Origin: an uncultured Acidimicrobiales bacterium
GTDB lineage: Bacteria > Actinomycetota > Acidimicrobiia > Acidimicrobiales > Aldehydirespiratoraceae
DNA: 64,000 nucleotides
Assembly: GCA_958296055.1 (NCBI GenBank)
Contig: CATQHS010000001.1
Span: 2,390,277-2,454,276 of the forward strand
Direction: 5' to 3'
Made by a program: the position numbers and the translations under genes. Position 1 is the stretch's first letter, and each line of letters opens with the position of its first letter. Positions 1-64,000 of this stretch are shown piece after piece. Below the pieces are notes generated by a model that saw only the letters and a program-made list of their open reading frames with translations, ran no database searches and was not told the origin of the DNA.

Positions 1-629
1 TCGGCGCAGCCCGAGGTGCACACCCCCCGCTGCACGCAGCGCCGCCGGCCGTCGTAGGGCGCGGACAGGATGGCGTTGGGCTCGGGCCACCAGTGCCAGC
101 CCAGCCGGTTGTGGCCCTCGGCCACCCGCCGGCCCGCCTTGCCCAGCGGCAGCGGCGGCAGCGGGTAGTCGACGCCGTCGGGGTGGGCGGGGTCGCCGCC
201 GAGGCCGGACACGCCGATCTGGCGGTCGATCTCGTCGTAGTAGGGGGCCAGCTCGAAGTAGTCGATGGGCCAGTCGTCGGCCACTCCGTCGAGGCTGCGG
301 ACCCGGAAGTCGCTGGGGAGCATCCGGGGCCAGGTCCCGGCGTAGATCACCGCGCTGCCGCCCACCGCGTTGAACATCAGCGGGGTGATGTCGGACTCGT
401 CCTCGTTGACCGGGTAGTCGGCGGCCAGGCCGCGCACGTTGGGGCTGGCCGACCAGCGTTGCCGGATGGCCAGCTCCCAATCGCGCTCGGCGCCCCTGAA
501 GTCGCCGCGGTCGGGCCAGTCGCCCTGTTCGAGGCACACCACCGAGAAGCCCCGCTCGCTCAGGTGGCGGGCCACGACCCCGCCGGACGCGCCGGCGCCG
601 ATGATCAGCGCGTCGGCGGGGTCGGGCAC
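1..629 (-). CDS. GMC-family oxidoreductase, N-terminal part (cut by window edge)
   Basis: About 209 N-terminal residues are visible and the gene runs off the left edge. Residues 7-34 form a Rossmann FAD-binding motif (IIGAGASGGVVARHL, then an acidic residue at the end of strand 2). Around residues 85-100 lies the GMC-type segment GGSAVIYAGTWPRM. The family oxidises alcohols or sugars using FAD. The GTG start at 629 is the first start before the FAD motif. It is the last gene of a minus-strand run of cupin, creatininase, permease and binding protein, only 39 bases after the binding protein, so it is probably co-transcribed and may act on the imported compound. The substrate cannot be told from this fragment. 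Confidence 0.85.
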   Translation of the reverse strand, partial: MPDPADALIIGAGASGGVVARHLSERGFSVVCLEQGDWPDRGDFRGAERDWELAIRQRWSASPNVRGLAADYPVNEDESDITPLMFNAVGGSAVIYAGTWPRMLPSDFRVRSLDGVADDWPIDYFELAPYYDEIDRQIGVSGLGGDPAHPDGVDYPLPPLPLGKAGRRVAEGHNRLGWHWWPEPNAILSAPYDGRRRCVQRGVCTSGCA

Positions 630-668
630 CGCTCTAGTTGCGACGTCCCGGCGGCGGCCGGCGGACGG

Positions 669-1727
669 TCAGCGCAGGTCCGCGTTGGACATGCCCACTA
701 TCTCGTCCTCGTCCACCAGCAGGGTGGGGGCCTGGATGAAGTAGTCCGCGCCGGTGCTGCCGGTGGTGAGGAACTGGTGGGCGATGGTGGCGGTCTGGAA
801 GCCCCAGGCGTAGCCGCGCAGGGCGATGGTGGCGTCCACGCCGTTGCCGGCCCGGATCTGGTCGAACACGTCGGGTTCGCCGTCAGTGCCGGTGATGAGG
901 ATCTCGGCGTGGTCGATGCCGGCCTCGTTCACGGCCTGGGCCGCGCCGAGGGCCAGGGCGTCGGAGTCGGCCCAGATGGCCCTCAGGTCGGGGTTGGCGG
1001 TCAGGGCGTCCTGGGCCAGCCGCAGGCCCTCCTCCTGGGTGAACGACTGGGCGCTCTGGTTGAACACCAGGTCGATGCCCGGGTTCTCCTCCATGACGGC
1101 CTCGAATCCCTCGCGCCGCTTCTCCACGTACTCGGAGGCGCCGGGGCCGCCGATGCGGGCCAGCATCCCCGAGCCGCCCATCTTCTCGATCATCCACTCG
1201 GTCTGGGCCCGGCCTTCATCGTCCCAGTTGGTGCCGATGAAGCCGATCTCCAGCGACTCGTCCTGCACCCGGTCGCCGGTGGACAGGATGGGGATGCCCG
1301 CCTCCGCCGCCGTCCGGTAGGCGGGGATCAGAGCCTCGCGGTCGCCGGGAGAGGCGATGATCAAATCGACGCCCTTGGTGACGAAGTCCTCGATCTGCGC
1401 CACCTGGTCCTCCATCACGTAGGCGGCGTCGGCGGCCTCGAAGTTCCAGCAGCTCTGGGCGCCGAAGTCGCGCAGCCCGGCCTCGAGGTCGCGGAAGTAG
1501 AGGATGAACGTGGCCAGGTTGGCGTAGGCCACGTCATAGGTCTCGGCGCAGCCCCCCTCCGGCTCCGGCTCGGGCTCCGGCTCGGGCGCGGGCGCGGCCG
1601 TGGTCGGGGCCGCGGTGGTAGTGGCCGCCGGGGCCGTTGTGTCGTCGTCGTCTCCTCCGCATGACGCGGCCACCAAGGCGATGACGGTGAGCGCCGCCAG
1701 GAGCCTGGCGATGGGCTTTGCTTTCAT
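669..1727 (-). CDS. Carbohydrate-type ABC transporter substrate-binding lipoprotein
   Basis: This 352-residue protein has a lipoprotein signal with lipobox VAASC (Cys23), an acidic stretch, a Thr/Ala-rich tether and a run of Pro-Glu repeats up to about residue 60. A type 1 periplasmic-binding fold of the RbsB/Peripla_BP_4 kind follows, with GFIGTNWDDEGR near the middle and ITGTDGEPDVFDQI later. It should sit on the outer face of the membrane and deliver a ligand to the permease encoded just upstream. Its ATG overlaps the permease stop by 4 bases (ATGA), and GGAGGG lies six bases before the ATG. The ligand is unknown; the neighbouring creatininase, cupin and GMC genes suggest a sugar, polyol or amide-containing compound. 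Confidence 0.9.
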   Translation of the reverse strand: MKAKPIARLLAALTVIALVAASCGGDDDDTTAPAATTTAAPTTAAPAPEPEPEPEPEGGCAETYDVAYANLATFILYFRDLEAGLRDFGAQSCWNFEAADAAYVMEDQVAQIEDFVTKGVDLIIASPGDREALIPAYRTAAEAGIPILSTGDRVQDESLEIGFIGTNWDDEGRAQTEWMIEKMGGSGMLARIGGPGASEYVEKRREGFEAVMEENPGIDLVFNQSAQSFTQEEGLRLAQDALTANPDLRAIWADSDALALGAAQAVNEAGIDHAEILITGTDGEPDVFDQIRAGNGVDATIALRGYAWGFQTATIAHQFLTTGSTGADYFIQAPTLLVDEDEIVGMSNADLR

Positions 1728-2824
1728 TGGTTTCCCTCCATGGGGCTTGTTGGTCGATCTTGGGGGCTTTGTTCGGGGCCTGCCGGACCGTCTCGGCCGG
1801 CCGATGCGGCTGACGAAGTCCGGCCGGGCAGGGAGCTGGTCAAGCGCAGCACCCGGGTGCGGACCAGGTTGGAGGTCATGGCCAGCATGAACACCAGCCC
1901 CAGCCACACGTCTTGCATGTTGGACGAGACGCTGAGCAGGTTGAGGCTGTTGCGGATCACGCCGATGAGGAGCACCCCGGCCACGGTGCGGGGGATCGAG
2001 CCCCGCCCGCCGAACAGGTTGGTGCCGCCCAGCACCACCGCGGCCACGGCGAACAGCTCGGTGAGCTGGGCCGCGTTGGGCTGGCCCGACTCCACCCGGC
2101 CCAGCAGCGTGAAACCGGCCAGCACCACCGCCACCCCGCCGGCCAAGAACACCCCCAGGCGCACCCGGGTGACGTGGACCCCGGCCCGCCGGGCCGCTTC
2201 GGCGTTGCCGCCCACCGCGTAGACGTGGAAGCCGAAGCGGGTGTAGCGCAGCATGGCGTGGTAGGCGATCCCGGCCGCCAGGGCCACCCACACCGGCATC
2301 CGCAGCCCGATTATCTCGTAGGACCAGAAGTCGCCCCAGCTCTCGGGCAGCCCGCCGACGGTGTTGCCCGCGGTGATCTCCCGGGCGATGCCCCGGGCCA
2401 TCACCAGCATTCCCAGCGTGGTGATGAACGACGGGACCCGCAGCACCGCGCTCACGAACCCGTTGAACAAGCCGACGGCCGCCCCGGTGACCAGCCCGGC
2501 GACCAGGCCGACCCATATGTTTTGGTTGCGGACCATCACCTCGGCGGTGACCACGCCGACTAGGGCGATCACCGAGCCCTGGGACAGGTCGAGTTCGGCC
2601 GCGACGATCACCACGGTCATGCCGAAGGCGGCGATGGCCAAGAACGAGGTCTGCAGCAGGATGTTCTCGAGGTTGCGGGAGGTGAGGAAAACGTCGGAGT
2701 TGAAGGTCATGTAGACGCCGATGAGCACGATCAGCAGGGGCGCGAAGCCGGCGTCGAGGACCCATGGCAGGAGGCGGTTGACCCAGTGGTCCTCGCGGGT
2801 GGTGCTCACCGCGGTCTGGCTCAC
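1724..2824 (-). CDS. ABC transporter permease, RbsC/XylH type
   Basis: This 366-residue membrane protein has about eight to ten hydrophobic segments and matches the BPD_transp_2 family of sugar permeases. Recognisable family segments are AAELDLSQGSVIALVGV near residue 75, RYTRFGFHVYAVGGNAEAARRAG near residue 200 and AAVVLGGTNLFGGRGSIPRT near residue 260. It should form the membrane channel for the binding protein that follows with a 4-base overlap. No ATP-binding subunit lies anywhere in this minus-strand run, so the ATPase must be beyond the left edge or elsewhere. The last 40 residues are Ser/Pro-rich and probably a disordered cytoplasmic tail. Confidence 0.9.
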   Translation of the reverse strand: MSQTAVSTTREDHWVNRLLPWVLDAGFAPLLIVLIGVYMTFNSDVFLTSRNLENILLQTSFLAIAAFGMTVVIVAAELDLSQGSVIALVGVVTAEVMVRNQNIWVGLVAGLVTGAAVGLFNGFVSAVLRVPSFITTLGMLVMARGIAREITAGNTVGGLPESWGDFWSYEIIGLRMPVWVALAAGIAYHAMLRYTRFGFHVYAVGGNAEAARRAGVHVTRVRLGVFLAGGVAVVLAGFTLLGRVESGQPNAAQLTELFAVAAVVLGGTNLFGGRGSIPRTVAGVLLIGVIRNSLNLLSVSSNMQDVWLGLVFMLAMTSNLVRTRVLRLTSSLPGRTSSAASAGRDGPAGPEQSPQDRPTSPMEGNQ

Positions 2825-2848
2825 CGTCGCCTCCAGCGCCTCATCGGC

Positions 2849-3694
2849 TCAGCCCGCTGCCGTTGCCGCGCTGGCCGCGGCCGGCTGGCGGTGGCGGCGG
2901 TGGCGGGCCACACCGGAGGCGACGTGGTCCACCAGGGCGTCGAGATAGGCGCGCCCGGCTTCGGGGTTGGCGCCGGTGGGGTCGCCGATGACCCCGTTGG
3001 GCGACAGGGCCGCCATTCCCCGGCTGCGCAGCGTCTGGCCGGCGGCGGCGGCCGGACCGATCCAGCCCGGCTCGGCCGCGGCCTCCCTCACCAGGTCGGG
3101 CCGCAGCAGGCACATGATGCTGGTCTCGAAGTGCCCGGCGTGGGTGCCGACCCGTTCGGGGTCGAGCCCCATATCGACGGCCGCGGCGTGTACGGCTTGG
3201 CGCTGGGCTGGCCAGTCGGCGAAGGAGACGACCCGGCCGCCGTACGCCTCGGCCAGCCGCCGCTCGGCCTCGGCCATCGAGCCGGCGTTGCCGGCGTGGC
3301 CGGTGACCACGTAGGCGCAGCGGAAGCCGTGGTCGAGCAGCGAGGCGACCACGTTCACCTGGATCTCGGCCATCGTCTCGGCCGCCACCGAGGCGGTGCC
3401 GGCGAAGCCCAGGTGATGGGGGGAGACGCCCACCGGCAGGCACGGCGCCACCGCGCAGTCCCCGGAGCGGGCCGCGGCCTCGGCGGCCAGGGCCTCGGCG
3501 ATGATCTGGTCGGTGGACAGGGGCAGGTGCGGGCCGTGCTGCTCGAGGGCGCCCAGGGGGACGATCACATCCAGCGGGCCGTCGGCCAGGCGCCGCTCGA
3601 CCTCGCCGGTGGTCAGCGCGGCCAGCGCCGGCGCCTCCGGGGTGGGCTCGGGGTGCCGAAGGCCCGGTTCAGGCTCAGGTGTGGGCCAGGGCAT
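2849..3694 (-). CDS. Creatininase-family metal-dependent amidohydrolase
   Basis: This 281-residue protein matches the creatininase family, which includes creatininase, FAPy deformylase and MftE-type peptidases. The signature is LGALEQHGPHLPLSTDQ at about 48-63, giving probable metal ligands Glu51, His53 and Asp62. Further conserved parts are PVGVSPHHLGFAGT (about 87-100), GHAGNAGS (His133) and THAGHFETS (Glu190). The usual NGHGGN motif is replaced by TGHAGN. The first 25 residues are Pro/Glu-rich and the last 25 Ala/Arg-rich, both probably flexible. It overlaps the upstream cupin gene by 20 bases and is 24 bases from the permease, so it belongs to the same operon. The family supports hydrolysis of a cyclic amide or C-N bond; the actual substrate is unknown. 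Confidence 0.88.
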   Translation of the reverse strand: MPWPTPEPEPGLRHPEPTPEAPALAALTTGEVERRLADGPLDVIVPLGALEQHGPHLPLSTDQIIAEALAAEAAARSGDCAVAPCLPVGVSPHHLGFAGTASVAAETMAEIQVNVVASLLDHGFRCAYVVTGHAGNAGSMAEAERRLAEAYGGRVVSFADWPAQRQAVHAAAVDMGLDPERVGTHAGHFETSIMCLLRPDLVREAAAEPGWIGPAAAAGQTLRSRGMAALSPNGVIGDPTGANPEAGRAYLDALVDHVASGVARHRRHRQPAAASAATAAG

Positions 3695-4154
3695 CGTCGA
3701 GGTAGGTGGGCTTCTGGGGGCGGCCCGCGCCGATCACCACCTGCACCAGCGAGTCGGTGTCGGTGTGGTTGCGCAGCCCGTGCATCACCCCGGCCGGGGC
3801 GCAGATCATCTCCCGCTCGCCGAGGACGGTCTCGAGGATGGTGCCGTCGTCGTGCTCCCACCAGGCGGTGAGCTCGCCCTTGAGCACGAAGAACACCTCC
3901 TCCACCTCGTGGGCGTGCGACGGGGCCACCCCTCCGGGGGGCATGATCATCACCGACAGGGTGAAGTGGTTGGCCTGGATCGTGCCCGGCTCGAAGTGCT
4001 TGCCGGTGATGCTGGCCCCCACCATGCGCACATGGGACCGCTTGTAGATCGGGTCCAGCTCCCCCTGGCGGGCGAAGGGCTCCCAGTCGGGCTCCTTGGC
4101 CTCGAAGCGCTGAATGTGCTCGTCGAAGTCCTGCTTGGTGAAGCGACTGGCCAA
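3675..4154 (-). CDS. Cupin-domain protein
   Basis: A single cupin_2 barrel is visible, with motif 1 GGVAPSHAHEVEEVFFVLKGE and motif 2 PAGVMHGLRNHTD. The His, His, Glu and later His are typical metal ligands. Small proteins of this kind act as dioxygenases, isomerases or sensors, and the sequence does not decide which. I start the gene at a TTG at 4154 because AGGGAGG lies five bases before it. A longer frame with a GTG start at 4190 (171 residues) has no ribosome-binding site. It is the first gene of the minus-strand operon and is divergent from the citrate synthase gene. Confidence 0.82.
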   Translation of the reverse strand: MASRFTKQDFDEHIQRFEAKEPDWEPFARQGELDPIYKRSHVRMVGASITGKHFEPGTIQANHFTLSVMIMPPGGVAPSHAHEVEEVFFVLKGELTAWWEHDDGTILETVLGEREMICAPAGVMHGLRNHTDTDSLVQVVIGAGRPQKPTYLDDALAHT

Positions 4155-4190
4155 GGCGGCCTCCCTCTCTTGAGGCTGCGACCCGTCCAC

Positions 4191-4256
4191 TTGTCACAGC
4201 CGCAAGAATATTAGCGCCAAGACAACCCGCCGGTAAACCTTGTAGGTTGGGCTCGC
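4191..4256. promoter_or_regulatory. Short divergent intergenic region between the cupin and citrate synthase operons
   Basis: This 66-base gap separates two divergent operons and is more AT-rich than its surroundings (for example AAGAATATTAGCGCC near 4203). It must hold the start signals of both, or at least of the plus-strand operon. No clear consensus -35/-10 pair can be assigned by eye. Confidence 0.35.
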
Positions 4257-5387
4257 ATGAACACGGGCCAAGAGCCGCGGGTTGTCTCCGGCCTCGAGGG
4301 GGTGCTGGCCTGCGGATCGTCCGTCTGCTTCATCGACGGGCCGGCGGGCACGCTGCTGTACCGGGGCTACGAGATAGGCGACTTCGTGGAGGAGGCGGCC
4401 TTTTTGGACGTCGCCTGGCTCCTCTGGCACGGGGACTGGCCCACCGCAGCCGAGAGCGCCCGGTTCGCGGCCGCCGTGACCGCCCACCGGGCCCTGCCCC
4501 CGGCGGTGGCCGAATACCTGGCCGGCGCGCCGATGGCCACCGCCAACCCCATGGCCGTCGTGCGGACGGCCGTTTCCATGCTCGGGGCCGACGACCCGTC
4601 CGCCGACGATCTGTCCGCCGCCGCCGTCACCGCCAAGGCGACGGCGCTTTTGGGGCTCCTCCCCACGGTCGTGGCCGCCATGTCGCGGCTGACCCGCTTC
4701 CAAGAGCCGGTGGCGCCCGACCCGGACCTCGACCACGCCGCCAACTTCGGTTACATGCTCACCGGCCAGCGCCCCGCGGCCCGGGCCGCCCACGCGCTGA
4801 ACGCCGCTCTCAACACCTACGCCGAGCACGAGCTGAACGCCTCGACGTTCGCGGCCCGGACCACCGTCGGCACGCTGTCGGACTACTACTCGGCCGTCGT
4901 GTCCGCCATCGGCGCGGTGAAGGGGTCGTTGCACGGCGGCGCGGTGGACGACGCCATGGGCGTGTTCGCCGAGATCGGCGCCCCCGAAGGCGTGGCCGGG
5001 TTCGCGGCCGCCGCCCTGGAGGCCAGGCGCAAGGTGCCCGGGTTCGGCCACCGGGTGTATAGGACCCGCGACCCGCGGGCCGCGGCGATGGATCGGCTGG
5101 CCGGCGAGCTGGGCGCCGCGGCCGGCGAGCCGGAGTGGCACGACATCGCCACCGGCCTGGAGCGGGAGCTCAAGGAGCGCAAGGGGCTGAACGCCAACGT
5201 CGACTACTACTCGGCGCTGGTCCTGCACCACCTCGGGTTCCCGCTCAAGATGTTCACCAGCTTCATCGTCACCAGCCGGGTGGCGGGATGGACGGCGCAC
5301 ATCCTCGAGCAGTACGCCGACAACCGCCTCATTCGCCCCCGGTCGCTCTACCAAGGCCCCGCGGCCCGGCCGTACCCGCCGGACTGA
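4257..5387 (+). CDS. Citrate synthase / 2-methylcitrate synthase family protein
   Basis: This 376-residue protein is a short, type II-like citrate synthase. The active-site residues can be read: His191 in AEHELNAST, His226 in GSLHGGAV, His265 in GFGHRVYRTRDPR and Asp316 in NANVDYYS. The CoA-proximal SLYQGP motif is near the C-terminus. It condenses an acyl-CoA (acetyl- or propionyl-CoA) with an oxoacid, usually oxaloacetate. It is followed after 10 bases by a PrpF-type isomerase and then by an aconitase-type protein. This favours a 2-methylcitrate-like or specialised tricarboxylate route over the housekeeping TCA cycle. The substrate is not decided by the sequence. Confidence 0.93.
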   Translation: MNTGQEPRVVSGLEGVLACGSSVCFIDGPAGTLLYRGYEIGDFVEEAAFLDVAWLLWHGDWPTAAESARFAAAVTAHRALPPAVAEYLAGAPMATANPMAVVRTAVSMLGADDPSADDLSAAAVTAKATALLGLLPTVVAAMSRLTRFQEPVAPDPDLDHAANFGYMLTGQRPAARAAHALNAALNTYAEHELNASTFAARTTVGTLSDYYSAVVSAIGAVKGSLHGGAVDDAMGVFAEIGAPEGVAGFAAAALEARRKVPGFGHRVYRTRDPRAAAMDRLAGELGAAAGEPEWHDIATGLERELKERKGLNANVDYYSALVLHHLGFPLKMFTSFIVTSRVAGWTAHILEQYADNRLIRPRSLYQGPAARPYPPD

Positions 5388-5397
5388 CGGACTGACC

Positions 5398-6728
5398 GTG
5401 GACCGCCCGGTGCCGGCGTCGTTCTGGCGGGGCGGCACCAGCCGCGCCGTGCTGTTCCTGGAATCCGACCTCGCCGGCTACGACCCAGATCAGGTCGAGG
5501 CCGTCATCCTCGCCGCGCTGGGCAGCCCCGACCCCGGCGGCCGGCAGGTGGACGGCCTCGGGGGCGGCTCTTCGTCGCTGAGCAAGGCGGCCATCGTCGG
5601 CGCTGCCCCCGCCGGCTCGGCGGCCGATGTCGCCTTCCGGTTCGCCCAGGTGGAGGTGGCCGCGCCCCGGGTGGACTTCACCGGCAACTGCGGGAACATC
5701 TCAGCCGCCATCGGACCGTTCGCCCTCGAAGCCGGGCTCGTCGCCGCCCGCGGCCATCCCGCCGACGGGCCCGTTGATGTGGATTTGCCCGTCGATGGGC
5801 CTGTTGATGTGACGGTGCTCAGCCTGAACACCGGCCAGCGATATCGGGCCCGGGTGCCGACCCGGTCCGGCCGCTACGAGCCGGCCGGCGACTTCTGCGT
5901 CCCGGGCGTTCCCGGCCGCGGATCGAGGATCGCCATCGAGTACATCGATCCCGCCGGCTCGGCCGGGCGGGGACCCTTTCCGACCGGCGCCGCCCGGGAG
6001 GAGATCGACATCGGCGGCGGCGGGCCCGTGGTCGCGTCGATCGTCGATGTGGGCAACCCGGTCGTCTTCGTGGAGGCCGCCGCCCTGGGGGTCGACATCG
6101 CCGCTTCCCCCGCCGAGATCGACGCCGACCGCGGCCTCCACTATCGGCTCGAACGGGTGCGCCGAGAGGCGGCGGTGCGGATCGGCGTGGCCGGATCGGC
6201 TGAGGAGGCGGCGGGGTGCCCCACCATCCCGAAGGTGGCGATGGTCGGCCCTCCCGCCCCCGGCGCGGCCCCACGCCCAGAGGTTCCAGCCGAGACCGCG
6301 GGCGAGGCGACGATGGTCGCCGCCCCCGCCCCCTACGCGGCCGATGGCGGCCGGCCGGCGCCGGCGGAGGGCATCGACGTGGTCGTGAGGCTGGTTTCGA
6401 TGGGCCGGGCCCATCAGACCGTCGCCGTCACCGGGGCCATGGCCGCGGCGGCGGCCGCCGCGCTGCCGGGCACCGTGGTGGCCGAAGCCGCCGGCGCAGC
6501 CGAAGATGGCGCGACCGGAGACGGGCCGCAGCCGGTCCGGACGGTGCGGATCGGCCACCCCGCCGGGGTGCTGGAAGTCGGCGTCGAGGTCGGGCCCGGC
6601 CCCGACGGGCAATGGCAGGTCCCCCGGGTGACGGTCGACCGGACCGCCCGGGAGATCATGCGCGGCTCCGTGTGCGTCCCGGAGTCCTACCTGGCCGGCC
6701 AGGCCTGGTTCGCCGGTTCGGGCCGCCG

Positions 6729-6732
<4 letters not shown>
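5398..6732 (+). CDS. prpF: PrpF-family proton-shifting isomerase (methylaconitate / oxalomesaconate type)
   Basis: This 444-residue protein is close to the usual PrpF length of about 390-400 plus insertions. The N-terminus has the family signature SFWRGGTSRAVLF, then GSPDPGGRQVDGLGGGSSSLSK and FTGNCGNISAAIGPFA with the family-conserved Cys. PrpF proteins isomerise double bonds in unsaturated tricarboxylates such as 2-methylaconitate or 4-oxalomesaconate by proton abstraction. A Pro/Ala-rich insertion between about residues 285 and 325 contains repeated AP stretches. The GTG start follows the citrate synthase by 10 bases, and the stop overlaps the next gene's GTG by 4 bases, so all three are translationally coupled. 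Confidence 0.88.
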
Positions 6733-9473
<2,741 letters not shown>

Positions 9474-9565
9474 CACGGCGGCGCTGGGTGCCCGTCCTCC
9501 TCCCGCCCGGCCGCGAGCCGGAAAGTGAGACACACTCTTTGGAACCCCGACGGGAGGCCCGTTCT

Positions 9566-10612
9566 GTGCCCGAGAAACTATTGCCCACCGCGGTCGTGGG
9601 CAGCTACCCGCAGCCGGACTGGCTGATCGACCGCTCGAACCTCAAGACCCGCCTCCCTCCCCGGATTCGGGCCACAGAGATCTGGCGGATCGCCCCCGAG
9701 TGGCTGGAGCAGGCTCAGGACGACGCCACCATCGTGGCCATCTGCGACATGGAGCGGGCGGGCATCGACATCGTCACCGACGGCGAGATCCGGCGCGAGA
9801 GCTACTCCAACCGGGTCGCCACCGCCCTGGGCGGCATCGACACCGAGAACCACGGCTTGGCCATGGATCGGACCGGCCAGCCCAATCCGGTGCCCCGGAT
9901 AGTTGGCAAGATCACCCGGAGGGAGCCGATCGGGGTGCGCGATGTGGAGCTGCTGCGGGCCAACAGCGACCGCACCATCAAGATCACGCTGCCCGGGCCG
10001 TTCACCATGACCCAGCAGGCCCAGGACGATTTCTACGGCGACGAGCGGGCGGCGGCGTCGGACTACGCCCGGGCGGTCAACCAGGAGATCAGAGACCTGT
10101 TCGACGCCGGAGCCGACGTGGTGCAGCTCGACGAGCCGTACATGCAGGCCAAGCACGAGAAAGCCTCGCGGTACGCCGTAGACGTGGTGAACGAGGCCCT
10201 CGACGGCGTCTCCGGGACGACGGCCCTGCACATGTGCTTCGGGTACGCGGCGATCCACGAGTGGAGGGGCATCGGCAAGCCCGACGCCTACTCGTTTTTG
10301 CCCGAGCTCAACGACAGCATCGTCGACCAAATCTCTATCGAAGCGGCGCAGCCCCAGCTCGACCTCGAAATCCTCCGCCAGTTGCCCGACAAGACGATCA
10401 TCCTCGGCGTCATCGACAACGGCGACCCCGAAGTGGAGACGCCGGAGATCGTCGCCGACCGCATCCGCGGCGCCCTCCAGCACGTGTCCGCCGATCGGCT
10501 AATCCCCGCCCCCGACTGCGGCATGAAGTACATGCCCCGCCACATCGCCTTCGGCAAGCTCTCAGCCTTGGCCCGGGGCGCAGCCATCGTGCGCCAAGAG
10601 ATCGCAAGCTAA
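9566..10612 (+). CDS. MetE C-terminal-like cobalamin-independent methyltransferase
   Basis: This 348-residue protein corresponds to the catalytic C-terminal barrel of cobalamin-independent methionine synthase, without the N-terminal half. The start is VVGSYPQPDWL. Probable zinc ligands are His222 and Cys224 (LHMCFGY), a Glu about 20-30 residues later, and Cys318 (PAPDCGMKYM). The segment VVQLDEPYMQAKHE lines the active site. Stand-alone MetE-C proteins methylate homocysteine or other thiols from a range of donors. The GTG at 9566 has GGGAGG about nine bases upstream. It lies 92 bases after the aconitase gene, so it may have its own promoter. The methyl donor is unknown. Confidence 0.88.
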   Translation: MPEKLLPTAVVGSYPQPDWLIDRSNLKTRLPPRIRATEIWRIAPEWLEQAQDDATIVAICDMERAGIDIVTDGEIRRESYSNRVATALGGIDTENHGLAMDRTGQPNPVPRIVGKITRREPIGVRDVELLRANSDRTIKITLPGPFTMTQQAQDDFYGDERAAASDYARAVNQEIRDLFDAGADVVQLDEPYMQAKHEKASRYAVDVVNEALDGVSGTTALHMCFGYAAIHEWRGIGKPDAYSFLPELNDSIVDQISIEAAQPQLDLEILRQLPDKTIILGVIDNGDPEVETPEIVADRIRGALQHVSADRLIPAPDCGMKYMPRHIAFGKLSALARGAAIVRQEIAS

Positions 10613-10647
10613 GCACCAGCGCGGCCCGCGATGGCCCCGCTTTGGGA

Positions 10648-12924
10648 TCAATCCCAGCGGCGGCTCTTGTAGTCCTCCATGTCGTCCCCGTGCATCTGCT
10701 TGGTGGCATTGCCGACCCGCACCCAAAACTCGGAGGGAGTGCCGCCGCCTGAAAGGGATTTAGCGAAGACTGGTCGGCTAGACGCTCCCACGTGGACCAC
10801 GCAGATCTCCTTGCCGTCCACCTCGTCGAAGGCAATGCGAACGATTCCTGCCGTCGGGCATGACAGCGAGTTGTCGAGGTGCTGCCGGAGCCAGAGTTCG
10901 TAGCCGTCCTTGTTCGGCTTGTTGCCCAGAGTCCGATAGTCCTGGCCGAGTCCGATTATCTGCCCGTCGTCTTCGACTCCGATGAGGAGCATTCCTCCGC
11001 CTTCGGCGTTCATGAACCCGCAGACCGTCTTGACGATGATGTGCTCCATCTTCGGGTCTTTTGAGCCGGTACGCAGACTAAATCGCCCTGTAGATTTGAA
11101 TTCCAGGCCCTGCGTTTCACCCGAGGCGATCATGTCGCGGATGGAGAGTTCCGATTCGATTGAATCTCCTTCGTCCCACAGCCGCTTGAACCCAGCGCGA
11201 ACCACGTCGGCAATCCGACTGCGTCGCCGCTGGAGGAAGTCGCTGTACTCTATCCGCTCCCAACCATAAAAAAGAGCGTGCCAATACATCTGCCGTTGGA
11301 GTTCGCTAGGGGAGAGCCGGTTGGACATCTCTGGCCAGTAGTCGGCGGGATCGTTCCTGCCGATTTTGACATTAGTGGGCCAATCTACGAATGCCATATT
11401 TGCGATGGCATTTACTTGCCTAGTGCCAGTCACTCCCAGATCCGACAGGTGCTTTTTCGGGAACAAGTGATGACGTTCAATCGATCGAGGAGCCGTAACG
11501 GCAGGGTCTAAAAGATCTTTGATCCTCATGTTGCTGAACAGTAGGTTAGCATCCAACAAGTTCAAGGCTGCCCAATATGCGGATAGAGCCGGTGACCGCG
11601 ACGAAGATGTATCTAGTAGACTTGGCAGTGAAATGTCCCAATAGTCATTGGTGAATTTCGTTTGGATGATTTTGTCCAGCGTCTCGCAGAATGCTTTTCC
11701 GTCAGTTGAACCGATGTCTCTAATGCGGCCCAGATCTGATTCAATCTGACTTTCAGGAGAACTCGTGTATCGTCCTGTGGTATGGGACATGAAGAACCAT
11801 CTACTTATGACACCTCGAAGTTCGATGGAGTTCAGTCGGAAATCGCGCCGCCCGATTAGCCACATGAGGTAAGTGTAGATGATGGCGTTTTCTGAAGTAA
11901 TCATGCGGTGTCCACGGAATCCGGCTGCGGTCAAACATTTCATGAACTCGTGCCAGTTGGTAAGGTGGAGCACCTCATCTAGGGCGCTTTTGAGAGAGTC
12001 AAACTGTTCATCGCGTCTTGCGGCGCTGAACTCTCTGGTATTGAGATCTTTGCCACGAAGGATGTTATAGACATGCTCAAGCCGGCCTCGTCGGAAGGCT
12101 AAACCTACTCCGGCACGAAGCAACTGTTCTGGTGCCGGATCCAAGAAAGAGTTCTTTGGTGACGGTCCAGTAACTGATGGATCAATGGCTTCTCGGCAGA
12201 ATTGTTCAAGTTCTCGGCGCCCTTTTTCCCAGTGAACTGACATCAGAGTGAGAATGAAATCGGACTGCTTGAGCTGCACGCCCTGAGAGTTGACCCGGAC
12301 GAAGATTTCCGCTATTTGTTCCTCATTGGCGCGTGATCCGAGTTCAATGACTTGGAATCGAAACTCTCGCAGGTCTCTCACTCGGTCGATCCGGTCTTCG
12401 AGTTGATCCATTTCTTCGTTAGTAAGCTCATCGGCTCTGCTCTCATTCAACTGAGCCAAAAAATCGCGGATCACTGACTTGTAACGACCTTCCCACAAGA
12501 CGGTGATGTCGGGGATGAATTCGGGGTCTCGTTTGATAGCAGCATCGGCTACTTCGAAAGTTTCATCGTCAGGCCTGAAAGCTATTGATATTCTTCTCTC
12601 ATCAAAATTCTTGGTGACAATTTTCTGCCCGGTTATCACCGCAAACAGTGATGTAAGCCGTTGCTGACCATCCACGATCAACAACTTTGCGACTCGTTGC
12701 TCGCTGTCGGTGTCGATCTGACGCGTGGTCACATCGGCTCCGGTCTCCCAGAAGAGCAGAGTACCAACCGGAAAGCCGCGATACATGGAATCGAACAATT
12801 CCCGAACCTTGGAGTGCGACCACACAAAGGGCCGTTGAATGTCAGGTAATGCGAGGTTACCGTGCCTGATTTCCTCAATCAGATGCGTGAGCGAGTATCC
12901 GGTGTCACGATAAAGAGTCGGCAT
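10648..12924 (-). CDS. DUF262 - HNH (DUF1524-like) - Schlafen AlbA_2 fusion, putative defence nuclease
   Basis: This 758-residue protein has three parts. Residues 1-240 are a DUF262 (GmrS/ParB-like NTPase) domain with LALPDIQRPFVW and the key DGQQR motif at 85-89. Residues about 480-530 hold an HNH-like centre (ERHHLFPKKHL, then NAIANMAFVD) as in GmrD-type DUF1524 nucleases. Residues about 591-758 are a Schlafen AlbA_2 domain (ETQGLEFKSTGRF, NAEGGGMLLIGVEDDG). GmrSD proteins restrict modified phage DNA, and AlbA_2 adds a nucleic-acid binding module. I start at the second ATG (12924), seven bases after GGAG; another ATG lies at 12927. The gene is clearly lower in G+C than its flanks, a sign of transfer. 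A role in phage defence is inferred. Confidence 0.85.
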   Translation of the reverse strand: MPTLYRDTGYSLTHLIEEIRHGNLALPDIQRPFVWSHSKVRELFDSMYRGFPVGTLLFWETGADVTTRQIDTDSEQRVAKLLIVDGQQRLTSLFAVITGQKIVTKNFDERRISIAFRPDDETFEVADAAIKRDPEFIPDITVLWEGRYKSVIRDFLAQLNESRADELTNEEMDQLEDRIDRVRDLREFRFQVIELGSRANEEQIAEIFVRVNSQGVQLKQSDFILTLMSVHWEKGRRELEQFCREAIDPSVTGPSPKNSFLDPAPEQLLRAGVGLAFRRGRLEHVYNILRGKDLNTREFSAARRDEQFDSLKSALDEVLHLTNWHEFMKCLTAAGFRGHRMITSENAIIYTYLMWLIGRRDFRLNSIELRGVISRWFFMSHTTGRYTSSPESQIESDLGRIRDIGSTDGKAFCETLDKIIQTKFTNDYWDISLPSLLDTSSSRSPALSAYWAALNLLDANLLFSNMRIKDLLDPAVTAPRSIERHHLFPKKHLSDLGVTGTRQVNAIANMAFVDWPTNVKIGRNDPADYWPEMSNRLSPSELQRQMYWHALFYGWERIEYSDFLQRRRSRIADVVRAGFKRLWDEGDSIESELSIRDMIASGETQGLEFKSTGRFSLRTGSKDPKMEHIIVKTVCGFMNAEGGGMLLIGVEDDGQIIGLGQDYRTLGNKPNKDGYELWLRQHLDNSLSCPTAGIVRIAFDEVDGKEICVVHVGASSRPVFAKSLSGGGTPSEFWVRVGNATKQMHGDDMEDYKSRRWD

Positions 12925-13025
12925 CATCAAACTCCTTCGGGTGGAACGGCGAGGGATTGTACTACCTAATATTCTGAACCGTCCAATCCGGTTTGGGCCC
13001 ATTCGCCAAAGCGGTGCCGGTTCGG

Positions 13026-13554
13026 TCAACCCATGAGAAGCCGGTAAGCGGTCCGACCTCTTGCGGCCGTGTCATCGGGGAGGCTCCTCCACGCGCGGTG
13101 ATCGACGTCGGCTAGCCCATGCCTTGCCCGCAATCGTTTTCGATCCTTCGCTGTCATCTCTTCTCTCGTCGCCAGCGGGTCGTCCAAGAGGCTGAGCAGC
13201 AGGGCCAGATCGAGGAGTTGGGCGTCGGGCAGATCGTCGACGGCGACCGCCGCGGCCTTGCAGACGATGGCTCCGAGCAGCGAGGGACGCGGCACGAGAC
13301 CGCTCGAATCTCCGAAGACGACCGGCAGATACTCGCTGCGATTCAACGCCTGAGTGCCTCCGGGGACCTGGATCGTCTGGCTGGCGGAGTCGTCGTCAGA
13401 TCGGTTCGAGGGCCGAGACCCTCGGGGGCGAGCACGTCGTCCACTGGGCAGGATGCAGGTGGGCCAACTCGATCAGCGTGGACCAGAGTTCGTCGTCGTG
13501 GCCGGGCAGCGGTCGCAGCCGGACCGGTTCTCGGTTTAGGACCGGCCAGGGCAT
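13026..13554 (-). pseudogene. Decayed AbiEii-like nucleotidyltransferase toxin gene
   Basis: The reading frame opens with an ATG overlapping the upstream gene's stop (ATGA) and gives MPWPVLNREPVRLRPLPG up to HLHPAQW. It then meets a stop at 13396. A second frame carries DVLAPEGLGPRTDLTTTPPAR, and a third carries TIQVPGGTQALNRSEYL up to the stop at 13026. The three pieces look like the start, middle and end of one actinobacterial nucleotidyltransferase (AbiEii-like), recognised from memory. The expected catalytic segment between the first two pieces is missing, so there is at least one internal deletion and two frame breaks. The intact partner is the HTH gene upstream. The family identity is moderately certain; the broken frame is directly visible. 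Confidence 0.7.
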
Positions 13555-14219
13555 CACGGCTGGCTCAGCAGCGACACTGCGAGGCGCTTGGACCGATCGT
13601 CGCTCGCGTCGAGCAGATCGAGGGCCACCACGAGGATCGGAGCCACCTCTTCGTCGGGCCGGAAGGGCCAGACTTCGTCCTCGACGGCCTTGAGCACGAC
13701 GTTGGGCCGCTCCGGCCCCTCGATGAGAGCGAATCTCCGAGTGACATCCGCGATGTCTGACTCGGGCATGTAGGCCTCATATCCGCCGATGGCGATGAGG
13801 TCGAGGCCGTGCTCGCCGGTGGCGCTCAGGCCGGTGCGAACGGCTCGGGCCGGTCCGGGGAGCTTGTCGAGCACGGAGGGATGCCCGTAGAAGCGCCGGG
13901 TCGCGGCCCGGGTCCGCAGACGCTCAGCAAGAGGTAAAAGGCCCGACGCCAGGCGTCGGCGCGCCCGCGATTGGGCCACGGCGGAGCCTTCAATCTCGCG
14001 GCCGTCGGCCAAGGCGAGGACGTTCCATGCCGACGCGGCCTTCCACGGCCGGCCGGCGCGGCCACCGCGGTCGGCGACCAAGTCGAGAGCGGCGCGGTCG
14101 ACCGCCCACACCCTGCCGATCCGGCTGCCTCGCAGAGTTCCGCTGGCCAGCATCTGGCGCACACGCCTCTGGCTGACGCCCAGTTCAGCCGCCGCATCGG
14201 CCACCCCGACCACTTGCAT
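13554..14219 (-). CDS. Helix-turn-helix protein, putative antitoxin partner of the broken nucleotidyltransferase
   Basis: This 221-residue protein opens with an excisionase/MerR-like helix-turn-helix: VADAAAELGVSQRRVRQMLA, then GSRIGRVWAVDRAALD (residues about 4-45). The rest has no motif I can name, but it includes YGHPSVLDKLPGPARAVRTGLSA and a C-terminal acidic helical part. Its stop overlaps the ATG of the decayed nucleotidyltransferase, as in a two-gene toxin-antitoxin operon with the regulator first. There is no ribosome-binding site and an AT-rich stretch (TAGTATTAT) ends just before the ATG, so the transcript may be leaderless. The antitoxin role is inferred from the arrangement. Confidence 0.7.
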   Translation of the reverse strand: MQVVGVADAAAELGVSQRRVRQMLASGTLRGSRIGRVWAVDRAALDLVADRGGRAGRPWKAASAWNVLALADGREIEGSAVAQSRARRRLASGLLPLAERLRTRAATRRFYGHPSVLDKLPGPARAVRTGLSATGEHGLDLIAIGGYEAYMPESDIADVTRRFALIEGPERPNVVLKAVEDEVWPFRPDEEVAPILVVALDLLDASDDRSKRLAVSLLSQP

Positions 14220-14317
14220 TTCATAATACTACCACATAGAGACTAATTATGATGCAGGCGCAGTCTCATGCCAGCTCTAAGGGCCCCCGCAAATATCGTT
14301 TGCGGTGTTCTCGCTGC

Positions 14318-15430
14318 TTAGTCGGCCTTGTCGCGGATCCAGTCCCGGGCGATCGGGTGGGCAAAATTGATCCGGCCCTTGCCGGCGGCGACCACCATGC
14401 CGGCTTTGATCAGCCGCCGCCGGTAGACGCCGGCGTACTTGACGTTGACTCCGAGCCGGGCGGCTATATCAGCGAGTTTGGACGAACCGTCGTCGCCGGT
14501 CATTGCCGTGAGAAACCTTCGATCCCCATCAGACAGTCCTCGCCATGTCGGATCAAGCACGAGCCGACCGATGCGCCGTTCGGCTTCGCTGATCCCCTCT
14601 GCCGCCTCTTGAGCGGTGATGCCCGCCGAGGGATCGGCCGCAGCCTTCCAGGTGTGGAACCCGACGAGCTGGACCATGAACGCGTATCCACCGGTGGCCG
14701 CGACTGCTTCTTCCAGGGCCCGGGAGTCGATGGCGGCGCCGCGCTGCTCGACGGGCCCGACGATGGCGGCGTTCGTGGCCCGGGGATCGAGCCGGCCGAT
14801 GTCGTACCTTGAGCACCGCTGAAGGAACGTCGCGGCGCTGTCGGACAGGAGCGTGTCCTCGATCTGGGGGAGCGCGGCACCGGCGAACGCAACCGGGCGT
14901 TGTTCGCGCCTGGTGACGTGCTGCACCACCGCGCCGAATTCCCGGATCTCGTCGAGGTCGCCGCTTTGTAGCTCGTCGAGGGTGATCATGAGGCCGGTGC
15001 CGTTCTCGGCGAGACGATCACCTAGATCAGAGAGCACCATGCGAAGGTCTCGGGCCACATCGACTGTCGGTGCCGATTCGAGTTCAAGGCCGAACCCGCC
15101 AACGGTCAAGCTCCTGAGACGTCGGCTCAGCCCAGCGCTTCCGCCACTGTTCAGAAGCTCCGCCGCGGCGCGGGTGAGACGGGGCAGAAGTCCGCCTGCC
15201 GTCGCGTCGTTCGAGAGCGTCAGCCATCCTCGGCTGCGGGCCAAATCCTCGACCGCGTTCAAAGTCACGGTCTTACCGGCGCCGCGAATTCCAACGAACA
15301 GAGTGGTGTAGTCGGGGTGTGTCGGCCCGGTGGCCAGAGCGTCCTCGATGTTGTCGAGTATGTCGTCGCGTCCGGCCAGCACCGGCGGCGAGGCGCCGAA
15401 CGTTGGGGAGAACGGATTCCGCGAAGCCAT
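14318..15430 (-). CDS. ORC1/Cdc6-like AAA ATPase with C-terminal winged helix
   Basis: This 370-residue protein has Walker A GIRGAGKT (47-54) and Walker B LMITLDEL (147-154). The C-terminal part (about 300-370) resembles a winged helix (LADIAARLGVNVKYAGVYRRRLIKAGMV). Such ATPases resemble Cdc6/ORC or MalT-type regulators and are common in mobile or defence-linked regions. The start ATG at 15430 lies just after GGGAG. Longer frames with starts up to 15538 run into the tRNA terminator and are unlikely. It is a single gene, 98 bases from the HTH gene downstream of it. The function is unknown. Confidence 0.8.
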   Translation of the reverse strand: MASRNPFSPTFGASPPVLAGRDDILDNIEDALATGPTHPDYTTLFVGIRGAGKTVTLNAVEDLARSRGWLTLSNDATAGGLLPRLTRAAAELLNSGGSAGLSRRLRSLTVGGFGLELESAPTVDVARDLRMVLSDLGDRLAENGTGLMITLDELQSGDLDEIREFGAVVQHVTRREQRPVAFAGAALPQIEDTLLSDSAATFLQRCSRYDIGRLDPRATNAAIVGPVEQRGAAIDSRALEEAVAATGGYAFMVQLVGFHTWKAAADPSAGITAQEAAEGISEAERRIGRLVLDPTWRGLSDGDRRFLTAMTGDDGSSKLADIAARLGVNVKYAGVYRRRLIKAGMVVAAGKGRINFAHPIARDWIRDKAD

Positions 15431-15545
15431 GTCTCCCGCTCCTTTAGTTTGCTTTATCCTTTTTGATTTCTTTAGTGTAGCCGGGCTGGGGAGACTCTGA
15501 CGGAGGGGATGAAGAAGGACCGGCCGGGACCGGCACATGAAAGAA

Positions 15546-15578
15546 CCCAGGCCGAGCAGTGCTCTGACCTGGGCTTTT

Positions 15579-15579
<1 letters not shown>
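15546..15579 (-). terminator. Hairpin terminator after tRNA-fMet
   Basis: The arms CCCAGG (15546-15551) and CCTGGG (15568-15573) enclose a second stem GAGC/GCTC with a three-base loop. On the plus strand the hairpin is followed by CTTTTT. On the minus strand it directly follows the tRNA end and is followed by a shorter T-rich tail. It can act in both directions. Confidence 0.65.
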
Positions 15580-15655
<76 letters not shown>

Positions 15656-15660
15656 CCCCG

Positions 15661-15690
15661 AACCTAGCGCCAAAGCCACTCAAGTCACAA
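15661..15690 (-). promoter_or_regulatory. Putative promoter of tRNA-fMet
   Basis: On the minus strand TTGTGA (15690-15685) is followed after 18 bases by TAGGTT (15666-15661). This would start transcription very near the 5' end of the tRNA. The match is by eye only. Confidence 0.4.
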
Positions 15691-15758
15691 CCTCCACGAA
15701 GAACTCACGGAGAACTCCAGGCCCCTCGGGCGCGGGGCAGCAACCTCGGGGCCGTCCG

Positions 15759-16655
15759 TCAGGCAGGCGACTCGGCTGCTTGTAGGTCCTTGAGAGTCTT
15801 GTTGTCGCTGGTCTTCCATTCCGTTAGGCCGTTGGCGGTACGGCCGAGTAGTGCCCCCGCGGCCGTCGACGGTGACGAGAACTCGTGATCCTCAGTGAGG
15901 CGTAGGTGGCCGCCCTCTTCGACGAGGAGCCCTCCTTGGCGCAGCGCTTCTCTAACTCGGTCGATAGTGTGACCTTTTAGCGACGGCACTTGTTCCACTC
16001 GACCGAGTGAGTCTGCGAAAACGAGGAAACCGTCGGCGGTCTCAATTCCCTTGGCCTCGGTGTCCTTGCCGCGAAGGTACAGAGGAAGCGGAGCCGATGG
16101 CTGTTCATCGGACTGGCGGAAAGCTGCCGCGCCTGGTTTCTGGAAGACCTGCACGCCAAGCACGGGGTAGATGAGCAGCATCTCGTTGAGGAAGGTCTCG
16201 GCTTCGGCGGTGTCTGGCTCCGACAGTGTTGGCCTCGACCCTGCATTGGCGTTTTCCGTCTCGGCCCGGTTTGCCTCGGCTGCCAGTTCGATCAGTCGAG
16301 CTTCCAGGTATCGGATGTGGGCCTTGTTGAGATTGTTGTCCTTACTAGTGAAGACGATGACCCGGTTCCAGAATTCCTTGTTCCGATGGTGGGCGTCGAG
16401 GCGGTCGGGGAGGTTGTCAGTTTCGCCGATGTAGATCTGACTCGCCTTGAGTTCCGACTCGCTGGGACCGATCAGCAGATAGACGCCCGTGCCTTTGAGG
16501 TCCGAACGGGACCGCAGATCCCGGAAGCGAGTCCGGGGTGCCATGAGTGCCTTGCCCGTCCAGTTGCTCTTTTCGGCCACCCAGACACCGTTGGCGCTCC
16601 CATCAGCGAGAAAGATCCTGATGGATGCCCCGAGCGGGCTTGGTATATCGCTCAT
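15759..16655 (-). CDS. GIY-YIG nuclease-domain protein with DUF4357
   Basis: This 298-residue protein has a GIY-YIG core, with GVYLL at 57-61 and YIGET at 75-79, followed by the conserved Arg in NLPDRL. A C-terminal DUF4357-like segment carries DGFLVFADSLGR and later EFSSPSTAAGALLGR. GIY-YIG/DUF4357 proteins are common accessory genes, probably DNA-acting, and are often near restriction systems. The ATG at 16655 was chosen because the sequence upstream of it is intergenic in character. It is divergent from the xsc gene and close to tRNA-fMet, marking the edge of the accessory island. Confidence 0.82.
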   Translation of the reverse strand: MSDIPSPLGASIRIFLADGSANGVWVAEKSNWTGKALMAPRTRFRDLRSRSDLKGTGVYLLIGPSESELKASQIYIGETDNLPDRLDAHHRNKEFWNRVIVFTSKDNNLNKAHIRYLEARLIELAAEANRAETENANAGSRPTLSEPDTAEAETFLNEMLLIYPVLGVQVFQKPGAAAFRQSDEQPSAPLPLYLRGKDTEAKGIETADGFLVFADSLGRVEQVPSLKGHTIDRVREALRQGGLLVEEGGHLRLTEDHEFSSPSTAAGALLGRTANGLTEWKTSDNKTLKDLQAAESPA

Positions 16656-16744
16656 GGCCTGATCATAAGGCAGCGTGGGACTTGTAAGGTCACACTGCCG
16701 GGGCTCGCAGCGCCCGGCCATCAGACGGAGGAGGGGAGCAAACC

Positions 16745-18511
16745 GTGACTCGCATGACACCGAGTGAGGCGTTCGTGGAGACGATGGTGGCCCACGGCGT
16801 CGACACCATCTTCGGCATCATGGGCAGCGCCTTCATGGACGCCATGGACATCTTCGAGCCGGCCGGGATCGAGTTCGTGCCCGTGGTCCACGAGCAGGGC
16901 GCGGCCCACATGGCCGACGGGTTCGCCCGGGTCAGCGGCCGCCACGGGGTGGTGATCGGCCAGAACGGGCCGGGCATCTCCAACTGCGTCACCGCCGTGG
17001 CCGCCGCCTTCTGGGCCCACAGCCCGGTGGTGGTCGTCACCCCCGAGGCGGGAACCATGGGGATCGGCCTCGGCGGCTTCCAGGAGGCCAACCAGCTCCC
17101 CATGTTCGAGGAGTTCACCAAATACCAGGGCCACGTCAACAACGAGCGCCGCATGGCCGAGATCACCGCCCGCTGCTTCGACCGGGCCCTCTCCGAGATC
17201 GGCCCCACCCAGCTCAACATCCCCAGGGACCGCTTCTACGGCGAGATCGACGTGGAGATCCCCGAACCCCAGCGCATCGAGCGGGGCCCGGGCGGGTCCG
17301 CCGCCCTCGATGAGGCCGCCGACCTGCTGGCCAAAGCCGCCTTCCCGGTCATGATCTCCGGCGGGGGAGTGGTGATGGGCGACGCCACCGCCGACGCCGT
17401 CGAGCTGGCCGAGCGGCTGGGCTGCCCGGTGGTCAACAGCTACCTGCACAACGACTCCTTCCCGGCCAGCCACCCCCAGTGGTGCGGACCCCTCGGCTAC
17501 CAGGGGTCCAAGGCGGCCATGAAGCTGCTGGCCCGGGCCGACGCGGTGCTGGCCCTCGGCACCCGCCTCGGCCCCTTCGGCACCCTGCCCCAGCACGGCC
17601 TGGACTACTGGCCCGCCGCCGCCCGCATCATCCAGGTGGACGCCGACTCCAAGATGCTGGGCCTGGTGCGGCCGATCGACGTGGGCATCTTCGGCGACGC
17701 CGGGGCCGCGGCCCGGGCCCTGACCGAGCGGCTCCGGGGCCGGGAGCTGGCCGGCGACGCCACCCGGCCCGAGCGGGCCGCCGCCATCGCGGCCGAGAAG
17801 ACGGCCTGGGAGGCCGAGCTCGACGACTGGACCGAGGAGACCGACGACTTCAGCGTCGACATGATCAAGCAGGCCGCGGCCGAGCCCGGGAACTGGCTGC
17901 ACCCCCGCCAGGCGCTGCGGGAACTGGAGAGGGCCATGCCCCCCCGGGCGATGGTGTCCACCGACATCGGCAACATCAACTCGGTGGCCAACAGCTACCT
18001 GCGCTTCGAGGAGCCCCGGTCGTTCTTGGCCGCCATGAGCTGGGGCAACTGCGGCTACGCCCTGCCCGCCGCCATCGGGGCCAAGAAGGCCGCCCCCGAC
18101 CGCCCGGCCGTGGCCTACGCTGGCGACGGGGCCTGGGCCATGAGCATGGTGGAGGTGATGACCGCGGTCCGCCACTCCATCCCGGTCACCGCCGTGGTGT
18201 TCCACAACCGCCAGTGGGGGGCGGAGAAGAAGAACCAGGTCGACTTCTACGACCGCCGGTTCGTGGCTGGCGAGCTCGACGGGGGCGAGGACTGGTCGGC
18301 GCTGGCCCGGGCCATGGGCGCCGATGGGGTGCGGGTGGACGACCTCGACGACGTCGGCCCGGCGCTGACCCGGGCCATCGACGCCCAGATGAACGCGGGC
18401 CGCACCACCGTCATCGAGGTGATGTGCACCAAAGAGCTGGGCGACCCCTTCCGCCGCGACGCCCTGAGCCGCCCCGTGCGCCTACTCCCCAAATACGCCG
18501 ACTACACCTAG
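16745..18511 (+). CDS. xsc: Sulfoacetaldehyde acetyltransferase (Xsc)
   Basis: This 588-residue protein is a thiamine-diphosphate enzyme matching Xsc, which converts sulfoacetaldehyde and phosphate to acetyl phosphate and sulfite. Xsc-type segments are FGIMGSAFMDAMDIFEPAG near the start, HEQGAAHMADGFAR with catalytic Glu50, AYAGDGAWAMSMVEV with the TDP/Mg motif, and the C-terminal TKELGDPFRRDALSRP. GGAGGAGGGG lies just before the GTG start. Xsc is the last step of taurine and isethionate degradation. The usual phosphotransacetylase partner is not adjacent; a nucleoside-type ABC transporter follows instead. This implies use of an organosulfonate as carbon and sulfur source. Confidence 0.93.
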   Translation: MTRMTPSEAFVETMVAHGVDTIFGIMGSAFMDAMDIFEPAGIEFVPVVHEQGAAHMADGFARVSGRHGVVIGQNGPGISNCVTAVAAAFWAHSPVVVVTPEAGTMGIGLGGFQEANQLPMFEEFTKYQGHVNNERRMAEITARCFDRALSEIGPTQLNIPRDRFYGEIDVEIPEPQRIERGPGGSAALDEAADLLAKAAFPVMISGGGVVMGDATADAVELAERLGCPVVNSYLHNDSFPASHPQWCGPLGYQGSKAAMKLLARADAVLALGTRLGPFGTLPQHGLDYWPAAARIIQVDADSKMLGLVRPIDVGIFGDAGAAARALTERLRGRELAGDATRPERAAAIAAEKTAWEAELDDWTEETDDFSVDMIKQAAAEPGNWLHPRQALRELERAMPPRAMVSTDIGNINSVANSYLRFEEPRSFLAAMSWGNCGYALPAAIGAKKAAPDRPAVAYAGDGAWAMSMVEVMTAVRHSIPVTAVVFHNRQWGAEKKNQVDFYDRRFVAGELDGGEDWSALARAMGADGVRVDDLDDVGPALTRAIDAQMNAGRTTVIEVMCTKELGDPFRRDALSRPVRLLPKYADYT

Positions 18512-18578
18512 CGGCTACAGTTCTTCGAGGCTATGTCAGAACGGGGGATGGCCTAAGAACCTAAGAAACGGAGGGGTG

Positions 18579-19769
18579 ATGCGATCCAGCAATCGATCGA
18601 GACGGGTACTTCAGTTGTTTGCATTGCTCGCCGCCGCGGCTCTCGTCGCCGCGGCGTGCGGCGATGGCGACGACGAGTCGAGCGGGTCCGGCGCCGAGCC
18701 CGATACCGGTGCCGCCGAGCCCGCTGCCGACAGCGAGCCCGCCGCCGAGCCCCCGGCGGAACCCGCGGCCGAGCCGTACCGGGTCGCTTTGTTGATCCCC
18801 GGCACCAGCGATGACGCATCGTGGTCGAACGCCTGGGCTGACGGCGCCGCGGCCGCCGATGCCGGCAACGACGATGTCGTCGTGGAGATCGTCGAAGCCC
18901 TCCCGGAGGTCGATGACTTCATCCAGCAGGGCGGAGCGTTCGCCGGCGACGGGTACGACCTGATCCTGATGGCCGACGGGCGGATGGTCGATGCCGCCCG
19001 CACGGTCGCCGAGCAATTCCCCGGGACCATCGTGTGCCAGATGCCGCACCAGCCGGAGTCCACCGACGGCAACCCGGACAACCTTTGCTACGTCGACATC
19101 GCTCAGCACCACGCCAACTTCTTCACCGGGGTGATCGCGGCGCTTGTCTCCGACACGGGTCGGGTCGCCTCGATCAACGGCTTCGGCTTTCCGGGCCTGA
19201 CCCGCCAGCCCGAGACCTTCCACCTCGGGGCCCGCTGCGTGAATCCCGACATCGAGTTCAGCCAGCAGTACATAAACACCTGGACCGACACCGCGGCCGC
19301 CAAAGCCGCGGCCCAGGCCGAGATCGCGTCGGGCGCCGACGTCATCATGGCCGCCACCGATCAGGCCGTGCTTGGGGTGATTTCCGCGGCGCAAGAAGCC
19401 GAAGGCACAGTCTGGGTGATCCCGTCCTACTACGACAGCTTCGAGGTCGCCCCCGATGTCGTGCTGACCTCCGCCGTTCACGGGCTCCAAGACGTGGCGG
19501 CCGCGCTGATCGATCAGGGCCTCAACGGCCAGATCCCAACCGCCGCGTTCATCGACTTCACCGCCCAGAACACCCCTGGGATCTCCGCCGCCCCCCTGTA
19601 CGACAACGCTGGGGCCTTGGACGCTGAGGGCAAGGCCGTGTTCGACGAGCTTGAAGCCAAGGTTCGCAGCGGGGAGATAATGATTCCCGATGAGACCGTG
19701 GGCGACAATCCGGTCGGCGTCGAGGGCGCCGGCGGTGAGATCGGCTTGGCGGCGATCGGCTGCGGGTAG
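18579..19769 (+). CDS. BMP-family (nucleoside-type) ABC transporter substrate-binding lipoprotein
   Basis: This 396-residue protein has a lipobox VAAAC with Cys27, an acidic/Ala-rich tether to about residue 65, and a PnrA/BMP-type binding fold beginning YRVALLIPGTSDDASWS. The segment DLILMADGRMVDAARTVAEQFPG and the motif VNPDIEFSQQYINTWTDTAAAKA fit the BMP family, which binds nucleosides and related compounds. It is the first gene of a four-gene transporter run. GGAGGGG precedes the ATG at 18579; a GTG three bases earlier is too close to it. The ligand is uncertain because the neighbour xsc points to sulfonates while the family points to purines. Confidence 0.9.
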   Translation: MRSSNRSRRVLQLFALLAAAALVAAACGDGDDESSGSGAEPDTGAAEPAADSEPAAEPPAEPAAEPYRVALLIPGTSDDASWSNAWADGAAAADAGNDDVVVEIVEALPEVDDFIQQGGAFAGDGYDLILMADGRMVDAARTVAEQFPGTIVCQMPHQPESTDGNPDNLCYVDIAQHHANFFTGVIAALVSDTGRVASINGFGFPGLTRQPETFHLGARCVNPDIEFSQQYINTWTDTAAAKAAAQAEIASGADVIMAATDQAVLGVISAAQEAEGTVWVIPSYYDSFEVAPDVVLTSAVHGLQDVAAALIDQGLNGQIPTAAFIDFTAQNTPGISAAPLYDNAGALDAEGKAVFDELEAKVRSGEIMIPDETVGDNPVGVEGAGGEIGLAAIGCG

Positions 19770-19818
19770 CGGCGAATCAGCTCGGTCATGTCGATGGCCT
19801 AGCTGAGCGCCGAACTCT

Positions 19819-21342
19819 GTGGAACAGCCGAACCCGAAGCCTGCTCTGGCCCTTCGCGGGATCTGGAAGCGGTTCGGGGCGGTAACCGCCAACGCCTCCA
19901 TCGACTTGGAGGTTCACTCCGGCGAAGTCCACATCGTTCTGGGCGAGAACGGGGCCGGCAAATCGACCCTCATGAACATCGCGTTCGGCCACATGCAACC
20001 CGACGCTGGCGAGATCGAGATCGAGGGCCGGCCCACCCGCCTGACGTCGCCGGCCGACGCCATCGCCCGGGGCATCGGCATGGTCCACCAGCACTTCGCG
20101 CTCGTGCCGGCGTTCACGGTGGCGGAGAATGTCTTGCTCGGCTCCCGCTCCGCCCGCGCCGGCATGCTCGACCGCAAGGGAATAGTCGACGAAGTGAGCG
20201 AGGTAAGCGCCCGCTTCGGCGTGCCGGTGGATCCCTCGGCGGTCGTGCGGGACCTGCCGGTGGACGAGCGCCAGCGCGTCGAGATCCTCAAGGCCCTGCA
20301 TCGCGACGCGCGCATTCTCATCCTGGACGAGCCCACCGCCCTGCTGGGGGTGCGCCAGATCGCCGTCCTGCTCGAGATCATCGACCGGCTGCGGGACGAC
20401 GGGCGCGCCATCGTGCTGGTGACGCACAAGCTGGGCGAGGTCATGGAGATCGCCGACCGGGTGTCGGTCATCCGGCGGGGCCGCAAACAGGTGGAGCTGG
20501 CCCGAGGCGAGTTCGATCAGCAGGTGCTCGCCAAGGCGATGACCGGCCAGTTGATCGTCGATGACATCTCCCGGTCGGCCGGGCGCGATGAGCCCGAGGT
20601 CGTCTTGGAGTGCCGCGACTTGACCGTGCCCGAGCCGTCGTCGGGGCCGCCGGTGAGGGGTCTGAACCTGCGGGTGCGGGCGGGAGAGGTGCTGGGGATC
20701 GCCGGGGTGGAGGGCAACGGCCAGCGGGCGCTGATCGACGGCCTGACCGGGTCGGCGCGCTGCGAGGGCGCCATCCGGCTGAACGGCGAAGACATTGCCA
20801 ACGCCCTGCCGCGCCGGTTGCGCCGCTGCGGCGTGAGCATCATCCCCGAGGATCGCCAGGGACGCGGCCTCGTGCCCGACATGACCCTGGCCGAGAATCT
20901 CGCCCTCGTCGATCTGCTCGCGCCGCCGGACGACGCCCCGCGATTCGTGTCGTGGAGGCGGGTCAGGGCCGAGGCCAAGGAGCTTCTCGAAGCCTTCGAC
21001 GTCCGGCCCCCCGATCCCGACCTGCCGGCCTCCGCGCTCTCGGGGGGCAACCAGCAGAAGGTGGTGCTGGCCCGGGAGCTCTCGCGCCGGCCCCGGCTGG
21101 TGGTGGCGGACAACCCGTCATGGGGCCTCGACGTGGGCGCCATCGGCTATGTCCACCGGAGGCTCGTCGCCGCTCGCAACGACGGAGCGGCCATCGTCTT
21201 GGTGTCCCACGACCTCGACGAGCTGATGAAGCTGTCCGACCGGATAATCGTGGTGTATCGGGGCGAGATATCGCTCGAGTCGTCGAGAGCCGACGTCAGC
21301 CTCGACGACATCGGCCTGGCCATGGCCGGCGCGCGGCGGTGA
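19819..21342 (+). CDS. BMP-type ABC transporter ATP-binding protein, two nucleotide-binding domains
   Basis: This 507-residue protein has two ABC domains, as in NupO/BmpC and RbsA. The first has Walker A GENGAGKST (42-50), the Q-loop region GMVHQHFAL, and Walker B ILILDEPTA. Its signature is degenerate, DLPVDERQRVEI instead of the usual LSVGxxQRVEI. The second has the family-typical altered Walker A (GVEGNGQRALIDGL), an intact LSGGNQQKVVLARE signature, and ADNPSWGLDVGA as Walker B. It powers the two permeases that follow, the first of which overlaps by 4 bases. The GTG start has only a weak ribosome-binding site. Confidence 0.92.
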   Translation: MEQPNPKPALALRGIWKRFGAVTANASIDLEVHSGEVHIVLGENGAGKSTLMNIAFGHMQPDAGEIEIEGRPTRLTSPADAIARGIGMVHQHFALVPAFTVAENVLLGSRSARAGMLDRKGIVDEVSEVSARFGVPVDPSAVVRDLPVDERQRVEILKALHRDARILILDEPTALLGVRQIAVLLEIIDRLRDDGRAIVLVTHKLGEVMEIADRVSVIRRGRKQVELARGEFDQQVLAKAMTGQLIVDDISRSAGRDEPEVVLECRDLTVPEPSSGPPVRGLNLRVRAGEVLGIAGVEGNGQRALIDGLTGSARCEGAIRLNGEDIANALPRRLRRCGVSIIPEDRQGRGLVPDMTLAENLALVDLLAPPDDAPRFVSWRRVRAEAKELLEAFDVRPPDPDLPASALSGGNQQKVVLARELSRRPRLVVADNPSWGLDVGAIGYVHRRLVAARNDGAAIVLVSHDLDELMKLSDRIIVVYRGEISLESSRADVSLDDIGLAMAGARR

Positions 21343-22394
21343 GCAGCCGCCTCGCGGCAGTGGGGGGCCGCCTCGCTTCCCGTTCCGGCGCGAGAACCCT
21401 GATGACCCTCGCCGCCGGGCTGGCGGTCATGGCCGTCGTCATCGGGGCGCTCGGAAAGAACCCGCTGCAAGCCGCAGGCGCCGTCGTGGACGGGTCTTTG
21501 GGCAACAGCTTCGGGATCGGTCAGACCGTCCAGATCTGGACGATCCTCATCCTCGCCGGTCTGGCGTCGGCCATCCCGTTCTCGGCCCGGCTGTGGAACA
21601 TCGGGGGTCAGGGCCAGATGTATCTGGGGGCGATGGCCGCGGCCGGCTTCGGCATCACGCTGCCCGCAAGCTGGCCCGGCGCGGTCCTGGTTCCGCTCAT
21701 ACTCGGGGCGTCGACCGCGGCCGGGGCCGGCTGGGGGTGGCTCCCGGCGTGGATCCGCAACCGATACGGCGCCAGCGAGATCGTCACCTCGCTGATGCTC
21801 AACTTCGTCGCGGTGCTGGGCGCCGCTTACATCATCCGGGATGCCTGGCCGCAAGGGTTCGCCCAGCAGACCGAATCGGTCTCCGACAACGCTCGGCTGC
21901 CTGTGCTGATCGACTCCCTCCGGGCCGACATCTCGATCGTGCTAGCCGTCGCGGCTGCCCTCGGCCTGTGGATCCTGATGACGCGGACTCGACTCGGCTT
22001 CGCCGTCCGGGCGCTCGGAGCGAACCGGGCCGCGGCGCTGCTGTCCGGCGTCAGCGAGGGGGCGGTCGCCTCCGCGGCCTTCGCCCTGGGCGGCGCGGCC
22101 GCCGGCCTGGCGGGCGGAGTGTTCGTCCTGGGCGTCCACGGCGCGCTGTTGAACGGGTTCTCGGCCGGGTTGGCGTTCCTGGGGATCGCCGTGGCCCTCG
22201 CGGCCCGGCTGAACCCGCTGAGCGTGATCCCGGTCGCGGCGCTGTTCGCCATCCTGCGCGTCGGCAGCAACAACCTTCAGGCCGGGGCGGGCCTGTCGCC
22301 GGCCACCGGCGACGTGCTCATCGCCATCTTCGTGATCATGTTGATGGTCGTCGGGGTGATCCGCTTCAGCTACGGAGAACTCGTCGATGGTTAG
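21339..22394 (+). CDS. BMP-type ABC transporter permease 1
   Basis: This 351-residue membrane protein has about eight hydrophobic segments and the BPD_transp_2 fold. Family segments include FSARLWNIGGQGQMYLGAM near residue 85, RYGASEIVTSLMLNFVAVL near residue 140 and RLGFAVRALGANRAAA near residue 215. The GTG start overlaps the ATPase stop by 4 bases. Its stop overlaps the next permease start by 8 bases, so the two permeases probably form a heterodimer. Confidence 0.92.
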   Translation: MSSRLAAVGGRLASRSGARTLMTLAAGLAVMAVVIGALGKNPLQAAGAVVDGSLGNSFGIGQTVQIWTILILAGLASAIPFSARLWNIGGQGQMYLGAMAAAGFGITLPASWPGAVLVPLILGASTAAGAGWGWLPAWIRNRYGASEIVTSLMLNFVAVLGAAYIIRDAWPQGFAQQTESVSDNARLPVLIDSLRADISIVLAVAAALGLWILMTRTRLGFAVRALGANRAAALLSGVSEGAVASAAFALGGAAAGLAGGVFVLGVHGALLNGFSAGLAFLGIAVALAARLNPLSVIPVAALFAILRVGSNNLQAGAGLSPATGDVLIAIFVIMLMVVGVIRFSYGELVDG

Positions 22395-23319
22395 CGAACT
22401 GGTCCTGATCACCTTCTTCGTGACGTCGCTTCAGTTGATGGTGCCGATCCTGTTCGCGTCCCTCGGCGAGATCCTGGTCGAGCGAAGCGGAGTGCTGAAC
22501 GTGGGCATAGAGGGGGTCATGCTCATCGGCGCGTTCACGACGGCCCTGGTCGGCATCGAGTCCGGCAGCGTGGGGCTGGCCCTGCTGGCCGGCTTCGGGT
22601 CGGGCCTGCTGTGCGGAGTGGCGCTGTCCGCGCTGTACGTCCGGATCGGGACCGACCAAGTGGTCACCGGGCTGATGTTCAACATCTTGGCGATCGGGCT
22701 GACCTCGCTGCTGCGCGACCAGCTCATCGGCGGGCAGGTCGGGCCCATCCTGCGCGGGATCTCCGTTCCCGGGCTCAGCCGGGTCAGGTTCGTCGGCGAC
22801 GTTCTCGCCCAGCAGAACGCGCTCTTGTGGGCGGGGATCGCACTGACCCCGGTCGTGGCGGTGGCGCTGTACCGCACCTGGTGGGGCCTGCAGGTGCGGG
22901 CCGCGGGCGAGCGACCCGGCGCACTCGCCGCCAGCGGCTACGACGTCTGGCGCACGCGCTATGCGGCCGTGATCCTCGGCTGCGGGCTCAGCGCTCTGGG
23001 CGGGACGGCGCTGGTGCTGTCGTCGTCGGGCGGTTTCGTCCCCAACATGGTGGCCGGCCGGGGCTTCATCGCGCTGGGCGTGGTCGTGCTGGCGAGGTGG
23101 CGCCCTGGGATCGCGCTGCTGGGGGCGGCCGTCTTCGGTCTGGCGCAGAGCCTGCAGTTCCTGGCATCGCAGATCGACGCGCTGGCGGGCGTCCCCCGCG
23201 AGCTCTGGCTGGCCGCGCCCTACGTTGCCACTATTTTCGTTGTCGTCTTCTCGCTCCAGAGCCGGTACCCGGCTGCGGTTGGCGTCCCCTACAAGCCCGG
23301 AACAGCCTCTCAACACTGA
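22387..23319 (+). CDS. BMP-type ABC transporter permease 2
   Basis: This 310-residue membrane protein is the partner of the preceding permease. It shows GEILVERSGVLNVGIEGVMLIGA near residue 25, RIGTDQVVTGLMFNILAIG near residue 90 and GRGFIALGVVVLARWRPG near residue 220, all typical of NupQ/BmpB-type permeases. The start overlaps the upstream stop, and the next gene begins 29 bases downstream, so the operon continues. Confidence 0.92.
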   Translation: MVSELVLITFFVTSLQLMVPILFASLGEILVERSGVLNVGIEGVMLIGAFTTALVGIESGSVGLALLAGFGSGLLCGVALSALYVRIGTDQVVTGLMFNILAIGLTSLLRDQLIGGQVGPILRGISVPGLSRVRFVGDVLAQQNALLWAGIALTPVVAVALYRTWWGLQVRAAGERPGALAASGYDVWRTRYAAVILGCGLSALGGTALVLSSSGGFVPNMVAGRGFIALGVVVLARWRPGIALLGAAVFGLAQSLQFLASQIDALAGVPRELWLAAPYVATIFVVVFSLQSRYPAAVGVPYKPGTASQH

Positions 23320-23348
23320 TCGACCAGGAGAATCGAGGAGGGTGAGAA

Positions 23349-24044
23349 ATGACCTTCAGCTACGTACACGGAGACCGGATGCCGCTGCCCGACGACGGCA
23401 GCTTCGCGGAGTTCTTGGACCCGTCGGTCTCCGCGGTGGTCTCGGTCGACATGCACCGGGGCCATCTGGAGGACTCGCCCGAATGCCCCTGCCCCGCGCC
23501 GCGGGCCAGGACGATCGTGGCGCCAATCGACGGGTTCCACGAACAGGCGCGCAAGCTGGGGGTGCGGGTGATCCACGTGCGGTCGGTTCTGCGAGCCGGG
23601 GGCGAGGACGACACCCGAGGCCATCTCAGCGCATGGCGCCTCACGTTCCCCCGGTTCGTGGGCGACATCCCCAATGCCGCCGAGCACGCCCTCGAGGGCT
23701 CGCGCTGGACCGAGTTCGCAACCAGGGTCGAACCCGAGGATCTCATCGTGAGCGGCAAGAAGCGCCTGTCGCCGTTCTTCGCCACCGACCTCGAGATGCT
23801 GCTCAGGAACCTGCGCGTCAGGACCGTCGTTCTCAACGGCGGAATGACCGATTGCTGCATCATCAATGCGGCCTTCGATGCCGCGAACCGCGACTTCCGC
23901 GTCGTCGTGCCGCTCGATCTGGTCGCGGGCACCAGCGACGAGCTCGAAGACGCCGCCCTCAAGATGATCTCCATTCATCTCGGCGTCGTGATCGACTCCG
24001 AAGAGCTGACAGAAGCCTGGCAGGCCGCCCGGCAACCGACATGA
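23349..24044 (+). CDS. Isochorismatase-like cysteine hydrolase
   Basis: This 231-residue protein has the cysteine-hydrolase triad of the isochorismatase/nicotinamidase superfamily. Asp34 lies in VSVDMHRGHL, Lys137 or Lys138 in VSGKKRLSPF, and Cys170 in GGMTDCCIINAAFDA. The family hydrolyses amides, carbamates or vinyl ethers, for example in pyrimidine or hydantoin breakdown. Placed 29 bases after the transporter permeases, it probably acts on the imported compound. It has GGAGGGTGAG just before the ATG. The substrate cannot be named from the sequence. Confidence 0.88.
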   Translation: MTFSYVHGDRMPLPDDGSFAEFLDPSVSAVVSVDMHRGHLEDSPECPCPAPRARTIVAPIDGFHEQARKLGVRVIHVRSVLRAGGEDDTRGHLSAWRLTFPRFVGDIPNAAEHALEGSRWTEFATRVEPEDLIVSGKKRLSPFFATDLEMLLRNLRVRTVVLNGGMTDCCIINAAFDAANRDFRVVVPLDLVAGTSDELEDAALKMISIHLGVVIDSEELTEAWQAARQPT

Positions 24045-24059
24045 CCGGTTGAGCCGGTC
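24043..24059. terminator. Small hairpin between convergent genes
   Basis: GACCGG and CCGGTC flank a five-base loop at the convergent ends of the cysteine hydrolase and the secreted protein genes. There is no T tract, so it is only a possible factor-assisted terminator. Confidence 0.35.
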
Positions 24060-24065
24060 GGGCCC

Positions 24066-25082
24066 TCAGCGGATCACGGCTTGGAGTTCGTAGACGTCGA
24101 GGCGGATCGACTCGGGGAAGCTGAACGAGCTGTGGGGCCGCCAGGCCGGGTCGTCGCTGGAGCGCCAGTCGATGTCCCAGGTTGCGGTCACGGTCGCGTC
24201 CAGGCCTTCCGGGCCGGAGGCGTGGGCGAGCACCTTGGTGCACTTCGAGGTCTGCTGGTCGCCGGTCCGGTCCGGGTCCCAGCCCGTGGCCGCGTCGTCG
24301 GTGCACTCCAGCTCGCCTTCGGACCCGAAGTCCCAGGTCACGTCCCGGAACCGGGCCCGCACCGTGGCCCAGGTGCTGCCGGCCTGGGCCGACACCTCCG
24401 CGTAGTGCAGCTTGCTGGTCACCGCGAACCAGGTCTCCACCCCCACGAGCTGGCGGCCCGGCGGGGCGATGACGGGCCGGGGCCTCTCCAGCCCCAGCAG
24501 GCCGACGGCGTACTCGGCCACCTCCCATCCGGCCACCGCGTCGCCCGGGATCTTCTCCGACGACTCGTACACCACCCGCCGGGGGTAGCCCCTCACGTAC
24601 GGGTTGCCGTCCTCGGCGTAGCGGCACGACAGCACGTACAGGTTCCCCTCCACCGGGTTCCAAACCGGCGCCGGCGGGGCGTCGGAGGACTCCCAGCCCT
24701 CCTCGTAGCGGAGGTAGACGCACAGCACCACCCGCCCGACGGGGGTGGTCGATCCCGGCCGCAGCACCGGCTGAAGCGACCGGCGCTCGCCCGCGGTGAC
24801 GCAGAACCCGGCCACTTCCGCGCACTCATACACCGACGTCTCGCCCTCGACGACCTCGCCTCCGCCGTCCCCTCCGTTCCCGGCTTCGGAGGCCGCGGGC
24901 TCGCCGGGCGCCGACACCGGGGCCGACGCCGACAGGAGTGGGCTGGCCGCCGGAAGTGACGGGACGGCGGCCCAGCCCGGGCCCAGAGCCTCAACGCACC
25001 CCGAGCCGACCAGCGCGGCAGCCAGAGCGCCCGCCAACGCCCGCCCAACCGCTGATCTTGCTGCCTTCTCGATAATTTTCAT
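24066..25082 (-). CDS. Secreted or lipid-anchored protein of unknown function
   Basis: I do not recognise the family of this 338-residue protein. The N-terminus is a signal sequence with a lipobox-like end (ALVGSGC, Cys29), followed by a Pro/Ala/Ser-rich tether to about residue 75. The mature part has several Cys residues (CAEVAGFC near 87-94, and others near 120, 152, 260 and 280) and Trp-rich beta-like segments such as TWATVRARFRDVTWDFGSEGE and ATWDIDWRSSDDPAWRP. The C-terminus ends in a predicted strand. It stands alone, convergent with the hydrolase and upstream of pspA. An extracytoplasmic beta-rich domain stabilised by disulfides is likely; no function is claimed. Confidence 0.7.
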   Translation of the reverse strand: MKIIEKAARSAVGRALAGALAAALVGSGCVEALGPGWAAVPSLPAASPLLSASAPVSAPGEPAASEAGNGGDGGGEVVEGETSVYECAEVAGFCVTAGERRSLQPVLRPGSTTPVGRVVLCVYLRYEEGWESSDAPPAPVWNPVEGNLYVLSCRYAEDGNPYVRGYPRRVVYESSEKIPGDAVAGWEVAEYAVGLLGLERPRPVIAPPGRQLVGVETWFAVTSKLHYAEVSAQAGSTWATVRARFRDVTWDFGSEGELECTDDAATGWDPDRTGDQQTSKCTKVLAHASGPEGLDATVTATWDIDWRSSDDPAWRPHSSFSFPESIRLDVYELQAVIR

Positions 25083-25185
25083 GCATGGAAACTAACCGAG
25101 AGACATCCAGAATGCAACAGGCAAACCGAAAAAGATTCCGGGCCGTCGCCCCGCCCCATCGCCCCGGGCCCCGGGGCGGAGGGGG

Positions 25186-25932
25186 TCAGTCGCTGCCGGT
25201 GGTCAGCTCCATGCCGATCTGCTCTTTGATCTGGTCGAGGCGGGCCCGGGCCTCGCTGTTGCGGGCCGCGGCCTCGATCTCGGCCATGCTGGCCTCCGCG
25301 CTGCCCTCGCCTTCGGTCAGCTCGGCGACGCCCTTGGCCTTGGCGTAGCGGGCCTCGATCTTGTCGCGCACCTCGTTGAAGGTGGGCACGTCGCCGCCCA
25401 CCGACTCCGACAGGGTGGTCATGGCCTTGTTGACCTGCTCCTGCATCCGGGTCTGGTCGAGCTGGCTCAGCAGCTTCTGGCGCTCGCTGAGCTTCTCCTG
25501 GAGGCCCTGGGCGTTCTGGGCCACGGCCGCCTTGGCCTGGTCGGCGGCCTCGGAGGCCTGGAAGTGCAGCGACTTGAGGCTCTCGATCTCCTGCTCGAGG
25601 GTGATCAGCCGGCCCGCGAACTGCTCGGCCGCGTTCATGTAGGACTCGGCCTTGGCCCCGTCGCCGTCGCCGGCCTCCTGCTCGGCCATCACCACGGCCT
25701 GGCGGGCGTGGCGGTTCACCTTCTCCAGTTCCTCGATGGCCCGGTTGAGGCGCATCTCGGTCTGCTTCTGGTTGGCGATGACGTTGGCGGCCTGGTCCTT
25801 GAGCCGCCGGTGCTGCTCGTGGGCCTCGCCGATGGCCTGCTCGAGCTGCACCTTGGGGTCGGCGGTCTCGTCGAACCGGCCGCCGAGCTTGGCCGTCAGG
25901 TACTTCCAGCGGCGGGTCAGGTACTTCCACAT
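25186..25932 (-). CDS. pspA: PspA/IM30 family membrane-stress protein
   Basis: This 248-residue protein is almost entirely helical and charged, as in PspA/Vipp1. The helix-rich core holds ADPKVQLEQAIGEAHEQHRR near residue 25, NQKQTEMRLNRAIEELEK near 55 and ARLDQIKEQIGMEL at the end. These proteins form ESCRT-III-like assemblies on the inner membrane face and respond to envelope stress. The ATG at 25932 follows GGGAGCAAGCC; a longer frame up to 25977 has no such site. The neighbour downstream in the genome is murJ, also on the minus strand, which fits an envelope setting. Confidence 0.9.
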   Translation of the reverse strand: MWKYLTRRWKYLTAKLGGRFDETADPKVQLEQAIGEAHEQHRRLKDQAANVIANQKQTEMRLNRAIEELEKVNRHARQAVVMAEQEAGDGDGAKAESYMNAAEQFAGRLITLEQEIESLKSLHFQASEAADQAKAAVAQNAQGLQEKLSERQKLLSQLDQTRMQEQVNKAMTTLSESVGGDVPTFNEVRDKIEARYAKAKGVAELTEGEGSAEASMAEIEAAARNSEARARLDQIKEQIGMELTTGSD

Positions 25933-26011
25933 GGCTTGCTCCCGGGTCGCTTGGGACTCGCCCCCGGGACGGCGCACGGCCCGCCCCCGGGGATCGAGCG
26001 GCCCGCCGACT

Positions 26012-27670
26012 CTACCGCCGCGTGAACCGGCGGACCGGCCCGAGGATCAGTTCGGCCTCCCGAACCCCGCAGGCGGAGGCGACGAGGGTGTAGGCGGCCA
26101 CCGCCGCCGTGCCCACCGCGGCGGCCGCCAACAGCACCGGCCCACCCCCGACCAGAAGCTTCACCGCCGCGGCCGCCGCCAAGGCAGCGCCGAAGGGCCC
26201 GGCCAGCCCCAGCAGAGCCGAGCCCGTCCCGGCCGCCCCGGGTGCGGAGCGCCCCACCCGCCGGGCCAGCAGGGCCAGCTCCACCCAGGCGGCCACCGCC
26301 GAACCGGCGGCCAGACCCGCCGCCCCCAGCCGCACCAGGCCCGGCGCCGTCCTGACGGCCTCGGGCAAAGCCCAGGCCAGCCCCAAGGCATCGGCCGCCC
26401 CGATCAGGCCGTCGGGGCCCACCATCACCCGGTCGAGCGGGAACATCAACAACGTGCCCACGCCCACCGCCACCGCCACCCGGACCACCGCGATCCGGGC
26501 CGGGCCGGCCACGTCGCCCAGGGCGTAGCTGGCGTTCTGGAGCACCCGGCTCATCCCCACGGCGGGCAGACCCACGGCGTAGGCCCCGATGGCGCACCAC
26601 ACCACCACCGTGTCGGCGGAGGTGAACTCCCCGCCCTCGAACAGCACCCCCACCACCAAGTCGCCGGCCACCAGATAGACGGCGGCCGCCAGAGCCATCC
26701 AGAACACCACCCGGCGGACCCCCAGCCGGGCCCGCCGGGCCAGCGAGTCCGGGTCGGAGGCCAGCCGGGACATCTCCGGCAGCTCGGCCGCGGCCACGCT
26801 CATGGCGAACAGGCTCACCGGCAGGGTGTAGAGGATCTGGGCCCGGAACAGCGCGGCCACCGCCCCCGCGGCCAGCAGCGAGGCCAGCACCAGGTCGAGA
26901 TAGGCCGAGAGCTGCACCACCCCCCGGCCCAGCACCGCCGGCCCGAACCGGCGGCGCACCTCCCGCACCCCGCGGTGGCGCCACGCCAACGAGAGCCGCA
27001 GCCCCCGGGCCAGCCGCAGGGTGAGCGGCAACTGCACTAGCAACTGGAGCAATCCGCCAACGGTCACGCCCCAGGCCATGGCCCGGGCGGTGTCGTCGAG
27101 CTCGAAGGCCAGCAGCCCCGCGGTCACCAAGGCGGCGATCTGGGCCGCGTTCCACGCCACCGGGGCCACGTAGGACAGAAAGAACCGGCGATGGCTGTTG
27201 AGGACCCCCAGGCACCACGCCGACAGCACCGCGAAGCCCATCCCCAGGGCGGTGACCCGGGTGAGGGACACGGCCAGCTCGAATCGGTCGTCGCTCAGCC
27301 CGGGGGCCAGCACGAAGGTGATGGGCCGGGCCAGGGCCATTATCAACAGCACCCCGGCGCCGACCACCACCATGAGCGAGGCCGCCACCGCCCCCGCCAC
27401 CCGGCCCGCCTCGTGACGGCCCTTGTCGTCGCCTTGGCCCAGCAGCTTGCTGTACACCGGCACCAGCGAGGCCGACAGCACCCCCTCCCCCAGCAGGTTC
27501 TGGAGCAGGTTGGGTATGCGCATCGCCACCGCGAAAGCGTCGGCCGCGCCGGTGTTGCCCAGCAGCCGGGAAGCCACCATCTCCCGCACCAGCCCGGCCG
27601 ACCGGCTCGCGAAGATGCCCAGCGCTACCGCGCCGGAGCCCGACGCCGGGCGGGGCTGATCGGCGTTCAC
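26012..27670 (-). CDS. murJ: Lipid II flippase MurJ / MviN family
   Basis: This 552-residue protein has about 14 hydrophobic segments and the MATE/MOP fold of MurJ, which moves lipid II across the membrane for peptidoglycan synthesis. The N-terminus contains SAGLVREMVASRLLGNTGAADAF and the family region PNLLQNLLGEGVLSASLVPVY. The GTG at 27670 is the first start that keeps these motifs. It has only a weak GGGTGAC signal upstream. The last 100 residues are Ala/Leu/Val-rich membrane sequence. It is divergent from proA, with 46 bases between. Confidence 0.9.
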   Translation of the reverse strand: MNADQPRPASGSGAVALGIFASRSAGLVREMVASRLLGNTGAADAFAVAMRIPNLLQNLLGEGVLSASLVPVYSKLLGQGDDKGRHEAGRVAGAVAASLMVVVGAGVLLIMALARPITFVLAPGLSDDRFELAVSLTRVTALGMGFAVLSAWCLGVLNSHRRFFLSYVAPVAWNAAQIAALVTAGLLAFELDDTARAMAWGVTVGGLLQLLVQLPLTLRLARGLRLSLAWRHRGVREVRRRFGPAVLGRGVVQLSAYLDLVLASLLAAGAVAALFRAQILYTLPVSLFAMSVAAAELPEMSRLASDPDSLARRARLGVRRVVFWMALAAAVYLVAGDLVVGVLFEGGEFTSADTVVVWCAIGAYAVGLPAVGMSRVLQNASYALGDVAGPARIAVVRVAVAVGVGTLLMFPLDRVMVGPDGLIGAADALGLAWALPEAVRTAPGLVRLGAAGLAAGSAVAAWVELALLARRVGRSAPGAAGTGSALLGLAGPFGAALAAAAAVKLLVGGGPVLLAAAAVGTAAVAAYTLVASACGVREAELILGPVRRFTRR

Positions 27671-27716
27671 GTCACCCGAACAGTAGCCCTGAACACGAAC
27701 CGGTAGCCTCAACCCC

Positions 27717-28976
27717 GTGACCGCCCCCGCCACCATCACCCCCGTGCCGGAGCTGGCCGCCCGGGCCAAGGCCGCTTCCCGGCTGGTGGGTGTGGCCTCC
27801 ACCCCGGCCCGCAACGACGCCCTGACCGCCGCGGCCGACCTGCTGGTGGCCCATGCCGAGCAGATCTGCGAAGCCAACGCCGCCGATGTGGCCCGGGCCG
27901 GCGCCGAGGGCACTCCGGCCCATCTCATCGACCGGCTCCGCCTCTCGCCGGCCCGAGTCGAGGCCATGGCCGGCGGCCTGGCCCAGGTCGCGGCCTGGCC
28001 CGACCCCCTCGGTCAGGTGACCGACGGCTGGACCCGTCCCAACGGGCTGCGGATCGAGCGGGTGCGGGCCCCCCTGGGCGTGGTGGCCGTCATCTACGAG
28101 AGCCGCCCCAACGTCACCTCCGACGCGGCCGGCCTGTGCCTCAAGTCGGGCAACGCCGCCTTCCTGCGGGGCTCGTCGTCGGCCATGGAGTCCAACCGGG
28201 CCATAACCGCGGTGATGCGAGAGGCCCTCGACAAGGTCGGCCTGCCCCCCGACGGGGTGGTGCTGGTGGAGGACGCCTCCCGGGCGGCGGCGGTGGAGTT
28301 CATGCGCCAGCGCGACTTCGTCGACTGCCTGATCCCCAGGGGCGGACCGTCGCTCATCCAGTCCGTGCTCGACAACGCCACCGTGCCCTACGTCATCGAC
28401 GGGGCGGGCAACTGCCACGCCTACGTGGACGCGGCCGCCGACCTGGACATGGCCCTGGGCATCGTGGTCAACGGCAAGACCCAGCGCCCGTCGGTGTGCA
28501 ACGCCCTGGAGTCGCTGGTGATCCACTCGCAAGCGGCCGCCGACTTCCTGCCCGGGGCCGCGGCCGCGCTGGATGGGGTGGAGCTGGTGGGCGACGAGCG
28601 GGCCCGGGCCCTGGTTCCGTCCATGGGGGCGGCCTCCGACGCCGACTACGCCACCGAGTACCTCGACCTGAAGATGTCGGTGAAGGTGGTGGACTCGCTG
28701 TCCGAGGCCATCGGCCACATCAACGCCACCGGCACCGGCCACTCCGAGGTGATCGTCACCGGCGACCTGGCCGCCGCCGAGCGGTTCGCCCGGGAGGTGG
28801 ACGCGGCGGTGGTGCTGGTGAACGCCTCGTCGCGCTTCGTGGACGGCGAGGAGTTCGGGTTCGGGGCCGAGATCGGCATCAGCACCCAGAAGCTGCACGC
28901 CCGGGGCCCGCTGGGGCTGGAGCAGCTCACCACCCTGAAGTTCGTGGTGCGCGGCGACGGTCAGCTCCGCGGCTGA
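27717..28976 (+). CDS. proA: Gamma-glutamyl phosphate reductase (ProA)
   Basis: This 419-residue protein is an NADPH-dependent aldehyde dehydrogenase-fold enzyme that reduces gamma-glutamyl phosphate in proline synthesis. The catalytic Cys261 lies in GKTQRPSVCNALE. Typical ProA segments are APLGVVAVIYESRPNVTSDAAGLCLKSGNA near residue 120 and SRFVDGEEFGFGAEIGIST near the C-terminus. The length is normal for the family. The next gene starts one base after the stop, so proA and moxR share a transcript, probably by accident of packing. Confidence 0.96.
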   Translation: MTAPATITPVPELAARAKAASRLVGVASTPARNDALTAAADLLVAHAEQICEANAADVARAGAEGTPAHLIDRLRLSPARVEAMAGGLAQVAAWPDPLGQVTDGWTRPNGLRIERVRAPLGVVAVIYESRPNVTSDAAGLCLKSGNAAFLRGSSSAMESNRAITAVMREALDKVGLPPDGVVLVEDASRAAAVEFMRQRDFVDCLIPRGGPSLIQSVLDNATVPYVIDGAGNCHAYVDAAADLDMALGIVVNGKTQRPSVCNALESLVIHSQAAADFLPGAAAALDGVELVGDERARALVPSMGAASDADYATEYLDLKMSVKVVDSLSEAIGHINATGTGHSEVIVTGDLAAAERFAREVDAAVVLVNASSRFVDGEEFGFGAEIGISTQKLHARGPLGLEQLTTLKFVVRGDGQLRG

Positions 28977-28977
28977 C

Positions 28978-29889
28978 ATGCCGCCCCGGTTCGCCGACGC
29001 GGCCGCCGTCCGAGCCGGGCTGGCCGCCGTCGACTACCTCTGCGACGATCCCATCGCCGGGGTCGTGTATCTGGCCGACCGCCTGGAGAAGCCGGTGTTG
29101 GTGGAGGGCCCGGCCGGCACCGGCAAAACCCAGCTCGCCAAGAGCGTGGCCGAAGCCACCGGCAGCCGCCTGATCCGCCTCCAGTGCTATGAGGGGCTGG
29201 ACGAGGCCAAGGCCCTCTACGAGTGGAACTACAAGAAGCAGCTCCTGCGCATCCAGGCCGAGCGGGGGTCGGAGCGGTCCTGGGACGGCATCTCCGACGA
29301 CATCTTCTCCGACGAGTTCCTGCTGGCCCGGCCGCTGCTGGAGGCCATCCGGGCCACCGACCCGGTGGTGCTGCTCATCGACGAGGTGGACCGGGTGGAG
29401 GTGGAGACCGAGGCCTTGTTGCTGGAGCTGCTCAGCGACTATCAGGTGTCGATCCCCGAGCTGGGCACGCTGGAGGCCAACCAGGTGCCGCTGGTGTTCT
29501 TGACCTCCAACAGCACCCGGGAGCTGAGCGAGGCGCTCAAGCGCCGGTGCCTGTACCTGCACATCGACTACCCCGACGTGGAGCGCGAGAAGCAGATCGT
29601 GCTCACCAAGGTGCCCGGCATAGCCGAGAGCCTGGCCGACCAGGTGGCCAGAGTGGTGCGCTCCATCCGCCGGCTCGACCTGAAGAAGTCGCCGTCGGTG
29701 TCGGAAACCCTCGACTGGGCCCGGACCCTGGTGCTGCTGGGAGCCGACCGCATCGACGCCGAGCTGGCCGTCCAAACCGCCAACATCCTGCTGAAGTACC
29801 AGAGCGACATCGCCAAGGCGGCCAAGGAGCTGGCTGCCGCCGACGGGGTGTCGCCCGACCTGAGCCCGGCCGCCGCCGCGGCCGGGTGA
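28978..29889 (+). CDS. MoxR/CoxD-type AAA ATPase
   Basis: This 303-residue protein is a MoxR-family AAA+ ATPase with Walker A GPAGTGKT (44-51), Walker B LLIDEVD (132-138) and sensor 1 FLTSN near residue 175. MoxR ATPases act as chaperones with VWA-domain partners to insert cofactors or mature complexes. The partner here is the CoxE-like gene that follows. CoxD/CoxE pairs mature CO dehydrogenase in other bacteria, but no cox structural genes are in the window. It starts one base after proA. Confidence 0.92.
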   Translation: MPPRFADAAAVRAGLAAVDYLCDDPIAGVVYLADRLEKPVLVEGPAGTGKTQLAKSVAEATGSRLIRLQCYEGLDEAKALYEWNYKKQLLRIQAERGSERSWDGISDDIFSDEFLLARPLLEAIRATDPVVLLIDEVDRVEVETEALLLELLSDYQVSIPELGTLEANQVPLVFLTSNSTRELSEALKRRCLYLHIDYPDVEREKQIVLTKVPGIAESLADQVARVVRSIRRLDLKKSPSVSETLDWARTLVLLGADRIDAELAVQTANILLKYQSDIAKAAKELAAADGVSPDLSPAAAAAG

Positions 29890-29963
29890 CGCCCCGGCTG
29901 TGACCGCGGCGACCGCCGCTGGCGGGTGACGGCCCGGCTGTGACCGCGGCGACCGCCGCCGGC
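29884..29963. repeat. 40-bp tandem duplication of the moxR stop / coxE start junction
   Basis: Bases 29884-29923 and 29924-29963 are the same 40-bp unit with two mismatches. Each copy carries a TGA and a GTG followed by ACCGCGGCGACCGCCGC. The GTG of copy 1 (29900) reads only nine codons before a TGA, while that of copy 2 (29940) opens the long gene. Confidence 0.85.
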
Positions 29964-31406
29964 GCCCCGGCCGGGGCGGGCGACCGGCTGCTGGGGCTGC
30001 TCAACGGCTTCATCGCCGAGCTGCGGGCGGCCGGCATCCCGACCAGCCTCACTGAGAGCCTCGACGCCATGGAGGCGGTCAAACACGTCCCCATACAGGA
30101 CCGGGAGACCTTCAAGCACGCGCTGGCCGCCACCCTGGTGAAGAACCAGTCGCACTGGCGGGCCTTCGAGACGGTGTTCGAGGTGTACTTCTCCCTGAGG
30201 GGCCCCGAATACGCCCTCGACGCCGCCGACGGCCCCGGCGACCCCGACGACGAGGGCCTGCTCGACGGGCCGGGCGACGGCGCCGGCGCGGGCGACGCCC
30301 TGACCCCCGAGGACCTGGCCGAGATGCTGTACCGGGCCCTGATGTCCGGCGACGGGGCCATGATGCGGGCCGCGGCCCGCCAGTCGGTGCGCCGCTACGG
30401 GGGCATGGAGCCGGGCCGGCCGGTGGGCGGCACCTACTACCTGTACCGCACGCTGCGCAACCTGGACCTCGACGGGGTGCTGGAGCGCCTGCTGCGCCAG
30501 GCCCAGGACGCCTCCGGCTCGGCCTCGGCCCCCCTGGACCAGCGGCTGCGCCGCGACGAGTACGAGCACCGGATCGAGCGGCTCAAGAAGGAGATCGAGG
30601 CCGAGATCCGCCGCCGCTTGGTGGCCGACCGGGGGATCGAGGCCATGGCCCGCACGCTGCGCAAGCCCCTGCCCGAGGACGTGGACTTCATGCACGCCTC
30701 CCGGGAGGAGATGATCGACCTGCGCAAGGCCATCCACCCCCTCACCCGCAAGCTGGCGGTGCGCCTGGCCCGCAAGCGCCGCCACCGCCGCCGGGGGCCG
30801 CTGGACTTCCGCTCCACCGTGCGCCACTCGCTGTCCTACGGCGGGGTGCCGGCCGAGCCGAAGTTCCGCCATCCCCGGCCCCACAAGCCCGAGATCATGG
30901 TGGTGGCCGACGTCTCGGGCTCGGTGGCTGCCTTCGCCCGGTTTACCCTGCAGCTCGTCTACGCCATATCCAGCCAGTTCTCCAAGGTCCGGTCCTTCGC
31001 TTTCATCGACGGACTCGACGAGGTGACCCGTTTCTTCGAGGGGACCGATGACGTGGGCGAGGCCGTACACCGGGTCAACGCCGAGGCCGACGTGGTGTGG
31101 GTGGACGGCCACTCCGACTACGGCCACGCCCTGGGGGTGTTCTGGGGCCGCTACGGTGCCGACGTCGGCCCCCGGACCACAGTGATGATCCTGGGCGACG
31201 CCCGCAACAACTACCACGCGGCCGAGAGCTGGATCGTCAAGGCCATCTCAGACAAGGCCCGCCAGGTGTACTGGCTCAACCCCGAGCCTCGCAGCTACTG
31301 GGACACCGGCGACTCGATCGTGAGCCAGTACGCCGGGTTCTGCGACGGCGTGTTCGAGGTCCGCAACCTGCGCCAGCTCTCCGCCTTCGTCGACCACCTG
31401 GCCTGA
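29940..31406 (+). CDS. CoxE-like VWA-domain protein
   Basis: This 488-residue protein has a C-terminal VWA domain with the MIDAS motif DVSGS (Asp324) and a later VILGDARNNYH segment. The N-terminal 300 residues are charged and helical, with runs of Arg near residue 280. It is a CoxE/YehP-like partner of MoxR ATPases and should act with the gene upstream in metal-dependent maturation of an oxidoreductase. The start is the GTG of the second copy of the duplicated junction; the GTG of copy 1 is a dead end. The client protein is unknown. Confidence 0.88.
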   Translation: MTAATAAGAPAGAGDRLLGLLNGFIAELRAAGIPTSLTESLDAMEAVKHVPIQDRETFKHALAATLVKNQSHWRAFETVFEVYFSLRGPEYALDAADGPGDPDDEGLLDGPGDGAGAGDALTPEDLAEMLYRALMSGDGAMMRAAARQSVRRYGGMEPGRPVGGTYYLYRTLRNLDLDGVLERLLRQAQDASGSASAPLDQRLRRDEYEHRIERLKKEIEAEIRRRLVADRGIEAMARTLRKPLPEDVDFMHASREEMIDLRKAIHPLTRKLAVRLARKRRHRRRGPLDFRSTVRHSLSYGGVPAEPKFRHPRPHKPEIMVVADVSGSVAAFARFTLQLVYAISSQFSKVRSFAFIDGLDEVTRFFEGTDDVGEAVHRVNAEADVVWVDGHSDYGHALGVFWGRYGADVGPRTTVMILGDARNNYHAAESWIVKAISDKARQVYWLNPEPRSYWDTGDSIVSQYAGFCDGVFEVRNLRQLSAFVDHLA

Positions 31407-31469
31407 CCGGCCCGCAGACCTCAGACCTAAGACCGGCCGGGGAGCCCGCTCCGGCCGCCTCAGGCGGGA

Positions 31470-32819
31470 TCAGCGGCGGGACTGGAGCAGCTCGGCCACC
31501 TGGAAGGCCAGGTCGACGGACTGGCGGCCGTTGAGGCGGGGATCGCACATGGTCTCGTAGGCCTGGTCCAGGTCGTCGTCGCCGATCTGGTCGGACCCGC
31601 CCAGGCACTCGGTGACGGCGTCGCCGGTCAGCTCGACGTGAACACCCCCAGGCCAGGTCCCGGCCTGCTCGTGGGCGGCGAAGAAGCCGGTGATCTCGGT
31701 GACCACGTCGTCGAAGTGGCGGGTCTTGCGCCCGGTGGCCGACGTGTAGGTGTTGCCGTGCATCGGGTCGCACACCCAGGCCACGGCGTGGCCCTCGTCG
31801 CGCACCGCGGCCAGCAGCGGCGGCAGCAGGTCGCCCACCCGGCTGGCCCCCAGCCGGGTTATGAGGGTGAGCCGGCCCGGCGTCCGGTCGGGGTTGAGGG
31901 CCTCGCAGATCCCGAGCACCTCATCGACGCCGGCGGTGGGGCCGATCTTGCACCCCAGCGGGTTGAGCACCCCCCGGAGGAACTCCACGTGGGCGCCGTC
32001 GAGCTGGCGGGTCCGCTCGCCGACCCACAGCATGTGGGCCGAGCAGTCGTACCACTGGCCGGTGAGGGAGTCCTGGCGGGTCAGGGCCTCCTCGTAGTCG
32101 AGCACCAGCGCCTCATGGCTGGTGTACAGCTCCACCTCTTGGATCTGGGGCGCCACCGCGCCGGTGATGCCGCAGGCGGTCATGAACCGCAGGGCCCGGT
32201 CGATCTCGTCGGCCATGGCGCTGTAGCGCTGCCCGGCCGGGCTGGAGGCCACGAACTCCCGGTTCCAGTTCGACACCCGAGCCAGGTCGGCGTACCCGCC
32301 CCGGGTGAAGGCCCGCAGCAGGTTCAGGGTGGACGCGGCCCGGTGGTAGGCGGTCAGCAGGCGGTTGGGGTCGTGGGCCCGCTCGGCGTCGGTGAAGCCG
32401 ATGTCGTTGACCATGTGGCCCAAAAACGACGGGAGCTCGGTGTCGCCGACGGTCTCGGTGGGGCTGGAGCGGGGCTTGGCGAACTGCCCCGCGATCCGGC
32501 CCACCTTCACCACCGGCATGCCGCCCGAGTAGGTCAGCACTATGGCCATCTGCAGGATCACCCGCAGCCGGTCGCGGATGGAGTCGGCCGAGGAGTCGAA
32601 GGACTCGGCGCAGTCGCCGGCCTGCAGCAGAAAGGCCTCCCCGGCCGCGACCCGGCCCAGGTGCTCGGTCAGGGACCGGGCCTCGCCCGCGAACACCAGG
32701 GGCGGCAGGTCGCGCAGGGACTTCACCGCCCGGTCGCGTTCGGCCGGGTCGGGCCAGGCCGGCTGGTGGAGGGCCGGCCTGGCCCGCCAGGACTCCGGCG
32801 ACCAGTACGAGGCGGTCAC
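31470..32819 (-). CDS. aroG: Class II 3-deoxy-7-phosphoheptulonate (DAHP) synthase
   Basis: This 449-residue protein is a class II DAHP synthase, the first step of aromatic amino acid synthesis from phosphoenolpyruvate and erythrose 4-phosphate. Family segments include AFLLQAGDCAESF near residue 65, RIAGQFAKPRS near 108, LWVGERTR and GCKIGPTAG near 285, and VCDPMHGNTY near 345 with metal-binding residues. The length is right for the plant/actinobacterial class. The GTG at 32819 is the first start. It lies 10 bases after the sigma factor gene on the same strand, so the two may share a transcript. Confidence 0.96.
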   Translation of the reverse strand: MTASYWSPESWRARPALHQPAWPDPAERDRAVKSLRDLPPLVFAGEARSLTEHLGRVAAGEAFLLQAGDCAESFDSSADSIRDRLRVILQMAIVLTYSGGMPVVKVGRIAGQFAKPRSSPTETVGDTELPSFLGHMVNDIGFTDAERAHDPNRLLTAYHRAASTLNLLRAFTRGGYADLARVSNWNREFVASSPAGQRYSAMADEIDRALRFMTACGITGAVAPQIQEVELYTSHEALVLDYEEALTRQDSLTGQWYDCSAHMLWVGERTRQLDGAHVEFLRGVLNPLGCKIGPTAGVDEVLGICEALNPDRTPGRLTLITRLGASRVGDLLPPLLAAVRDEGHAVAWVCDPMHGNTYTSATGRKTRHFDDVVTEITGFFAAHEQAGTWPGGVHVELTGDAVTECLGGSDQIGDDDLDQAYETMCDPRLNGRQSVDLAFQVAELLQSRR

Positions 32820-32829
32820 GGCTTCGGCC

Positions 32830-33675
32830 TCAGGCCGCGTCGACGGTCTCGGCCAGGCTCAGGGTCTCGGCGTGGTCGCGGACGCTGCTGATGGCCCGCT
32901 TCACCAGCCGCCGGGCCGCCTCGGCGGTGACGCCGAGTTCTTCGCCGACCTCGCGGTACGAGCGCTTGCGCCCGTCGATCAGGCCGAAGCGCTGCTCGAC
33001 CGCGTACTTGGCCCGGGGCTCGAGGATGTCGAGAAGGCCGGTGACCATCTCCTCCTCGGCCTTGGCCATGACCTCGACCTCAGGGCCGGGACCGGCGTCG
33101 GGCAGCAGGTCGATGAGCTCGTTGGAGTCGTCGTCGCCGATGGTGCGGTCCAGCGAGGTCGGGGTGGTGAGCCGGTGCAGGCGGGCGTGCTCGTCGTCGA
33201 GTTCGTCGCCGTCGCCCGACACCTGGCGCAGGGCGGCCCTCAGGCTGGCCGAGCGGTCCCCGGGCAGGCGCACCAGGCTGGCCTTCTGGTCGAGGGCCCG
33301 GCCGATGGCCTGACGGATCCAGAAGGTGGCGTAGGTGGAGAACTTGAAGCCCTTGCGCCAGTCGAACTTGTCGACGGCGTGCTCGAGCCCGAGGTTGCCC
33401 TCCTGGATAAGGTCCAGCAGCTCCATCCCGGGCGGCAGGGGGTAGCGGCGGGCCACGCTCACCACCAGGCGGAGGTTGGCCCGGATGAACCGGTCCTTGG
33501 CCGCCTCGGCGTTGCGGATGGCCTTGTTGATGTCGCGGCCTCTCTCGCCCTGCTCCTTGCGCTGCCGGGCTTCTACGCCGCGCTCGATGGTCTGCGACAG
33601 CTCGCGCTCCTCTTGGGCGTTGAGCAGCGCCACCGCGCCGATTTCGTTCAGGTATTGTCCGACTGAGTCGCTCAT
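32830..33675 (-). CDS. Sigma-70 family sigma factor, group 2-like
   Basis: This 281-residue protein has region 1.2 (DSVGQYLNEIGAVALLN), region 2 (RFIRANLRLVVSVARRY, LLDLIQEGNLGLEHAVDKFD, KFSTYATFWIRQAIGRA), region 3 and region 4 (SYREVGEELGVTAEAARRLVKRAISSVR). It lacks the long region 1.1 of the housekeeping factor, so it is a SigB/HrdB-like secondary sigma factor. The ATG at 33675 is used because region 1.2 starts there; a longer frame to 33825 has no support. Control by stress is likely but not visible. Confidence 0.93.
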   Translation of the reverse strand: MSDSVGQYLNEIGAVALLNAQEERELSQTIERGVEARQRKEQGERGRDINKAIRNAEAAKDRFIRANLRLVVSVARRYPLPPGMELLDLIQEGNLGLEHAVDKFDWRKGFKFSTYATFWIRQAIGRALDQKASLVRLPGDRSASLRAALRQVSGDGDELDDEHARLHRLTTPTSLDRTIGDDDSNELIDLLPDAGPGPEVEVMAKAEEEMVTGLLDILEPRAKYAVEQRFGLIDGRKRSYREVGEELGVTAEAARRLVKRAISSVRDHAETLSLAETVDAA

Positions 33676-33907
33676 GGTTTCTCGCTCTCGGGAAAAGCCG
33701 TCGGCGCGGCTCTCCCGTTCTTTTGGATTGCTTGGGGGATTCGGGGTACCGGGTGCACGCTTTCCCCAGGGCGTGCCACTCCAGCCCGCTGTGTCCATTA
33801 AACACCATTTCGCTCGGCTTGTCATCCGATTTCTTCGGGTTTCTTCAGATTTCTCAAAAAACGGCGGCCTGCTCTCGGTTTCGGCCGCCCGGACTTACAA
33901 TCCGGCG
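33676..33907. promoter_or_regulatory. Divergent intergenic region between the sigma factor and nadD
   Basis: This 232-base region has a clear AT-rich drop (TTTCTTCGGGTTTCTTCAGATTTCTC near 33830-33855) amid high G+C flanks. It should hold promoters for both the sigma factor and nadD. No exact -35/-10 pair is assigned. Confidence 0.35.
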
Positions 33908-34510
33908 GTGCCCGATGAAGCCGCCGCGCGCCTGGGGGTTCTCGGCGGCACGTTCGATCCGCCGCACCTGGGGCATTTGGCCGCGGCCCTCGAAGTGCGG
34001 GCCAAGCTGGGGCTGGACGAGGTGCTGATGGTGGTGGCCAACGACCCGTGGCAGAAGTCGCCGCTGCGCCCCGTCACCCCGGCTGAGCTGCGACTGGCCA
34101 TGGTGGAGGCGGCCGTGGCGGGCTGCCGCGGGCTGACGGCCAGCAGCATCGAGATCGACCGGGGAGGCGAGAGCCTCACCGCCGATACTCTGGCCCGGCT
34201 GCGCGCCGACCGCCCGGGCGTCGAGTTGTTCCTGGTGGTCGGCTCGGACGCGGCCGAGGGGCTCGATGGCTGGAAGCGATGCGAAGAGGTGAGGGCCCTG
34301 GCCACCACCGTGGTCGTTGACCGGGGAGGGCGCGAAGGGGGCCGGCCGCCCGGCGACTGGCCCGCGGTGGTGGTGGAGGCGCCGAGGCTGGAGATCTCGT
34401 CGCGGGACCTGCGGGCCCGGTTCGCCGAGGGCCGCCCGGTGGCCGCCCTGGTTCCGCCCGGGGTGATCGAGGTGGTCTCCGCCCACGGGCTGTACCGGAG
34501 CAGCCCGTGA
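33908..34510 (+). CDS. nadD: Nicotinate mononucleotide adenylyltransferase (NadD)
   Basis: This 200-residue protein matches NadD, which adenylylates nicotinate mononucleotide in NAD synthesis. The nucleotidyltransferase signature GGTFDPPHLGHL starts at residue 13 and the C-terminal ISSRDLRAR is the usual second motif. The GTG at 33908 gives the normal NadD length; a longer frame begins in the intergenic region. The next gene's GTG overlaps the stop by 4 bases, beginning the nadD - LytR_C - rsfS operon typical of actinobacteria. Confidence 0.95.
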   Translation: MPDEAAARLGVLGGTFDPPHLGHLAAALEVRAKLGLDEVLMVVANDPWQKSPLRPVTPAELRLAMVEAAVAGCRGLTASSIEIDRGGESLTADTLARLRADRPGVELFLVVGSDAAEGLDGWKRCEEVRALATTVVVDRGGREGGRPPGDWPAVVVEAPRLEISSRDLRARFAEGRPVAALVPPGVIEVVSAHGLYRSSP

Positions 34511-35799
34511 CCGAAGCGGAGCGGCCGCGGGCCCGACGCCGGGCCCGGCGGCGCCCCGCCCCTCGGGCCCACCCTTTCTGGAGGTTCGGGTTTCCCGTGA
34601 TCGTGGTGGCGGCCGGGGTGGCGGTGCTGCTGTTGAGCCAGGGCGGGGCCCGCACCGTGCTCGACAGCACCGCCGGCGAGGTGGTGGACGTGGTTCAGCG
34701 GCCCGACGAGCCCGGATACGAGGTGTTCGTGCAGCCGACCCCGACGCTGCTGGTGGCCCACACCCACGACGGCGTCCTCACCGGCGTCACCTTCATGGCC
34801 CAGACCGACTTCGAGAGGGGCGGGGCCGCCATCCTCCTGCCGGCCGATCTCATCGTCTTCTACGACGAGGGGGCCGATCGCGGCGGCGAGGCCGCGGGCC
34901 GAGGGGCGAGCGGGGGCGACGAAGCCGGCGCCGCCGAAGCCGGCGGCGATCCCCCGGGCCAGCTCCTATCGCTGGCCTGGGCCGAGGGGGGGCTGGCTCG
35001 GGTGGAGTTCTTGGCTGAGAACCTGTTCGGCTTCGGCTTCGGCGAGGTGATCGAGCTCACCACCGACCAACTGACCACCGTCATCGGGCCGGTTGCGCCC
35101 CTTCCCTACCTGCTGGCCGACGATCTCGCCGTCCGCACCGGGATCGGCGTCACCACTTGGCTGCCCGCGGGCCGGCTGGAACTCGACGCCGCCACTGCCG
35201 CCCGGGTCTACGGGTTCCGCAACCCCGACGAGGCCGACGTCAACCGGGTGGAGCGCCAGCGGGCTATGTGGACGGCGTGGCTGGCCTCCATCGCCCGGGC
35301 CGACGACCCCGGCGCGGTGGTGCTGCCGTTCCGGGACGGGGTGTGGCCGTTCCTGGGGTCGCTGGGGCTCGGATCCGGGGTGGTGGAGACGGCGCCGGTG
35401 CAGCCAGTCGTGCTCGACCCGGGCCAGGCGCCGCTGTATGTCCTCGACGACGAGGGCTCGGCGTGGATGGCGGCCAAGGCCCTCGAGCTGGTACCGTGGC
35501 CCATCCCGGCGAAATCATTCGTGCGTCCGACGGTAAGGCTCCTCGACGGCATCGGGGATCCGTCCGTCCGAGACGATCTGGTGGGCGACATCGTCGCCGC
35601 CGGGGGGGCGGTGACGGTGGTCGGCAATGCCGGGGAGTTCGGGGTGGCCCGCACCGTGGTGGCCTACCACCGGGCTGAGATGGATTCGGCCGCGGCCGAC
35701 CTCGCCGGCCTGCTCGGCGTGGAGCCGGTGCTGCTGGACAACCCCGACCCGCCCACCGACGTCACCATCACCATTGGCCTCGACCAGGTGGTGTCGTGA
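34507..35799 (+). CDS. Membrane-anchored LytR_C-domain protein
   Basis: This 430-residue protein has an Arg-rich N-terminus and one membrane segment near residues 28-46, then a large external part. The C-terminal segment (about 340-430) has the LytR_C look: VRLLDGIGDPSVRDDLVGD, AGGAVTVVGNAGEFG and VTITIGLDQVV. The central part resembles a degenerate LytR-CpsA-Psr domain, but I cannot confirm it. It is located between nadD and rsfS with a 4-base overlap at both ends, a known actinobacterial arrangement. A role in the cell envelope is inferred. Confidence 0.78.
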   Translation: MTEAERPRARRRARRRPAPRAHPFWRFGFPVIVVAAGVAVLLLSQGGARTVLDSTAGEVVDVVQRPDEPGYEVFVQPTPTLLVAHTHDGVLTGVTFMAQTDFERGGAAILLPADLIVFYDEGADRGGEAAGRGASGGDEAGAAEAGGDPPGQLLSLAWAEGGLARVEFLAENLFGFGFGEVIELTTDQLTTVIGPVAPLPYLLADDLAVRTGIGVTTWLPAGRLELDAATAARVYGFRNPDEADVNRVERQRAMWTAWLASIARADDPGAVVLPFRDGVWPFLGSLGLGSGVVETAPVQPVVLDPGQAPLYVLDDEGSAWMAAKALELVPWPIPAKSFVRPTVRLLDGIGDPSVRDDLVGDIVAAGGAVTVVGNAGEFGVARTVVAYHRAEMDSAAADLAGLLGVEPVLLDNPDPPTDVTITIGLDQVVS

Positions 35800-36203
35800 C
35801 GCCGGAGACCGCCTCGGCCGGGTCGGCGGACTCGGCTGAATCCATGAGGTGGGCGCTGGCGGCGGCGGCCGCGGCCGACGACAAGAAGGGGATCGACACC
35901 CTGGTCATCGACGTGGGCGCCGTGATCTCGGTGACCGACGCGTTCGTGATCACCCACGGCGCCAACCCGCGTCAGGTGCGAGCCGTGGTGGAGGGAGTGG
36001 AAGCCGGGGTGAAGGCCGCGGGCGGCCCGGCGCTGGTGCGCACCGAGGGCGCCGACGGCCGCCAGTGGGTGCTGCTCGACTACGGCTGCTTCGTGGTCCA
36101 CGTCTTCGACGCCGAGACCCGCCGCTTCTACCAGCTCGAACGGCTCTGGGCCGACTGCCCGGTCGTCGACCGGCAGGCCGGGGCCGTCCTCACCCGGACC
36201 TGA
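35796..36203 (+). CDS. rsfS: Ribosome silencing factor RsfS
   Basis: This 135-residue protein belongs to the RsfS/DUF143 family, which binds ribosomal protein L14 and keeps subunits apart under low nutrients. Family segments are DDKKGIDTLVIDVGAVISVTD near residue 30, HGANPRQVRAV near 55 and WVLLDYGCFVVHVFDAETRRFYQLERLW near 90. The GTG start overlaps the upstream stop. Length is normal. Confidence 0.96.
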   Translation: MTPETASAGSADSAESMRWALAAAAAADDKKGIDTLVIDVGAVISVTDAFVITHGANPRQVRAVVEGVEAGVKAAGGPALVRTEGADGRQWVLLDYGCFVVHVFDAETRRFYQLERLWADCPVVDRQAGAVLTRT

Positions 36204-36262
36204 CCGACTCGCCCGCCCGGTTCGGTGGCGGGCTGGCACCACGGCTCGCATGGTCAGGTCTC

Positions 36263-37165
36263 ATGAGGCCCCTCGCGGTGGTCGTGGCCTTGGCACTGGC
36301 CGTCGTCGGCGTCGGTTGCTCGGGCGACGACAGTGAGCTGACCACGACGGCCGGGGCCCGGCCGGCGGTCACGGAACCCCAGGCGGAGACGGCCGGGGAG
36401 ACTTCGACGTCCGATACGGCGCCGCCTGCGACTGAACCTTCGGATGCGGCGGCGCCGCCCACCACAGAGTCAGAAGAACCGCCGTCTACGACGGAGCCCA
36501 CCCCCACGACGGAGCCCTCGCCCGACCCTGAGCCGGGGGAGGAGTCGCCGGACCCGCCCGACCCTGAGCCGGGGGAGGAGTCGCCGGACCCGGCGGTGCC
36601 GGAGGAGCCCACCTCCACGACGAAGCCTTCGCCCGACCCTGAGCCGGGGGAGGAGTCGCCGGACCCGCCCGAGCCCACCCCTACGACGGAGCCTTCGCCC
36701 GACCCTGAGCCGGGGGAGGAGTCGCCAGACCCGACGGAGCCGGGAAGAGAACCGCCGCCGCCCACAACGGAGCCCGACCCCGAGCCGGAGTCGAAGGGCG
36801 AGCCGGAGTCCAAAGGTACGGAGGAGGAGCCTAAGACGGAGCCGGAGTCGAAGTCCGGCACGGGGACGGGGTCCAAGGGTGAGCCGGAGTCGAAGTCCGG
36901 CACCGAGGGCGAGTCGAAGGGTGGTGCCGAGGGGGAGTCGAAGGACGGTACGGAGGTGCCGGGGTCCAAGGGTGGTACCGAGGGGGAGTCCGGCAACGAG
37001 GGGGAGTCCAGGACTGAGCCTCCGACGACGACCGAGCCGAAGACGGAACCACCTAAGGAGACGGAGCCGGACCCGGACCCGACGACCGAGCCGCCTACCG
37101 CACCCCCAACGACCGAGCCGCAGACGGAACCGCCGCCAGCGGAAAAGGAGCCGAAGAAGGAGTGA
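36263..37165 (+). CDS. Lipoprotein with long Pro/Glu/Asp/Ser-rich repeat region
   Basis: This 300-residue protein has a signal with lipobox VGVGC (Cys19), after which almost the whole mature part is low-complexity. Residues 86-158 contain four copies of a DPEPGEESPDP-type unit separated by Thr/Pro spacers; the rest has ESK and TEPPTTTEP runs. No globular domain is visible, so it looks like an acidic, disordered surface protein. It is the last gene before the tRNA-Ala. I do not recognise a family. The repeated DNA makes the length liable to slippage. Confidence 0.72.
   Translation: MRPLAVVVALALAVVGVGCSGDDSELTTTAGARPAVTEPQAETAGETSTSDTAPPATEPSDAAAPPTTESEEPPSTTEPTPTTEPSPDPEPGEESPDPPDPEPGEESPDPAVPEEPTSTTKPSPDPEPGEESPDPPEPTPTTEPSPDPEPGEESPDPTEPGREPPPPTTEPDPEPESKGEPESKGTEEEPKTEPESKSGTGTGSKGEPESKSGTEGESKGGAEGESKDGTEVPGSKGGTEGESGNEGESRTEPPTTTEPKTEPPKETEPDPDPTTEPPTAPPTTEPQTEPPPAEKEPKKE
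36518..36737. repeat. Coding repeats in the lipoprotein gene
   Basis: Four imperfect copies of CCTGAGCCGGGGGAGGAG plus flanking bases occur with varying spacers. They keep the frame and encode the acidic DPEPGEESPDP units. Confidence 0.75.
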
Positions 37166-37183
37166 GCGCCAGCCGACTCTTCT

Positions 37184-37258
37184 GTGGAGCTAAGGGGAAT
37201 TGAACCCCTGACCTCTTCCATGCCATGGAAGCGCTCTACCAACTGAGCTATAGCCCCG
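37184..37258. repeat. Copy 1 of a 75-bp identical direct repeat (tRNA-Ala)
   Basis: The 75 bases are identical to 38832-38906, including the whole tRNA-Ala gene. The two copies bracket the AT-rich two-gene cassette as an attachment-like pair. Confidence 0.85.
37185..37257 (-). tRNA. tRNA-Ala (GGC), copy 1
   Basis: The 73-base minus-strand sequence folds as a tRNA with anticodon GGC in loop ATGGCAT. The acceptor stem is GGGGCTA/TAGCTCC with one G-T pair. The 3' CCA is not encoded. It is identical to the copy at 38833-38905. A -10-like TAGACT lies at 37273-37268. Confidence 0.95.
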
Positions 37259-37300
37259 CGGCCAGCGAGTCTAGCGGCTCGTGCCGCCACTTGGGCCGCC

Positions 37301-37329
37301 TTGACTTTTTTGGACGACTGGGGTAACCT
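37301..37329 (+). promoter_or_regulatory. Sigma70-type promoter of the AT-rich cassette
   Basis: TTGACT at 37301-37306 and TAACCT at 37324-37329 are separated by 17 bases. It points toward the two cassette genes, leaving about 175 bases of leader. It lies next to tRNA-Ala copy 1 on the opposite strand. Confidence 0.6.
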
Positions 37330-37510
37330 GAAATTCCAGGAGATTTACTGTCGTGATATTAACAAACGAGCAGATTTTGTGGAAGCTGGCCGTGGGGGGG
37401 GAAGGGGCATGTCAGTCGTTCATTCTAGTAGTAGCGTGTTCGGGCACGAATGTTCTGTAATCTAGAAATGGGGAGAAGCTGGTGAGCACATTGAATGTTA
37501 GCAGTTTCGT

Positions 37511-38020
37511 ATGACTGAGCAAGTGGATATAACTACTGATCAAGATATTGAGCGTTTAGTCCAGTTACCTAAGAAGATTCAATCTAAGACGCCTGTTAAA
37601 GGCTATCGAGAAGTTCATTGGCATAAACGTTGTGATCTGGAGTTACATGCTACGCTAGATAAACGTGTAACTTTTTCGATATTTATTCGTCAGAGCATTA
37701 AGTTTCCTGAAAATTTCTCCATTGGGCTTCGTTATAAAACGGACGATAAAACGCTTGGAACTATTACACTTGTCCGTTACAACGGGCCACATGGGACACC
37801 TAGTCACTGTAATAATCATCACTACAGGTATCATATTCATCGTATAACCGTTGCTGAGATTGAATCCGGCAGTATAGAGCCTCAAGAGAGTTCTAAAGAG
37901 ATCACTACTCGGTACGGAACCTTTGAGGAAGCTATCGCCGTGTTTTTCAATGATGTCAGAGTATCTAACTGGAATCAGTATTTTCCAGATCAAAGGAGCT
38001 TGTTCAATGGATATGAGTAG
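37511..38020 (+). CDS. Unknown protein of the AT-rich cassette (possibly DUF6978-like)
   Basis: I cannot name this 169-residue protein with certainty. It contains a His-rich central part (HCNNHHYRYHIHR near residues 99-111) after RYNGPHGTPS, with basic and beta-like segments before. The pattern resembles DUF6978 proteins, which have a similar NGP-H/HIH region, but this is from memory. Its end overlaps the next gene by 14 bases, so the two are translated together. Low G+C and codon use unlike the host point to recent transfer. Confidence 0.65.
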   Translation: MTEQVDITTDQDIERLVQLPKKIQSKTPVKGYREVHWHKRCDLELHATLDKRVTFSIFIRQSIKFPENFSIGLRYKTDDKTLGTITLVRYNGPHGTPSHCNNHHYRYHIHRITVAEIESGSIEPQESSKEITTRYGTFEEAIAVFFNDVRVSNWNQYFPDQRSLFNGYE

Positions 38021-38771
38021 TCTCAAATCTAAATTGGAGGGTTCGTTAGTACAAGACCTATATGAACGCCGTTCAAATATTTATCAGCTAATCGTCCCTA
38101 TACATCATGAAGATGGGGATATAGTAGACGTTTATTTGGAGGAAAGTCCCCTAGGAAATGGACATATCCGTATCTGTGATTTTGGACTGACCCTAATGCG
38201 CCTTTCCTATACATTCGAAATAGGCACTAGTACGCGCCAACGGATTTTAGATAGTATCCTTATCAATAATGGCGTCAAGAATGATAATGGTAACTTATAT
38301 CTTGACACTCCAATTGACCTCCTCTGTGAAAGGGTTCTTCAGTTCGCCGGGTGTGTACAAAAAATATGTAGTATGCGTTATTGGAATAGGGATATTGTGC
38401 GCAGTACGTTTTACGAGGATTTGAAAATCTATGTTACTACAGAGTTGGAACAGTTCTCCCCTATGCCTGATATATCCCCTCTGGTGGATTATTCTATTAT
38501 CAGCGTAGATTGGACTTTAACTATCAACAATCGGTCTCTGTACATCTATGGGGTTACAGGCAACGACAAGGCTAAAGGAGTAGCCATTTCTTTATTAGAG
38601 TTACATAAACGACGTCTGCAATTTATAAGTATGGTAGTTCATGAAGATTTTGAAAATTTGGGATCAAAAGAAATTACCTATCTCACGAAAAATGCTGACA
38701 CCCAGTATCCTACTTTGGAAGATTTTAAGGAAACGAGTATTCAAGATATTGAACGGTTAGTGCCCGCTTGA
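38007..38771 (+). CDS. DUF1828-domain protein of the AT-rich cassette
   Basis: This 254-residue protein fits DUF1828 in its N-terminal half, with ICDFGLTLMRLSY near residue 53, then a segment on removal of helices (TRQRILDSILINNGV) and LYLDTPIDLLCERVLQFAGCV. The C-terminal half (IISVDWTLTINNRSLYIYGVTG) resembles DUF1829. Such proteins occur on phages and plasmids and their role is not known. AAGGAG lies eight bases before the ATG at 38007, within the end of the preceding gene. A longer frame starting at 37923 lacks such a site. Confidence 0.7.
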   Translation: MDMSSLKSKLEGSLVQDLYERRSNIYQLIVPIHHEDGDIVDVYLEESPLGNGHIRICDFGLTLMRLSYTFEIGTSTRQRILDSILINNGVKNDNGNLYLDTPIDLLCERVLQFAGCVQKICSMRYWNRDIVRSTFYEDLKIYVTTELEQFSPMPDISPLVDYSIISVDWTLTINNRSLYIYGVTGNDKAKGVAISLLELHKRRLQFISMVVHEDFENLGSKEITYLTKNADTQYPTLEDFKETSIQDIERLVPA

Positions 38772-38831
38772 TAATTTAAGTCTTTTTTGCCATTAGTGCA
38801 GGATATTCTGAACAAAAACAGGAAGTGACTA

Positions 38832-38906
38832 GTGGAGCTAAGGGGAATTGAACCCCTGACCTCTTCCATGCCATGGAAGCGCTCTACCAACTGAGCTATA
38901 GCCCCG
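38832..38906. repeat. Copy 2 of the 75-bp identical direct repeat (tRNA-Ala)
   Basis: It is identical to 37184-37258. About 23 bases farther on, GCCCCGCGGCC and AAGTCTA resemble the sequence that directly follows copy 1, so the upstream promoter region of the tRNA was partly duplicated too. Confidence 0.85.
38833..38905 (-). tRNA. tRNA-Ala (GGC), copy 2
   Basis: It is base-for-base the same as the tRNA at 37185-37257, minus strand, anticodon GGC, CCA not encoded. A -10-like TAGACT lies at 38941-38936, farther from the tRNA than in copy 1. Either copy could be the original. Confidence 0.95.
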
Positions 38907-38979
38907 AGCCGCGGCGCTGAGCCCCGCGGCCGGCAAGTCTAATAGACCGGGCCGCCGTTCATCTCACCGTCCACGCCGT

Positions 38980-39858
38980 TCACCCGGCGGCGCCCTGGTC
39001 GCGCAGGAACCGCTCCACCTCGGCGGCCAGGTCCTCGCCCGAGGGCAACTGGTCCACCATGGCGCCGGTCTCGTCCATGCGCCGCTCCAGCTCGGCCACC
39101 ATCTCCTGGTGGGAATCCTCGGCCGCCACCAGCTCGTCGAGGCGGCTCCGGGTGGTGATGGCCCGCTCGGCCAGAGGCCCGGGGTCGAGCTCCAAGCCTG
39201 CCGCGTCGGCCAGCCCCTCGATCAGGGCCACCGAGGCGGCCGGGTAGGGGGCGGTCGACACGTAGTGGGGAACCTGGGCCCACAACCCCAGGGTGGGGAT
39301 GCCGGCCTCGGCCAGGGCTACCTCCAGCACCGACTCCACCCCGGCCGGGACGTCCAAGGTGGCCGGCGGCCCGCCGGGCTTGGCCAGCTCGGCCGACGAG
39401 GCCGTGGTCGACAGCCGGGGCGGCCGGGTGTGGGGCACCGGCGCGGGATAGGCGCCCAGCCCCACCATGATGGATACCTGCCGGCCGGTGGCGTAGTCCA
39501 CGACGGCCTCGGCGAAAGCCCGCCAGTTGTGGTCGGGCTCGGCGCCGTGCAGGAACAAGACGTCGGAGTCCTTGTCGTCCCGGCCGGACGCGAACTCGAT
39601 CGTGGGCCACTCCAAGCCGGTGTTGACCCCCTCGACCAAGTGCATGATCGGCCGCCGGGCCCGGTGGTCGAGCAGCCACTCGGTGTCGAAGCGGGCCACC
39701 GCTGTCGCCTCGGCCGCTTGGACAGCCCGGGCCATGGCCGCCGCGGCCGAGCCCCCGGCGTCGAACCACCCCTCGAAGTGCACGACCATGGCCGGCTGGT
39801 GGAGATCGACCTGCCGCAGCACGGTGAGCAGGTCGGCGGGGTCGGCGCTGCGGGCCAT
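38980..39858 (-). CDS. PAC2-family protein
   Basis: This 292-residue protein matches the actinobacterial PAC2 family, named after a proteasome assembly chaperone. Segments are VVHFEGWFDAGGSAAAAMARAV near residue 25, FLHGAEPDHNWRAFAEAVVDYA near 100 and LGLWAQVPHYVSTAPYPAASVALIEGLA near 195. The C-terminus is a charged helix with many Glu and Asp. The ATG at 39858 is the first start after the divergent intergenic gap with the thioredoxin gene. Function in bacteria is not established. Confidence 0.85.
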   Translation of the reverse strand: MARSADPADLLTVLRQVDLHQPAMVVHFEGWFDAGGSAAAAMARAVQAAEATAVARFDTEWLLDHRARRPIMHLVEGVNTGLEWPTIEFASGRDDKDSDVLFLHGAEPDHNWRAFAEAVVDYATGRQVSIMVGLGAYPAPVPHTRPPRLSTTASSAELAKPGGPPATLDVPAGVESVLEVALAEAGIPTLGLWAQVPHYVSTAPYPAASVALIEGLADAAGLELDPGPLAERAITTRSRLDELVAAEDSHQEMVAELERRMDETGAMVDQLPSGEDLAAEVERFLRDQGAAG

Positions 39859-39993
39859 GCCCCCAGAAGACCACAACCGACCCGGCGCCGTCGAACCCGG
39901 CTCTGGTTTTCCACAGGTGCCGGGCCGAGTGGCCCTCCCTCGGGGCTGGCGGGTGCGCTGGCCGGCCGGCGGTCGGCTACGTTGCAGCCCGGC

Positions 39994-40692
39994 ATGACCG
40001 ACGTGACCGACGCCACGTTCGAGGCCGCGGTGGTGGAGCGGTCCCGCACCGTTCCCGTCGTGGTCGACCTGTGGGCCGAGTGGTGCGGGCCGTGCCGCCA
40101 GCTCGGGCCCATCCTCGAGAAGGTGGTGGCGTCCACCCGGGGCCAAGTCGAGCTGGCCAAGGTGGACATCGACAAGAACCCCGGCGTGGCCCAGGCGTTC
40201 CGGGTCCAGTCGATACCGGCCGTGTACGCCATGAAGGACGGCCAGGTGGTGGACGGGTTCATGGGCGCCCAAGGCGAGGCCGCCGTCCGCGACTTCGTCG
40301 AGAAGCTGGTGGAGGCCCCGCCCCTCACCGAGGTCGAGCGGCTGGTGGCCGCCGGCGACGAGGCGTCGCTGCGGGCCGCCCTGGAGATCGAGCCCGACGA
40401 CGAGGCGGCCAACGCCGCCCTGGCCGGCCTGCTCATCGACCGCGGCCGGTCCGAGGAGGCGATCGAGCTGCTGGAGCGCATCCCCGCCACCCCCGAGATG
40501 CGCAGGCTGCTGGCCCTGGCCCGCACCGGAGCGCCCGGTGACGACGTGGAGGCCGAGCTGGCCGGGCTGCTGGGGTCGGTGAAGCACGACGAGGACACCC
40601 GGCAGCGGTTCGTGGACCTGCTGGAGGTCCTCGGCCCCGAAGACCCCCGCACCGCGGCCTGGCGCAAGCGGCTCTCCGCGGCCCTGTTCTGA
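39994..40692 (+). CDS. Thioredoxin-domain protein with C-terminal TPR-like part (CnoX/YbbN type)
   Basis: This 232-residue protein has a thioredoxin fold with the WCGPC active site (Cys31 and Cys34) and SIPAVYAMKDGQVV near residue 70. Residues about 120-230 are helical and TPR-like (EPDDEAANAALAGLLIDRGRSEEAIELLERIP). This is the layout of YbbN/CnoX, a chaperone-like thioredoxin that protects proteins from oxidative damage. The ATG at 39994 has no strong ribosome-binding site. It is followed by about 200 bases without a gene. Confidence 0.9.
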   Translation: MTDVTDATFEAAVVERSRTVPVVVDLWAEWCGPCRQLGPILEKVVASTRGQVELAKVDIDKNPGVAQAFRVQSIPAVYAMKDGQVVDGFMGAQGEAAVRDFVEKLVEAPPLTEVERLVAAGDEASLRAALEIEPDDEAANAALAGLLIDRGRSEEAIELLERIPATPEMRRLLALARTGAPGDDVEAELAGLLGSVKHDEDTRQRFVDLLEVLGPEDPRTAAWRKRLSAALF

Positions 40693-40895
40693 TCGCCCCG
40701 GCCCCCGAAGCCTGACGGACTCCCGATCCGGGCCGGTCCGCCGCGGCGGGTCTGGCCTCCTGGGCTCTGATCGGGCGGGCCGCCGACGGCGGGTCCGAGC
40801 CCGGTAGGCTCCGGGCCCGGCCGGTGGCGGCCTGATCGCTGCCAGCCGTTGCTTCCCCCCTGTGATCTCGTCGGCTGAGACGAAGGGGGGCGGGG
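40693..40895. other. Intergenic stretch before comEA
   Basis: About 200 bases of G+C-rich sequence with several small inverted GGGCCCGG-type repeats. No gene or clear promoter is seen. An AAGGGGGG stretch at its end probably serves as the comEA ribosome-binding site. Confidence 0.4.
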
Positions 40896-41618
40896 TTGGC
40901 CCCGGAGCCCGAACAGCTCGAACAGCACCCGACCCGGCTCACTCTCGACGGGCTGGCCGACCGGCTCGGCGTCTCGGTGAGGGCGGTGGTGATCGGCGCC
41001 GTGGCCGTGGCCGCGGCCGGCGCGGGCGGATGGTGGGCTCTGCGGCCGCCGCCCGCCCCCGACATCGAGGCCGTCCTGCCCAGGGTCGGGGAGGTCCACA
41101 TCCCCTCCATCCCGCCGCCGGCCGCTCCGGCCCCCTCCGTCATCCGCGTCCACGTGACCGGCGCCGTGGCCAAGCCCGACGTCGTGTACGAGTTCGACGA
41201 CGGCGCCCTGGTGATCGACGCGGTGGCCGCGGCCGGTGGGTTCACCGCCGCCGCCGACCGGTCCCGGCTCAACCTGGCCCAGACCCTTGACGACGGTGCC
41301 CGCCTGTGGGTCCCGGCCCAGGGCGAGGTCGACGAGCCCGCCGTGGTGAACCCCGAGCCCCCGGAGCCGACCGGCTCGGGAGACTCGGCGGCCGGCGGCC
41401 GAGCCTGCGTCGACGTCAACGAGGCCGGCGCCGCCGCCCTGGAGGCGCTGCCCGGCATCGGCCCGGTGAAGGCCGCCGACATCGTCGCCCACCGGGATCG
41501 GCTGGGCCCTTTCGCCGCCCTCGACGGCCTGGCGGCCGTGACCGGCATCGGCCCGGTGACTGTCGAGCGCCTCCGGTCTTCCGCCCACGCGGGGGCCGGT
41601 TGCCAGCCCGACTCCTGA
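40896..41618 (+). CDS. comEA: ComEA-family DNA-uptake protein
   Basis: This 240-residue protein has one membrane segment (about 28-48), a Pro-rich tether, a SLBB-like domain (about 84-140, IRVHVTGAVAKPDVVYEFDDGALVIDAV) and a C-terminal helix-hairpin-helix pair (NEAGAAALEALPGIGPVKAADIV, then AVTGIGPVTVERL). ComEA binds incoming DNA outside the membrane. The start is a TTG at 40896 behind AAGGGGGG. comEC follows after 13 bases. Confidence 0.9.
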   Translation: MAPEPEQLEQHPTRLTLDGLADRLGVSVRAVVIGAVAVAAAGAGGWWALRPPPAPDIEAVLPRVGEVHIPSIPPPAAPAPSVIRVHVTGAVAKPDVVYEFDDGALVIDAVAAAGGFTAAADRSRLNLAQTLDDGARLWVPAQGEVDEPAVVNPEPPEPTGSGDSAAGGRACVDVNEAGAAALEALPGIGPVKAADIVAHRDRLGPFAALDGLAAVTGIGPVTVERLRSSAHAGAGCQPDS

Positions 41619-41631
41619 GGGGTGCGGCCGG

Positions 41632-43524
41632 GTGCGGTTCTCTCCGACCGGCCCGCTCGGCCGTCTCTTCGAGAGCGAAGCGCAGCCGTACGGGGCCGCG
41701 GTCGGGGCGGCGCTGGGGGCGTGGCTGCTGGCCCCGGTTCCCTGGCCGGTGGCGCTGGCCGCGGCGGCGGTGTGGATGTGGCGGCCCGGGCCGGTCACCG
41801 TCGGCGCCGCCTTCCTGGCCGCGGCCAGCCTGCTCGGAGTCCGAGCCGAGGCCGGGCTGGTCGCGCCCGGTGCCGGTCCGGTCCAGGGTTGGGTGACCCT
41901 GCTCGACGATCCCCGGCCCCTGGGGCCGAGGGGGGTGCGGGCCACCGTCGGGCATCAGGGCAAGCGGGTGGAGGCCACTGCCCACGGGCGGGCGGCCCGC
42001 CGCTTCGACGACGCCCTCGCCGGCGAGCGGGTCGAGATCACCGGCACCCTGCGGGCCACGGACGAGGCCGACCACTGGCGGCGCTACCGCCATGTCGTCG
42101 CCGAGATGACGGTCACTGCCGTGGGTGACCGGGCTCCGGCCGCGCCCCTGCCCGGGCTGGCCAACCGGATCCGCCGCCTGCTCGCTTCTGGCGCGTCCGG
42201 GTTGGGCGACGACGACCGGTCGCTGTTCACCGGGATGGTGTTCGGGGACGACCGCGACCAGTCCCCCCGGCTGGCCGACGACTTCCGGGCCGCCGGGTTG
42301 GGCCATGTGCTGGTGGTGTCGGGCCAGAACGTTGCCTTCGTGCTGGCCCTGGCCGCCCCGCTGGCCGCCCGGCTCCGCCCCGGGACCAGGCTGGTGGCCC
42401 TGGGGGCCGTGCTCGGCGTGTTCGCCATGATCACCCGCTTCGAGCCCTCGGTGCTGCGGGCCGTGGCCATGGCCGCCGCCGCCGTCTTCAGCGCGGCGCT
42501 GGGCCGGCCCCTGCAGGGTCTGCGCACCCTGGCCTGGGCAGTGGCCGTCGTGCTGGTGATCGACCCGTTCGTGCTGAAGGTTTTGGCCTTTCAGCTCTCG
42601 GTGTGCGCCACCGCGGGCATCCTGGTGCTGGCGCCCCCCATCGCCGCCTCGCTGCCCGGCCCCCACCCGCTGCGGCTAGCGGTGGCCACCACGGCCGGGG
42701 CCCAGGTGGCGGTGATGCCGCTGCTGGTGGCCACCTTCGGGTCGGTGCCGGTGGCTTCGCTGCCGGCCAACGTGGTGGCCGCCCCGGCCGCGGGCCCGGT
42801 GATGATGTGGGGCCTGACCGGCGGGGCGGCGGCCGGGATGCTGGGCGGCTGGGCGGCCTGGCTGATACATCGGCCCACCGCGGCCGCCCTGTGGTGGGTG
42901 CGCACGATGGCGTCGGCCGCGGCCCTGGCCCCGCCCGCGGCAATAGGAGCGGCGGGCGGACTGGCGGTCGGGGCTGGCGTCTTGTTGGCCTTGAGATCCC
43001 AGCGCCCGGTCCGGCTGGCCGGGGTCATCGTGGTGGTGGGCACGCTGGGGTGGAGCGTGGTCGCGGCCCCGGTCCCGCCCGAGGGGTGGTCGGAGGCGCA
43101 GGGCGCGTCGGTGTTCGGCCACGACGGCGCCGTGGTGGTGGTGCTGGACGACCCCTGGTCGCCCCGGCGGCTGCTGGAGTCGCTGCGGACGGCCGGGGTC
43201 CGCCGAATCGCCTTGGCCGTGGCCGCCCGGGGCGGGTCCCGCGACGCCCACGCCGTGATGGCTCTGGTCGACCGCTACGGCCCGATGCCGGTGATGGCCC
43301 CGCCCGGCCACCGGGTCCCTCACGCCCGCACCACCGAGGCCGGGTCGGTCATCGCCGCCGACGGGCTGCTGGTGGAGGTGACCGGCCACCACCCCGAGCT
43401 GACGGTCCAGATCCGCCCAAGCGGTCACGCCCGCCGAAGCCGGTCGAGAAAAGATTTAACCCCGGCCGTTTGCCGAAGCAGGGACGGTTCCGGGGCTTTG
43501 ACAATGACTATAAGGCCTTGGTGA
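41632..43524 (+). CDS. comEC: ComEC/Rec2-family DNA-uptake channel protein
   Basis: This 630-residue membrane protein has the ComEC core with DDRSLFTGMVFGDDRDQSPRL and GLGHVLVVSGQNVAFVLALAAP near residues 195-245, followed by many hydrophobic segments. After about residue 500 the soluble part lacks a HxHxDH metallo-beta-lactamase motif, as in many short actinobacterial forms. The last 35 residues (ARRSRSRKDLTPAVCRSRDGS) look unlike the family. They fall where the base composition changes just before the Abi gene, so the original C-terminus may have been replaced. GTG start. Confidence 0.88.
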   Translation: MRFSPTGPLGRLFESEAQPYGAAVGAALGAWLLAPVPWPVALAAAAVWMWRPGPVTVGAAFLAAASLLGVRAEAGLVAPGAGPVQGWVTLLDDPRPLGPRGVRATVGHQGKRVEATAHGRAARRFDDALAGERVEITGTLRATDEADHWRRYRHVVAEMTVTAVGDRAPAAPLPGLANRIRRLLASGASGLGDDDRSLFTGMVFGDDRDQSPRLADDFRAAGLGHVLVVSGQNVAFVLALAAPLAARLRPGTRLVALGAVLGVFAMITRFEPSVLRAVAMAAAAVFSAALGRPLQGLRTLAWAVAVVLVIDPFVLKVLAFQLSVCATAGILVLAPPIAASLPGPHPLRLAVATTAGAQVAVMPLLVATFGSVPVASLPANVVAAPAAGPVMMWGLTGGAAAGMLGGWAAWLIHRPTAAALWWVRTMASAAALAPPAAIGAAGGLAVGAGVLLALRSQRPVRLAGVIVVVGTLGWSVVAAPVPPEGWSEAQGASVFGHDGAVVVVLDDPWSPRRLLESLRTAGVRRIALAVAARGGSRDAHAVMALVDRYGPMPVMAPPGHRVPHARTTEAGSVIAADGLLVEVTGHHPELTVQIRPSGHARRSRSRKDLTPAVCRSRDGSGALTMTIRPW

Positions 43525-43529
43525 GAGTG

Positions 43530-44216
43530 ATGTCAACATTCGATCACCGGGTCATCGCCGATCGGCTCACGAGAGGCAGGCTCGCCTCTTATTTGGGTGC
43601 CGCCGGTGGCGACATCCGAGCGGCGATCGAACTCTATGACTGGAACGCGATGGTCGGGGCTTCGTTCCTTGAGGACCTCGGCCGCCTCGAAGTCGTCTTC
43701 CGCAATGCGGTTGACGATGCTCTCATCGCCTACGGCACCGCTCAGGGTTGGCCAGAGGTGTGGCATCGCCGCCGCCAGCTCTTTCGGGGCGAGCACGGAC
43801 CCCAAGCCCGAACTTGGGCCAACATCGAGATCGCCCGGCAACGAGCCACTGGTCAGCGTGGTCATCAGGAGGTCCACGGCAAAGTGATTGCTGAACTGAA
43901 TTTCGGATTCTGGAGATTCCTTTGCACCAAGTCGTACCTGACCTCGCTGTGGGTGCCAGCCATAGCCGCGGCCTTTCCGCAACACCCCAGAACAGGCTGC
44001 CCTCGCCAAGTTCGAGCGGATATTGAGGGCCGGATGCGTCGCCTGTACTTCCTGCGCAACCGCATCGCCCATCACGAGCCGATCCACCAGAGAAACTTGG
44101 CACGCGATCACGCCGAGATGCTTGAACTCATCGGGTGGATTTGCCCGGATTGCTGCGCCTGGGCTGGGGCGGTCAGCCGCACGCCGGGCGTCATCGGGGC
44201 GCGGCCGGTGAGCTGA
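43530..44216 (+). CDS. Abi-family HEPN protein, putative abortive-infection RNase
   Basis: This 228-residue protein matches the Abi_2/Abi-like family. The start has ADRLTRGRLASYLGAAG, then ALELYDWN-like ELYDWNAMVGASFLEDLGRLEV. The C-terminal part carries a HEPN RNase motif, LRNRIAHHEP, with Arg176 and His181. Members stop growth on phage infection by cleaving RNA. It sits between comEC and holA, which are usually neighbours, and its codon use is milder in G+C. The ATG at 43530 was chosen; GTG codons at 43521 and 43527 are possible, the first overlapping the comEC stop. Confidence 0.82.
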   Translation: MSTFDHRVIADRLTRGRLASYLGAAGGDIRAAIELYDWNAMVGASFLEDLGRLEVVFRNAVDDALIAYGTAQGWPEVWHRRRQLFRGEHGPQARTWANIEIARQRATGQRGHQEVHGKVIAELNFGFWRFLCTKSYLTSLWVPAIAAAFPQHPRTGCPRQVRADIEGRMRRLYFLRNRIAHHEPIHQRNLARDHAEMLELIGWICPDCCAWAGAVSRTPGVIGARPVS

Positions 44217-44265
44217 CCGGGGGCCGCTCCGGGCCGGCTGGTGAGGGGCCGGTAGATTCGCCGCG

Positions 44266-45297
44266 GTGCTGATGGGGGCTGCGAAACTTCAGATCGTCGT
44301 AGGGGACGCCCCGGTCCTGGTGTCTGAGGCTGTCACCGCCTTGGTGAGCGAGCTGGTGGGGACGGGCGACCGGGGCCTGATGGTGGAGCAGCTCACCGAG
44401 GCCGACCTGCGGGACCCCGACGGGGACTGGACGCTGGCCCCGCTGGTGACCGCGGCCCGAACCCCTCCGTTCCTCACCGACCGGCGGGTGGTGGTTGGCC
44501 GCCACCTGGCCCGGTTCAGCCGCAAGCTCCACTACGCCGCCCTGGTGGAACTGCTGGCCGAGGACCTGCCCACCACCGACTTGGTGCTGGCCTGGGAACG
44601 GGGGATCGACCCCAAGATGGAGGGCCGCTTCCCCGCCCTGCCCAAGGCGCTGAGGGAGGCGGTAGAGGCGGCCGGGGGCCGGGTGGTGGATGTGATGCCG
44701 CCTGCCAGGGCCCGAGAGGCGGGGGAGTGGCTCCGGGACCACCTGGCCCTGTCGAGCCTGGACTTCGACCGGGGCGCCACCGCCGCCGTCGCCGACTTGC
44801 TCGGCGAGGACCGCAGCCGGGTGGTGGGGCTGGTCCGCACCCTGGAGGGCGTGCTCGGTGCCGGGGCGACCGTCACCGCCGCCGACGTGGCCGCCCTGGG
44901 GGAGCGGGCCGGGGCGGTGGTGCCCTGGGAGCTCGACGACGCCATCGACCGGGGCGACATCGCTGGCGCGCTGGAGACGCTGGGGCGCTTGCTGCCGTCG
45001 CGGCACCCGTTCCAGCTCGTGTCCTCGCTGCACAACCGCTACCAGCGGATGCTGCGCCTCGACGGGGCCGGCCCCCTCGACGAGAAGGCCGCTGCCGGCC
45101 TGTTGGGCATGAGGGGCTCCACGTTCCCGGCCCGCAAGCTGCTGAACCAGACCCGCCGGCTGGGCTCGGAGAGGGTGGCCCGGGCCATACGCCTGCTGGC
45201 CGAAGCCGACCTGGCCCTCCGGGGGACCCTGGACTGGCCCGACGAGCTGGTGCTGGAGGTGCTGGTGGCCCGCCTGGCCGCCCTCTCGAATCGCTGA
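44266..45297 (+). CDS. holA: DNA polymerase III delta subunit (HolA)
   Basis: This 343-residue protein fits HolA, which opens the sliding clamp in the clamp-loader complex. It has the N-terminal nucleotide-binding-like fold without a Walker A, and FLTDRRVVVGRHLARF near residue 72. The C-terminal part includes LVRTLEGVLGAGATVTAADVAAL near 190 and ALETLGRLLPSRHPFQLVSSLHNRYQRML near 230. The GTG start gives a normal length. holA - rpsT is a common neighbour pair. Confidence 0.9.
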   Translation: MLMGAAKLQIVVGDAPVLVSEAVTALVSELVGTGDRGLMVEQLTEADLRDPDGDWTLAPLVTAARTPPFLTDRRVVVGRHLARFSRKLHYAALVELLAEDLPTTDLVLAWERGIDPKMEGRFPALPKALREAVEAAGGRVVDVMPPARAREAGEWLRDHLALSSLDFDRGATAAVADLLGEDRSRVVGLVRTLEGVLGAGATVTAADVAALGERAGAVVPWELDDAIDRGDIAGALETLGRLLPSRHPFQLVSSLHNRYQRMLRLDGAGPLDEKAAAGLLGMRGSTFPARKLLNQTRRLGSERVARAIRLLAEADLALRGTLDWPDELVLEVLVARLAALSNR

Positions 45298-45388
45298 GAA
45301 CCGGCCCCCGCGGCCTCCGAGGGACCCGCGTGGAGTTGCTCGCCCAAGCCGACCGGCCGCGCCCCGCCCCTGAGAACTACTGGGGGAA

Positions 45389-45637
45389 CTACTGGGCGGC
45401 GATCCGCCTCATCAGGCGGCTCTTGCGGCGGGCGGCGGTGTTCTTGTGGAGCACGCCCTTCTGGGCCGCCTTGTCGATGGAGGCGACGGCCACCCGGAGC
45501 TTCTCATCGGCCTCGTCGGGCCCGGCGGCCAGGGCCGACTTGGTGCGGGTGTTGATCTCCGAGCGGACCATCTTGTTGCGCAGGCGGCGTTTCTCGTTCT
45601 GCCGGTTGCGCTTCATCTGGGACTTGATGTTGGCCAC
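45389..45637 (-). CDS. rpsT: Ribosomal protein S20
   Basis: This 82-residue protein matches S20 of the small subunit: ANIKSQMKRNRQNEKRRLRNKMVRSE and the C-terminal KNTAARRKSRLMRRIAAQ. I place the start at GTG 45637, since the family begins (M)ANIKS; a GTG at 45646 would add three residues. The gene is on the strand opposite to its neighbours holA and lepA. Confidence 0.95.
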   Translation of the reverse strand: MANIKSQMKRNRQNEKRRLRNKMVRSEINTRTKSALAAGPDEADEKLRVAVASIDKAAQKGVLHKNTAARRKSRLMRRIAAQ

Positions 45638-45751
45638 GGGCTCCACCTGCGATGACTACCGGCGACGGGATGCGAGCCCGAGGGTACCGGGAGTCTCGGG
45701 GGTTCCGGCGCCGGTCGGTACCCTGAGGCGTCCCCCGACCGCTGTGAGCCC

Positions 45752-47533
45752 ATGGATCCCGACCGCATCCGCAACACGTCGATCATCGCTCACATCGACC
45801 ACGGCAAGTCCACCCTGGCCGACCGGATGCTGGAGCTCACCGGCGCGGTCGAGGCCCGCCAGATGCGCGAGCAGTTCCTCGACTCCATGGATTTGGAGCG
45901 GGAGCGGGGCATAACCATCAAGCTCCAGTCGGTGCGGCTGCGCTGGCGGGACCACGTGGTCAACCTCATCGACACCCCCGGCCACGTCGACTTCAGCTAC
46001 GAGGTGAGCCGCTCCCTGGCCGCCTGCGAGTCGGTGATCTTGGTGGTGGACGCGGCCCAGGGCATCGAGGCCCAGACCCTGGCCAACTGCTACCTGGCCC
46101 TCGAGAACGACCTGGCGATCGTGGCCGCCCTCAACAAGATCGACCTGCCCGCGGCCGACCCCGACCGGTACGCGGCCGAGATCGAGCAGGTGCTCGGCCT
46201 GCCCGCCGCCGAGATCCTGCACATCTCGGCTAAGACCGGCGCCGGCGTCGCCGAGCTGCTCGACGCGGTGATCGAGCGCACCCCGCCCCCGTCCGGCTCG
46301 GCCGACGCCCCGCTGCAGGGGCTGATCTTCGACTCCCACTTCGACCAGTACCGGGGGGTGGTGTCGTCGGTGCGGGTGATGAACGGGGTGTTGGCCGCCG
46401 GGGCCCGGCTGCGGTTCATGCAGGCCGGCGCGGTCCACAGCGCCGACGAGATCGGGGTGCGCACCCCGGACCACGCGCCGGTGGACGCCCTCGGGCCGGG
46501 CGAGGCCGGCTACCTCATCGCCGGGATCAAAGACGTGGGCCAGGCCCGCTCGGGCGAGACGGTCACCGAGGACCGCCGCCCCGCGCCCGGGCCGCTGGCT
46601 GGCTATCGGGAGCCCAAGCCGATGGTCTTCTCCGGGCTCTACCCCATTGACGGCGACGAGCTGCCCCAGCTCCGAGAGGCGCTGGAAAGGCTCCGGCTCA
46701 ACGACGCCGGGTTCACCTACGAGCCCGAGTCGTCGGGCGCGCTCGGCTTCGGGTTCCGGTGCGGCTTCTTGGGCCTGCTGCATATGGAGATCGTCCGGGA
46801 GCGCCTCGAGCGCGAGTTCGACCTGTCCCTCATCTCCACCGCTCCCTCGGTGGAGTACCGGGTCACCGTCCGGGGCGGCGGGGCCGAGGTGGTGTCCAAC
46901 CCCTCCGAGATGCCGCCCGCGGCCGAGATCGAGTCGGTGGCCGAGCCCTACCTGGCGGCCAGCGTCATCGCCCCCAGCCGCCACACCGGGGTGGTCATGG
47001 AGCTGTGCCAGAGCCGCCGCGGCGACTTCGGCCAGATGCGGTACCTGTCGCCCGAGCGGGTGGAGCTGAGCTACCGCCTGCCCTTGGCCGAGGTGGTGGT
47101 GGACTTCTTCGACCAGCTCAAGAGCCGGACCCAGGGATACGCCAGCCTCGACTACGAGCCGGACGGCTACGCCCCCGCCGACCTGGTGAAGGTGGACGTG
47201 CTGCTGCAGGGCGAGCCGGTGGACGCCTTCTCGATGATCGTGCACCGCGACAAGGCCTACGGCTACGGGCGGGCCATGACCGCCAAGCTGGCCGAGCTGA
47301 TCCCCCGCCAGCAGTTCGAGGTGCCCATCCAGGCCGCGATCGGCGGCCGGATCATCGCCCGGGAGACGGTCAAGGCCTACCGCAAGGACGTGACCGCCAA
47401 GCTCTACGGCGGCGACGTGACCCGCAAGCGCAAGCTGTTGGAGAAGCAGAAGGCGGGCAAGAGGCGCATGAAGAGCATCGGCCGGGTCGACATACCCCAG
47501 GAGGCGTTCGTGTCGGCTCTGACCCTCGACTGA
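45752..47533 (+). CDS. lepA: Elongation factor 4 (LepA)
   Basis: This 593-residue protein is the ribosomal back-translocase LepA. The GTPase motifs are AHIDHGKST (13-21), DTPGHVDF and NKIDLP. The LepA-specific C-terminal domain is seen in [22 protein letters not shown] near residue 555. Length matches the family. The long minus-strand frame opposite it is a shadow. Confidence 0.98.
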
Positions 47534-47563
47534 CCCCGAACCGGCCAGGGTTATCATCACAAG

Positions 47564-48553
47564 ATGCTCGACGACCGCAAGGCCGCCATCCTCCAGGCCG
47601 TCGTGCAGGAGTACATAGCCACGGCCCTGCCGGTGGGCTCGGGCCGCATCGTGGACTGGCCGGGCGTGGAGATCTCCTCGGCCACCGTTCGCAACGAGAT
47701 GGCCGCCCTCGAGAAGCAGGGCTACCTGGCCCAGCCCCACACCAGCGCCGGCCGGGTGCCGACCGACAAGGGCTATCGCTTCTTCGTCGACCTGGTCCGG
47801 CAGCGGACCCCGGCCCTGGCCGCGGCCGACCATCGGCAGGTCCGGGACTTCTTCGCCTCCGCCCACGGCGAGGTCGAGTCGATGCTGAGCCACACCACCG
47901 AGCTGCTGTCGGCCCTCACCCAGTGGACTGGCGTGGTGGTCGGCCCCAGCTCGGAGTCGGCCACGGTGCGCTCGGTGCAGCTCGTCGACCTATCCAGCCA
48001 CGTGCTGCTGCTGGTGGCGGTGCTGTCCAACGGGGTGATCGAGAAGCACGCCCTGGAAGTGGAGGACCGACTGACGCCGGGGGCGCTGGCCGCCGCCTCC
48101 GACCGGCTGGCCCGGGCGGTGGTCGGCCGGTCTCCCGGCGATCTCGACGATTTCGGGCCCGGCCTCTCCGACCCGCTGGCCGCCGCCGCGGTCCAGGCCC
48201 TGCGGTCGTCTAGCTCCGGGCACGAGATGTTCGTCGGGGGGGCGTCGAAGCTGGCCGCGGCCTTCGACGCGGTGGAGCCGGTCCGGGCCGCCCTCGGCTT
48301 GCTCGAGCAGCAGCTCGCGGTCATCTCGCTCATCCGGGAGGTGCTCGACCGGGGCCAGCGGGTGGCCATAGGGGAGGAGACTGGCCTGATGCCCCTGGCC
48401 GAATGCTCGCTGGTGCTGGCCCCCTACGAGGTGAGGGGCGAGGACGCGGGCACGATCGGCGTGCTCGGCCCCACCCGGATGGACTACCACCAGGCCCTGT
48501 CGGTGGTGGCGGTGGTGAGCCGGCGCCTGGGGGCGGCGCTCAGCGAGGACTGA
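47564..48553 (+). CDS. hrcA: Heat-inducible repressor HrcA
   Basis: This 329-residue protein fits HrcA, the repressor of class I heat-shock genes. The N-terminal winged helix reads [24 protein letters not shown] and [39 protein letters not shown]. The C-terminal end ([20 protein letters not shown]) is the GAF-like HrcA signature. It lies one base before dnaJ. No CIRCE inverted repeat was seen upstream, so it is probably not autoregulated here. Confidence 0.96.
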
Positions 48554-48554
48554 C

Positions 48555-49667
48555 GTGGCCGACCATTACGAGACGCTCGGGGTGTCCGCCGACGCCACCG
48601 ACGAGGAGATCAAGCGGGCCTACCGCAAGCTGGCCCGCCGCTACCACCCCGACGCCAACCCCGGCGACGGCACGGCCGAGGCCCGCTTCAAGGAGATCGC
48701 CGCCTCCTACGAGGTGCTGTCAGACTCGGAGCGGCGGTCCCTGTACGACCGGTTCGGCACCGACGACCCCAACGCGGCCCGGATGGCCGATCCCTTCGCC
48801 GGGGGGCTGGGCGACATCTTCGAAGCCTTCTTCGGCCAGGGCTCGCCGTTCGGGCGGGGCGACAGCGGGCCTCCGGGGCCGCCCCGGGGCGAGGATCTCC
48901 AAGCCCACGTCGACCTGGATCTGGCCGACGTCGTCTTCGGCTCCGAGCGGGAGGTGACGGTGCGCACCGCGGTGCGCTGCGAGGACTGCGACGGGACCGG
49001 GGCCGAGGCGGGCACCGCCCCGGTTCGGTGCCCCGAGTGCGCCGGGTCGGGCCAGGTCCGCCGGGTGCGGCAGTCCCTGCTGGGCCAGATGGTGACCGCC
49101 TCGGCCTGCGACCGGTGCGCCGGGTCGGGCCAGGCCATCGAGCGGCCCTGCCGCCAGTGCGACTCGCAGGGCCGGACCGTCGAGTCGCGCACCTACCAGG
49201 TGGAGGTGCCGGCCGGGGTGGACGACGGGGCCACGCTGCGCCTCACCGGCCGGGGGGCGGCCGGGCCCCGGGGCGGCCCCAACGGCGACCTCTACGTCCA
49301 CACCCGGGTGCGGCCCCACCCCGTGTTCCGCCGGGACGGCCGCCACTTGGTGCATGAACTGCACATCCCGTTCACCCAGGCCGCGCTGGGGGCCAAGCTG
49401 TCCTACGAGACCCTCGACGGGGTCGAGGAGCTGGCCATCCCCCGAGGCTCCGAGACGGGCACGGAGTTCCGGATGCGGGGCCGGGGCGTGCCCCAGATCC
49501 GGGGCCGGGGCCGGGGCGACCTGCTGATTCGGCTGATGGTGGACGTTCCCGACGACCTCACCCCCGAGCAGGAACAGCTAGTCCGCCGGTTGGCCGAGCT
49601 TCGGGGCGAGCCGGTGGCCGACCCCGACGACGGCCTGCTGAGCCGGATCCGCTCCGCCTTCCGGTGA
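48555..49667 (+). CDS. dnaJ: Chaperone protein DnaJ
   Basis: This 370-residue protein is a full type I DnaJ: J-domain with RYHPDANPG (HPD motif), a Gly-rich part with DIFEAFFGQ, a zinc-binding domain with four CxxC repeats ([32 protein letters not shown]) and substrate-binding beta domains. The last zinc repeat ends in DSQG instead of the usual GxG. It works with DnaK, which is not in the window. GTG start one base after hrcA. Confidence 0.97.
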
Positions 49668-49749
49668 CCCGACCGGGTCCGAGGCTGGGCGGCTCGGGCC
49701 GGCGGCCGGTGACCCGGCCGGAGCTGGTGCCTGGGCCGGACGGCTCGGG
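49661..49749. repeat. Imperfect tandem duplication after dnaJ
   Basis: A segment beginning CCGGTGACCCG and ending CGGCTCGGG occurs at 49661-49698 and again at 49706-49749, with small insertions and changes. The first copy contains the dnaJ stop. It resembles the junction duplications at 29884 and 63628. Confidence 0.5.
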
Positions 49750-49755
49750 TAGCCC

Positions 49756-50451
49756 GTGACCGGCAGGCCGACGGCTCCCGACGGCTGGGGCGGCCCGCAC
49801 GCGCTGGTGACCGACGTCGACGACCCCGAGTTGAGCCGGGCCGATCGCCACCACTTGGAGCGGGTCCTGCGGCTGGCGGCTGGCGACGCCCTCACCGTGG
49901 GCGACGGGGCCGGGGGGTGGCGGCCCTGCCGGTTCGGGCCCCGGCTGGAGCCGACCGGCCCGGCGGCGCGTGCGCCCGCCCCCGAGCCCGCTCTGACCGT
50001 CGGGTTCGCCCTGGTCAAGGGGGCCAGGCCCGATCTGGTGGTGCAGAAGCTGACCGAGTTGGGCGTCGACCGGGTGCTCGCCTTCCGGGCCGACCGGTCG
50101 GTGGTGCGGTGGGACGAGGCCCAGGCCGCCCGGGCCGTCCAGCGCTGGCGGCGGGTGGCCCGGGCGTCGGTGATGCAGTGCCGGCGGCTGTGGCTGCCCG
50201 CCATCGAGGAGGTCGCCGACTTCGACGGGCTCGATCTCGCCGGCGCGGTCATGGCCGTGCCCGGCGGCCGGAGCCTGGGACCGGGCGAGAACGCGGTGTT
50301 GATCGGCCCCGAGGGCGGCTGGACCGCTCGGGAGCTGTCGTCGGGGCCGCCCCAGGTGGGCCTGGGGCCTCACGTGATGCGGTCGGAGACGGCGGCCATG
50401 GCGGCCGGGGCCCTGCTCGCCGCCCGCCGAGCCAACTGCCTCCCCGGCTGA
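49756..50451 (+). CDS. rsmE: 16S rRNA (uracil-1498-N3)-methyltransferase RsmE
   Basis: This 231-residue protein fits RsmE, a SPOUT methyltransferase that modifies U1498 of 16S rRNA. Signature segments are RADRHHLERVLRLAAGD, ALVKGARPDLVVQKLTELGVDRVLAF, and the knotted C-terminal IGPEGGWTARE with LGPHVMRSETAAMAA. The GTG start is 88 bases after dnaJ. The dnaJ-rsmE pair is widely conserved. Confidence 0.95.
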   Translation: MTGRPTAPDGWGGPHALVTDVDDPELSRADRHHLERVLRLAAGDALTVGDGAGGWRPCRFGPRLEPTGPAARAPAPEPALTVGFALVKGARPDLVVQKLTELGVDRVLAFRADRSVVRWDEAQAARAVQRWRRVARASVMQCRRLWLPAIEEVADFDGLDLAGAVMAVPGGRSLGPGENAVLIGPEGGWTARELSSGPPQVGLGPHVMRSETAAMAAGALLAARRANCLPG

Positions 50452-50517
50452 GTCGGTTCCGGGCTGGCGGGGCCTTCGACCCTTCGGGTGCCTCAGATCT
50501 TCGGGCGGCGGGGCCCG

Positions 50518-51399
50518 CTATTCGGGCAGTTCGAGGACCTGGCCCGGGTGGATGAGGTCGGGGTCGTCGCCCACGATGTGGCGGTTGGCCTCTATGAGGC
50601 GCTCCCAGTAGGAGCGCACCGATTCGTCGTCGGCGCGGCCGGTGCGGTCGGCCACCGTCTCCGCCGCGATGGCCCACAGATGATCGCCGGCCTCGACCGT
50701 CCACATCTCCGCGCCGGGGTGGTGGGCGCCGGCCTCGGCGGTTGTTGGCGCCGGGGCCCGGCTCGGGCCGATGTCAGCGACGATGAGACCGGCACCCGCC
50801 GGGGCTGGCCGGGACCGCATCGGCCCTGGGTCGGCGGCGGTGAGGGCTGCGCCGCCCGGGTCGGGTCCCAGGTCGGCGGCGGTGAGGGCTGCGCCGCCCG
50901 GGTCGGGTCCCAGGTCGGCGATGGTGAGGGCTGCGCCGCCCGGGTCGGGTCCCAGGTCGGCGATGGTGAGGGCTGCGCCGCCCGGGTCGGGGCCCGGCGG
51001 CGCGGCGGCCGGGCCGGTGTCGGTGACGGTGAGCAGCGGGCCCGGGCGCGCTGCCGCTTCCGCCGGCGTCGACAGAGCCGCCACCAGGCTGCCTCCGATC
51101 AAGAGCCTCATCAGACCGGGCCGGGCCGCCAGCTTGCTCAGGCTCACGGTCCACCGCCAGCGGGTCAGGGCCCCCAGCAGGGCCACCGAGCCGACTAGGG
51201 CCAAGTAGCCGGCGCCAATCAGCCCGCCTAGGCGCATCGCCGAGAAGGCGGCGACCGCGGGCCCCCGGTCGGTCCACCACGATCCGAGCCGGCCCGGGTC
51301 GCCTACCGGCGGGAGGGGCAGGGCCGTTCCGGCCGCCATAAGCGCGCCGCCCGCGATGAGGGCCAATGCCACCGCGGCGGCTGCTCGCCGGGCGTTCAC
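50518..51399 (-). CDS. Membrane protein with coding repeats and C-terminal LysM domain
   Basis: This 293-residue protein has membrane segments near residues 6-28 and 57-78. Residues 137-192 hold four copies of a 14-residue unit (PDPGGAALTIADLG). The C-terminus (232-291) is a LysM-like domain: MWTVEAGDHLWAIAAETVA, IEANRHIVG and LIHPGQVLELPE. LysM modules bind peptidoglycan, so it probably links membrane and cell wall. The GTG at 51399 overlaps the stop of the upstream pseudokinase by 4 bases. Confidence 0.82.
   Translation of the reverse strand: MNARRAAAAVALALIAGGALMAAGTALPLPPVGDPGRLGSWWTDRGPAVAAFSAMRLGGLIGAGYLALVGSVALLGALTRWRWTVSLSKLAARPGLMRLLIGGSLVAALSTPAEAAARPGPLLTVTDTGPAAAPPGPDPGGAALTIADLGPDPGGAALTIADLGPDPGGAALTAADLGPDPGGAALTAADPGPMRSRPAPAGAGLIVADIGPSRAPAPTTAEAGAHHPGAEMWTVEAGDHLWAIAAETVADRTGRADDESVRSYWERLIEANRHIVGDDPDLIHPGQVLELPE
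50827..50995. repeat. 42-bp coding minisatellite in the LysM gene
   Basis: Four near-identical 42-bp units (GGCTGCGCCGCCCGGGTCGG core on the plus strand) lie head to tail. They stay in frame and encode PDPGGAALT(I/A)ADLG. Confidence 0.85.
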
Positions 51400-52751
51400 G
51401 AGTGACCGCCCGAGGCGAGCAGGTGCGATCGGGTCGTGGTGTGGACGCGGAGCCGGTCGCAGGCGCCGGGCCCGTCGCCCCTTTCGAGTTCGACCCCGAT
51501 CAGGTCGTCGACCACCCGGCGGGTGGAGGCGTCTGACTCCGAGATGGTCGCGCCCGGCGGGGGCCACTGGTCGAACAGCGCCACTTGGCCGGTGTCGGGC
51601 CGGGCGATGGCGGGAGTGGCCACGCCGTCGCAGTCCCAGTCCCCGATCACCACCAAGTCGTCGGGTTGGCCTATGGCATAGCGGCGCCCGTCCCGGTCGT
51701 GTATGAGGCCGGCCTCCGCCCCGGCGGGGTCGGGTGCCCCGGTGGCGGCCCGGTCTGGCCCGGCGGGGTCGGGTGCCCCGGTGGCGGCCCGGTCTGGCCC
51801 GGCGGGGTCGGGTGCCCCGGTGGCGGCCCGGTCTGGCCCGGCGGGGTCGGGCGTCCCGGCGGTGCTCTGGCCTGCCTCGGCGGAGTCGGAGGTCTCAGCG
51901 GTCCTCTCGCCCGGTTCGGCGGCGGGGGCGTCTGCCATTCCCGCCAGCCCAAACGGCTGGTCGGCTGATCCCGGCGGTCGGCTGCGGCTTTCACCGGCGG
52001 CGGTGACGGCCGCGGGCGGTCCGGTCGGATCGTGGCCGCCGGCCGACCCGCCGAGAACGCCGGTGAACACTACGGCCATGACCGCCAGCCCCGCCGCGGT
52101 GGCCGGCAGCGCCCGCCGCCGGGGCCGGGGGCCGGGATCGGGCTGCTTGTCGGAGCGCAGGTCCTGACCGGGCTGGCCCCCCTTGGGCTTCGGGTCAGAG
52201 CCGCCGACCAGCCGGTCCAGCCGCCGGGCCAACTCCCGGGCCCCGAGCCGCCCGGCCCGGGTCGAAGCGGCCAGGTCGGCCAGCTTGTCGGTCACCGGGC
52301 CGGGGACGAGGGCCTCGTCCCACACCAGGTCGGCCAAGGCGACCAGATCCTCCCGCCGGTGCTCGGGCCCGGCGTCGCCGCTGCGGCTGAAGCTGCACAG
52401 CACCGGCCGGTCGCCGCTGCCGTGGAGGACGTGGCTGCCGTCGAGATTGCGGTGGGCTATCCCGATGTCGTGCAGGTCGGCCACCACCGCGGCCAGCGCT
52501 GCTCCCGCGCTGGCTCTGTCGTCCGGGTCGGTGAAGGGTCGGGTCGCCCAGTTGTCGGAGCCGACGAACTCGGTGTGCAGCGCCGCGGCTCCGTCGTCGC
52601 CCCGGCGCAGGTCGATGATCTCGACCACGCCAGGATGGCTCAGCTTGCGGAGGATCCCGGCTTCCCGCTCGATCTCGCTGGCCCGCTCGGCCGCCGCCTG
52701 CTTGACGGCGATCAGCCGATCCTCGGACCGGCTGATGGTCACCGACGCCAT
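51396..52751 (-). CDS. Membrane-spanning pseudokinase with extracellular repeats
   Basis: This 451-residue protein begins as a Ser/Thr kinase fold: Lys17 in LIAVKQAA, helix EIEREAGILRKLSHPGVV, and a catalytic-loop position reading HRNLDGSHVL (100-109) in place of HRDLKPxN. The catalytic Asp is Asn, and no DFG motif is found, so it is probably inactive. A membrane segment lies near 214-236. Outside it has three copies of GAPDPAGPDRAAT (about 300-340) and a motif VVIGDWDCDGVATPAIARPDTG that resembles FG-GAP-type repeats. It is the first gene of a two-gene operon with the LysM protein. Confidence 0.78.
   Translation of the reverse strand: MASVTISRSEDRLIAVKQAAAERASEIEREAGILRKLSHPGVVEIIDLRRGDDGAAALHTEFVGSDNWATRPFTDPDDRASAGAALAAVVADLHDIGIAHRNLDGSHVLHGSGDRPVLCSFSRSGDAGPEHRREDLVALADLVWDEALVPGPVTDKLADLAASTRAGRLGARELARRLDRLVGGSDPKPKGGQPGQDLRSDKQPDPGPRPRRRALPATAAGLAVMAVVFTGVLGGSAGGHDPTGPPAAVTAAGESRSRPPGSADQPFGLAGMADAPAAEPGERTAETSDSAEAGQSTAGTPDPAGPDRAATGAPDPAGPDRAATGAPDPAGPDRAATGAPDPAGAEAGLIHDRDGRRYAIGQPDDLVVIGDWDCDGVATPAIARPDTGQVALFDQWPPPGATISESDASTRRVVDDLIGVELERGDGPGACDRLRVHTTTRSHLLASGGHS
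51717..51850. repeat. 39-bp coding minisatellite in the pseudokinase gene
   Basis: Three near-identical 39-bp units (GGTCGGGTGCCCCGGTGGCG core on the plus strand) encode the extracellular GAPDPAGPDRAAT units. Confidence 0.85.
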
Positions 52752-52872
52752 GTCTGGGGCCTGATGTAGCTCATCTATATTAGAATATATTGTTACATAC
52801 TGATAATCAATAGCTGGGGCCGGAAATTTTCAGCGGCCCGGGCTCGGGGTCCGGGGGCGGTATCGTTGGCCG
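52752..52872. promoter_or_regulatory. AT-rich divergent regulatory region
   Basis: This 121-base gap separates the pseudokinase operon from the DUF512-der operon. Within it TATATT (52776-52781) and AATATA (52784-52789) form a 14-bp inverted repeat in an otherwise G+C-rich setting. It probably contains one or two promoters, and the palindrome may bind a regulator. Confidence 0.5.
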
Positions 52873-54345
52873 GTGTCTGGCCCCCGCCTCGTCGCCGTGG
52901 CCTGTGGGTCGCCGGCCGAGCGGGCCGGCCTGATCCCCGGCGACGAGATCCTCGCCGTGAACGGCGAGGTCCCCCGCGACGTGATCCGCTGGCAGCTCCT
53001 CACCGACGGGGTCGAGGCGAGGATGGCCGTGAAGCGCGGCGGGTCCGACTTGGAGGTCGTGGTGGCCAAAGGCGACGGGGAGCCGCTCGGGGCCGAGCTG
53101 GACGCGGCCGTGTTCGACCGGGTGCAGACCTGCGACAACCACTGCGAGTTCTGCTTCATCCACCAGCTCCCCAAGGGGATGCGGCGGTCGCTGTACCTCA
53201 AGGACGACGACTACCGGCTCTCCTTCTTGTACGGGAACTTCACCACCCTCACCCGGTTCACCGAGCTGGACTTCGAGCGGGTGGTCACCGAGAGGCTGTC
53301 GCCGCTGCACGTGTCGATCCACGCCACCGACCCCGAGATCCGAGCCCAGATCCTGCAGAACCGGCGAGGCGCCGTCTCCCTGCGGTGGCTGAAGCTGCTG
53401 CTCGAAGCGGGGATCGAGATACACGGGCAGGTGGTGGTTTGCCCGGGCGTGAATGACGGCGAGGTGCTGGCCGACACCTTCGCCGGGGTGCTCGAGCGGT
53501 TCCCGGGGCTTCGCACGGTGTGCGTGGTGCCCCTGGGGGTGTCCCGGTTCAACCGGCAGCCTCGGATGCGGCCCCACACTCGGTCCGAGGCGGCGGCGGT
53601 GATCGACCTGGTGGCCGAGTGGCAGGGGGTGTTCGGCGAGGCCCTGGGCCGGCGCATGGTGTTCGCGGCCGACGAGTACTACGTCATGTGCGGCCGCGGG
53701 TTCCCGCCGGCCGACCACTACGAGGGGTTCGAGATGCACGAGGACGGGATCGGCATGGCCCGCACCCTCGAGCTCGAGTTCGCCGGGGCGGCCGAGTCGG
53801 TCACCGCTCCCCGGTCCGGCTTCTTCGGCTGGGTCGACGGCGCCCCCGCCGACGGATACCGGGCCCCTCGCCAGGATTCACCGGCCGCGGTGGTGGCCTC
53901 GGTGGCCGACGGCGGCGGGGCCGAGACCAGTGAAGCGGGCCACCGAGGGCTGGTGCCGGCCGCGGTGGCCGTCGGCGGCGGGACCGGAGAGGCGCCGGTG
54001 CGGCTGCGGTCCGGCCGCCGGGCCCCCGCCGCGGTGCTGACCGGCACTCTGGGGGCGCCGGTCGTCGGGCCGGTCGTGGCCGCCCTGGGCCGCGACGACG
54101 TGCGGGTGGTGCCGGTGGAGAACCGGTTCTTCGGCGGGAACATCGGCGTCACCGGCCTCATGGTGGGCGAGGACCTGGCCCGCGTCCTGGCGGCCGAGCC
54201 GGCCGGCCACCGTTACCTGCTGCCCGACGTGTGCCTCAGCCGGGGCCGGTTCCTCGACGGCACGACCCCGGCCGACCTGCCCCGGCCGGTGGAGGTGGTC
54301 CCCACCCACGGCCGGGCCCTCCGGGCCGCCCTGACCGGGCCGTGA
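52873..54345 (+). CDS. PDZ - radical SAM - DUF512 protein
   Basis: This 490-residue protein has an N-terminal PDZ-like part (AERAGLIPGDEILAVNG), a radical SAM cluster motif Cys87-Cys91-Cys94 (CDNHCEFCF), then DUF512 with CPGVNDGEVL, FAADEYYVMCGRGFPP and a C-terminal TGTLGAPVVGPVV. Proteins with this layout are found next to der in several phyla. Their function is unknown; a role in ribosome assembly or RNA modification is a guess from context. The GTG start is unusual only in position. The stop overlaps the der start by 4 bases. Confidence 0.88.
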   Translation: MSGPRLVAVACGSPAERAGLIPGDEILAVNGEVPRDVIRWQLLTDGVEARMAVKRGGSDLEVVVAKGDGEPLGAELDAAVFDRVQTCDNHCEFCFIHQLPKGMRRSLYLKDDDYRLSFLYGNFTTLTRFTELDFERVVTERLSPLHVSIHATDPEIRAQILQNRRGAVSLRWLKLLLEAGIEIHGQVVVCPGVNDGEVLADTFAGVLERFPGLRTVCVVPLGVSRFNRQPRMRPHTRSEAAAVIDLVAEWQGVFGEALGRRMVFAADEYYVMCGRGFPPADHYEGFEMHEDGIGMARTLELEFAGAAESVTAPRSGFFGWVDGAPADGYRAPRQDSPAAVVASVADGGGAETSEAGHRGLVPAAVAVGGGTGEAPVRLRSGRRAPAAVLTGTLGAPVVGPVVAALGRDDVRVVPVENRFFGGNIGVTGLMVGEDLARVLAAEPAGHRYLLPDVCLSRGRFLDGTTPADLPRPVEVVPTHGRALRAALTGP

Positions 54346-55829
54346 CCAACCCGACGACGGCGGCGGGGTCGGTGCCCGAGGAGGCCAGGGCTGGGACGGC
54401 GGGGTCGATGCCCGAGGAGGCCAGGGCTGGGACGGCGGTGCCCGAGGAGGCCGGGTCGGCCGCGCCATCCTCGGGGTCCGAGGCCGTCGCCGGGGTGGTG
54501 GCCGTGATCGGCCGCCCCAACGTCGGCAAGTCCACGCTGGTGAACCGCATCCTGGGCCGCCGAGAGGCCATCGTGCAGGAGCGGCCGGGGGTCACCCGGG
54601 ACCGCAAGGCGGTGACGGCCGAGTGGCTCGGCCATCGGTTCACGCTGGTGGACACCGGCGGGTGGATGGCGTCGGCTGCCGGCCTCGACGGCCAGGTGAG
54701 CGCCCAGGCCGAGCGGGCGGTTCGCGACGCCGACGCGGTCCTGTTCGTGGTAGACGCCACCGTCGGACCCACCTCAGATGACGAGACGGTGGCCCGGCTG
54801 CTGCACCGGGCTGGCCCGCCGGTGCTGCTGGTGGCCAACAAAGTCGACGGCCCGAGCCGCGAGAACGGGGCCTGGGAGCTGCTGGGCTTCGGCTTCGGAG
54901 ACCCCTATCCGGTCAGCGCCCTGCACGGCCGCGGCACCGGGGACCTGCTCGACGCGCTGGTCGCCCTGCTGCCGGACCCGGCGCCCGGCCCGACTGGCGG
55001 CCTCGAAGCCACCCGGCCCGGCGAGGTCCCCCGAGGCGACGATTTCACCCGGCCCGGCGGGGCGCTCTTGTCGGTGGCGATCGTGGGTCGCCCCAACGCA
55101 GGGAAATCGACGCTGTTCAACCGGCTGATCGGCGAAGACCGGTCCATCGTGCACGACCAGCCCGGCACCACCCGGGACGCCATCGACACCAGCGTCGCCA
55201 CCCAGTGGGGTCCGGTGAGGTTCGTGGACACGGCCGGGATGCGTCGCCGGGCCCGCATCGACACCGCCACCGAGTACTACTCGCTGGTGAGGGCCCTGAG
55301 GGCGGTGGACGACTCCGACGTGGCCCTGCTGGTCATCGACTCGTCCGTCGGGGTCACCCACCAAGACCAGCGCCTGGCGGAGCGGGTGGACGCGGCTGGC
55401 TGCCCGGTGGTGGTCGTGCTCAACAAGTGGGACCTGATCGGCACCGAGGCCCGGCTGAAGCTGGGCGCTGAGAGAGAGGACAAGCTCGGCTTCCTGGGCC
55501 GGCCGCTGGTGCTGCGGGTCTCGGCCCTCACCGGCAAGGGCGTAGGCCGCCTGTGGCCGTCGCTGCGAACGGTGGTGGAGGCTTACCGCACCCGGGTCCC
55601 GACCCGGCGGGTGAACGAGGTGGTGCGGGCCGCCCAGTCTGCCCAGCCCGCCCCGGCCGGAGCCCGGATCCTCTACGCCGTCCAAGGGGCCAGCGACCCC
55701 CCCACCTTCACCCTGTTCACCAACCGCGACCTGCCCCGCCCGTACCTGCGCTATGTGGAGCGCAGGCTCCGAGAAGATCTGGACCTGGGCCCGACGGCGG
55801 TGAAGCTCCGGGTCCGCCGCCGGAGCTGA
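54342..55829 (+). CDS. der: Ribosome-assembly GTPase Der (EngA)
   Basis: This 495-residue protein has two GTPase domains (GRPNVGKST at 57-65 and GRPNAGKST at 249-257), each with NKxD-type motifs (ANKVDG and LNKWDL), and a C-terminal KH-like domain ending in VKLRVRRRS. Der acts in 50S assembly. The N-terminus has an extra 50 residues of repeats (PEEARAGTA-type, three times) with internal GTG and ATG codons in frame, so a shorter start is possible. The GTG at 54342 is chosen because it overlaps the upstream stop. Confidence 0.95.
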   Translation: MTNPTTAAGSVPEEARAGTAGSMPEEARAGTAVPEEAGSAAPSSGSEAVAGVVAVIGRPNVGKSTLVNRILGRREAIVQERPGVTRDRKAVTAEWLGHRFTLVDTGGWMASAAGLDGQVSAQAERAVRDADAVLFVVDATVGPTSDDETVARLLHRAGPPVLLVANKVDGPSRENGAWELLGFGFGDPYPVSALHGRGTGDLLDALVALLPDPAPGPTGGLEATRPGEVPRGDDFTRPGGALLSVAIVGRPNAGKSTLFNRLIGEDRSIVHDQPGTTRDAIDTSVATQWGPVRFVDTAGMRRRARIDTATEYYSLVRALRAVDDSDVALLVIDSSVGVTHQDQRLAERVDAAGCPVVVVLNKWDLIGTEARLKLGAEREDKLGFLGRPLVLRVSALTGKGVGRLWPSLRTVVEAYRTRVPTRRVNEVVRAAQSAQPAPAGARILYAVQGASDPPTFTLFTNRDLPRPYLRYVERRLREDLDLGPTAVKLRVRRRS

Positions 55830-55925
55830 GGAGGCCGCGCCCGCCGCCGGGGGGTGCCTCTCGGCTTCCCGCCCACTGGGTACCATTGTCCACAGGCCGA
55901 CCAGTCGAGAGGGGAGGGAGACTGG

Positions 55926-57005
55926 ATGAGAGTCATCGTCTTGGGCGCCCTCGCCGTGCTGTGCCTGGCCACGGCCATCGTTCACGCCCGCTCGGCCCGG
56001 CTCCGGTGGCGGGTGGTCCGGCTCATCGACACCGACGACGCTGAAGATGTGGAGGCCCACTCTCTGGCCTTCGCCTCCTACCGCAAGGAACTCCATACGG
56101 CCCTCGTCTATTTGCTGCTGGGCGGGGCCGCCGGTCTAGTGGCCCGGGTCGACCACCCCAACATCTCCGCCGTCTTCGGGGTGATGGCCGTCCCGGCCCT
56201 GGTGTCGCTGTGGTGGTCGCGCTCGTCGTTGCGGGAGGCCCGGATGGCCCGCAACCGCTACGACATAGAGCGGCGGGCCCAGCAGGCGCTCGAGCAGGAG
56301 CAGTTGGCCCCCAAGGCTTGGGCGGCCCGGCTGGCCCCCGAGGAGGTACCCGACTTCGCCGGCTTCGAGATCGGCCGGGTCTATCAGGCCGGCTCGGGCC
56401 TCATGGCCGGCGACTTCTTCGACGTCTACCGGGTCGGTCTCAACCGGGTGGCCGCCGTCATCGGCGACGTGGCCGGCCACGGCATCGAGTCGTCGATCAC
56501 CGCCTTCCAGGCCAAGTACCTGCTGAGGGTGTTCCTGCGCCAGTTCCGGGACCCGGCCCAGGCCCTCGAGGAACTCAACGAGCAGCTCTCCGCTGGCGAC
56601 CGCAACGAGGAGTTCATATCGGCCTGCGTGGTGGTGTTGGACACCGAGGCCGGCACTCTCCGCTACTGCTCGGCCGGCCACCCGGCCGCCTTTTTGTTCC
56701 AGGCCGACGGGGTGGCCCCGCTGCGCTCGACCGGCCCCCTGCTCATGCTCGACCCGACCGCCGGCTACTTCTCGAAAGAGATCCCGCTGGTGCGCGACGA
56801 CCTGCTGGTCATGTACACCGACGGCTTGGCCGAGGCCCGGTCCGGGCCTCAGATCTTCGGAGAGGGCCGGATCGTCAAGGCGGTCGAGCGGGACCTCGAT
56901 GCCAGCCCCGACGTCTTGTGCAAGATGCTGCTCGACGCGGCCAAGGACTTCGCGGGCGGGTCTATCAACGACGACACCGCCATCATGGCCATCCGCCGGG
57001 ACTGA
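55926..57005 (+). CDS. SpoIIE/PP2C-type serine phosphatase, membrane-bound
   Basis: This 359-residue protein has two or three N-terminal membrane segments (about 1-20, 60-80, 85-100), a helical linker and a PP2C-type SpoIIE phosphatase domain. Motifs are GDFFDVYRV, VIGDVAGHGIESS and the C-terminal NDDTAIMAIRRD, with Asp residues for metal binding. Such proteins dephosphorylate anti-sigma antagonists. A sigma factor is in the window at 32830 but is distant. The ATG follows GAGGGGAGGGAG. Confidence 0.88.
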   Translation: MRVIVLGALAVLCLATAIVHARSARLRWRVVRLIDTDDAEDVEAHSLAFASYRKELHTALVYLLLGGAAGLVARVDHPNISAVFGVMAVPALVSLWWSRSSLREARMARNRYDIERRAQQALEQEQLAPKAWAARLAPEEVPDFAGFEIGRVYQAGSGLMAGDFFDVYRVGLNRVAAVIGDVAGHGIESSITAFQAKYLLRVFLRQFRDPAQALEELNEQLSAGDRNEEFISACVVVLDTEAGTLRYCSAGHPAAFLFQADGVAPLRSTGPLLMLDPTAGYFSKEIPLVRDDLLVMYTDGLAEARSGPQIFGEGRIVKAVERDLDASPDVLCKMLLDAAKDFAGGSINDDTAIMAIRRD

Positions 57006-57085
57006 GGGCCGCCTTGGACTGAGGGCCAGTCGCGGCCGACTCCTCTGATCCAAGCCCGGCCCCCTGCTGGCCTACTCTGGCGGCC

Positions 57086-57310
57086 GTGCCCTGGTGCCAG
57101 CCCTGCCAGCGCTACCTGGCCCCCAGCGCCATGAGCCCCGACGGTTGCTGCCCGTCGTGCGGCGCCGCGGTGGAGGCGGGGCCTTTCGCCGCCTCCGCCC
57201 CGCCCGCAGCCGCCGCCTCGCGGGTCCCTTGGCACTTCTGGATCCTGCTGGCGCTGGCCGTGGCGTATTTGGGCTGGCGGGCCGTCCAAGGCGTGGCCCT
57301 GCTGCTGTGA
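57086..57310 (+). CDS. Small zinc-ribbon membrane protein
   Basis: This 74-residue protein has a CxxC...CxxC zinc-ribbon pattern (WCQPCQRYL, then CCPSCGA) and one C-terminal membrane segment (HFWILLALAVAYLGWRAV). It fits the conserved small actinobacterial proteins of that plan, whose role is unknown. The GTG start at 57086 gives the full ribbon. Confidence 0.75.
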   Translation: MPWCQPCQRYLAPSAMSPDGCCPSCGAAVEAGPFAASAPPAAAASRVPWHFWILLALAVAYLGWRAVQGVALLL

Positions 57311-57438
57311 CGGCCTGGGCCGCTCGCATGCTGATCCGACCGGATGGCCAGGCCGCGGACACGCGCTGCCCGTAGGTGCGCCCGTAAGTGTGCGCGGGGT
57401 GCGCACCCGGTGCCGCGGCCGCTAGCCTCGGCTTGTCA

Positions 57439-57513
57439 CGGGCTGTGGCGCAGTTTGGTTAGCGCGTCGGTCTGGGGGACCGAAGGTCGGGAGTTCAAAT
57501 CTCCCCAGCCCGA
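57439..57513 (+). tRNA. tRNA-Pro (GGG)
   Basis: The 75-base sequence has acceptor stem CGGGCTG/CAGCCCG, T-arm GGGAG/CTCCC with TTCAAAT, and an anticodon loop CTGGGGG with anticodon GGG. The CCA is not encoded. A -10-like TAGCCT lies at 57423-57428. The Mrr-like gene ends 16 bases downstream on the other strand. Confidence 0.93.
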
Positions 57514-57529
57514 CAAACAAAAGCCTTCG

Positions 57530-58633
57530 CTATTCCTCGACTGACTGCGACGACCAGATCCGCTTCAATGGAAGATTGGCGCGAAGGTCCTCGCTCAGTT
57601 TGTCGTAGTTGCGTAGCACGGCTTCGAGCAGATTGTCGGCGTCCCATAGTCGTATCTGGAAGAATTGATTGCGCAATTCCCTGCGGGCAGCCGTGTTGGC
57701 GCCGCCCCAGGCAACGAGCAAGGCCTGTTCTGCGCCGTGTGTGGTCAGGACGCCTTGCAGTTCCCGAACGATGTTGACGCCGACTGACGACTGGCCGGAC
57801 TTGACTTGCACGATCAGGCGAGGGCTGTCCAATCCGAGAGGACCACGACCGGCGAATATGTCTATGCCACCGTCGGGTCCAGCAGGTGAAACCTGAGTGA
57901 AAAATCCCTCGGCTTCAAGAACCCCGGCCACTAGATCACTTAGCCGATGGCCGGCGAAACGCTCGGAGATCAAGGCTTGGATTTGGTCTTGACCGAGGCG
58001 CTCTAGATCGAAGTCCGATGCGGAGGAGTCGGTCACGTCTGTTACTTCGGGGGAGTCGGTCACGTTGGTGTCGCTGTCCGCGGCTCCGTCGTCGGGCTTG
58101 ATCCACGCGCCAGGATCCTCACCCTTCAAGAGCAGTTGGTGGAGGCGCCGAGCCCCGTCGTTGCGTTTTATCGAACAGAGGGCCAGAGCCGAGCCGAGTG
58201 AGTACAGAAGATCCTGTCTGACGGCTGTCCGCGGTACGTCAGTGCGCTTCCAGTTCACTGACACGACATGGCGAACGCCCGGTTCGGCGTCGTTCCCTCT
58301 ATACCGGTACCCTTCCGTCACTATCCCCAGCGCGATCTGAGAAGTCCTCTTGCGCGGCAGGACCACCAAGTCGCCACGGCGCACTTGTCCCCGCAGAGCC
58401 CATAGCTGAGTTACGTAGTTGGTGAGCTGCATTTTCTTCTTGGCGGCCCAGGGAGCCTCTCTGCGAATGATTTTTTCAATATCATCGCGGCTTGAGGCCT
58501 CTGACAGGTCGGGAAGTTCATCCCAACCCAAGGAAGCAATGCCCTGTTCGATAACGAGGTCTTCAAACTCCCCTGCGCCGCCTGCTCTGATGAGCCATGC
58601 GACCGGGGCCGCAGTCTGCTCTGGGTCTGTCAT
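57530..58633 (-). CDS. Mrr-type restriction endonuclease with N-terminal EVE/PUA-like domain
   Basis: This 367-residue protein has an N-terminal part that resembles an EVE/PUA modified-base reader (WLIRAGGAGEFEDLVIEQGIASLGW, LWALRGQVRRGDLVVLPRK). Its C-terminal part is a Mrr catalytic domain with Asp258 (GPDGGIDIF) and QVK at 276-278 (RLIVQVKSGQSSV). This is the plan of type IV, modification-dependent restriction enzymes. It lies directly after tRNA-Pro, a frequent insertion site, and its G+C is below the host level. The target modification is unknown. Confidence 0.87.
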   Translation of the reverse strand: MTDPEQTAAPVAWLIRAGGAGEFEDLVIEQGIASLGWDELPDLSEASSRDDIEKIIRREAPWAAKKKMQLTNYVTQLWALRGQVRRGDLVVLPRKRTSQIALGIVTEGYRYRGNDAEPGVRHVVSVNWKRTDVPRTAVRQDLLYSLGSALALCSIKRNDGARRLHQLLLKGEDPGAWIKPDDGAADSDTNVTDSPEVTDVTDSSASDFDLERLGQDQIQALISERFAGHRLSDLVAGVLEAEGFFTQVSPAGPDGGIDIFAGRGPLGLDSPRLIVQVKSGQSSVGVNIVRELQGVLTTHGAEQALLVAWGGANTAARRELRNQFFQIRLWDADNLLEAVLRNYDKLSEDLRANLPLKRIWSSQSVEE

Positions 58634-58710
58634 CGATTGTTCTCCCGTGAGTTCACTTCCAGCGGCGTGAACCGCCTGAGCATCCTAGCCTAAGGCCGCG
58701 GAAGGGGCTA

Positions 58711-58779
58711 CCCAGTTCCGCAGGAACCGGTCCCGCCGCAGGGCCAGCAGCACCTTGCCGTGCCCGTGAAGCCCACGTC
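58711..58779 (-). pseudogene. Decayed fragment of an IclR-family regulator gene
   Basis: On the minus strand this segment reads GHGKVLLALRRDRFLRNW, closely matching the intact IclR product at 59366-60163 (GTGKVLLAHLPAPRRDRLLRDW) apart from a four-codon deletion. The bases before it match in a shifted frame. No start, stop or helix-turn-helix remains, so it is a remnant of a related gene within the 277-base gap after the Mrr gene. Confidence 0.65.
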
Positions 58780-58910
58780 ATACCAACGCTTGCATCGAGT
58801 TCCGCCAGCGTTACGGATGCCTCAGTCGGGTCGCGGTCGTCATCGGCTGCGGGCCCGCAAGTCGCGGGCTCTACCCTTTCGGTACCTTCTGACCTCACTA
58901 CTAACCCATG

Positions 58911-59309
58911 CTATCGGATGTCGAAAATGGCGTTGTCAGCGGTGACCATAGTTAGCGCTACGATTTTCTTTTCTTGACAGTTGAATGCTCCTTTACCTCT
59001 GAGTTCCATTTGTTGGTGCGAATCACCGCGCCTACCGATGTAATGAAAATGTGCTTCCGATCCGGCTTTCCCAACGCCGCCAGTGTAGTTGTATTCGAAT
59101 ACTTCCAAACTAAAGGTCTCTCCTTGTTTGATCTGCTTGATAGCTGCCTCTATCTGAAGTTCAACAGTTGATAAATCATATTGACTGAAATCACGGGGAT
59201 GATAACGGTCATCTCTAACTGCTTCTGGATAGATTACGAACTCGTAGAAGTTGGCCTCTTTCGATCCAACGTGGTTGCGAGCTGCTACCGCATCTAGAAA
59301 TGAGTCCAA
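58911..59309 (-). pseudogene. Unknown small gene, possibly frameshifted at its 5' end
   Basis: The 132-residue frame begins with a TTG directly after a stop and has no obvious ribosome-binding site. I do not recognise the family; it is lower in G+C than its neighbours. A different frame starts at ATG 59352 and gives a hydrophobic anchor (MLTSVYNYVLIAIVVGLIS) ending near where the long frame starts. Joining the two would need one frame change. It may therefore be a membrane-anchored protein broken by a frameshift, or two unrelated frames. The body contains EFVIYPEAVRDDRYHPRDFSQYDL and HFHYIGRRGD. Confidence 0.4.
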
Positions 59310-59365
59310 CTACTATTGCAATCAAAACGTAATTGTAGACACTGGTTAGCATGGTCCACTCTCAC

Positions 59366-60163
59366 CTATTGGGAGTCGAATTTGAGTTGGCGGGAGGCGG
59401 TAGCGGCCAGGCGGCGGACGTGGTGGATGATCTCGCGGCGGGCGCCGTCCATGCGGTCGCTCGGTCCGGCCACGCTGAGGGCCGCGACCACGTTGTGGCC
59501 GGCGTCCCGCAGGGGGGCGGCCACGGACACCACGCCCAGCTCCGACTCGTGGCGGTTCTCGGCGAAGCCGTTTTGGCGGATCGACGCCAGCTCGGCCTCC
59601 AGCGCGGCGCGGTCGGTGATGGTGTGGGTGGTCTTGGGGGGCAGTTCCCAGTCCCGCAGGAGCCGGTCGCGTCGCGGGGCGGGCAGGTGGGCCAGCAGCA
59701 CCTTGCCGGTGCCCGTGCAGTGGGCGTCCATCCGCCGGCCGAGCTGGGCGAAGAGCCGGAGGCTGTGGGGGCTGTCGAGCCGCTCGACGTACACGACCTG
59801 GCGTCCGTCGAGGACCCCGGCCTGCACGGTCTCGTTGGTCAGGTGCCGCAGCTCGGTCATGGGCATGAGCACGGCCTCGTGCAGCGTGCGGTGGGTGGGG
59901 ATGGCCGAGGCCAGATCGAAGACCGTGTTGGCCAGCCGGTAGGCCCGGGTGGAGTCGACCTGTTCGAGGAGCCCCTCGTCGCGCAGGGTGGAGAGGATGC
60001 GATGGGCGGACGAGGTGGACAGGCCGAGGCGCTCGGCCAGCGCGGCCACGCCCCAGGTGGGCTCGGTCGGGGTGAAGGCTTTCAGCGCCCGGGCCGCCGC
60101 CGCGACCGACGCCAGGCGATTCGACGGCACGAAACCCCACCCTACCCCGCGCTGTCCCTCCAT
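59366..60163 (-). CDS. IclR-family transcriptional regulator
   Basis: This 265-residue protein has an N-terminal winged helix (WGVAALAERLGLSTSSAHRILSTLRDEGLL) and an IclR effector domain with MDAHCTGTGKVLLAHLP and VAAPLRDAGHNVVAALSVAGPSDRM. It is divergent from the meta-cleavage hydratase gene and is probably its regulator. The ATG at 60163 lies within a motif repeated before the dioxygenase genes, suggesting autoregulation. A GTG at 60130 could be the true start, behind GGGTGGGG. Confidence 0.92.
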   Translation of the reverse strand: MEGQRGVGWGFVPSNRLASVAAAARALKAFTPTEPTWGVAALAERLGLSTSSAHRILSTLRDEGLLEQVDSTRAYRLANTVFDLASAIPTHRTLHEAVLMPMTELRHLTNETVQAGVLDGRQVVYVERLDSPHSLRLFAQLGRRMDAHCTGTGKVLLAHLPAPRRDRLLRDWELPPKTTHTITDRAALEAELASIRQNGFAENRHESELGVVSVAAPLRDAGHNVVAALSVAGPSDRMDGARREIIHHVRRLAATASRQLKFDSQ

Positions 60164-60170
60164 GCGGGAT
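60155..60170. promoter_or_regulatory. Putative IclR operator, site 1
   Basis: TCCCTCCATGCGGGAT at this site is exactly repeated at 61720-61735. It overlaps the proposed iclR start and lies about 30 bases before the hydratase gene. The outer TCCC/GGGA arms are inverted. Confidence 0.6.
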
Positions 60171-60201
60171 CATACGCCCGGGGTCAACCGCGGGTCGTAG
60201 C

Positions 60202-60975
60202 GTGACCGAGGTGCCGTTCGATTCCGATGCCGTTGCCGCCGAGCTGTCCGAGGCCGAGCGGGCGGCCGCGCCGGTGCCGCTGCTCACCGGCCGCTGGCCC
60301 GACCTCACCTGGGCCGACGCCCGGGCGGTGGCCACCGCCCGCGACCGGTTGCGCCGCCGAGCCGGCCAGGCCCAGATCGGCTACAAGCTCGGGTGGACCT
60401 CGGCGGCCATGCGAGAGGCGCTGGGCATCGACCGCCCCAACTGGGGAACCCTGTGGGACACCCACCGGATCGACGACGGAGCGGTCGATCTCGGCGAGCT
60501 GATCCACCCCAAGGTCGAGCCCGAGCTGGTGTACCGCGGCCCGGGCGGGCTCGGTCCCGACGCGACCGCTGAGGATGTCGCCGAATCAGGCGGCGAATGG
60601 GCCCTCGGTCTGGAGATCGTCGATCCCCGCTTTCCCAGCTACGACTTCGACTGGCTCGACAACACCGCCGACAACTCGTCGGCTGCCCGGGTGGTCATCG
60701 GTGAGTTCCGACCGCTGGCCGAACCGGCTGAGGCCGCGGTGGCGTTCGATGCGGGCGGCGAGCCGCGGGCCGGAACCGGCAGCAACGCCATGGGCGACCC
60801 CTGCGAGGCGGTGGCCTGGCTGGCCCGGTCCCTGGCCGCCGAAGGTGCCTCGCTGGCCCCGGGCGACATCGTCTTCACCGGCGGTCTCGCCGCTCCCTTC
60901 GACCTCGAGGCCGGTGCCGTTTACACGCTGGGCTCGCTCGCGCTGGGAACGCTGACCCTGCGCGTCGAGGGCTGA
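60202..60975 (+). CDS. Meta-cleavage pathway hydratase/decarboxylase (MhpD/DmpH family)
   Basis: This 257-residue protein belongs to the fumarylacetoacetate-hydrolase-like group that includes 2-oxopent-4-enoate hydratase and 4-oxalocrotonate decarboxylase. Segments are GYKLGWTSAAMREALGI near 63, PKVEPELVYRGPGG near 103 (metal-binding Glu residues), ALGLEIVDPRFPSYDFDWLDNTADNSSAARVVIG near 135 and LAPGDIVFTGGLAAPFDLEAG near 225. It acts on ring-fission products of catechols. The GTG has a weak ribosome-binding site. The nearby dioxygenases support this role; hydratase versus decarboxylase is undecided. Confidence 0.87.
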   Translation: MTEVPFDSDAVAAELSEAERAAAPVPLLTGRWPDLTWADARAVATARDRLRRRAGQAQIGYKLGWTSAAMREALGIDRPNWGTLWDTHRIDDGAVDLGELIHPKVEPELVYRGPGGLGPDATAEDVAESGGEWALGLEIVDPRFPSYDFDWLDNTADNSSAARVVIGEFRPLAEPAEAAVAFDAGGEPRAGTGSNAMGDPCEAVAWLARSLAAEGASLAPGDIVFTGGLAAPFDLEAGAVYTLGSLALGTLTLRVEG

Positions 60976-60988
60976 TCGGCGGCCGGGC

Positions 60989-61651
60989 TCAGCGGCGGAG
61001 ACCGAGCCGCTCCGCCACCTTGGACCAGCTTCCGTCGGCGTCGGCGATGTCGAACCACATGGCCTGTATGCCCACGGCCTCGGCGCCGGCGATGTTGACG
61101 GGCTGGTCGTCCACAAACAGCACGGCGTTGCCTTCGACGCCCAGTTCCTCCAGCGCCCACCGGTAGGCGGCCGGGTCGGGCTTGAAGATCCCGGTGGAGG
61201 AGCAGTCGAGCACCCGGTCCACCGTTTGGAGGAGCTCTATGGACTCCACCCAGTCGAGGCCGTGGAAGGCGATGAGGTCGTTGGAGAAAACGGAGACCCC
61301 CAGCCCCGCCTGTCGGGCGGCCGATACGACTTCTAGACAGCCGGGGCGGATCAGCTCCGGGCGCGCCGGATAGAACAGGAGGCGCATGTAGCTCCGGACG
61401 TCGAGTTCCCGGCCCCCCAGGCGGCCGACCTCCTCGGCCCGGAGTGCCCAGTACTCGCGCTCGGTCAAGCCCTCCCCGGCCGCCATCTTCGTCCACATCG
61501 GGTCGGTTTCGGGATCGATCGGGCCAAGCCAGTCCAGCGTCCCCGCCGGCAGCCCCAGCGACGACTCGGCGACGTGATGGAGTTCGACCGGGTTCAGAAG
61601 GCAGACGCCCCCGAAGTCGAGCAGCAGCGTGGTGATGCCGTTGTCGGTCAC
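60989..61651 (-). CDS. HAD-superfamily hydrolase
   Basis: This 220-residue protein shows HAD motifs: LLLDFGGVCLL (Asp nucleophile, second Asp replaced by Gly as in some subfamilies), FSNDLIAFHG, GIFKPDPAAYRWAL and LFVDDQPVNIAGAEAVG. It is of the haloacid dehalogenase/epoxide-hydrolase-N phosphatase type. It stands on the minus strand between the meta-cleavage genes, with 13 bases to the hydratase stop. A GTG at 61651 is used. Substrate and role in the locus are unknown. Confidence 0.85.
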   Translation of the reverse strand: MTDNGITTLLLDFGGVCLLNPVELHHVAESSLGLPAGTLDWLGPIDPETDPMWTKMAAGEGLTEREYWALRAEEVGRLGGRELDVRSYMRLLFYPARPELIRPGCLEVVSAARQAGLGVSVFSNDLIAFHGLDWVESIELLQTVDRVLDCSSTGIFKPDPAAYRWALEELGVEGNAVLFVDDQPVNIAGAEAVGIQAMWFDIADADGSWSKVAERLGLRR

Positions 61652-61718
61652 GGTGCCGTCTCCGTCCGCTCGTGGGCCGGTCCGATCTTGTCGCGCCGAA
61701 GCCGCGTCTGGCGTCTGA

Positions 61719-61735
61719 ATCCCTCCATGCGGGAT
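61719..61735. promoter_or_regulatory. Putative IclR operator, site 2
   Basis: ATCCCTCCATGCGGGAT has inverted ATCCC/GGGAT arms and shares 16 bases with site 1. It is directly followed by TATAGGAT, a possible -10 element, and lies about 40 bases before the first dioxygenase gene. Confidence 0.6.
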
Positions 61736-61777
61736 ATAGGATGACAGGCTGGTTGCGCTGTGATGGACTGCCCCCCA

Positions 61778-62686
61778 ATGGGGGTACTGCGTCTGAGCCA
61801 TGTGGACATAACCGCGCCCGACTTGGAGCTGGCCGTCGCCTACTACACCGAGGTGCTCGGCCTCGAGGTCACCGAGCGGACCGACGACCGGGTGTTCCTG
61901 AAGTGCTGGGACGAGCGCGATCACCACTGCCTGGCCATCCGGGAGGCGCCCCGGGTGGGCATCGACCGCTTCGCCTTCAAGGTGGACGGCCCGGGCGACC
62001 TCGAGCATTTCGAGGCCAGGGCCGCGGCGGCCGGGGCGGCGGTGGAGCGGATCTCGGCCGGTGAGGAGGTCGGCCAGGGCGAGTCCATCCGCTTCGAGCT
62101 CCCGTCGGGCCATGAGATGGAGCTGGTCCACCGAGTGGAGAAGGTGGGAGGGCGGCTCCCGCTGCTCAACCCGCCGCCGATAGTCCCTGATCTGGTCGGG
62201 ATCGCCCCGCCCCGCATCGACCACATCCTGGTCCACGCCGAGGAGGTGCCCGAGGCGGCCCGGTTCTTCCGGGAAGTGCTCGATTTCCGGCTCACCGAAC
62301 AGCTCCTCGACGGCGGCGGGCACCAGACCATCGCCTTCCTCGAGCGGTCGGCCAAGCCCCACGACATCGCCTTCGTGCAGGGCCCCAACGGCGCGCTGCA
62401 CCATTTCGCCTTCTGGCTCGACGACTGGGACCACGTCCGGCGGGCCGCCGACCTGCTGGCCTACCACGGGGTGTCCATCGATGTCGGCCCCACCCGCCAC
62501 GGCCTGACTCGGGGCAACACCATCTACTTCTTCGACCCGATGGGCACCCGCAACGAGGTCTTCTCGGGGGGGTACCGGCCCGACCCGGACTTCCCCACCA
62601 TCACCTGGACCGAGGACCGGGCCGGGCGGGCCGTGTTCTACTACGAGGGCGTGCTGAACCGCCGGTTCGCCACCGTGCACACCTAG
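61778..62686 (+). CDS. XylE-type extradiol dioxygenase (catechol 2,3-dioxygenase family), copy 1
   Basis: The 302-residue product has two VOC-type repeats and is clearly XylE-like over its full length. Probable Fe(II) ligands are His149 (PRIDHILVH), His208 (LHHFAFWL) and Glu260 (GTRNEVFSGG); His241 and Tyr250 (GPTRHGLTRGNTIYFFDP) complete the pocket. It should cleave a catechol next to the diol. I start at ATG 61778, which matches the family start; ATG 61763 and GTG 61760 are alternatives. It is followed after 18 bases by a second copy. Confidence 0.92.
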   Translation: MGVLRLSHVDITAPDLELAVAYYTEVLGLEVTERTDDRVFLKCWDERDHHCLAIREAPRVGIDRFAFKVDGPGDLEHFEARAAAAGAAVERISAGEEVGQGESIRFELPSGHEMELVHRVEKVGGRLPLLNPPPIVPDLVGIAPPRIDHILVHAEEVPEAARFFREVLDFRLTEQLLDGGGHQTIAFLERSAKPHDIAFVQGPNGALHHFAFWLDDWDHVRRAADLLAYHGVSIDVGPTRHGLTRGNTIYFFDPMGTRNEVFSGGYRPDPDFPTITWTEDRAGRAVFYYEGVLNRRFATVHT

Positions 62687-62704
62687 GAGACGGGCGCGGG
62701 GGAG

Positions 62705-63631
62705 ATGGGCGCGGCGGGAGAGGGCATCATCCGGCTGTCGCACGTCGACGTGCGGGTCCCCGACTTGGAGCTGGCCCTGGCCTACTACGCCGAGGTGGTG
62801 GGGCTCGTCGTCACCGGCCGCGACGGCGAGAGGGCCTATCTCAAGGGGTGGGACGAGCACCAGCACCACTCGCTGATCCTCTCGGCCGCCCCCACCTACG
62901 GGCTGAACAGCCTGGGCTTCAAGGTCGGCTCGCTCGAAGAGCTCGACCGCCTGGCCCGCCGGGTGGCTGGCGCCGGCCTCGACGCGGCCCGCTTCCATCC
63001 CGGCGAGCTGTACCCCGCCTCGGGGACGGTGGTGCGCTTCGAGGCCCCCAGCGGTCATCTGATCGACCTGGAGACCGGGATGCGCCAGGTCGGCAACGGC
63101 CTGCCCCAGCTCAACCCGCCGCCCGCCCCCGCCGACCTGGTCGGGATCGCCCCGCCCCGCATCGACCACGTCTTCTTGCTATGCGAGGACGTGGACCAGA
63201 TCACCCGGTTCTTCGCCGAGGTCCTCGAGTTCCGGTTGACCGAGCAGATCCTGGCCGACGACGGCCATCAGCTCGCCACCTTCTTGGAGCGCGACCACTC
63301 GCCCCACGACATCGCCTTCCTCACCGGGCCGCAGGGCGGGTTCCACCACGTGGCCTACTGGGTGGACGAGTGGAACGACCTGCGCCGGGCCGCCGACGCC
63401 TGCGCCTACCACGGGGTGACCATCGACGCCGGCCCGACCCGCCACGGCGCCACCCGAGGGTGCGGGCTCTACTTCTTCGACCCGGCCGGCAACCGCAACG
63501 AGGTGTTCACCGGCGGCTACTGGTTCGACCCCGACGACGAGCCCACCACGTGGACCGAATCCGAGATGGGCCGGGCCGTGTTCACCTACCGGGGCCAGGT
63601 CGACCAAAGCTTCATGAGCGTGCACTCATGA
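62705..63631 (+). CDS. XylE-type extradiol dioxygenase, copy 2
   Basis: This 308-residue product is a paralogue of the preceding protein. It keeps the metal ligands His155 (PRIDHVFLL), His214 (FHHVAYWV) and Glu266 (GNRNEVFTGG) and the pocket motif GPTRHGATRGCGLYFFDP. The two differ across the substrate-facing parts, so they may handle different catechols or be a duplicate in divergence. GGGGGAG lies before the ATG. Its stop lies in a tandem-repeated junction. Confidence 0.92.
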   Translation: MGAAGEGIIRLSHVDVRVPDLELALAYYAEVVGLVVTGRDGERAYLKGWDEHQHHSLILSAAPTYGLNSLGFKVGSLEELDRLARRVAGAGLDAARFHPGELYPASGTVVRFEAPSGHLIDLETGMRQVGNGLPQLNPPPAPADLVGIAPPRIDHVFLLCEDVDQITRFFAEVLEFRLTEQILADDGHQLATFLERDHSPHDIAFLTGPQGGFHHVAYWVDEWNDLRRAADACAYHGVTIDAGPTRHGATRGCGLYFFDPAGNRNEVFTGGYWFDPDDEPTTWTESEMGRAVFTYRGQVDQSFMSVHS

Positions 63632-63716
63632 CCGAGACCGGCCGTCAGCGCCTGAGCGCGGACTCGTGACCGGGACCGGCCGTCAGCGTGTGAGCGTGGA
63701 CTCGTGACCGGGACCA
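63628..63716. repeat. 38-bp tandem repeat forming chained mini-frames before the last gene
   Basis: Units of 38 bp start at 63628 and 63666, and a partial third at 63704. Each full unit opens with ATG or GTG, reads 13 codons (MTETGRQRLSADS, then MTGTGRQRVSVDS) and stops with a TGA that overlaps the next start. The third start opens the long gene. Confidence 0.85.
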
Positions 63717-64000
63717 CCGTGAACCCCGGCGGCGGCCAGCCGATCGACCGGATCGAGGCCCCGCTGTATCTGGCCCGGTTCCGCCGTCGGCAGGCCGAGG
63801 CCGATGAGACCGGTGAGGTCGCTCCAGCGACGCCCGCGGGGCCCAACGGCGCCGACGACCCGGCCGCCCCCTTATACCTGAAGCGGTTCCGGAGCCGAGC
63901 CGCCGTCGGCGCCGCCCCGGCCCCCGACGGCCCGCTGTGGTCCCGGGCCGGTCTCGGCGTGCAGCAGGCCCTCACCGAGGACAACCGCAACAAGGAGATC
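63704..64000 (+). CDS. Start of an unidentified protein (cut by window edge)
   Basis: The frame starts at GTG 63704, is open to the window end and gives 99 residues. Two similar short parts are seen (APLYLARFRRR and APLYLKRFRSR), and the sequence is then SRAGLGVQQALTEDNRNKEI. I do not recognise the protein. Placement right after the dioxygenases suggests a pathway enzyme or hydroxylase subunit, but this is only context. Confidence 0.6.
   Translation, partial: MTGTTVNPGGGQPIDRIEAPLYLARFRRRQAEADETGEVAPATPAGPNGADDPAAPLYLKRFRSRAAVGAAPAPDGPLWSRAGLGVQQALTEDNRNKEI

Follow-up and report, generated by a model that had tools for sequence, protein, structure and literature searches.

A candidate antiphage operon of foreign composition between two complete tRNA-Ala(GGC) genes in an uncultured Acidimicrobiales bacterium

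Background

At ordinary integrase sites, only a 3' fragment of the tRNA is left at the far end of the inserted DNA. We analysed a window of 64,000 nucleotides (the whole stretch of DNA under study) from an uncultured Acidimicrobiales bacterium, in which a short cassette with two genes lies between two copies of tRNA-Ala(GGC). With integrative elements and islands that occupy tRNA 3' ends, for example a viral contig described below (L114/L116), this locus has in common the tRNA, the end that is used, the flanking direct repeats and a site that is single-copy in relatives. It differs from them in that its repeat comprises the whole tRNA and part of the 5' flank, its cargo is one operon and it has no integrase. 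Partial tRNA duplications are reported for prophage integration in an excerpt of PMC3119063, whereas those in the window are whole. The excerpted text of PMC10872708 describes tycheposons of 4-200 kb with a tyrosine recombinase, and an additive flexible genomic island of Methylophilaceae in which 20 bp from the end of a tRNA-Lys gene recur. Like both of these, as far as that text goes, the cassette is cargo bounded by tRNA sequence; unlike the tycheposons described there, it measures 1.57 kb, lacks a recombinase and has a complete second tRNA.

The two genes also have described relatives. PDC candidates were discovered by way of genes that sit inside other defence systems (excerpt of PMC12988326, citing Payne et al. 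2024), and both models of one of them, PDC-M24, are matched by the pair in the window, the two genes being adjacent on one strand. This pair stands alone between the tRNA genes and is not embedded in a restriction operon, in contrast to relatives such as those at loci L039, L041 and L053; we treated embedding as the discovery route of PDC candidates and not as a criterion of the models. Among the repressor-side accessory genes of Pseudomonas phage 5399, a related pair travels inside the phage. What is known, then, is the pair as a candidate and the class of the site. What is new is that a single operon as cargo, a complete second tRNA and the lack of a recombinase come together.

Results and discussion

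A foreign segment bracketed by complete tRNA genes

The insert between the two tRNA copies (37259-38831) is 1,573 bp long and has a G+C content of 0.409. The window's minimum at that length (0.404, from position 37302) overlaps it, and the lowest value elsewhere is 0.495 (from 11361). GC3 is 0.35 and 0.37 in the two insert genes, compared to 0.91-0.94 in three host ORFs. By composition the insert is foreign DNA, in agreement with the initial annotation, which had noticed a low-G+C segment here.

Two 75-nt blocks (37184-37258 and 38832-38906) bracket the insert. They are 100% identical and each contains a complete minus-strand tRNA-Ala(GGC), as detected with ARAGORN and a repeat search; both copies score 69.9 bits against the Rfam tRNA family (RF00005). 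The initial annotation had taken these identical 75-bp copies as the duplicated unit. Their identity and completeness hold, but the unit is longer, as a second repeat block of 37 nt with 78% identity (37252-37288 and 38920-38956) runs into the 5' flank of each tRNA. Since the similarity continues into the 5' flanks, what was duplicated is the tRNA with part of its promoter-like flank. The right copy has 20 extra nt between the tRNA and this flank (repeat spacing 1648 versus 1668), and without them the right flank is 0.71 alike to the left one over 35 nt. Near the place of the left-flank TAGACT, many relatives have TAGCCT or TACGAT, and no origin can be named for the left copy because one relative (L013) is equally close to the left flank. 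The insert has direct repeats at both ends, one being the tRNA gene, and the far (left) copy is complete with a promoter-like flank, not a partial 3' copy. The nearest host genes are rsfS, a LytR_C gene and PAC2, and there are no restriction genes between or next to the tRNA copies (Table 1).

Table 1. Features of the cassette and its surroundings (positions in the window)
Feature	Position	Strand	Basis
rsfS, host side, 3' of left tRNA	35796..36203	+	PF02410, E 7.4e-28
Left tRNA-Ala(GGC), complete	37184..37257	-	ARAGORN, Rfam RF00005, identical to right copy
Left tRNA 5' flank, G+C-rich, promoter-like TAGACT starting 16 nt before the tRNA	37258..37300	-	Sequence, repeat
Weak promoter-like site TTGACT-N17-TAACCT	37301..37329	+	Sequence; 8/12 positions, counted by hand
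Leader	37330..37510	+	Without Rfam family, unusual fold or integrase remnant
ORF1, 169 aa, PDC-M24A-like / DUF6978-like, phrog_27326	37511..38020	+	PADLOC, Pfam and PHROG matches
ORF2, 254 aa from ATG, PDC-M24B / DUF1828, phrog_5059	38007..38771	+	Pfam, PADLOC, PHROG, structure model
Right tRNA-Ala(GGC), complete, likely resident	38832..38905	-	ARAGORN, Rfam; PAC2 on 5' side
20 extra nt, right tRNA to flank	38906..38925	-	Repeat spacing, sequence
Right tRNA 5' flank with TAGACT	38926..38956	-	Sequence, repeat
PAC2-family gene, host side, 5' of right tRNA	38980..39858	-	PF09754, E 7.3e-48

The consensus-like promoter that had been proposed for the cassette was not borne out. The site matches at only 8 of 12 positions and is missing from the list of the promoter scan, which returned 3 sites in total versus 3.3 expected by chance. 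The fold of the leader is no better than that of shuffled sequences (z -0.83), and the Rfam search returned no family other than tRNA at the gathering score. No insert ORF resembles an integrase, as had been stated at the outset, and neither these ORFs nor, by eye, the six frames of the leader hold an integrase or phage remnant. A search beside the tRNA copies found no separate partial tRNA repeat that would mark a later insertion. A 13-nt stretch of the leader is similar to the inverted 5' junction of the tRNA (P-value 0.028, 500 block shuffles); as it was one of four comparisons, we took it as chance.

A pair of overlapping genes related to PDC-M24

ORF1 and ORF2 are adjacent on the same strand and overlap by 14 nt. 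When compared with PADLOC-DB 2.0.0, ORF1 matches PDC-M24A (E 2.2e-5, residues 9-102) and ORF2 matches PDC-M24B (E 7e-13), both judged by E value and not by PADLOC's own score thresholds. PDC-M24B is also matched by the second protein of all five relatives that we checked. The first protein matches PDC-M24A at 0.01 in only two of the five, which indicates that the A models are narrow. Of the two family assignments made initially, DUF1828 (PF08861) is clear in ORF2 (54.3 bits, gathering score 22), while the DUF6978 (PF22398) match of ORF1 stays below the Pfam cut-off (24.3 bits, gathering score 29.6). PF22398 reaches 46.2 bits in the phage relative and is carried by many homologues in the protein search. 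Both proteins match phage families of no known function, namely phrog_27326 for ORF1 (E 4.6e-14) and phrog_5059 for ORF2 (E 1.6e-19).

According to fold comparison of its structural model, ORF2 would be composed of a secretion-chaperone-like N-terminal domain and a restriction-endonuclease-like C-terminal domain. In the latter, D168 is invariant in 14 divergent members, and no (D/E)xK motif is present at the following, usual strand; a catalytic residue that has migrated, K188, is possible. ORF1 has four invariant residues (R89, N91, H108 and H110), and its fold has no reliable match in PDB or BFVD. Our search of the literature on PDC-M24, DUF1828 and DUF6978 found no functional report of the pair. 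On the basis of these similarities, ORF1 and ORF2 form a candidate antiphage pair, PDC-M24, with a predicted role in defence.

Relatives of the pair often lie near restriction genes

A protein search at E <= 0.001 returned 581 proteins for ORF2 (its own included) and 259 for ORF1. Exactly equal sizes of the longest contig occur 20 times between the best 120 of the 581 ORF2 relatives and the best 120 of the 259 ORF1 relatives, and these coincidences suggest, as an indirect sign, that the two genes are often together. The spread is sporadic: relatives of ORF2 are found in 8 out of 397 genomes of the order, 8 out of 395 of the class and 3 out of 396 of the phylum, where each count includes the window's own genome (which has one copy of ORF2) as well as partial and weak matches.

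We read the neighbours at 16 other loci with the pair or with ORF2. Partial ORF2 matches (L043, L044, L050, L052/L060, L078, L079 and L080) were left out as separate pair loci, and so were the short forms L074-L077, of which L083, L058, L081 and L082 are the longer stretches. The pair lies between a methylase and ResIII at L039, follows a methylase and a ResIII-like gene (score just under the cut-off) at L041, and has HsdM, GmrSD, HsdS and a C5-methylase in its context at L053. A helicase with a ResIII match is one ORF away from the pair at L055, and at L056 a helicase adjoins the pair, with a DUF1156 gene two ORFs further. At L057, ORF2 without ORF1 lies between ResIII and a methylase. L054 has beside it a restriction fragment with a below-cut-off ResIII match, and a DUF1156-like remnant was recognized, by eye only, at L058 and L059. 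Links to mobile elements also occur: a tyrosine integrase gene is directly upstream of the pair at L042, and in Pseudomonas phage 5399 (L045) a related overlapping pair is separated from the upstream cI by one small gene. Both phage proteins match PDC-M24 and are 27-28% identical to those of the window. We saw neither restriction nor prophage or integrase neighbours at L038, L040 and L081-L083. The PDC-M24A/B matches, together with the frequent location of relatives in or near restriction genes, support the defence-type pair that had been suggested initially.

The search, proposed initially, for other such pairs beside duplicated tRNAs was negative: only one of the 15 other loci with the pair or ORF2 that were scanned has a tRNA in the fetched stretch (L040, with tRNA-Thr 129 bp beyond ORF2), and no second copy is present in that stretch. 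Phages gave no DNA match to the cassette, and plasmids no protein match to ORF2; viral relatives were found neither with the ORF1 profile nor with the ORF2 of L056. An excerpt of PMC10821479 places a DUF1828 gene of S. aureus beside a prophage slot. We discarded this as a parallel, since the 1,600-nt remnant described in that excerpt holds other genes.

The site carries a single tRNA gene in relatives

In 50 other genomes of the family, near-identical copies of the tRNA (at least 89% identity) occur exactly once in 43 genomes and twice in none, although draft assemblies may hide second copies. The remaining seven, mostly draft genomes, have no full-length copy at 89% or more. We fetched 29 loci around tRNA-Ala in the family, some of them cut by contig ends, and each has one tRNA-Ala. 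Among their neighbours, rsfS is found 3' of the tRNA at 7 loci, and 5' of it are PAC2 at 3 loci and thioredoxin at 6; PAC2 and rsfS occur together at L017. At least one expected neighbour is present at 15 of the 29 loci, and the other 14 have none of rsfS, PAC2 and thioredoxin within 1.5 kb per side or are cut short. These 15 loci are the chromosomal site of the cassette without the cassette, at the level of the family, the samples containing no genome of the same genus. The single-tRNA empty site that the initial annotation had asked for is thus found.

Downstream sequence turns over at the 3' end of the tRNA

We compared 80 nt on each side of the tRNA in same-genus locus pairs, with 35 GGC and 20 CGC loci entered; a pair was dropped where either side was shorter than 80 nt. 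For tRNA-Ala(GGC), downstream identity of at least 0.75 is kept in only 3 of the 24 pairs with upstream identity of at least 0.75 (94 pairs in all), and mean downstream identity is 0.60, with random G+C-rich sequence at 0.58. For the control, tRNA-Ala(CGC), the downstream flank is kept in 14 of 19 (43 pairs in all; mean 0.83), bearing in mind that pairs in both sets are non-independent and that the control spans fewer genera. Thirteen of the 24 genome pairs are common to the GGC and CGC sets, and each of them has the lower downstream identity at GGC. By these sequence comparisons, the 3' end of tRNA-Ala(GGC) behaves as an insertion hotspot.

In three genomes (G001, G011 and G014), contig boundaries fall 0-6 nt past the 3' end of the tRNA. 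Nine proteins chosen from the 3' side of 25 loci in relatives include AbiEii (L035), a nucleotidyltransferase (L033) and two transposases (L021 and L025); the other five are an enzyme, a cupin protein, a transporter and two without a match.

Recombinases that could act at this site

In the 34-kb viral contig (L114/L116), the last 33 nt of the tRNA lie 52-64 nt before a tyrosine-recombinase gene. The partial sequence of this recombinase scores 22.0 bits against PF00589, under the cut-off of 27.1, and its full ORF matches tyrosine-recombinase models of NCBIfam (best E 6.2e-13), far under the equivalog cut-offs. In the family it has weak matches in 3 out of 51 genomes (E 6.5e-6 to 9.9e-4), none of them in the genome of the cassette. 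On a second viral contig (L115), an integrase gene (PF00589, 33.9 bits) follows 65 nt after a complete tRNA-Ala(GGC). When pieces of the tRNA were searched in viral sequences, a 36-nt pattern had no match and a 27-nt piece had two. A recombinase for the 3' end of tRNA-Ala(GGC) exists in nature. Viral contigs with the tRNA end near a recombinase, and a downstream flank kept in 3 of 24 pairs versus 14 of 19 at CGC, bear out the use of this tRNA as an insertion site that had been supposed from the window.

The host genome has two matches to PF00589, closest to XerD (L061, beside a NUDIX-like gene) and XerC (L062), and none to PF07508. L061 is over the cut-off of the tyrosine-recombinase model NF001399 and just under that of XerD, and L062 is under the XerC cut-off. 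At least four related genomes among the matches listed (G011, G070, G032 and G021) have an integrase on the tRNA contig at about 20-32 kb. We rejected these as elements at the tRNA site, there being no tRNA-Ala repeat around them beyond short, chance-like pieces.

Possible origins of the cassette

We give an even chance to the reading that a foreign PDC-M24-like operon entered at the 3' end of the right tRNA, the resident one, through the action of a recombinase encoded elsewhere, the second tRNA being the incoming one. The right tRNA is likely the resident because its 5' side, with PAC2, is the conserved side. The completeness of the far copy makes it likely that a whole tRNA, flank included, was part of the incoming DNA. 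This DNA may have consisted of the operon and a promoter-tRNA unit, in the form of a small circle or a fragment, with a related genome as a possible source, and crossing-over within the tRNA sequence would have left one complete tRNA on each side, so that the cell would have lost nothing. A phage or an element targeting the same tRNA 3' end could have supplied the recombinase, and we infer that the cassette was moved in trans. Once in place, ORF1 and ORF2 are predicted to act together given the 14-nt overlap of their genes. The modelled chaperone-like domain of ORF2 would hold the partner or a phage trigger, and its modelled restriction-endonuclease-like domain would engage nucleic acid. Since this C-terminal domain keeps D168 and shows no (D/E)xK at the usual strand, ORF1 is predicted to be the likelier catalytic partner.

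It is somewhat unlikely that the cassette instead goes back to a prophage or integrative element of larger size at this tRNA, from which the integrase and other genes were deleted and the defence pair was kept. Viral contigs do carry the tRNA end beside recombinase genes, related pairs occur after a prophage cI or beside an integrase, and the tRNA 3' end has the behaviour of a hotspot, as such an origin would have it. However, neither the insert ORFs nor the leader, read in six frames, show an integrase or phage remnant, the boundaries tightly match a single operon, and the remnant of an ordinary element would be expected to keep only part of the tRNA, whereas the copy here is complete and has its flank. 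Duplication of a whole tRNA together with a similar but diverged 5' flank (37 nt, 78%) is what the arrival of a chromosomal fragment would produce. Donor chromosomal DNA could have come by transformation, transduction or a gene transfer agent and been fixed by homologous recombination between the tRNA-Ala genes of donor and host, without a site-specific recombinase, and the host genome indeed has no recombinase beyond the two Xer-like ones. We nonetheless hold this route to be unlikely, as 74 nt is short for homologous recombination and the turnover at the 3' end in many relatives suits site-specific integration better.

Two complete copies with promoter-like flanks that have diverged could also have arisen if a tandem duplication of the tRNA in this lineage came first and the operon then entered between the two genes. 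This order of events is quite unlikely: two copies are found in none of the 50 relatives, and flanks that differ by 22% plus 20 extra nt, next to tRNAs that do not differ at all, would make the duplication old, yet the composition of the operon is still foreign. Moreover, a separate partial tRNA repeat, as the mark of a later insertion, is missing beside the copies. As for the pair itself, there is a small chance that it is a toxin-antitoxin or addiction module kept for stabilisation and not for phage defence. The two small overlapping genes would agree with such a module, and the resemblance of the modelled N-terminal domain of ORF2 to chaperone folds would suit the holding of a partner. Against it, embedding in restriction operons is the discovery route of PDC candidates and favours defence, although the two roles overlap in practice.

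Conclusions

Extending the preferred reading of a foreign operon inserted by a borrowed recombinase, we tentatively propose, as a rather doubtful possibility, that the locus is a minimal mobile immunity cassette, in which one defence operon travels together with its attachment site, a tRNA gene that is complete and transcribed. Such a cassette could be moved by whichever integrase, of a phage or of a satellite, acts on tRNA-Ala(GGC). Other genes of restriction type and lower G+C, which lie next to tRNA-Pro and tRNA-Met in the window, would then be cargo that follows this strategy too. Bringing in a whole tRNA with its own promoter would leave the tRNA of the host undamaged and both ends functional. 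A unit of 1.6 kb is probably below the size sought by island finders. The locus links a candidate system with a predicted defence role, PDC-M24, to restriction operons, prophages and a tRNA site, and it offers a concrete substrate for experiment in the form of the operon, the two tRNA ends and the 3' end of tRNA-Ala(GGC). If this proposal is true, immunity genes would move as a single 1.6-kb operon that borrows both its attachment site and its recombinase.

Lower-G+C genes beside other tRNAs of the window

At tRNA-Pro lies a gene for a restriction endonuclease (Mrr_cat, E 6e-24), whose end is separated by 15 nt from the 3' end of the tRNA; the two genes are convergent. No second copy of tRNA-Pro occurs within the window. 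Genes of lower G+C are also found on both sides of tRNA-Met, and the matches of the DUF4357 gene to RAMA and GIY-YIG are both below the cut-off. The gene adjoining the left tRNA-Ala(GGC), on the rsfS side of the cassette, is made up of tandem repeats rich in P, E, T and S, with periods of 24-111.

Two further tRNAs called by ARAGORN (tRNA-Gly and tRNA-Glu) are probably false, given their length and their location in DNA of very high G+C with numerous partial matches close by.

Features of the window and of L039, a locus of another genome
Feature	Coordinates	Length (nt)	G+C (window mean 0.70)	Position
tRNA-Met and flanking genes	10651-16760
AAA_16 ATPase gene			0.65	3' side of tRNA-Met, 40 nt off
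GmrSD_N + AlbA_2 gene			~0.53	3' side of tRNA-Met
DUF4357 gene			0.61	5' side of tRNA-Met
Repeat-built gene	36493-36990
tRNA-Gly call	49863-49953	91
tRNA-Glu call	51956-52049	94
Mrr_cat gene at tRNA-Pro	57439-58633		0.59
Restriction operon (L039)	1535-7861

tRNA-Ala(GGC) copies and the gene pair elsewhere

In two of the compared genomes, the tRNA-Ala(GGC) match covers only the first 37 nt (G063:C56) and 40 nt (G064:C138), and these are either contig ends or interrupted genes. In the viral contig IMGVR_UViG_3300020438_000133 (L116), a 33-nt copy of the tRNA-Ala 3' end adjoins the recombinase gene, of which no further relatives were found in viral_contigs.

Relatives of the ORF1/ORF2 pair in L039 lie in a type III-like restriction operon, between the methylase and the ResIII gene. 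The methylase gene shares 4 nt with ORF1, and ORF1 likewise 4 nt with ORF2, an arrangement that looks like a single transcription unit.
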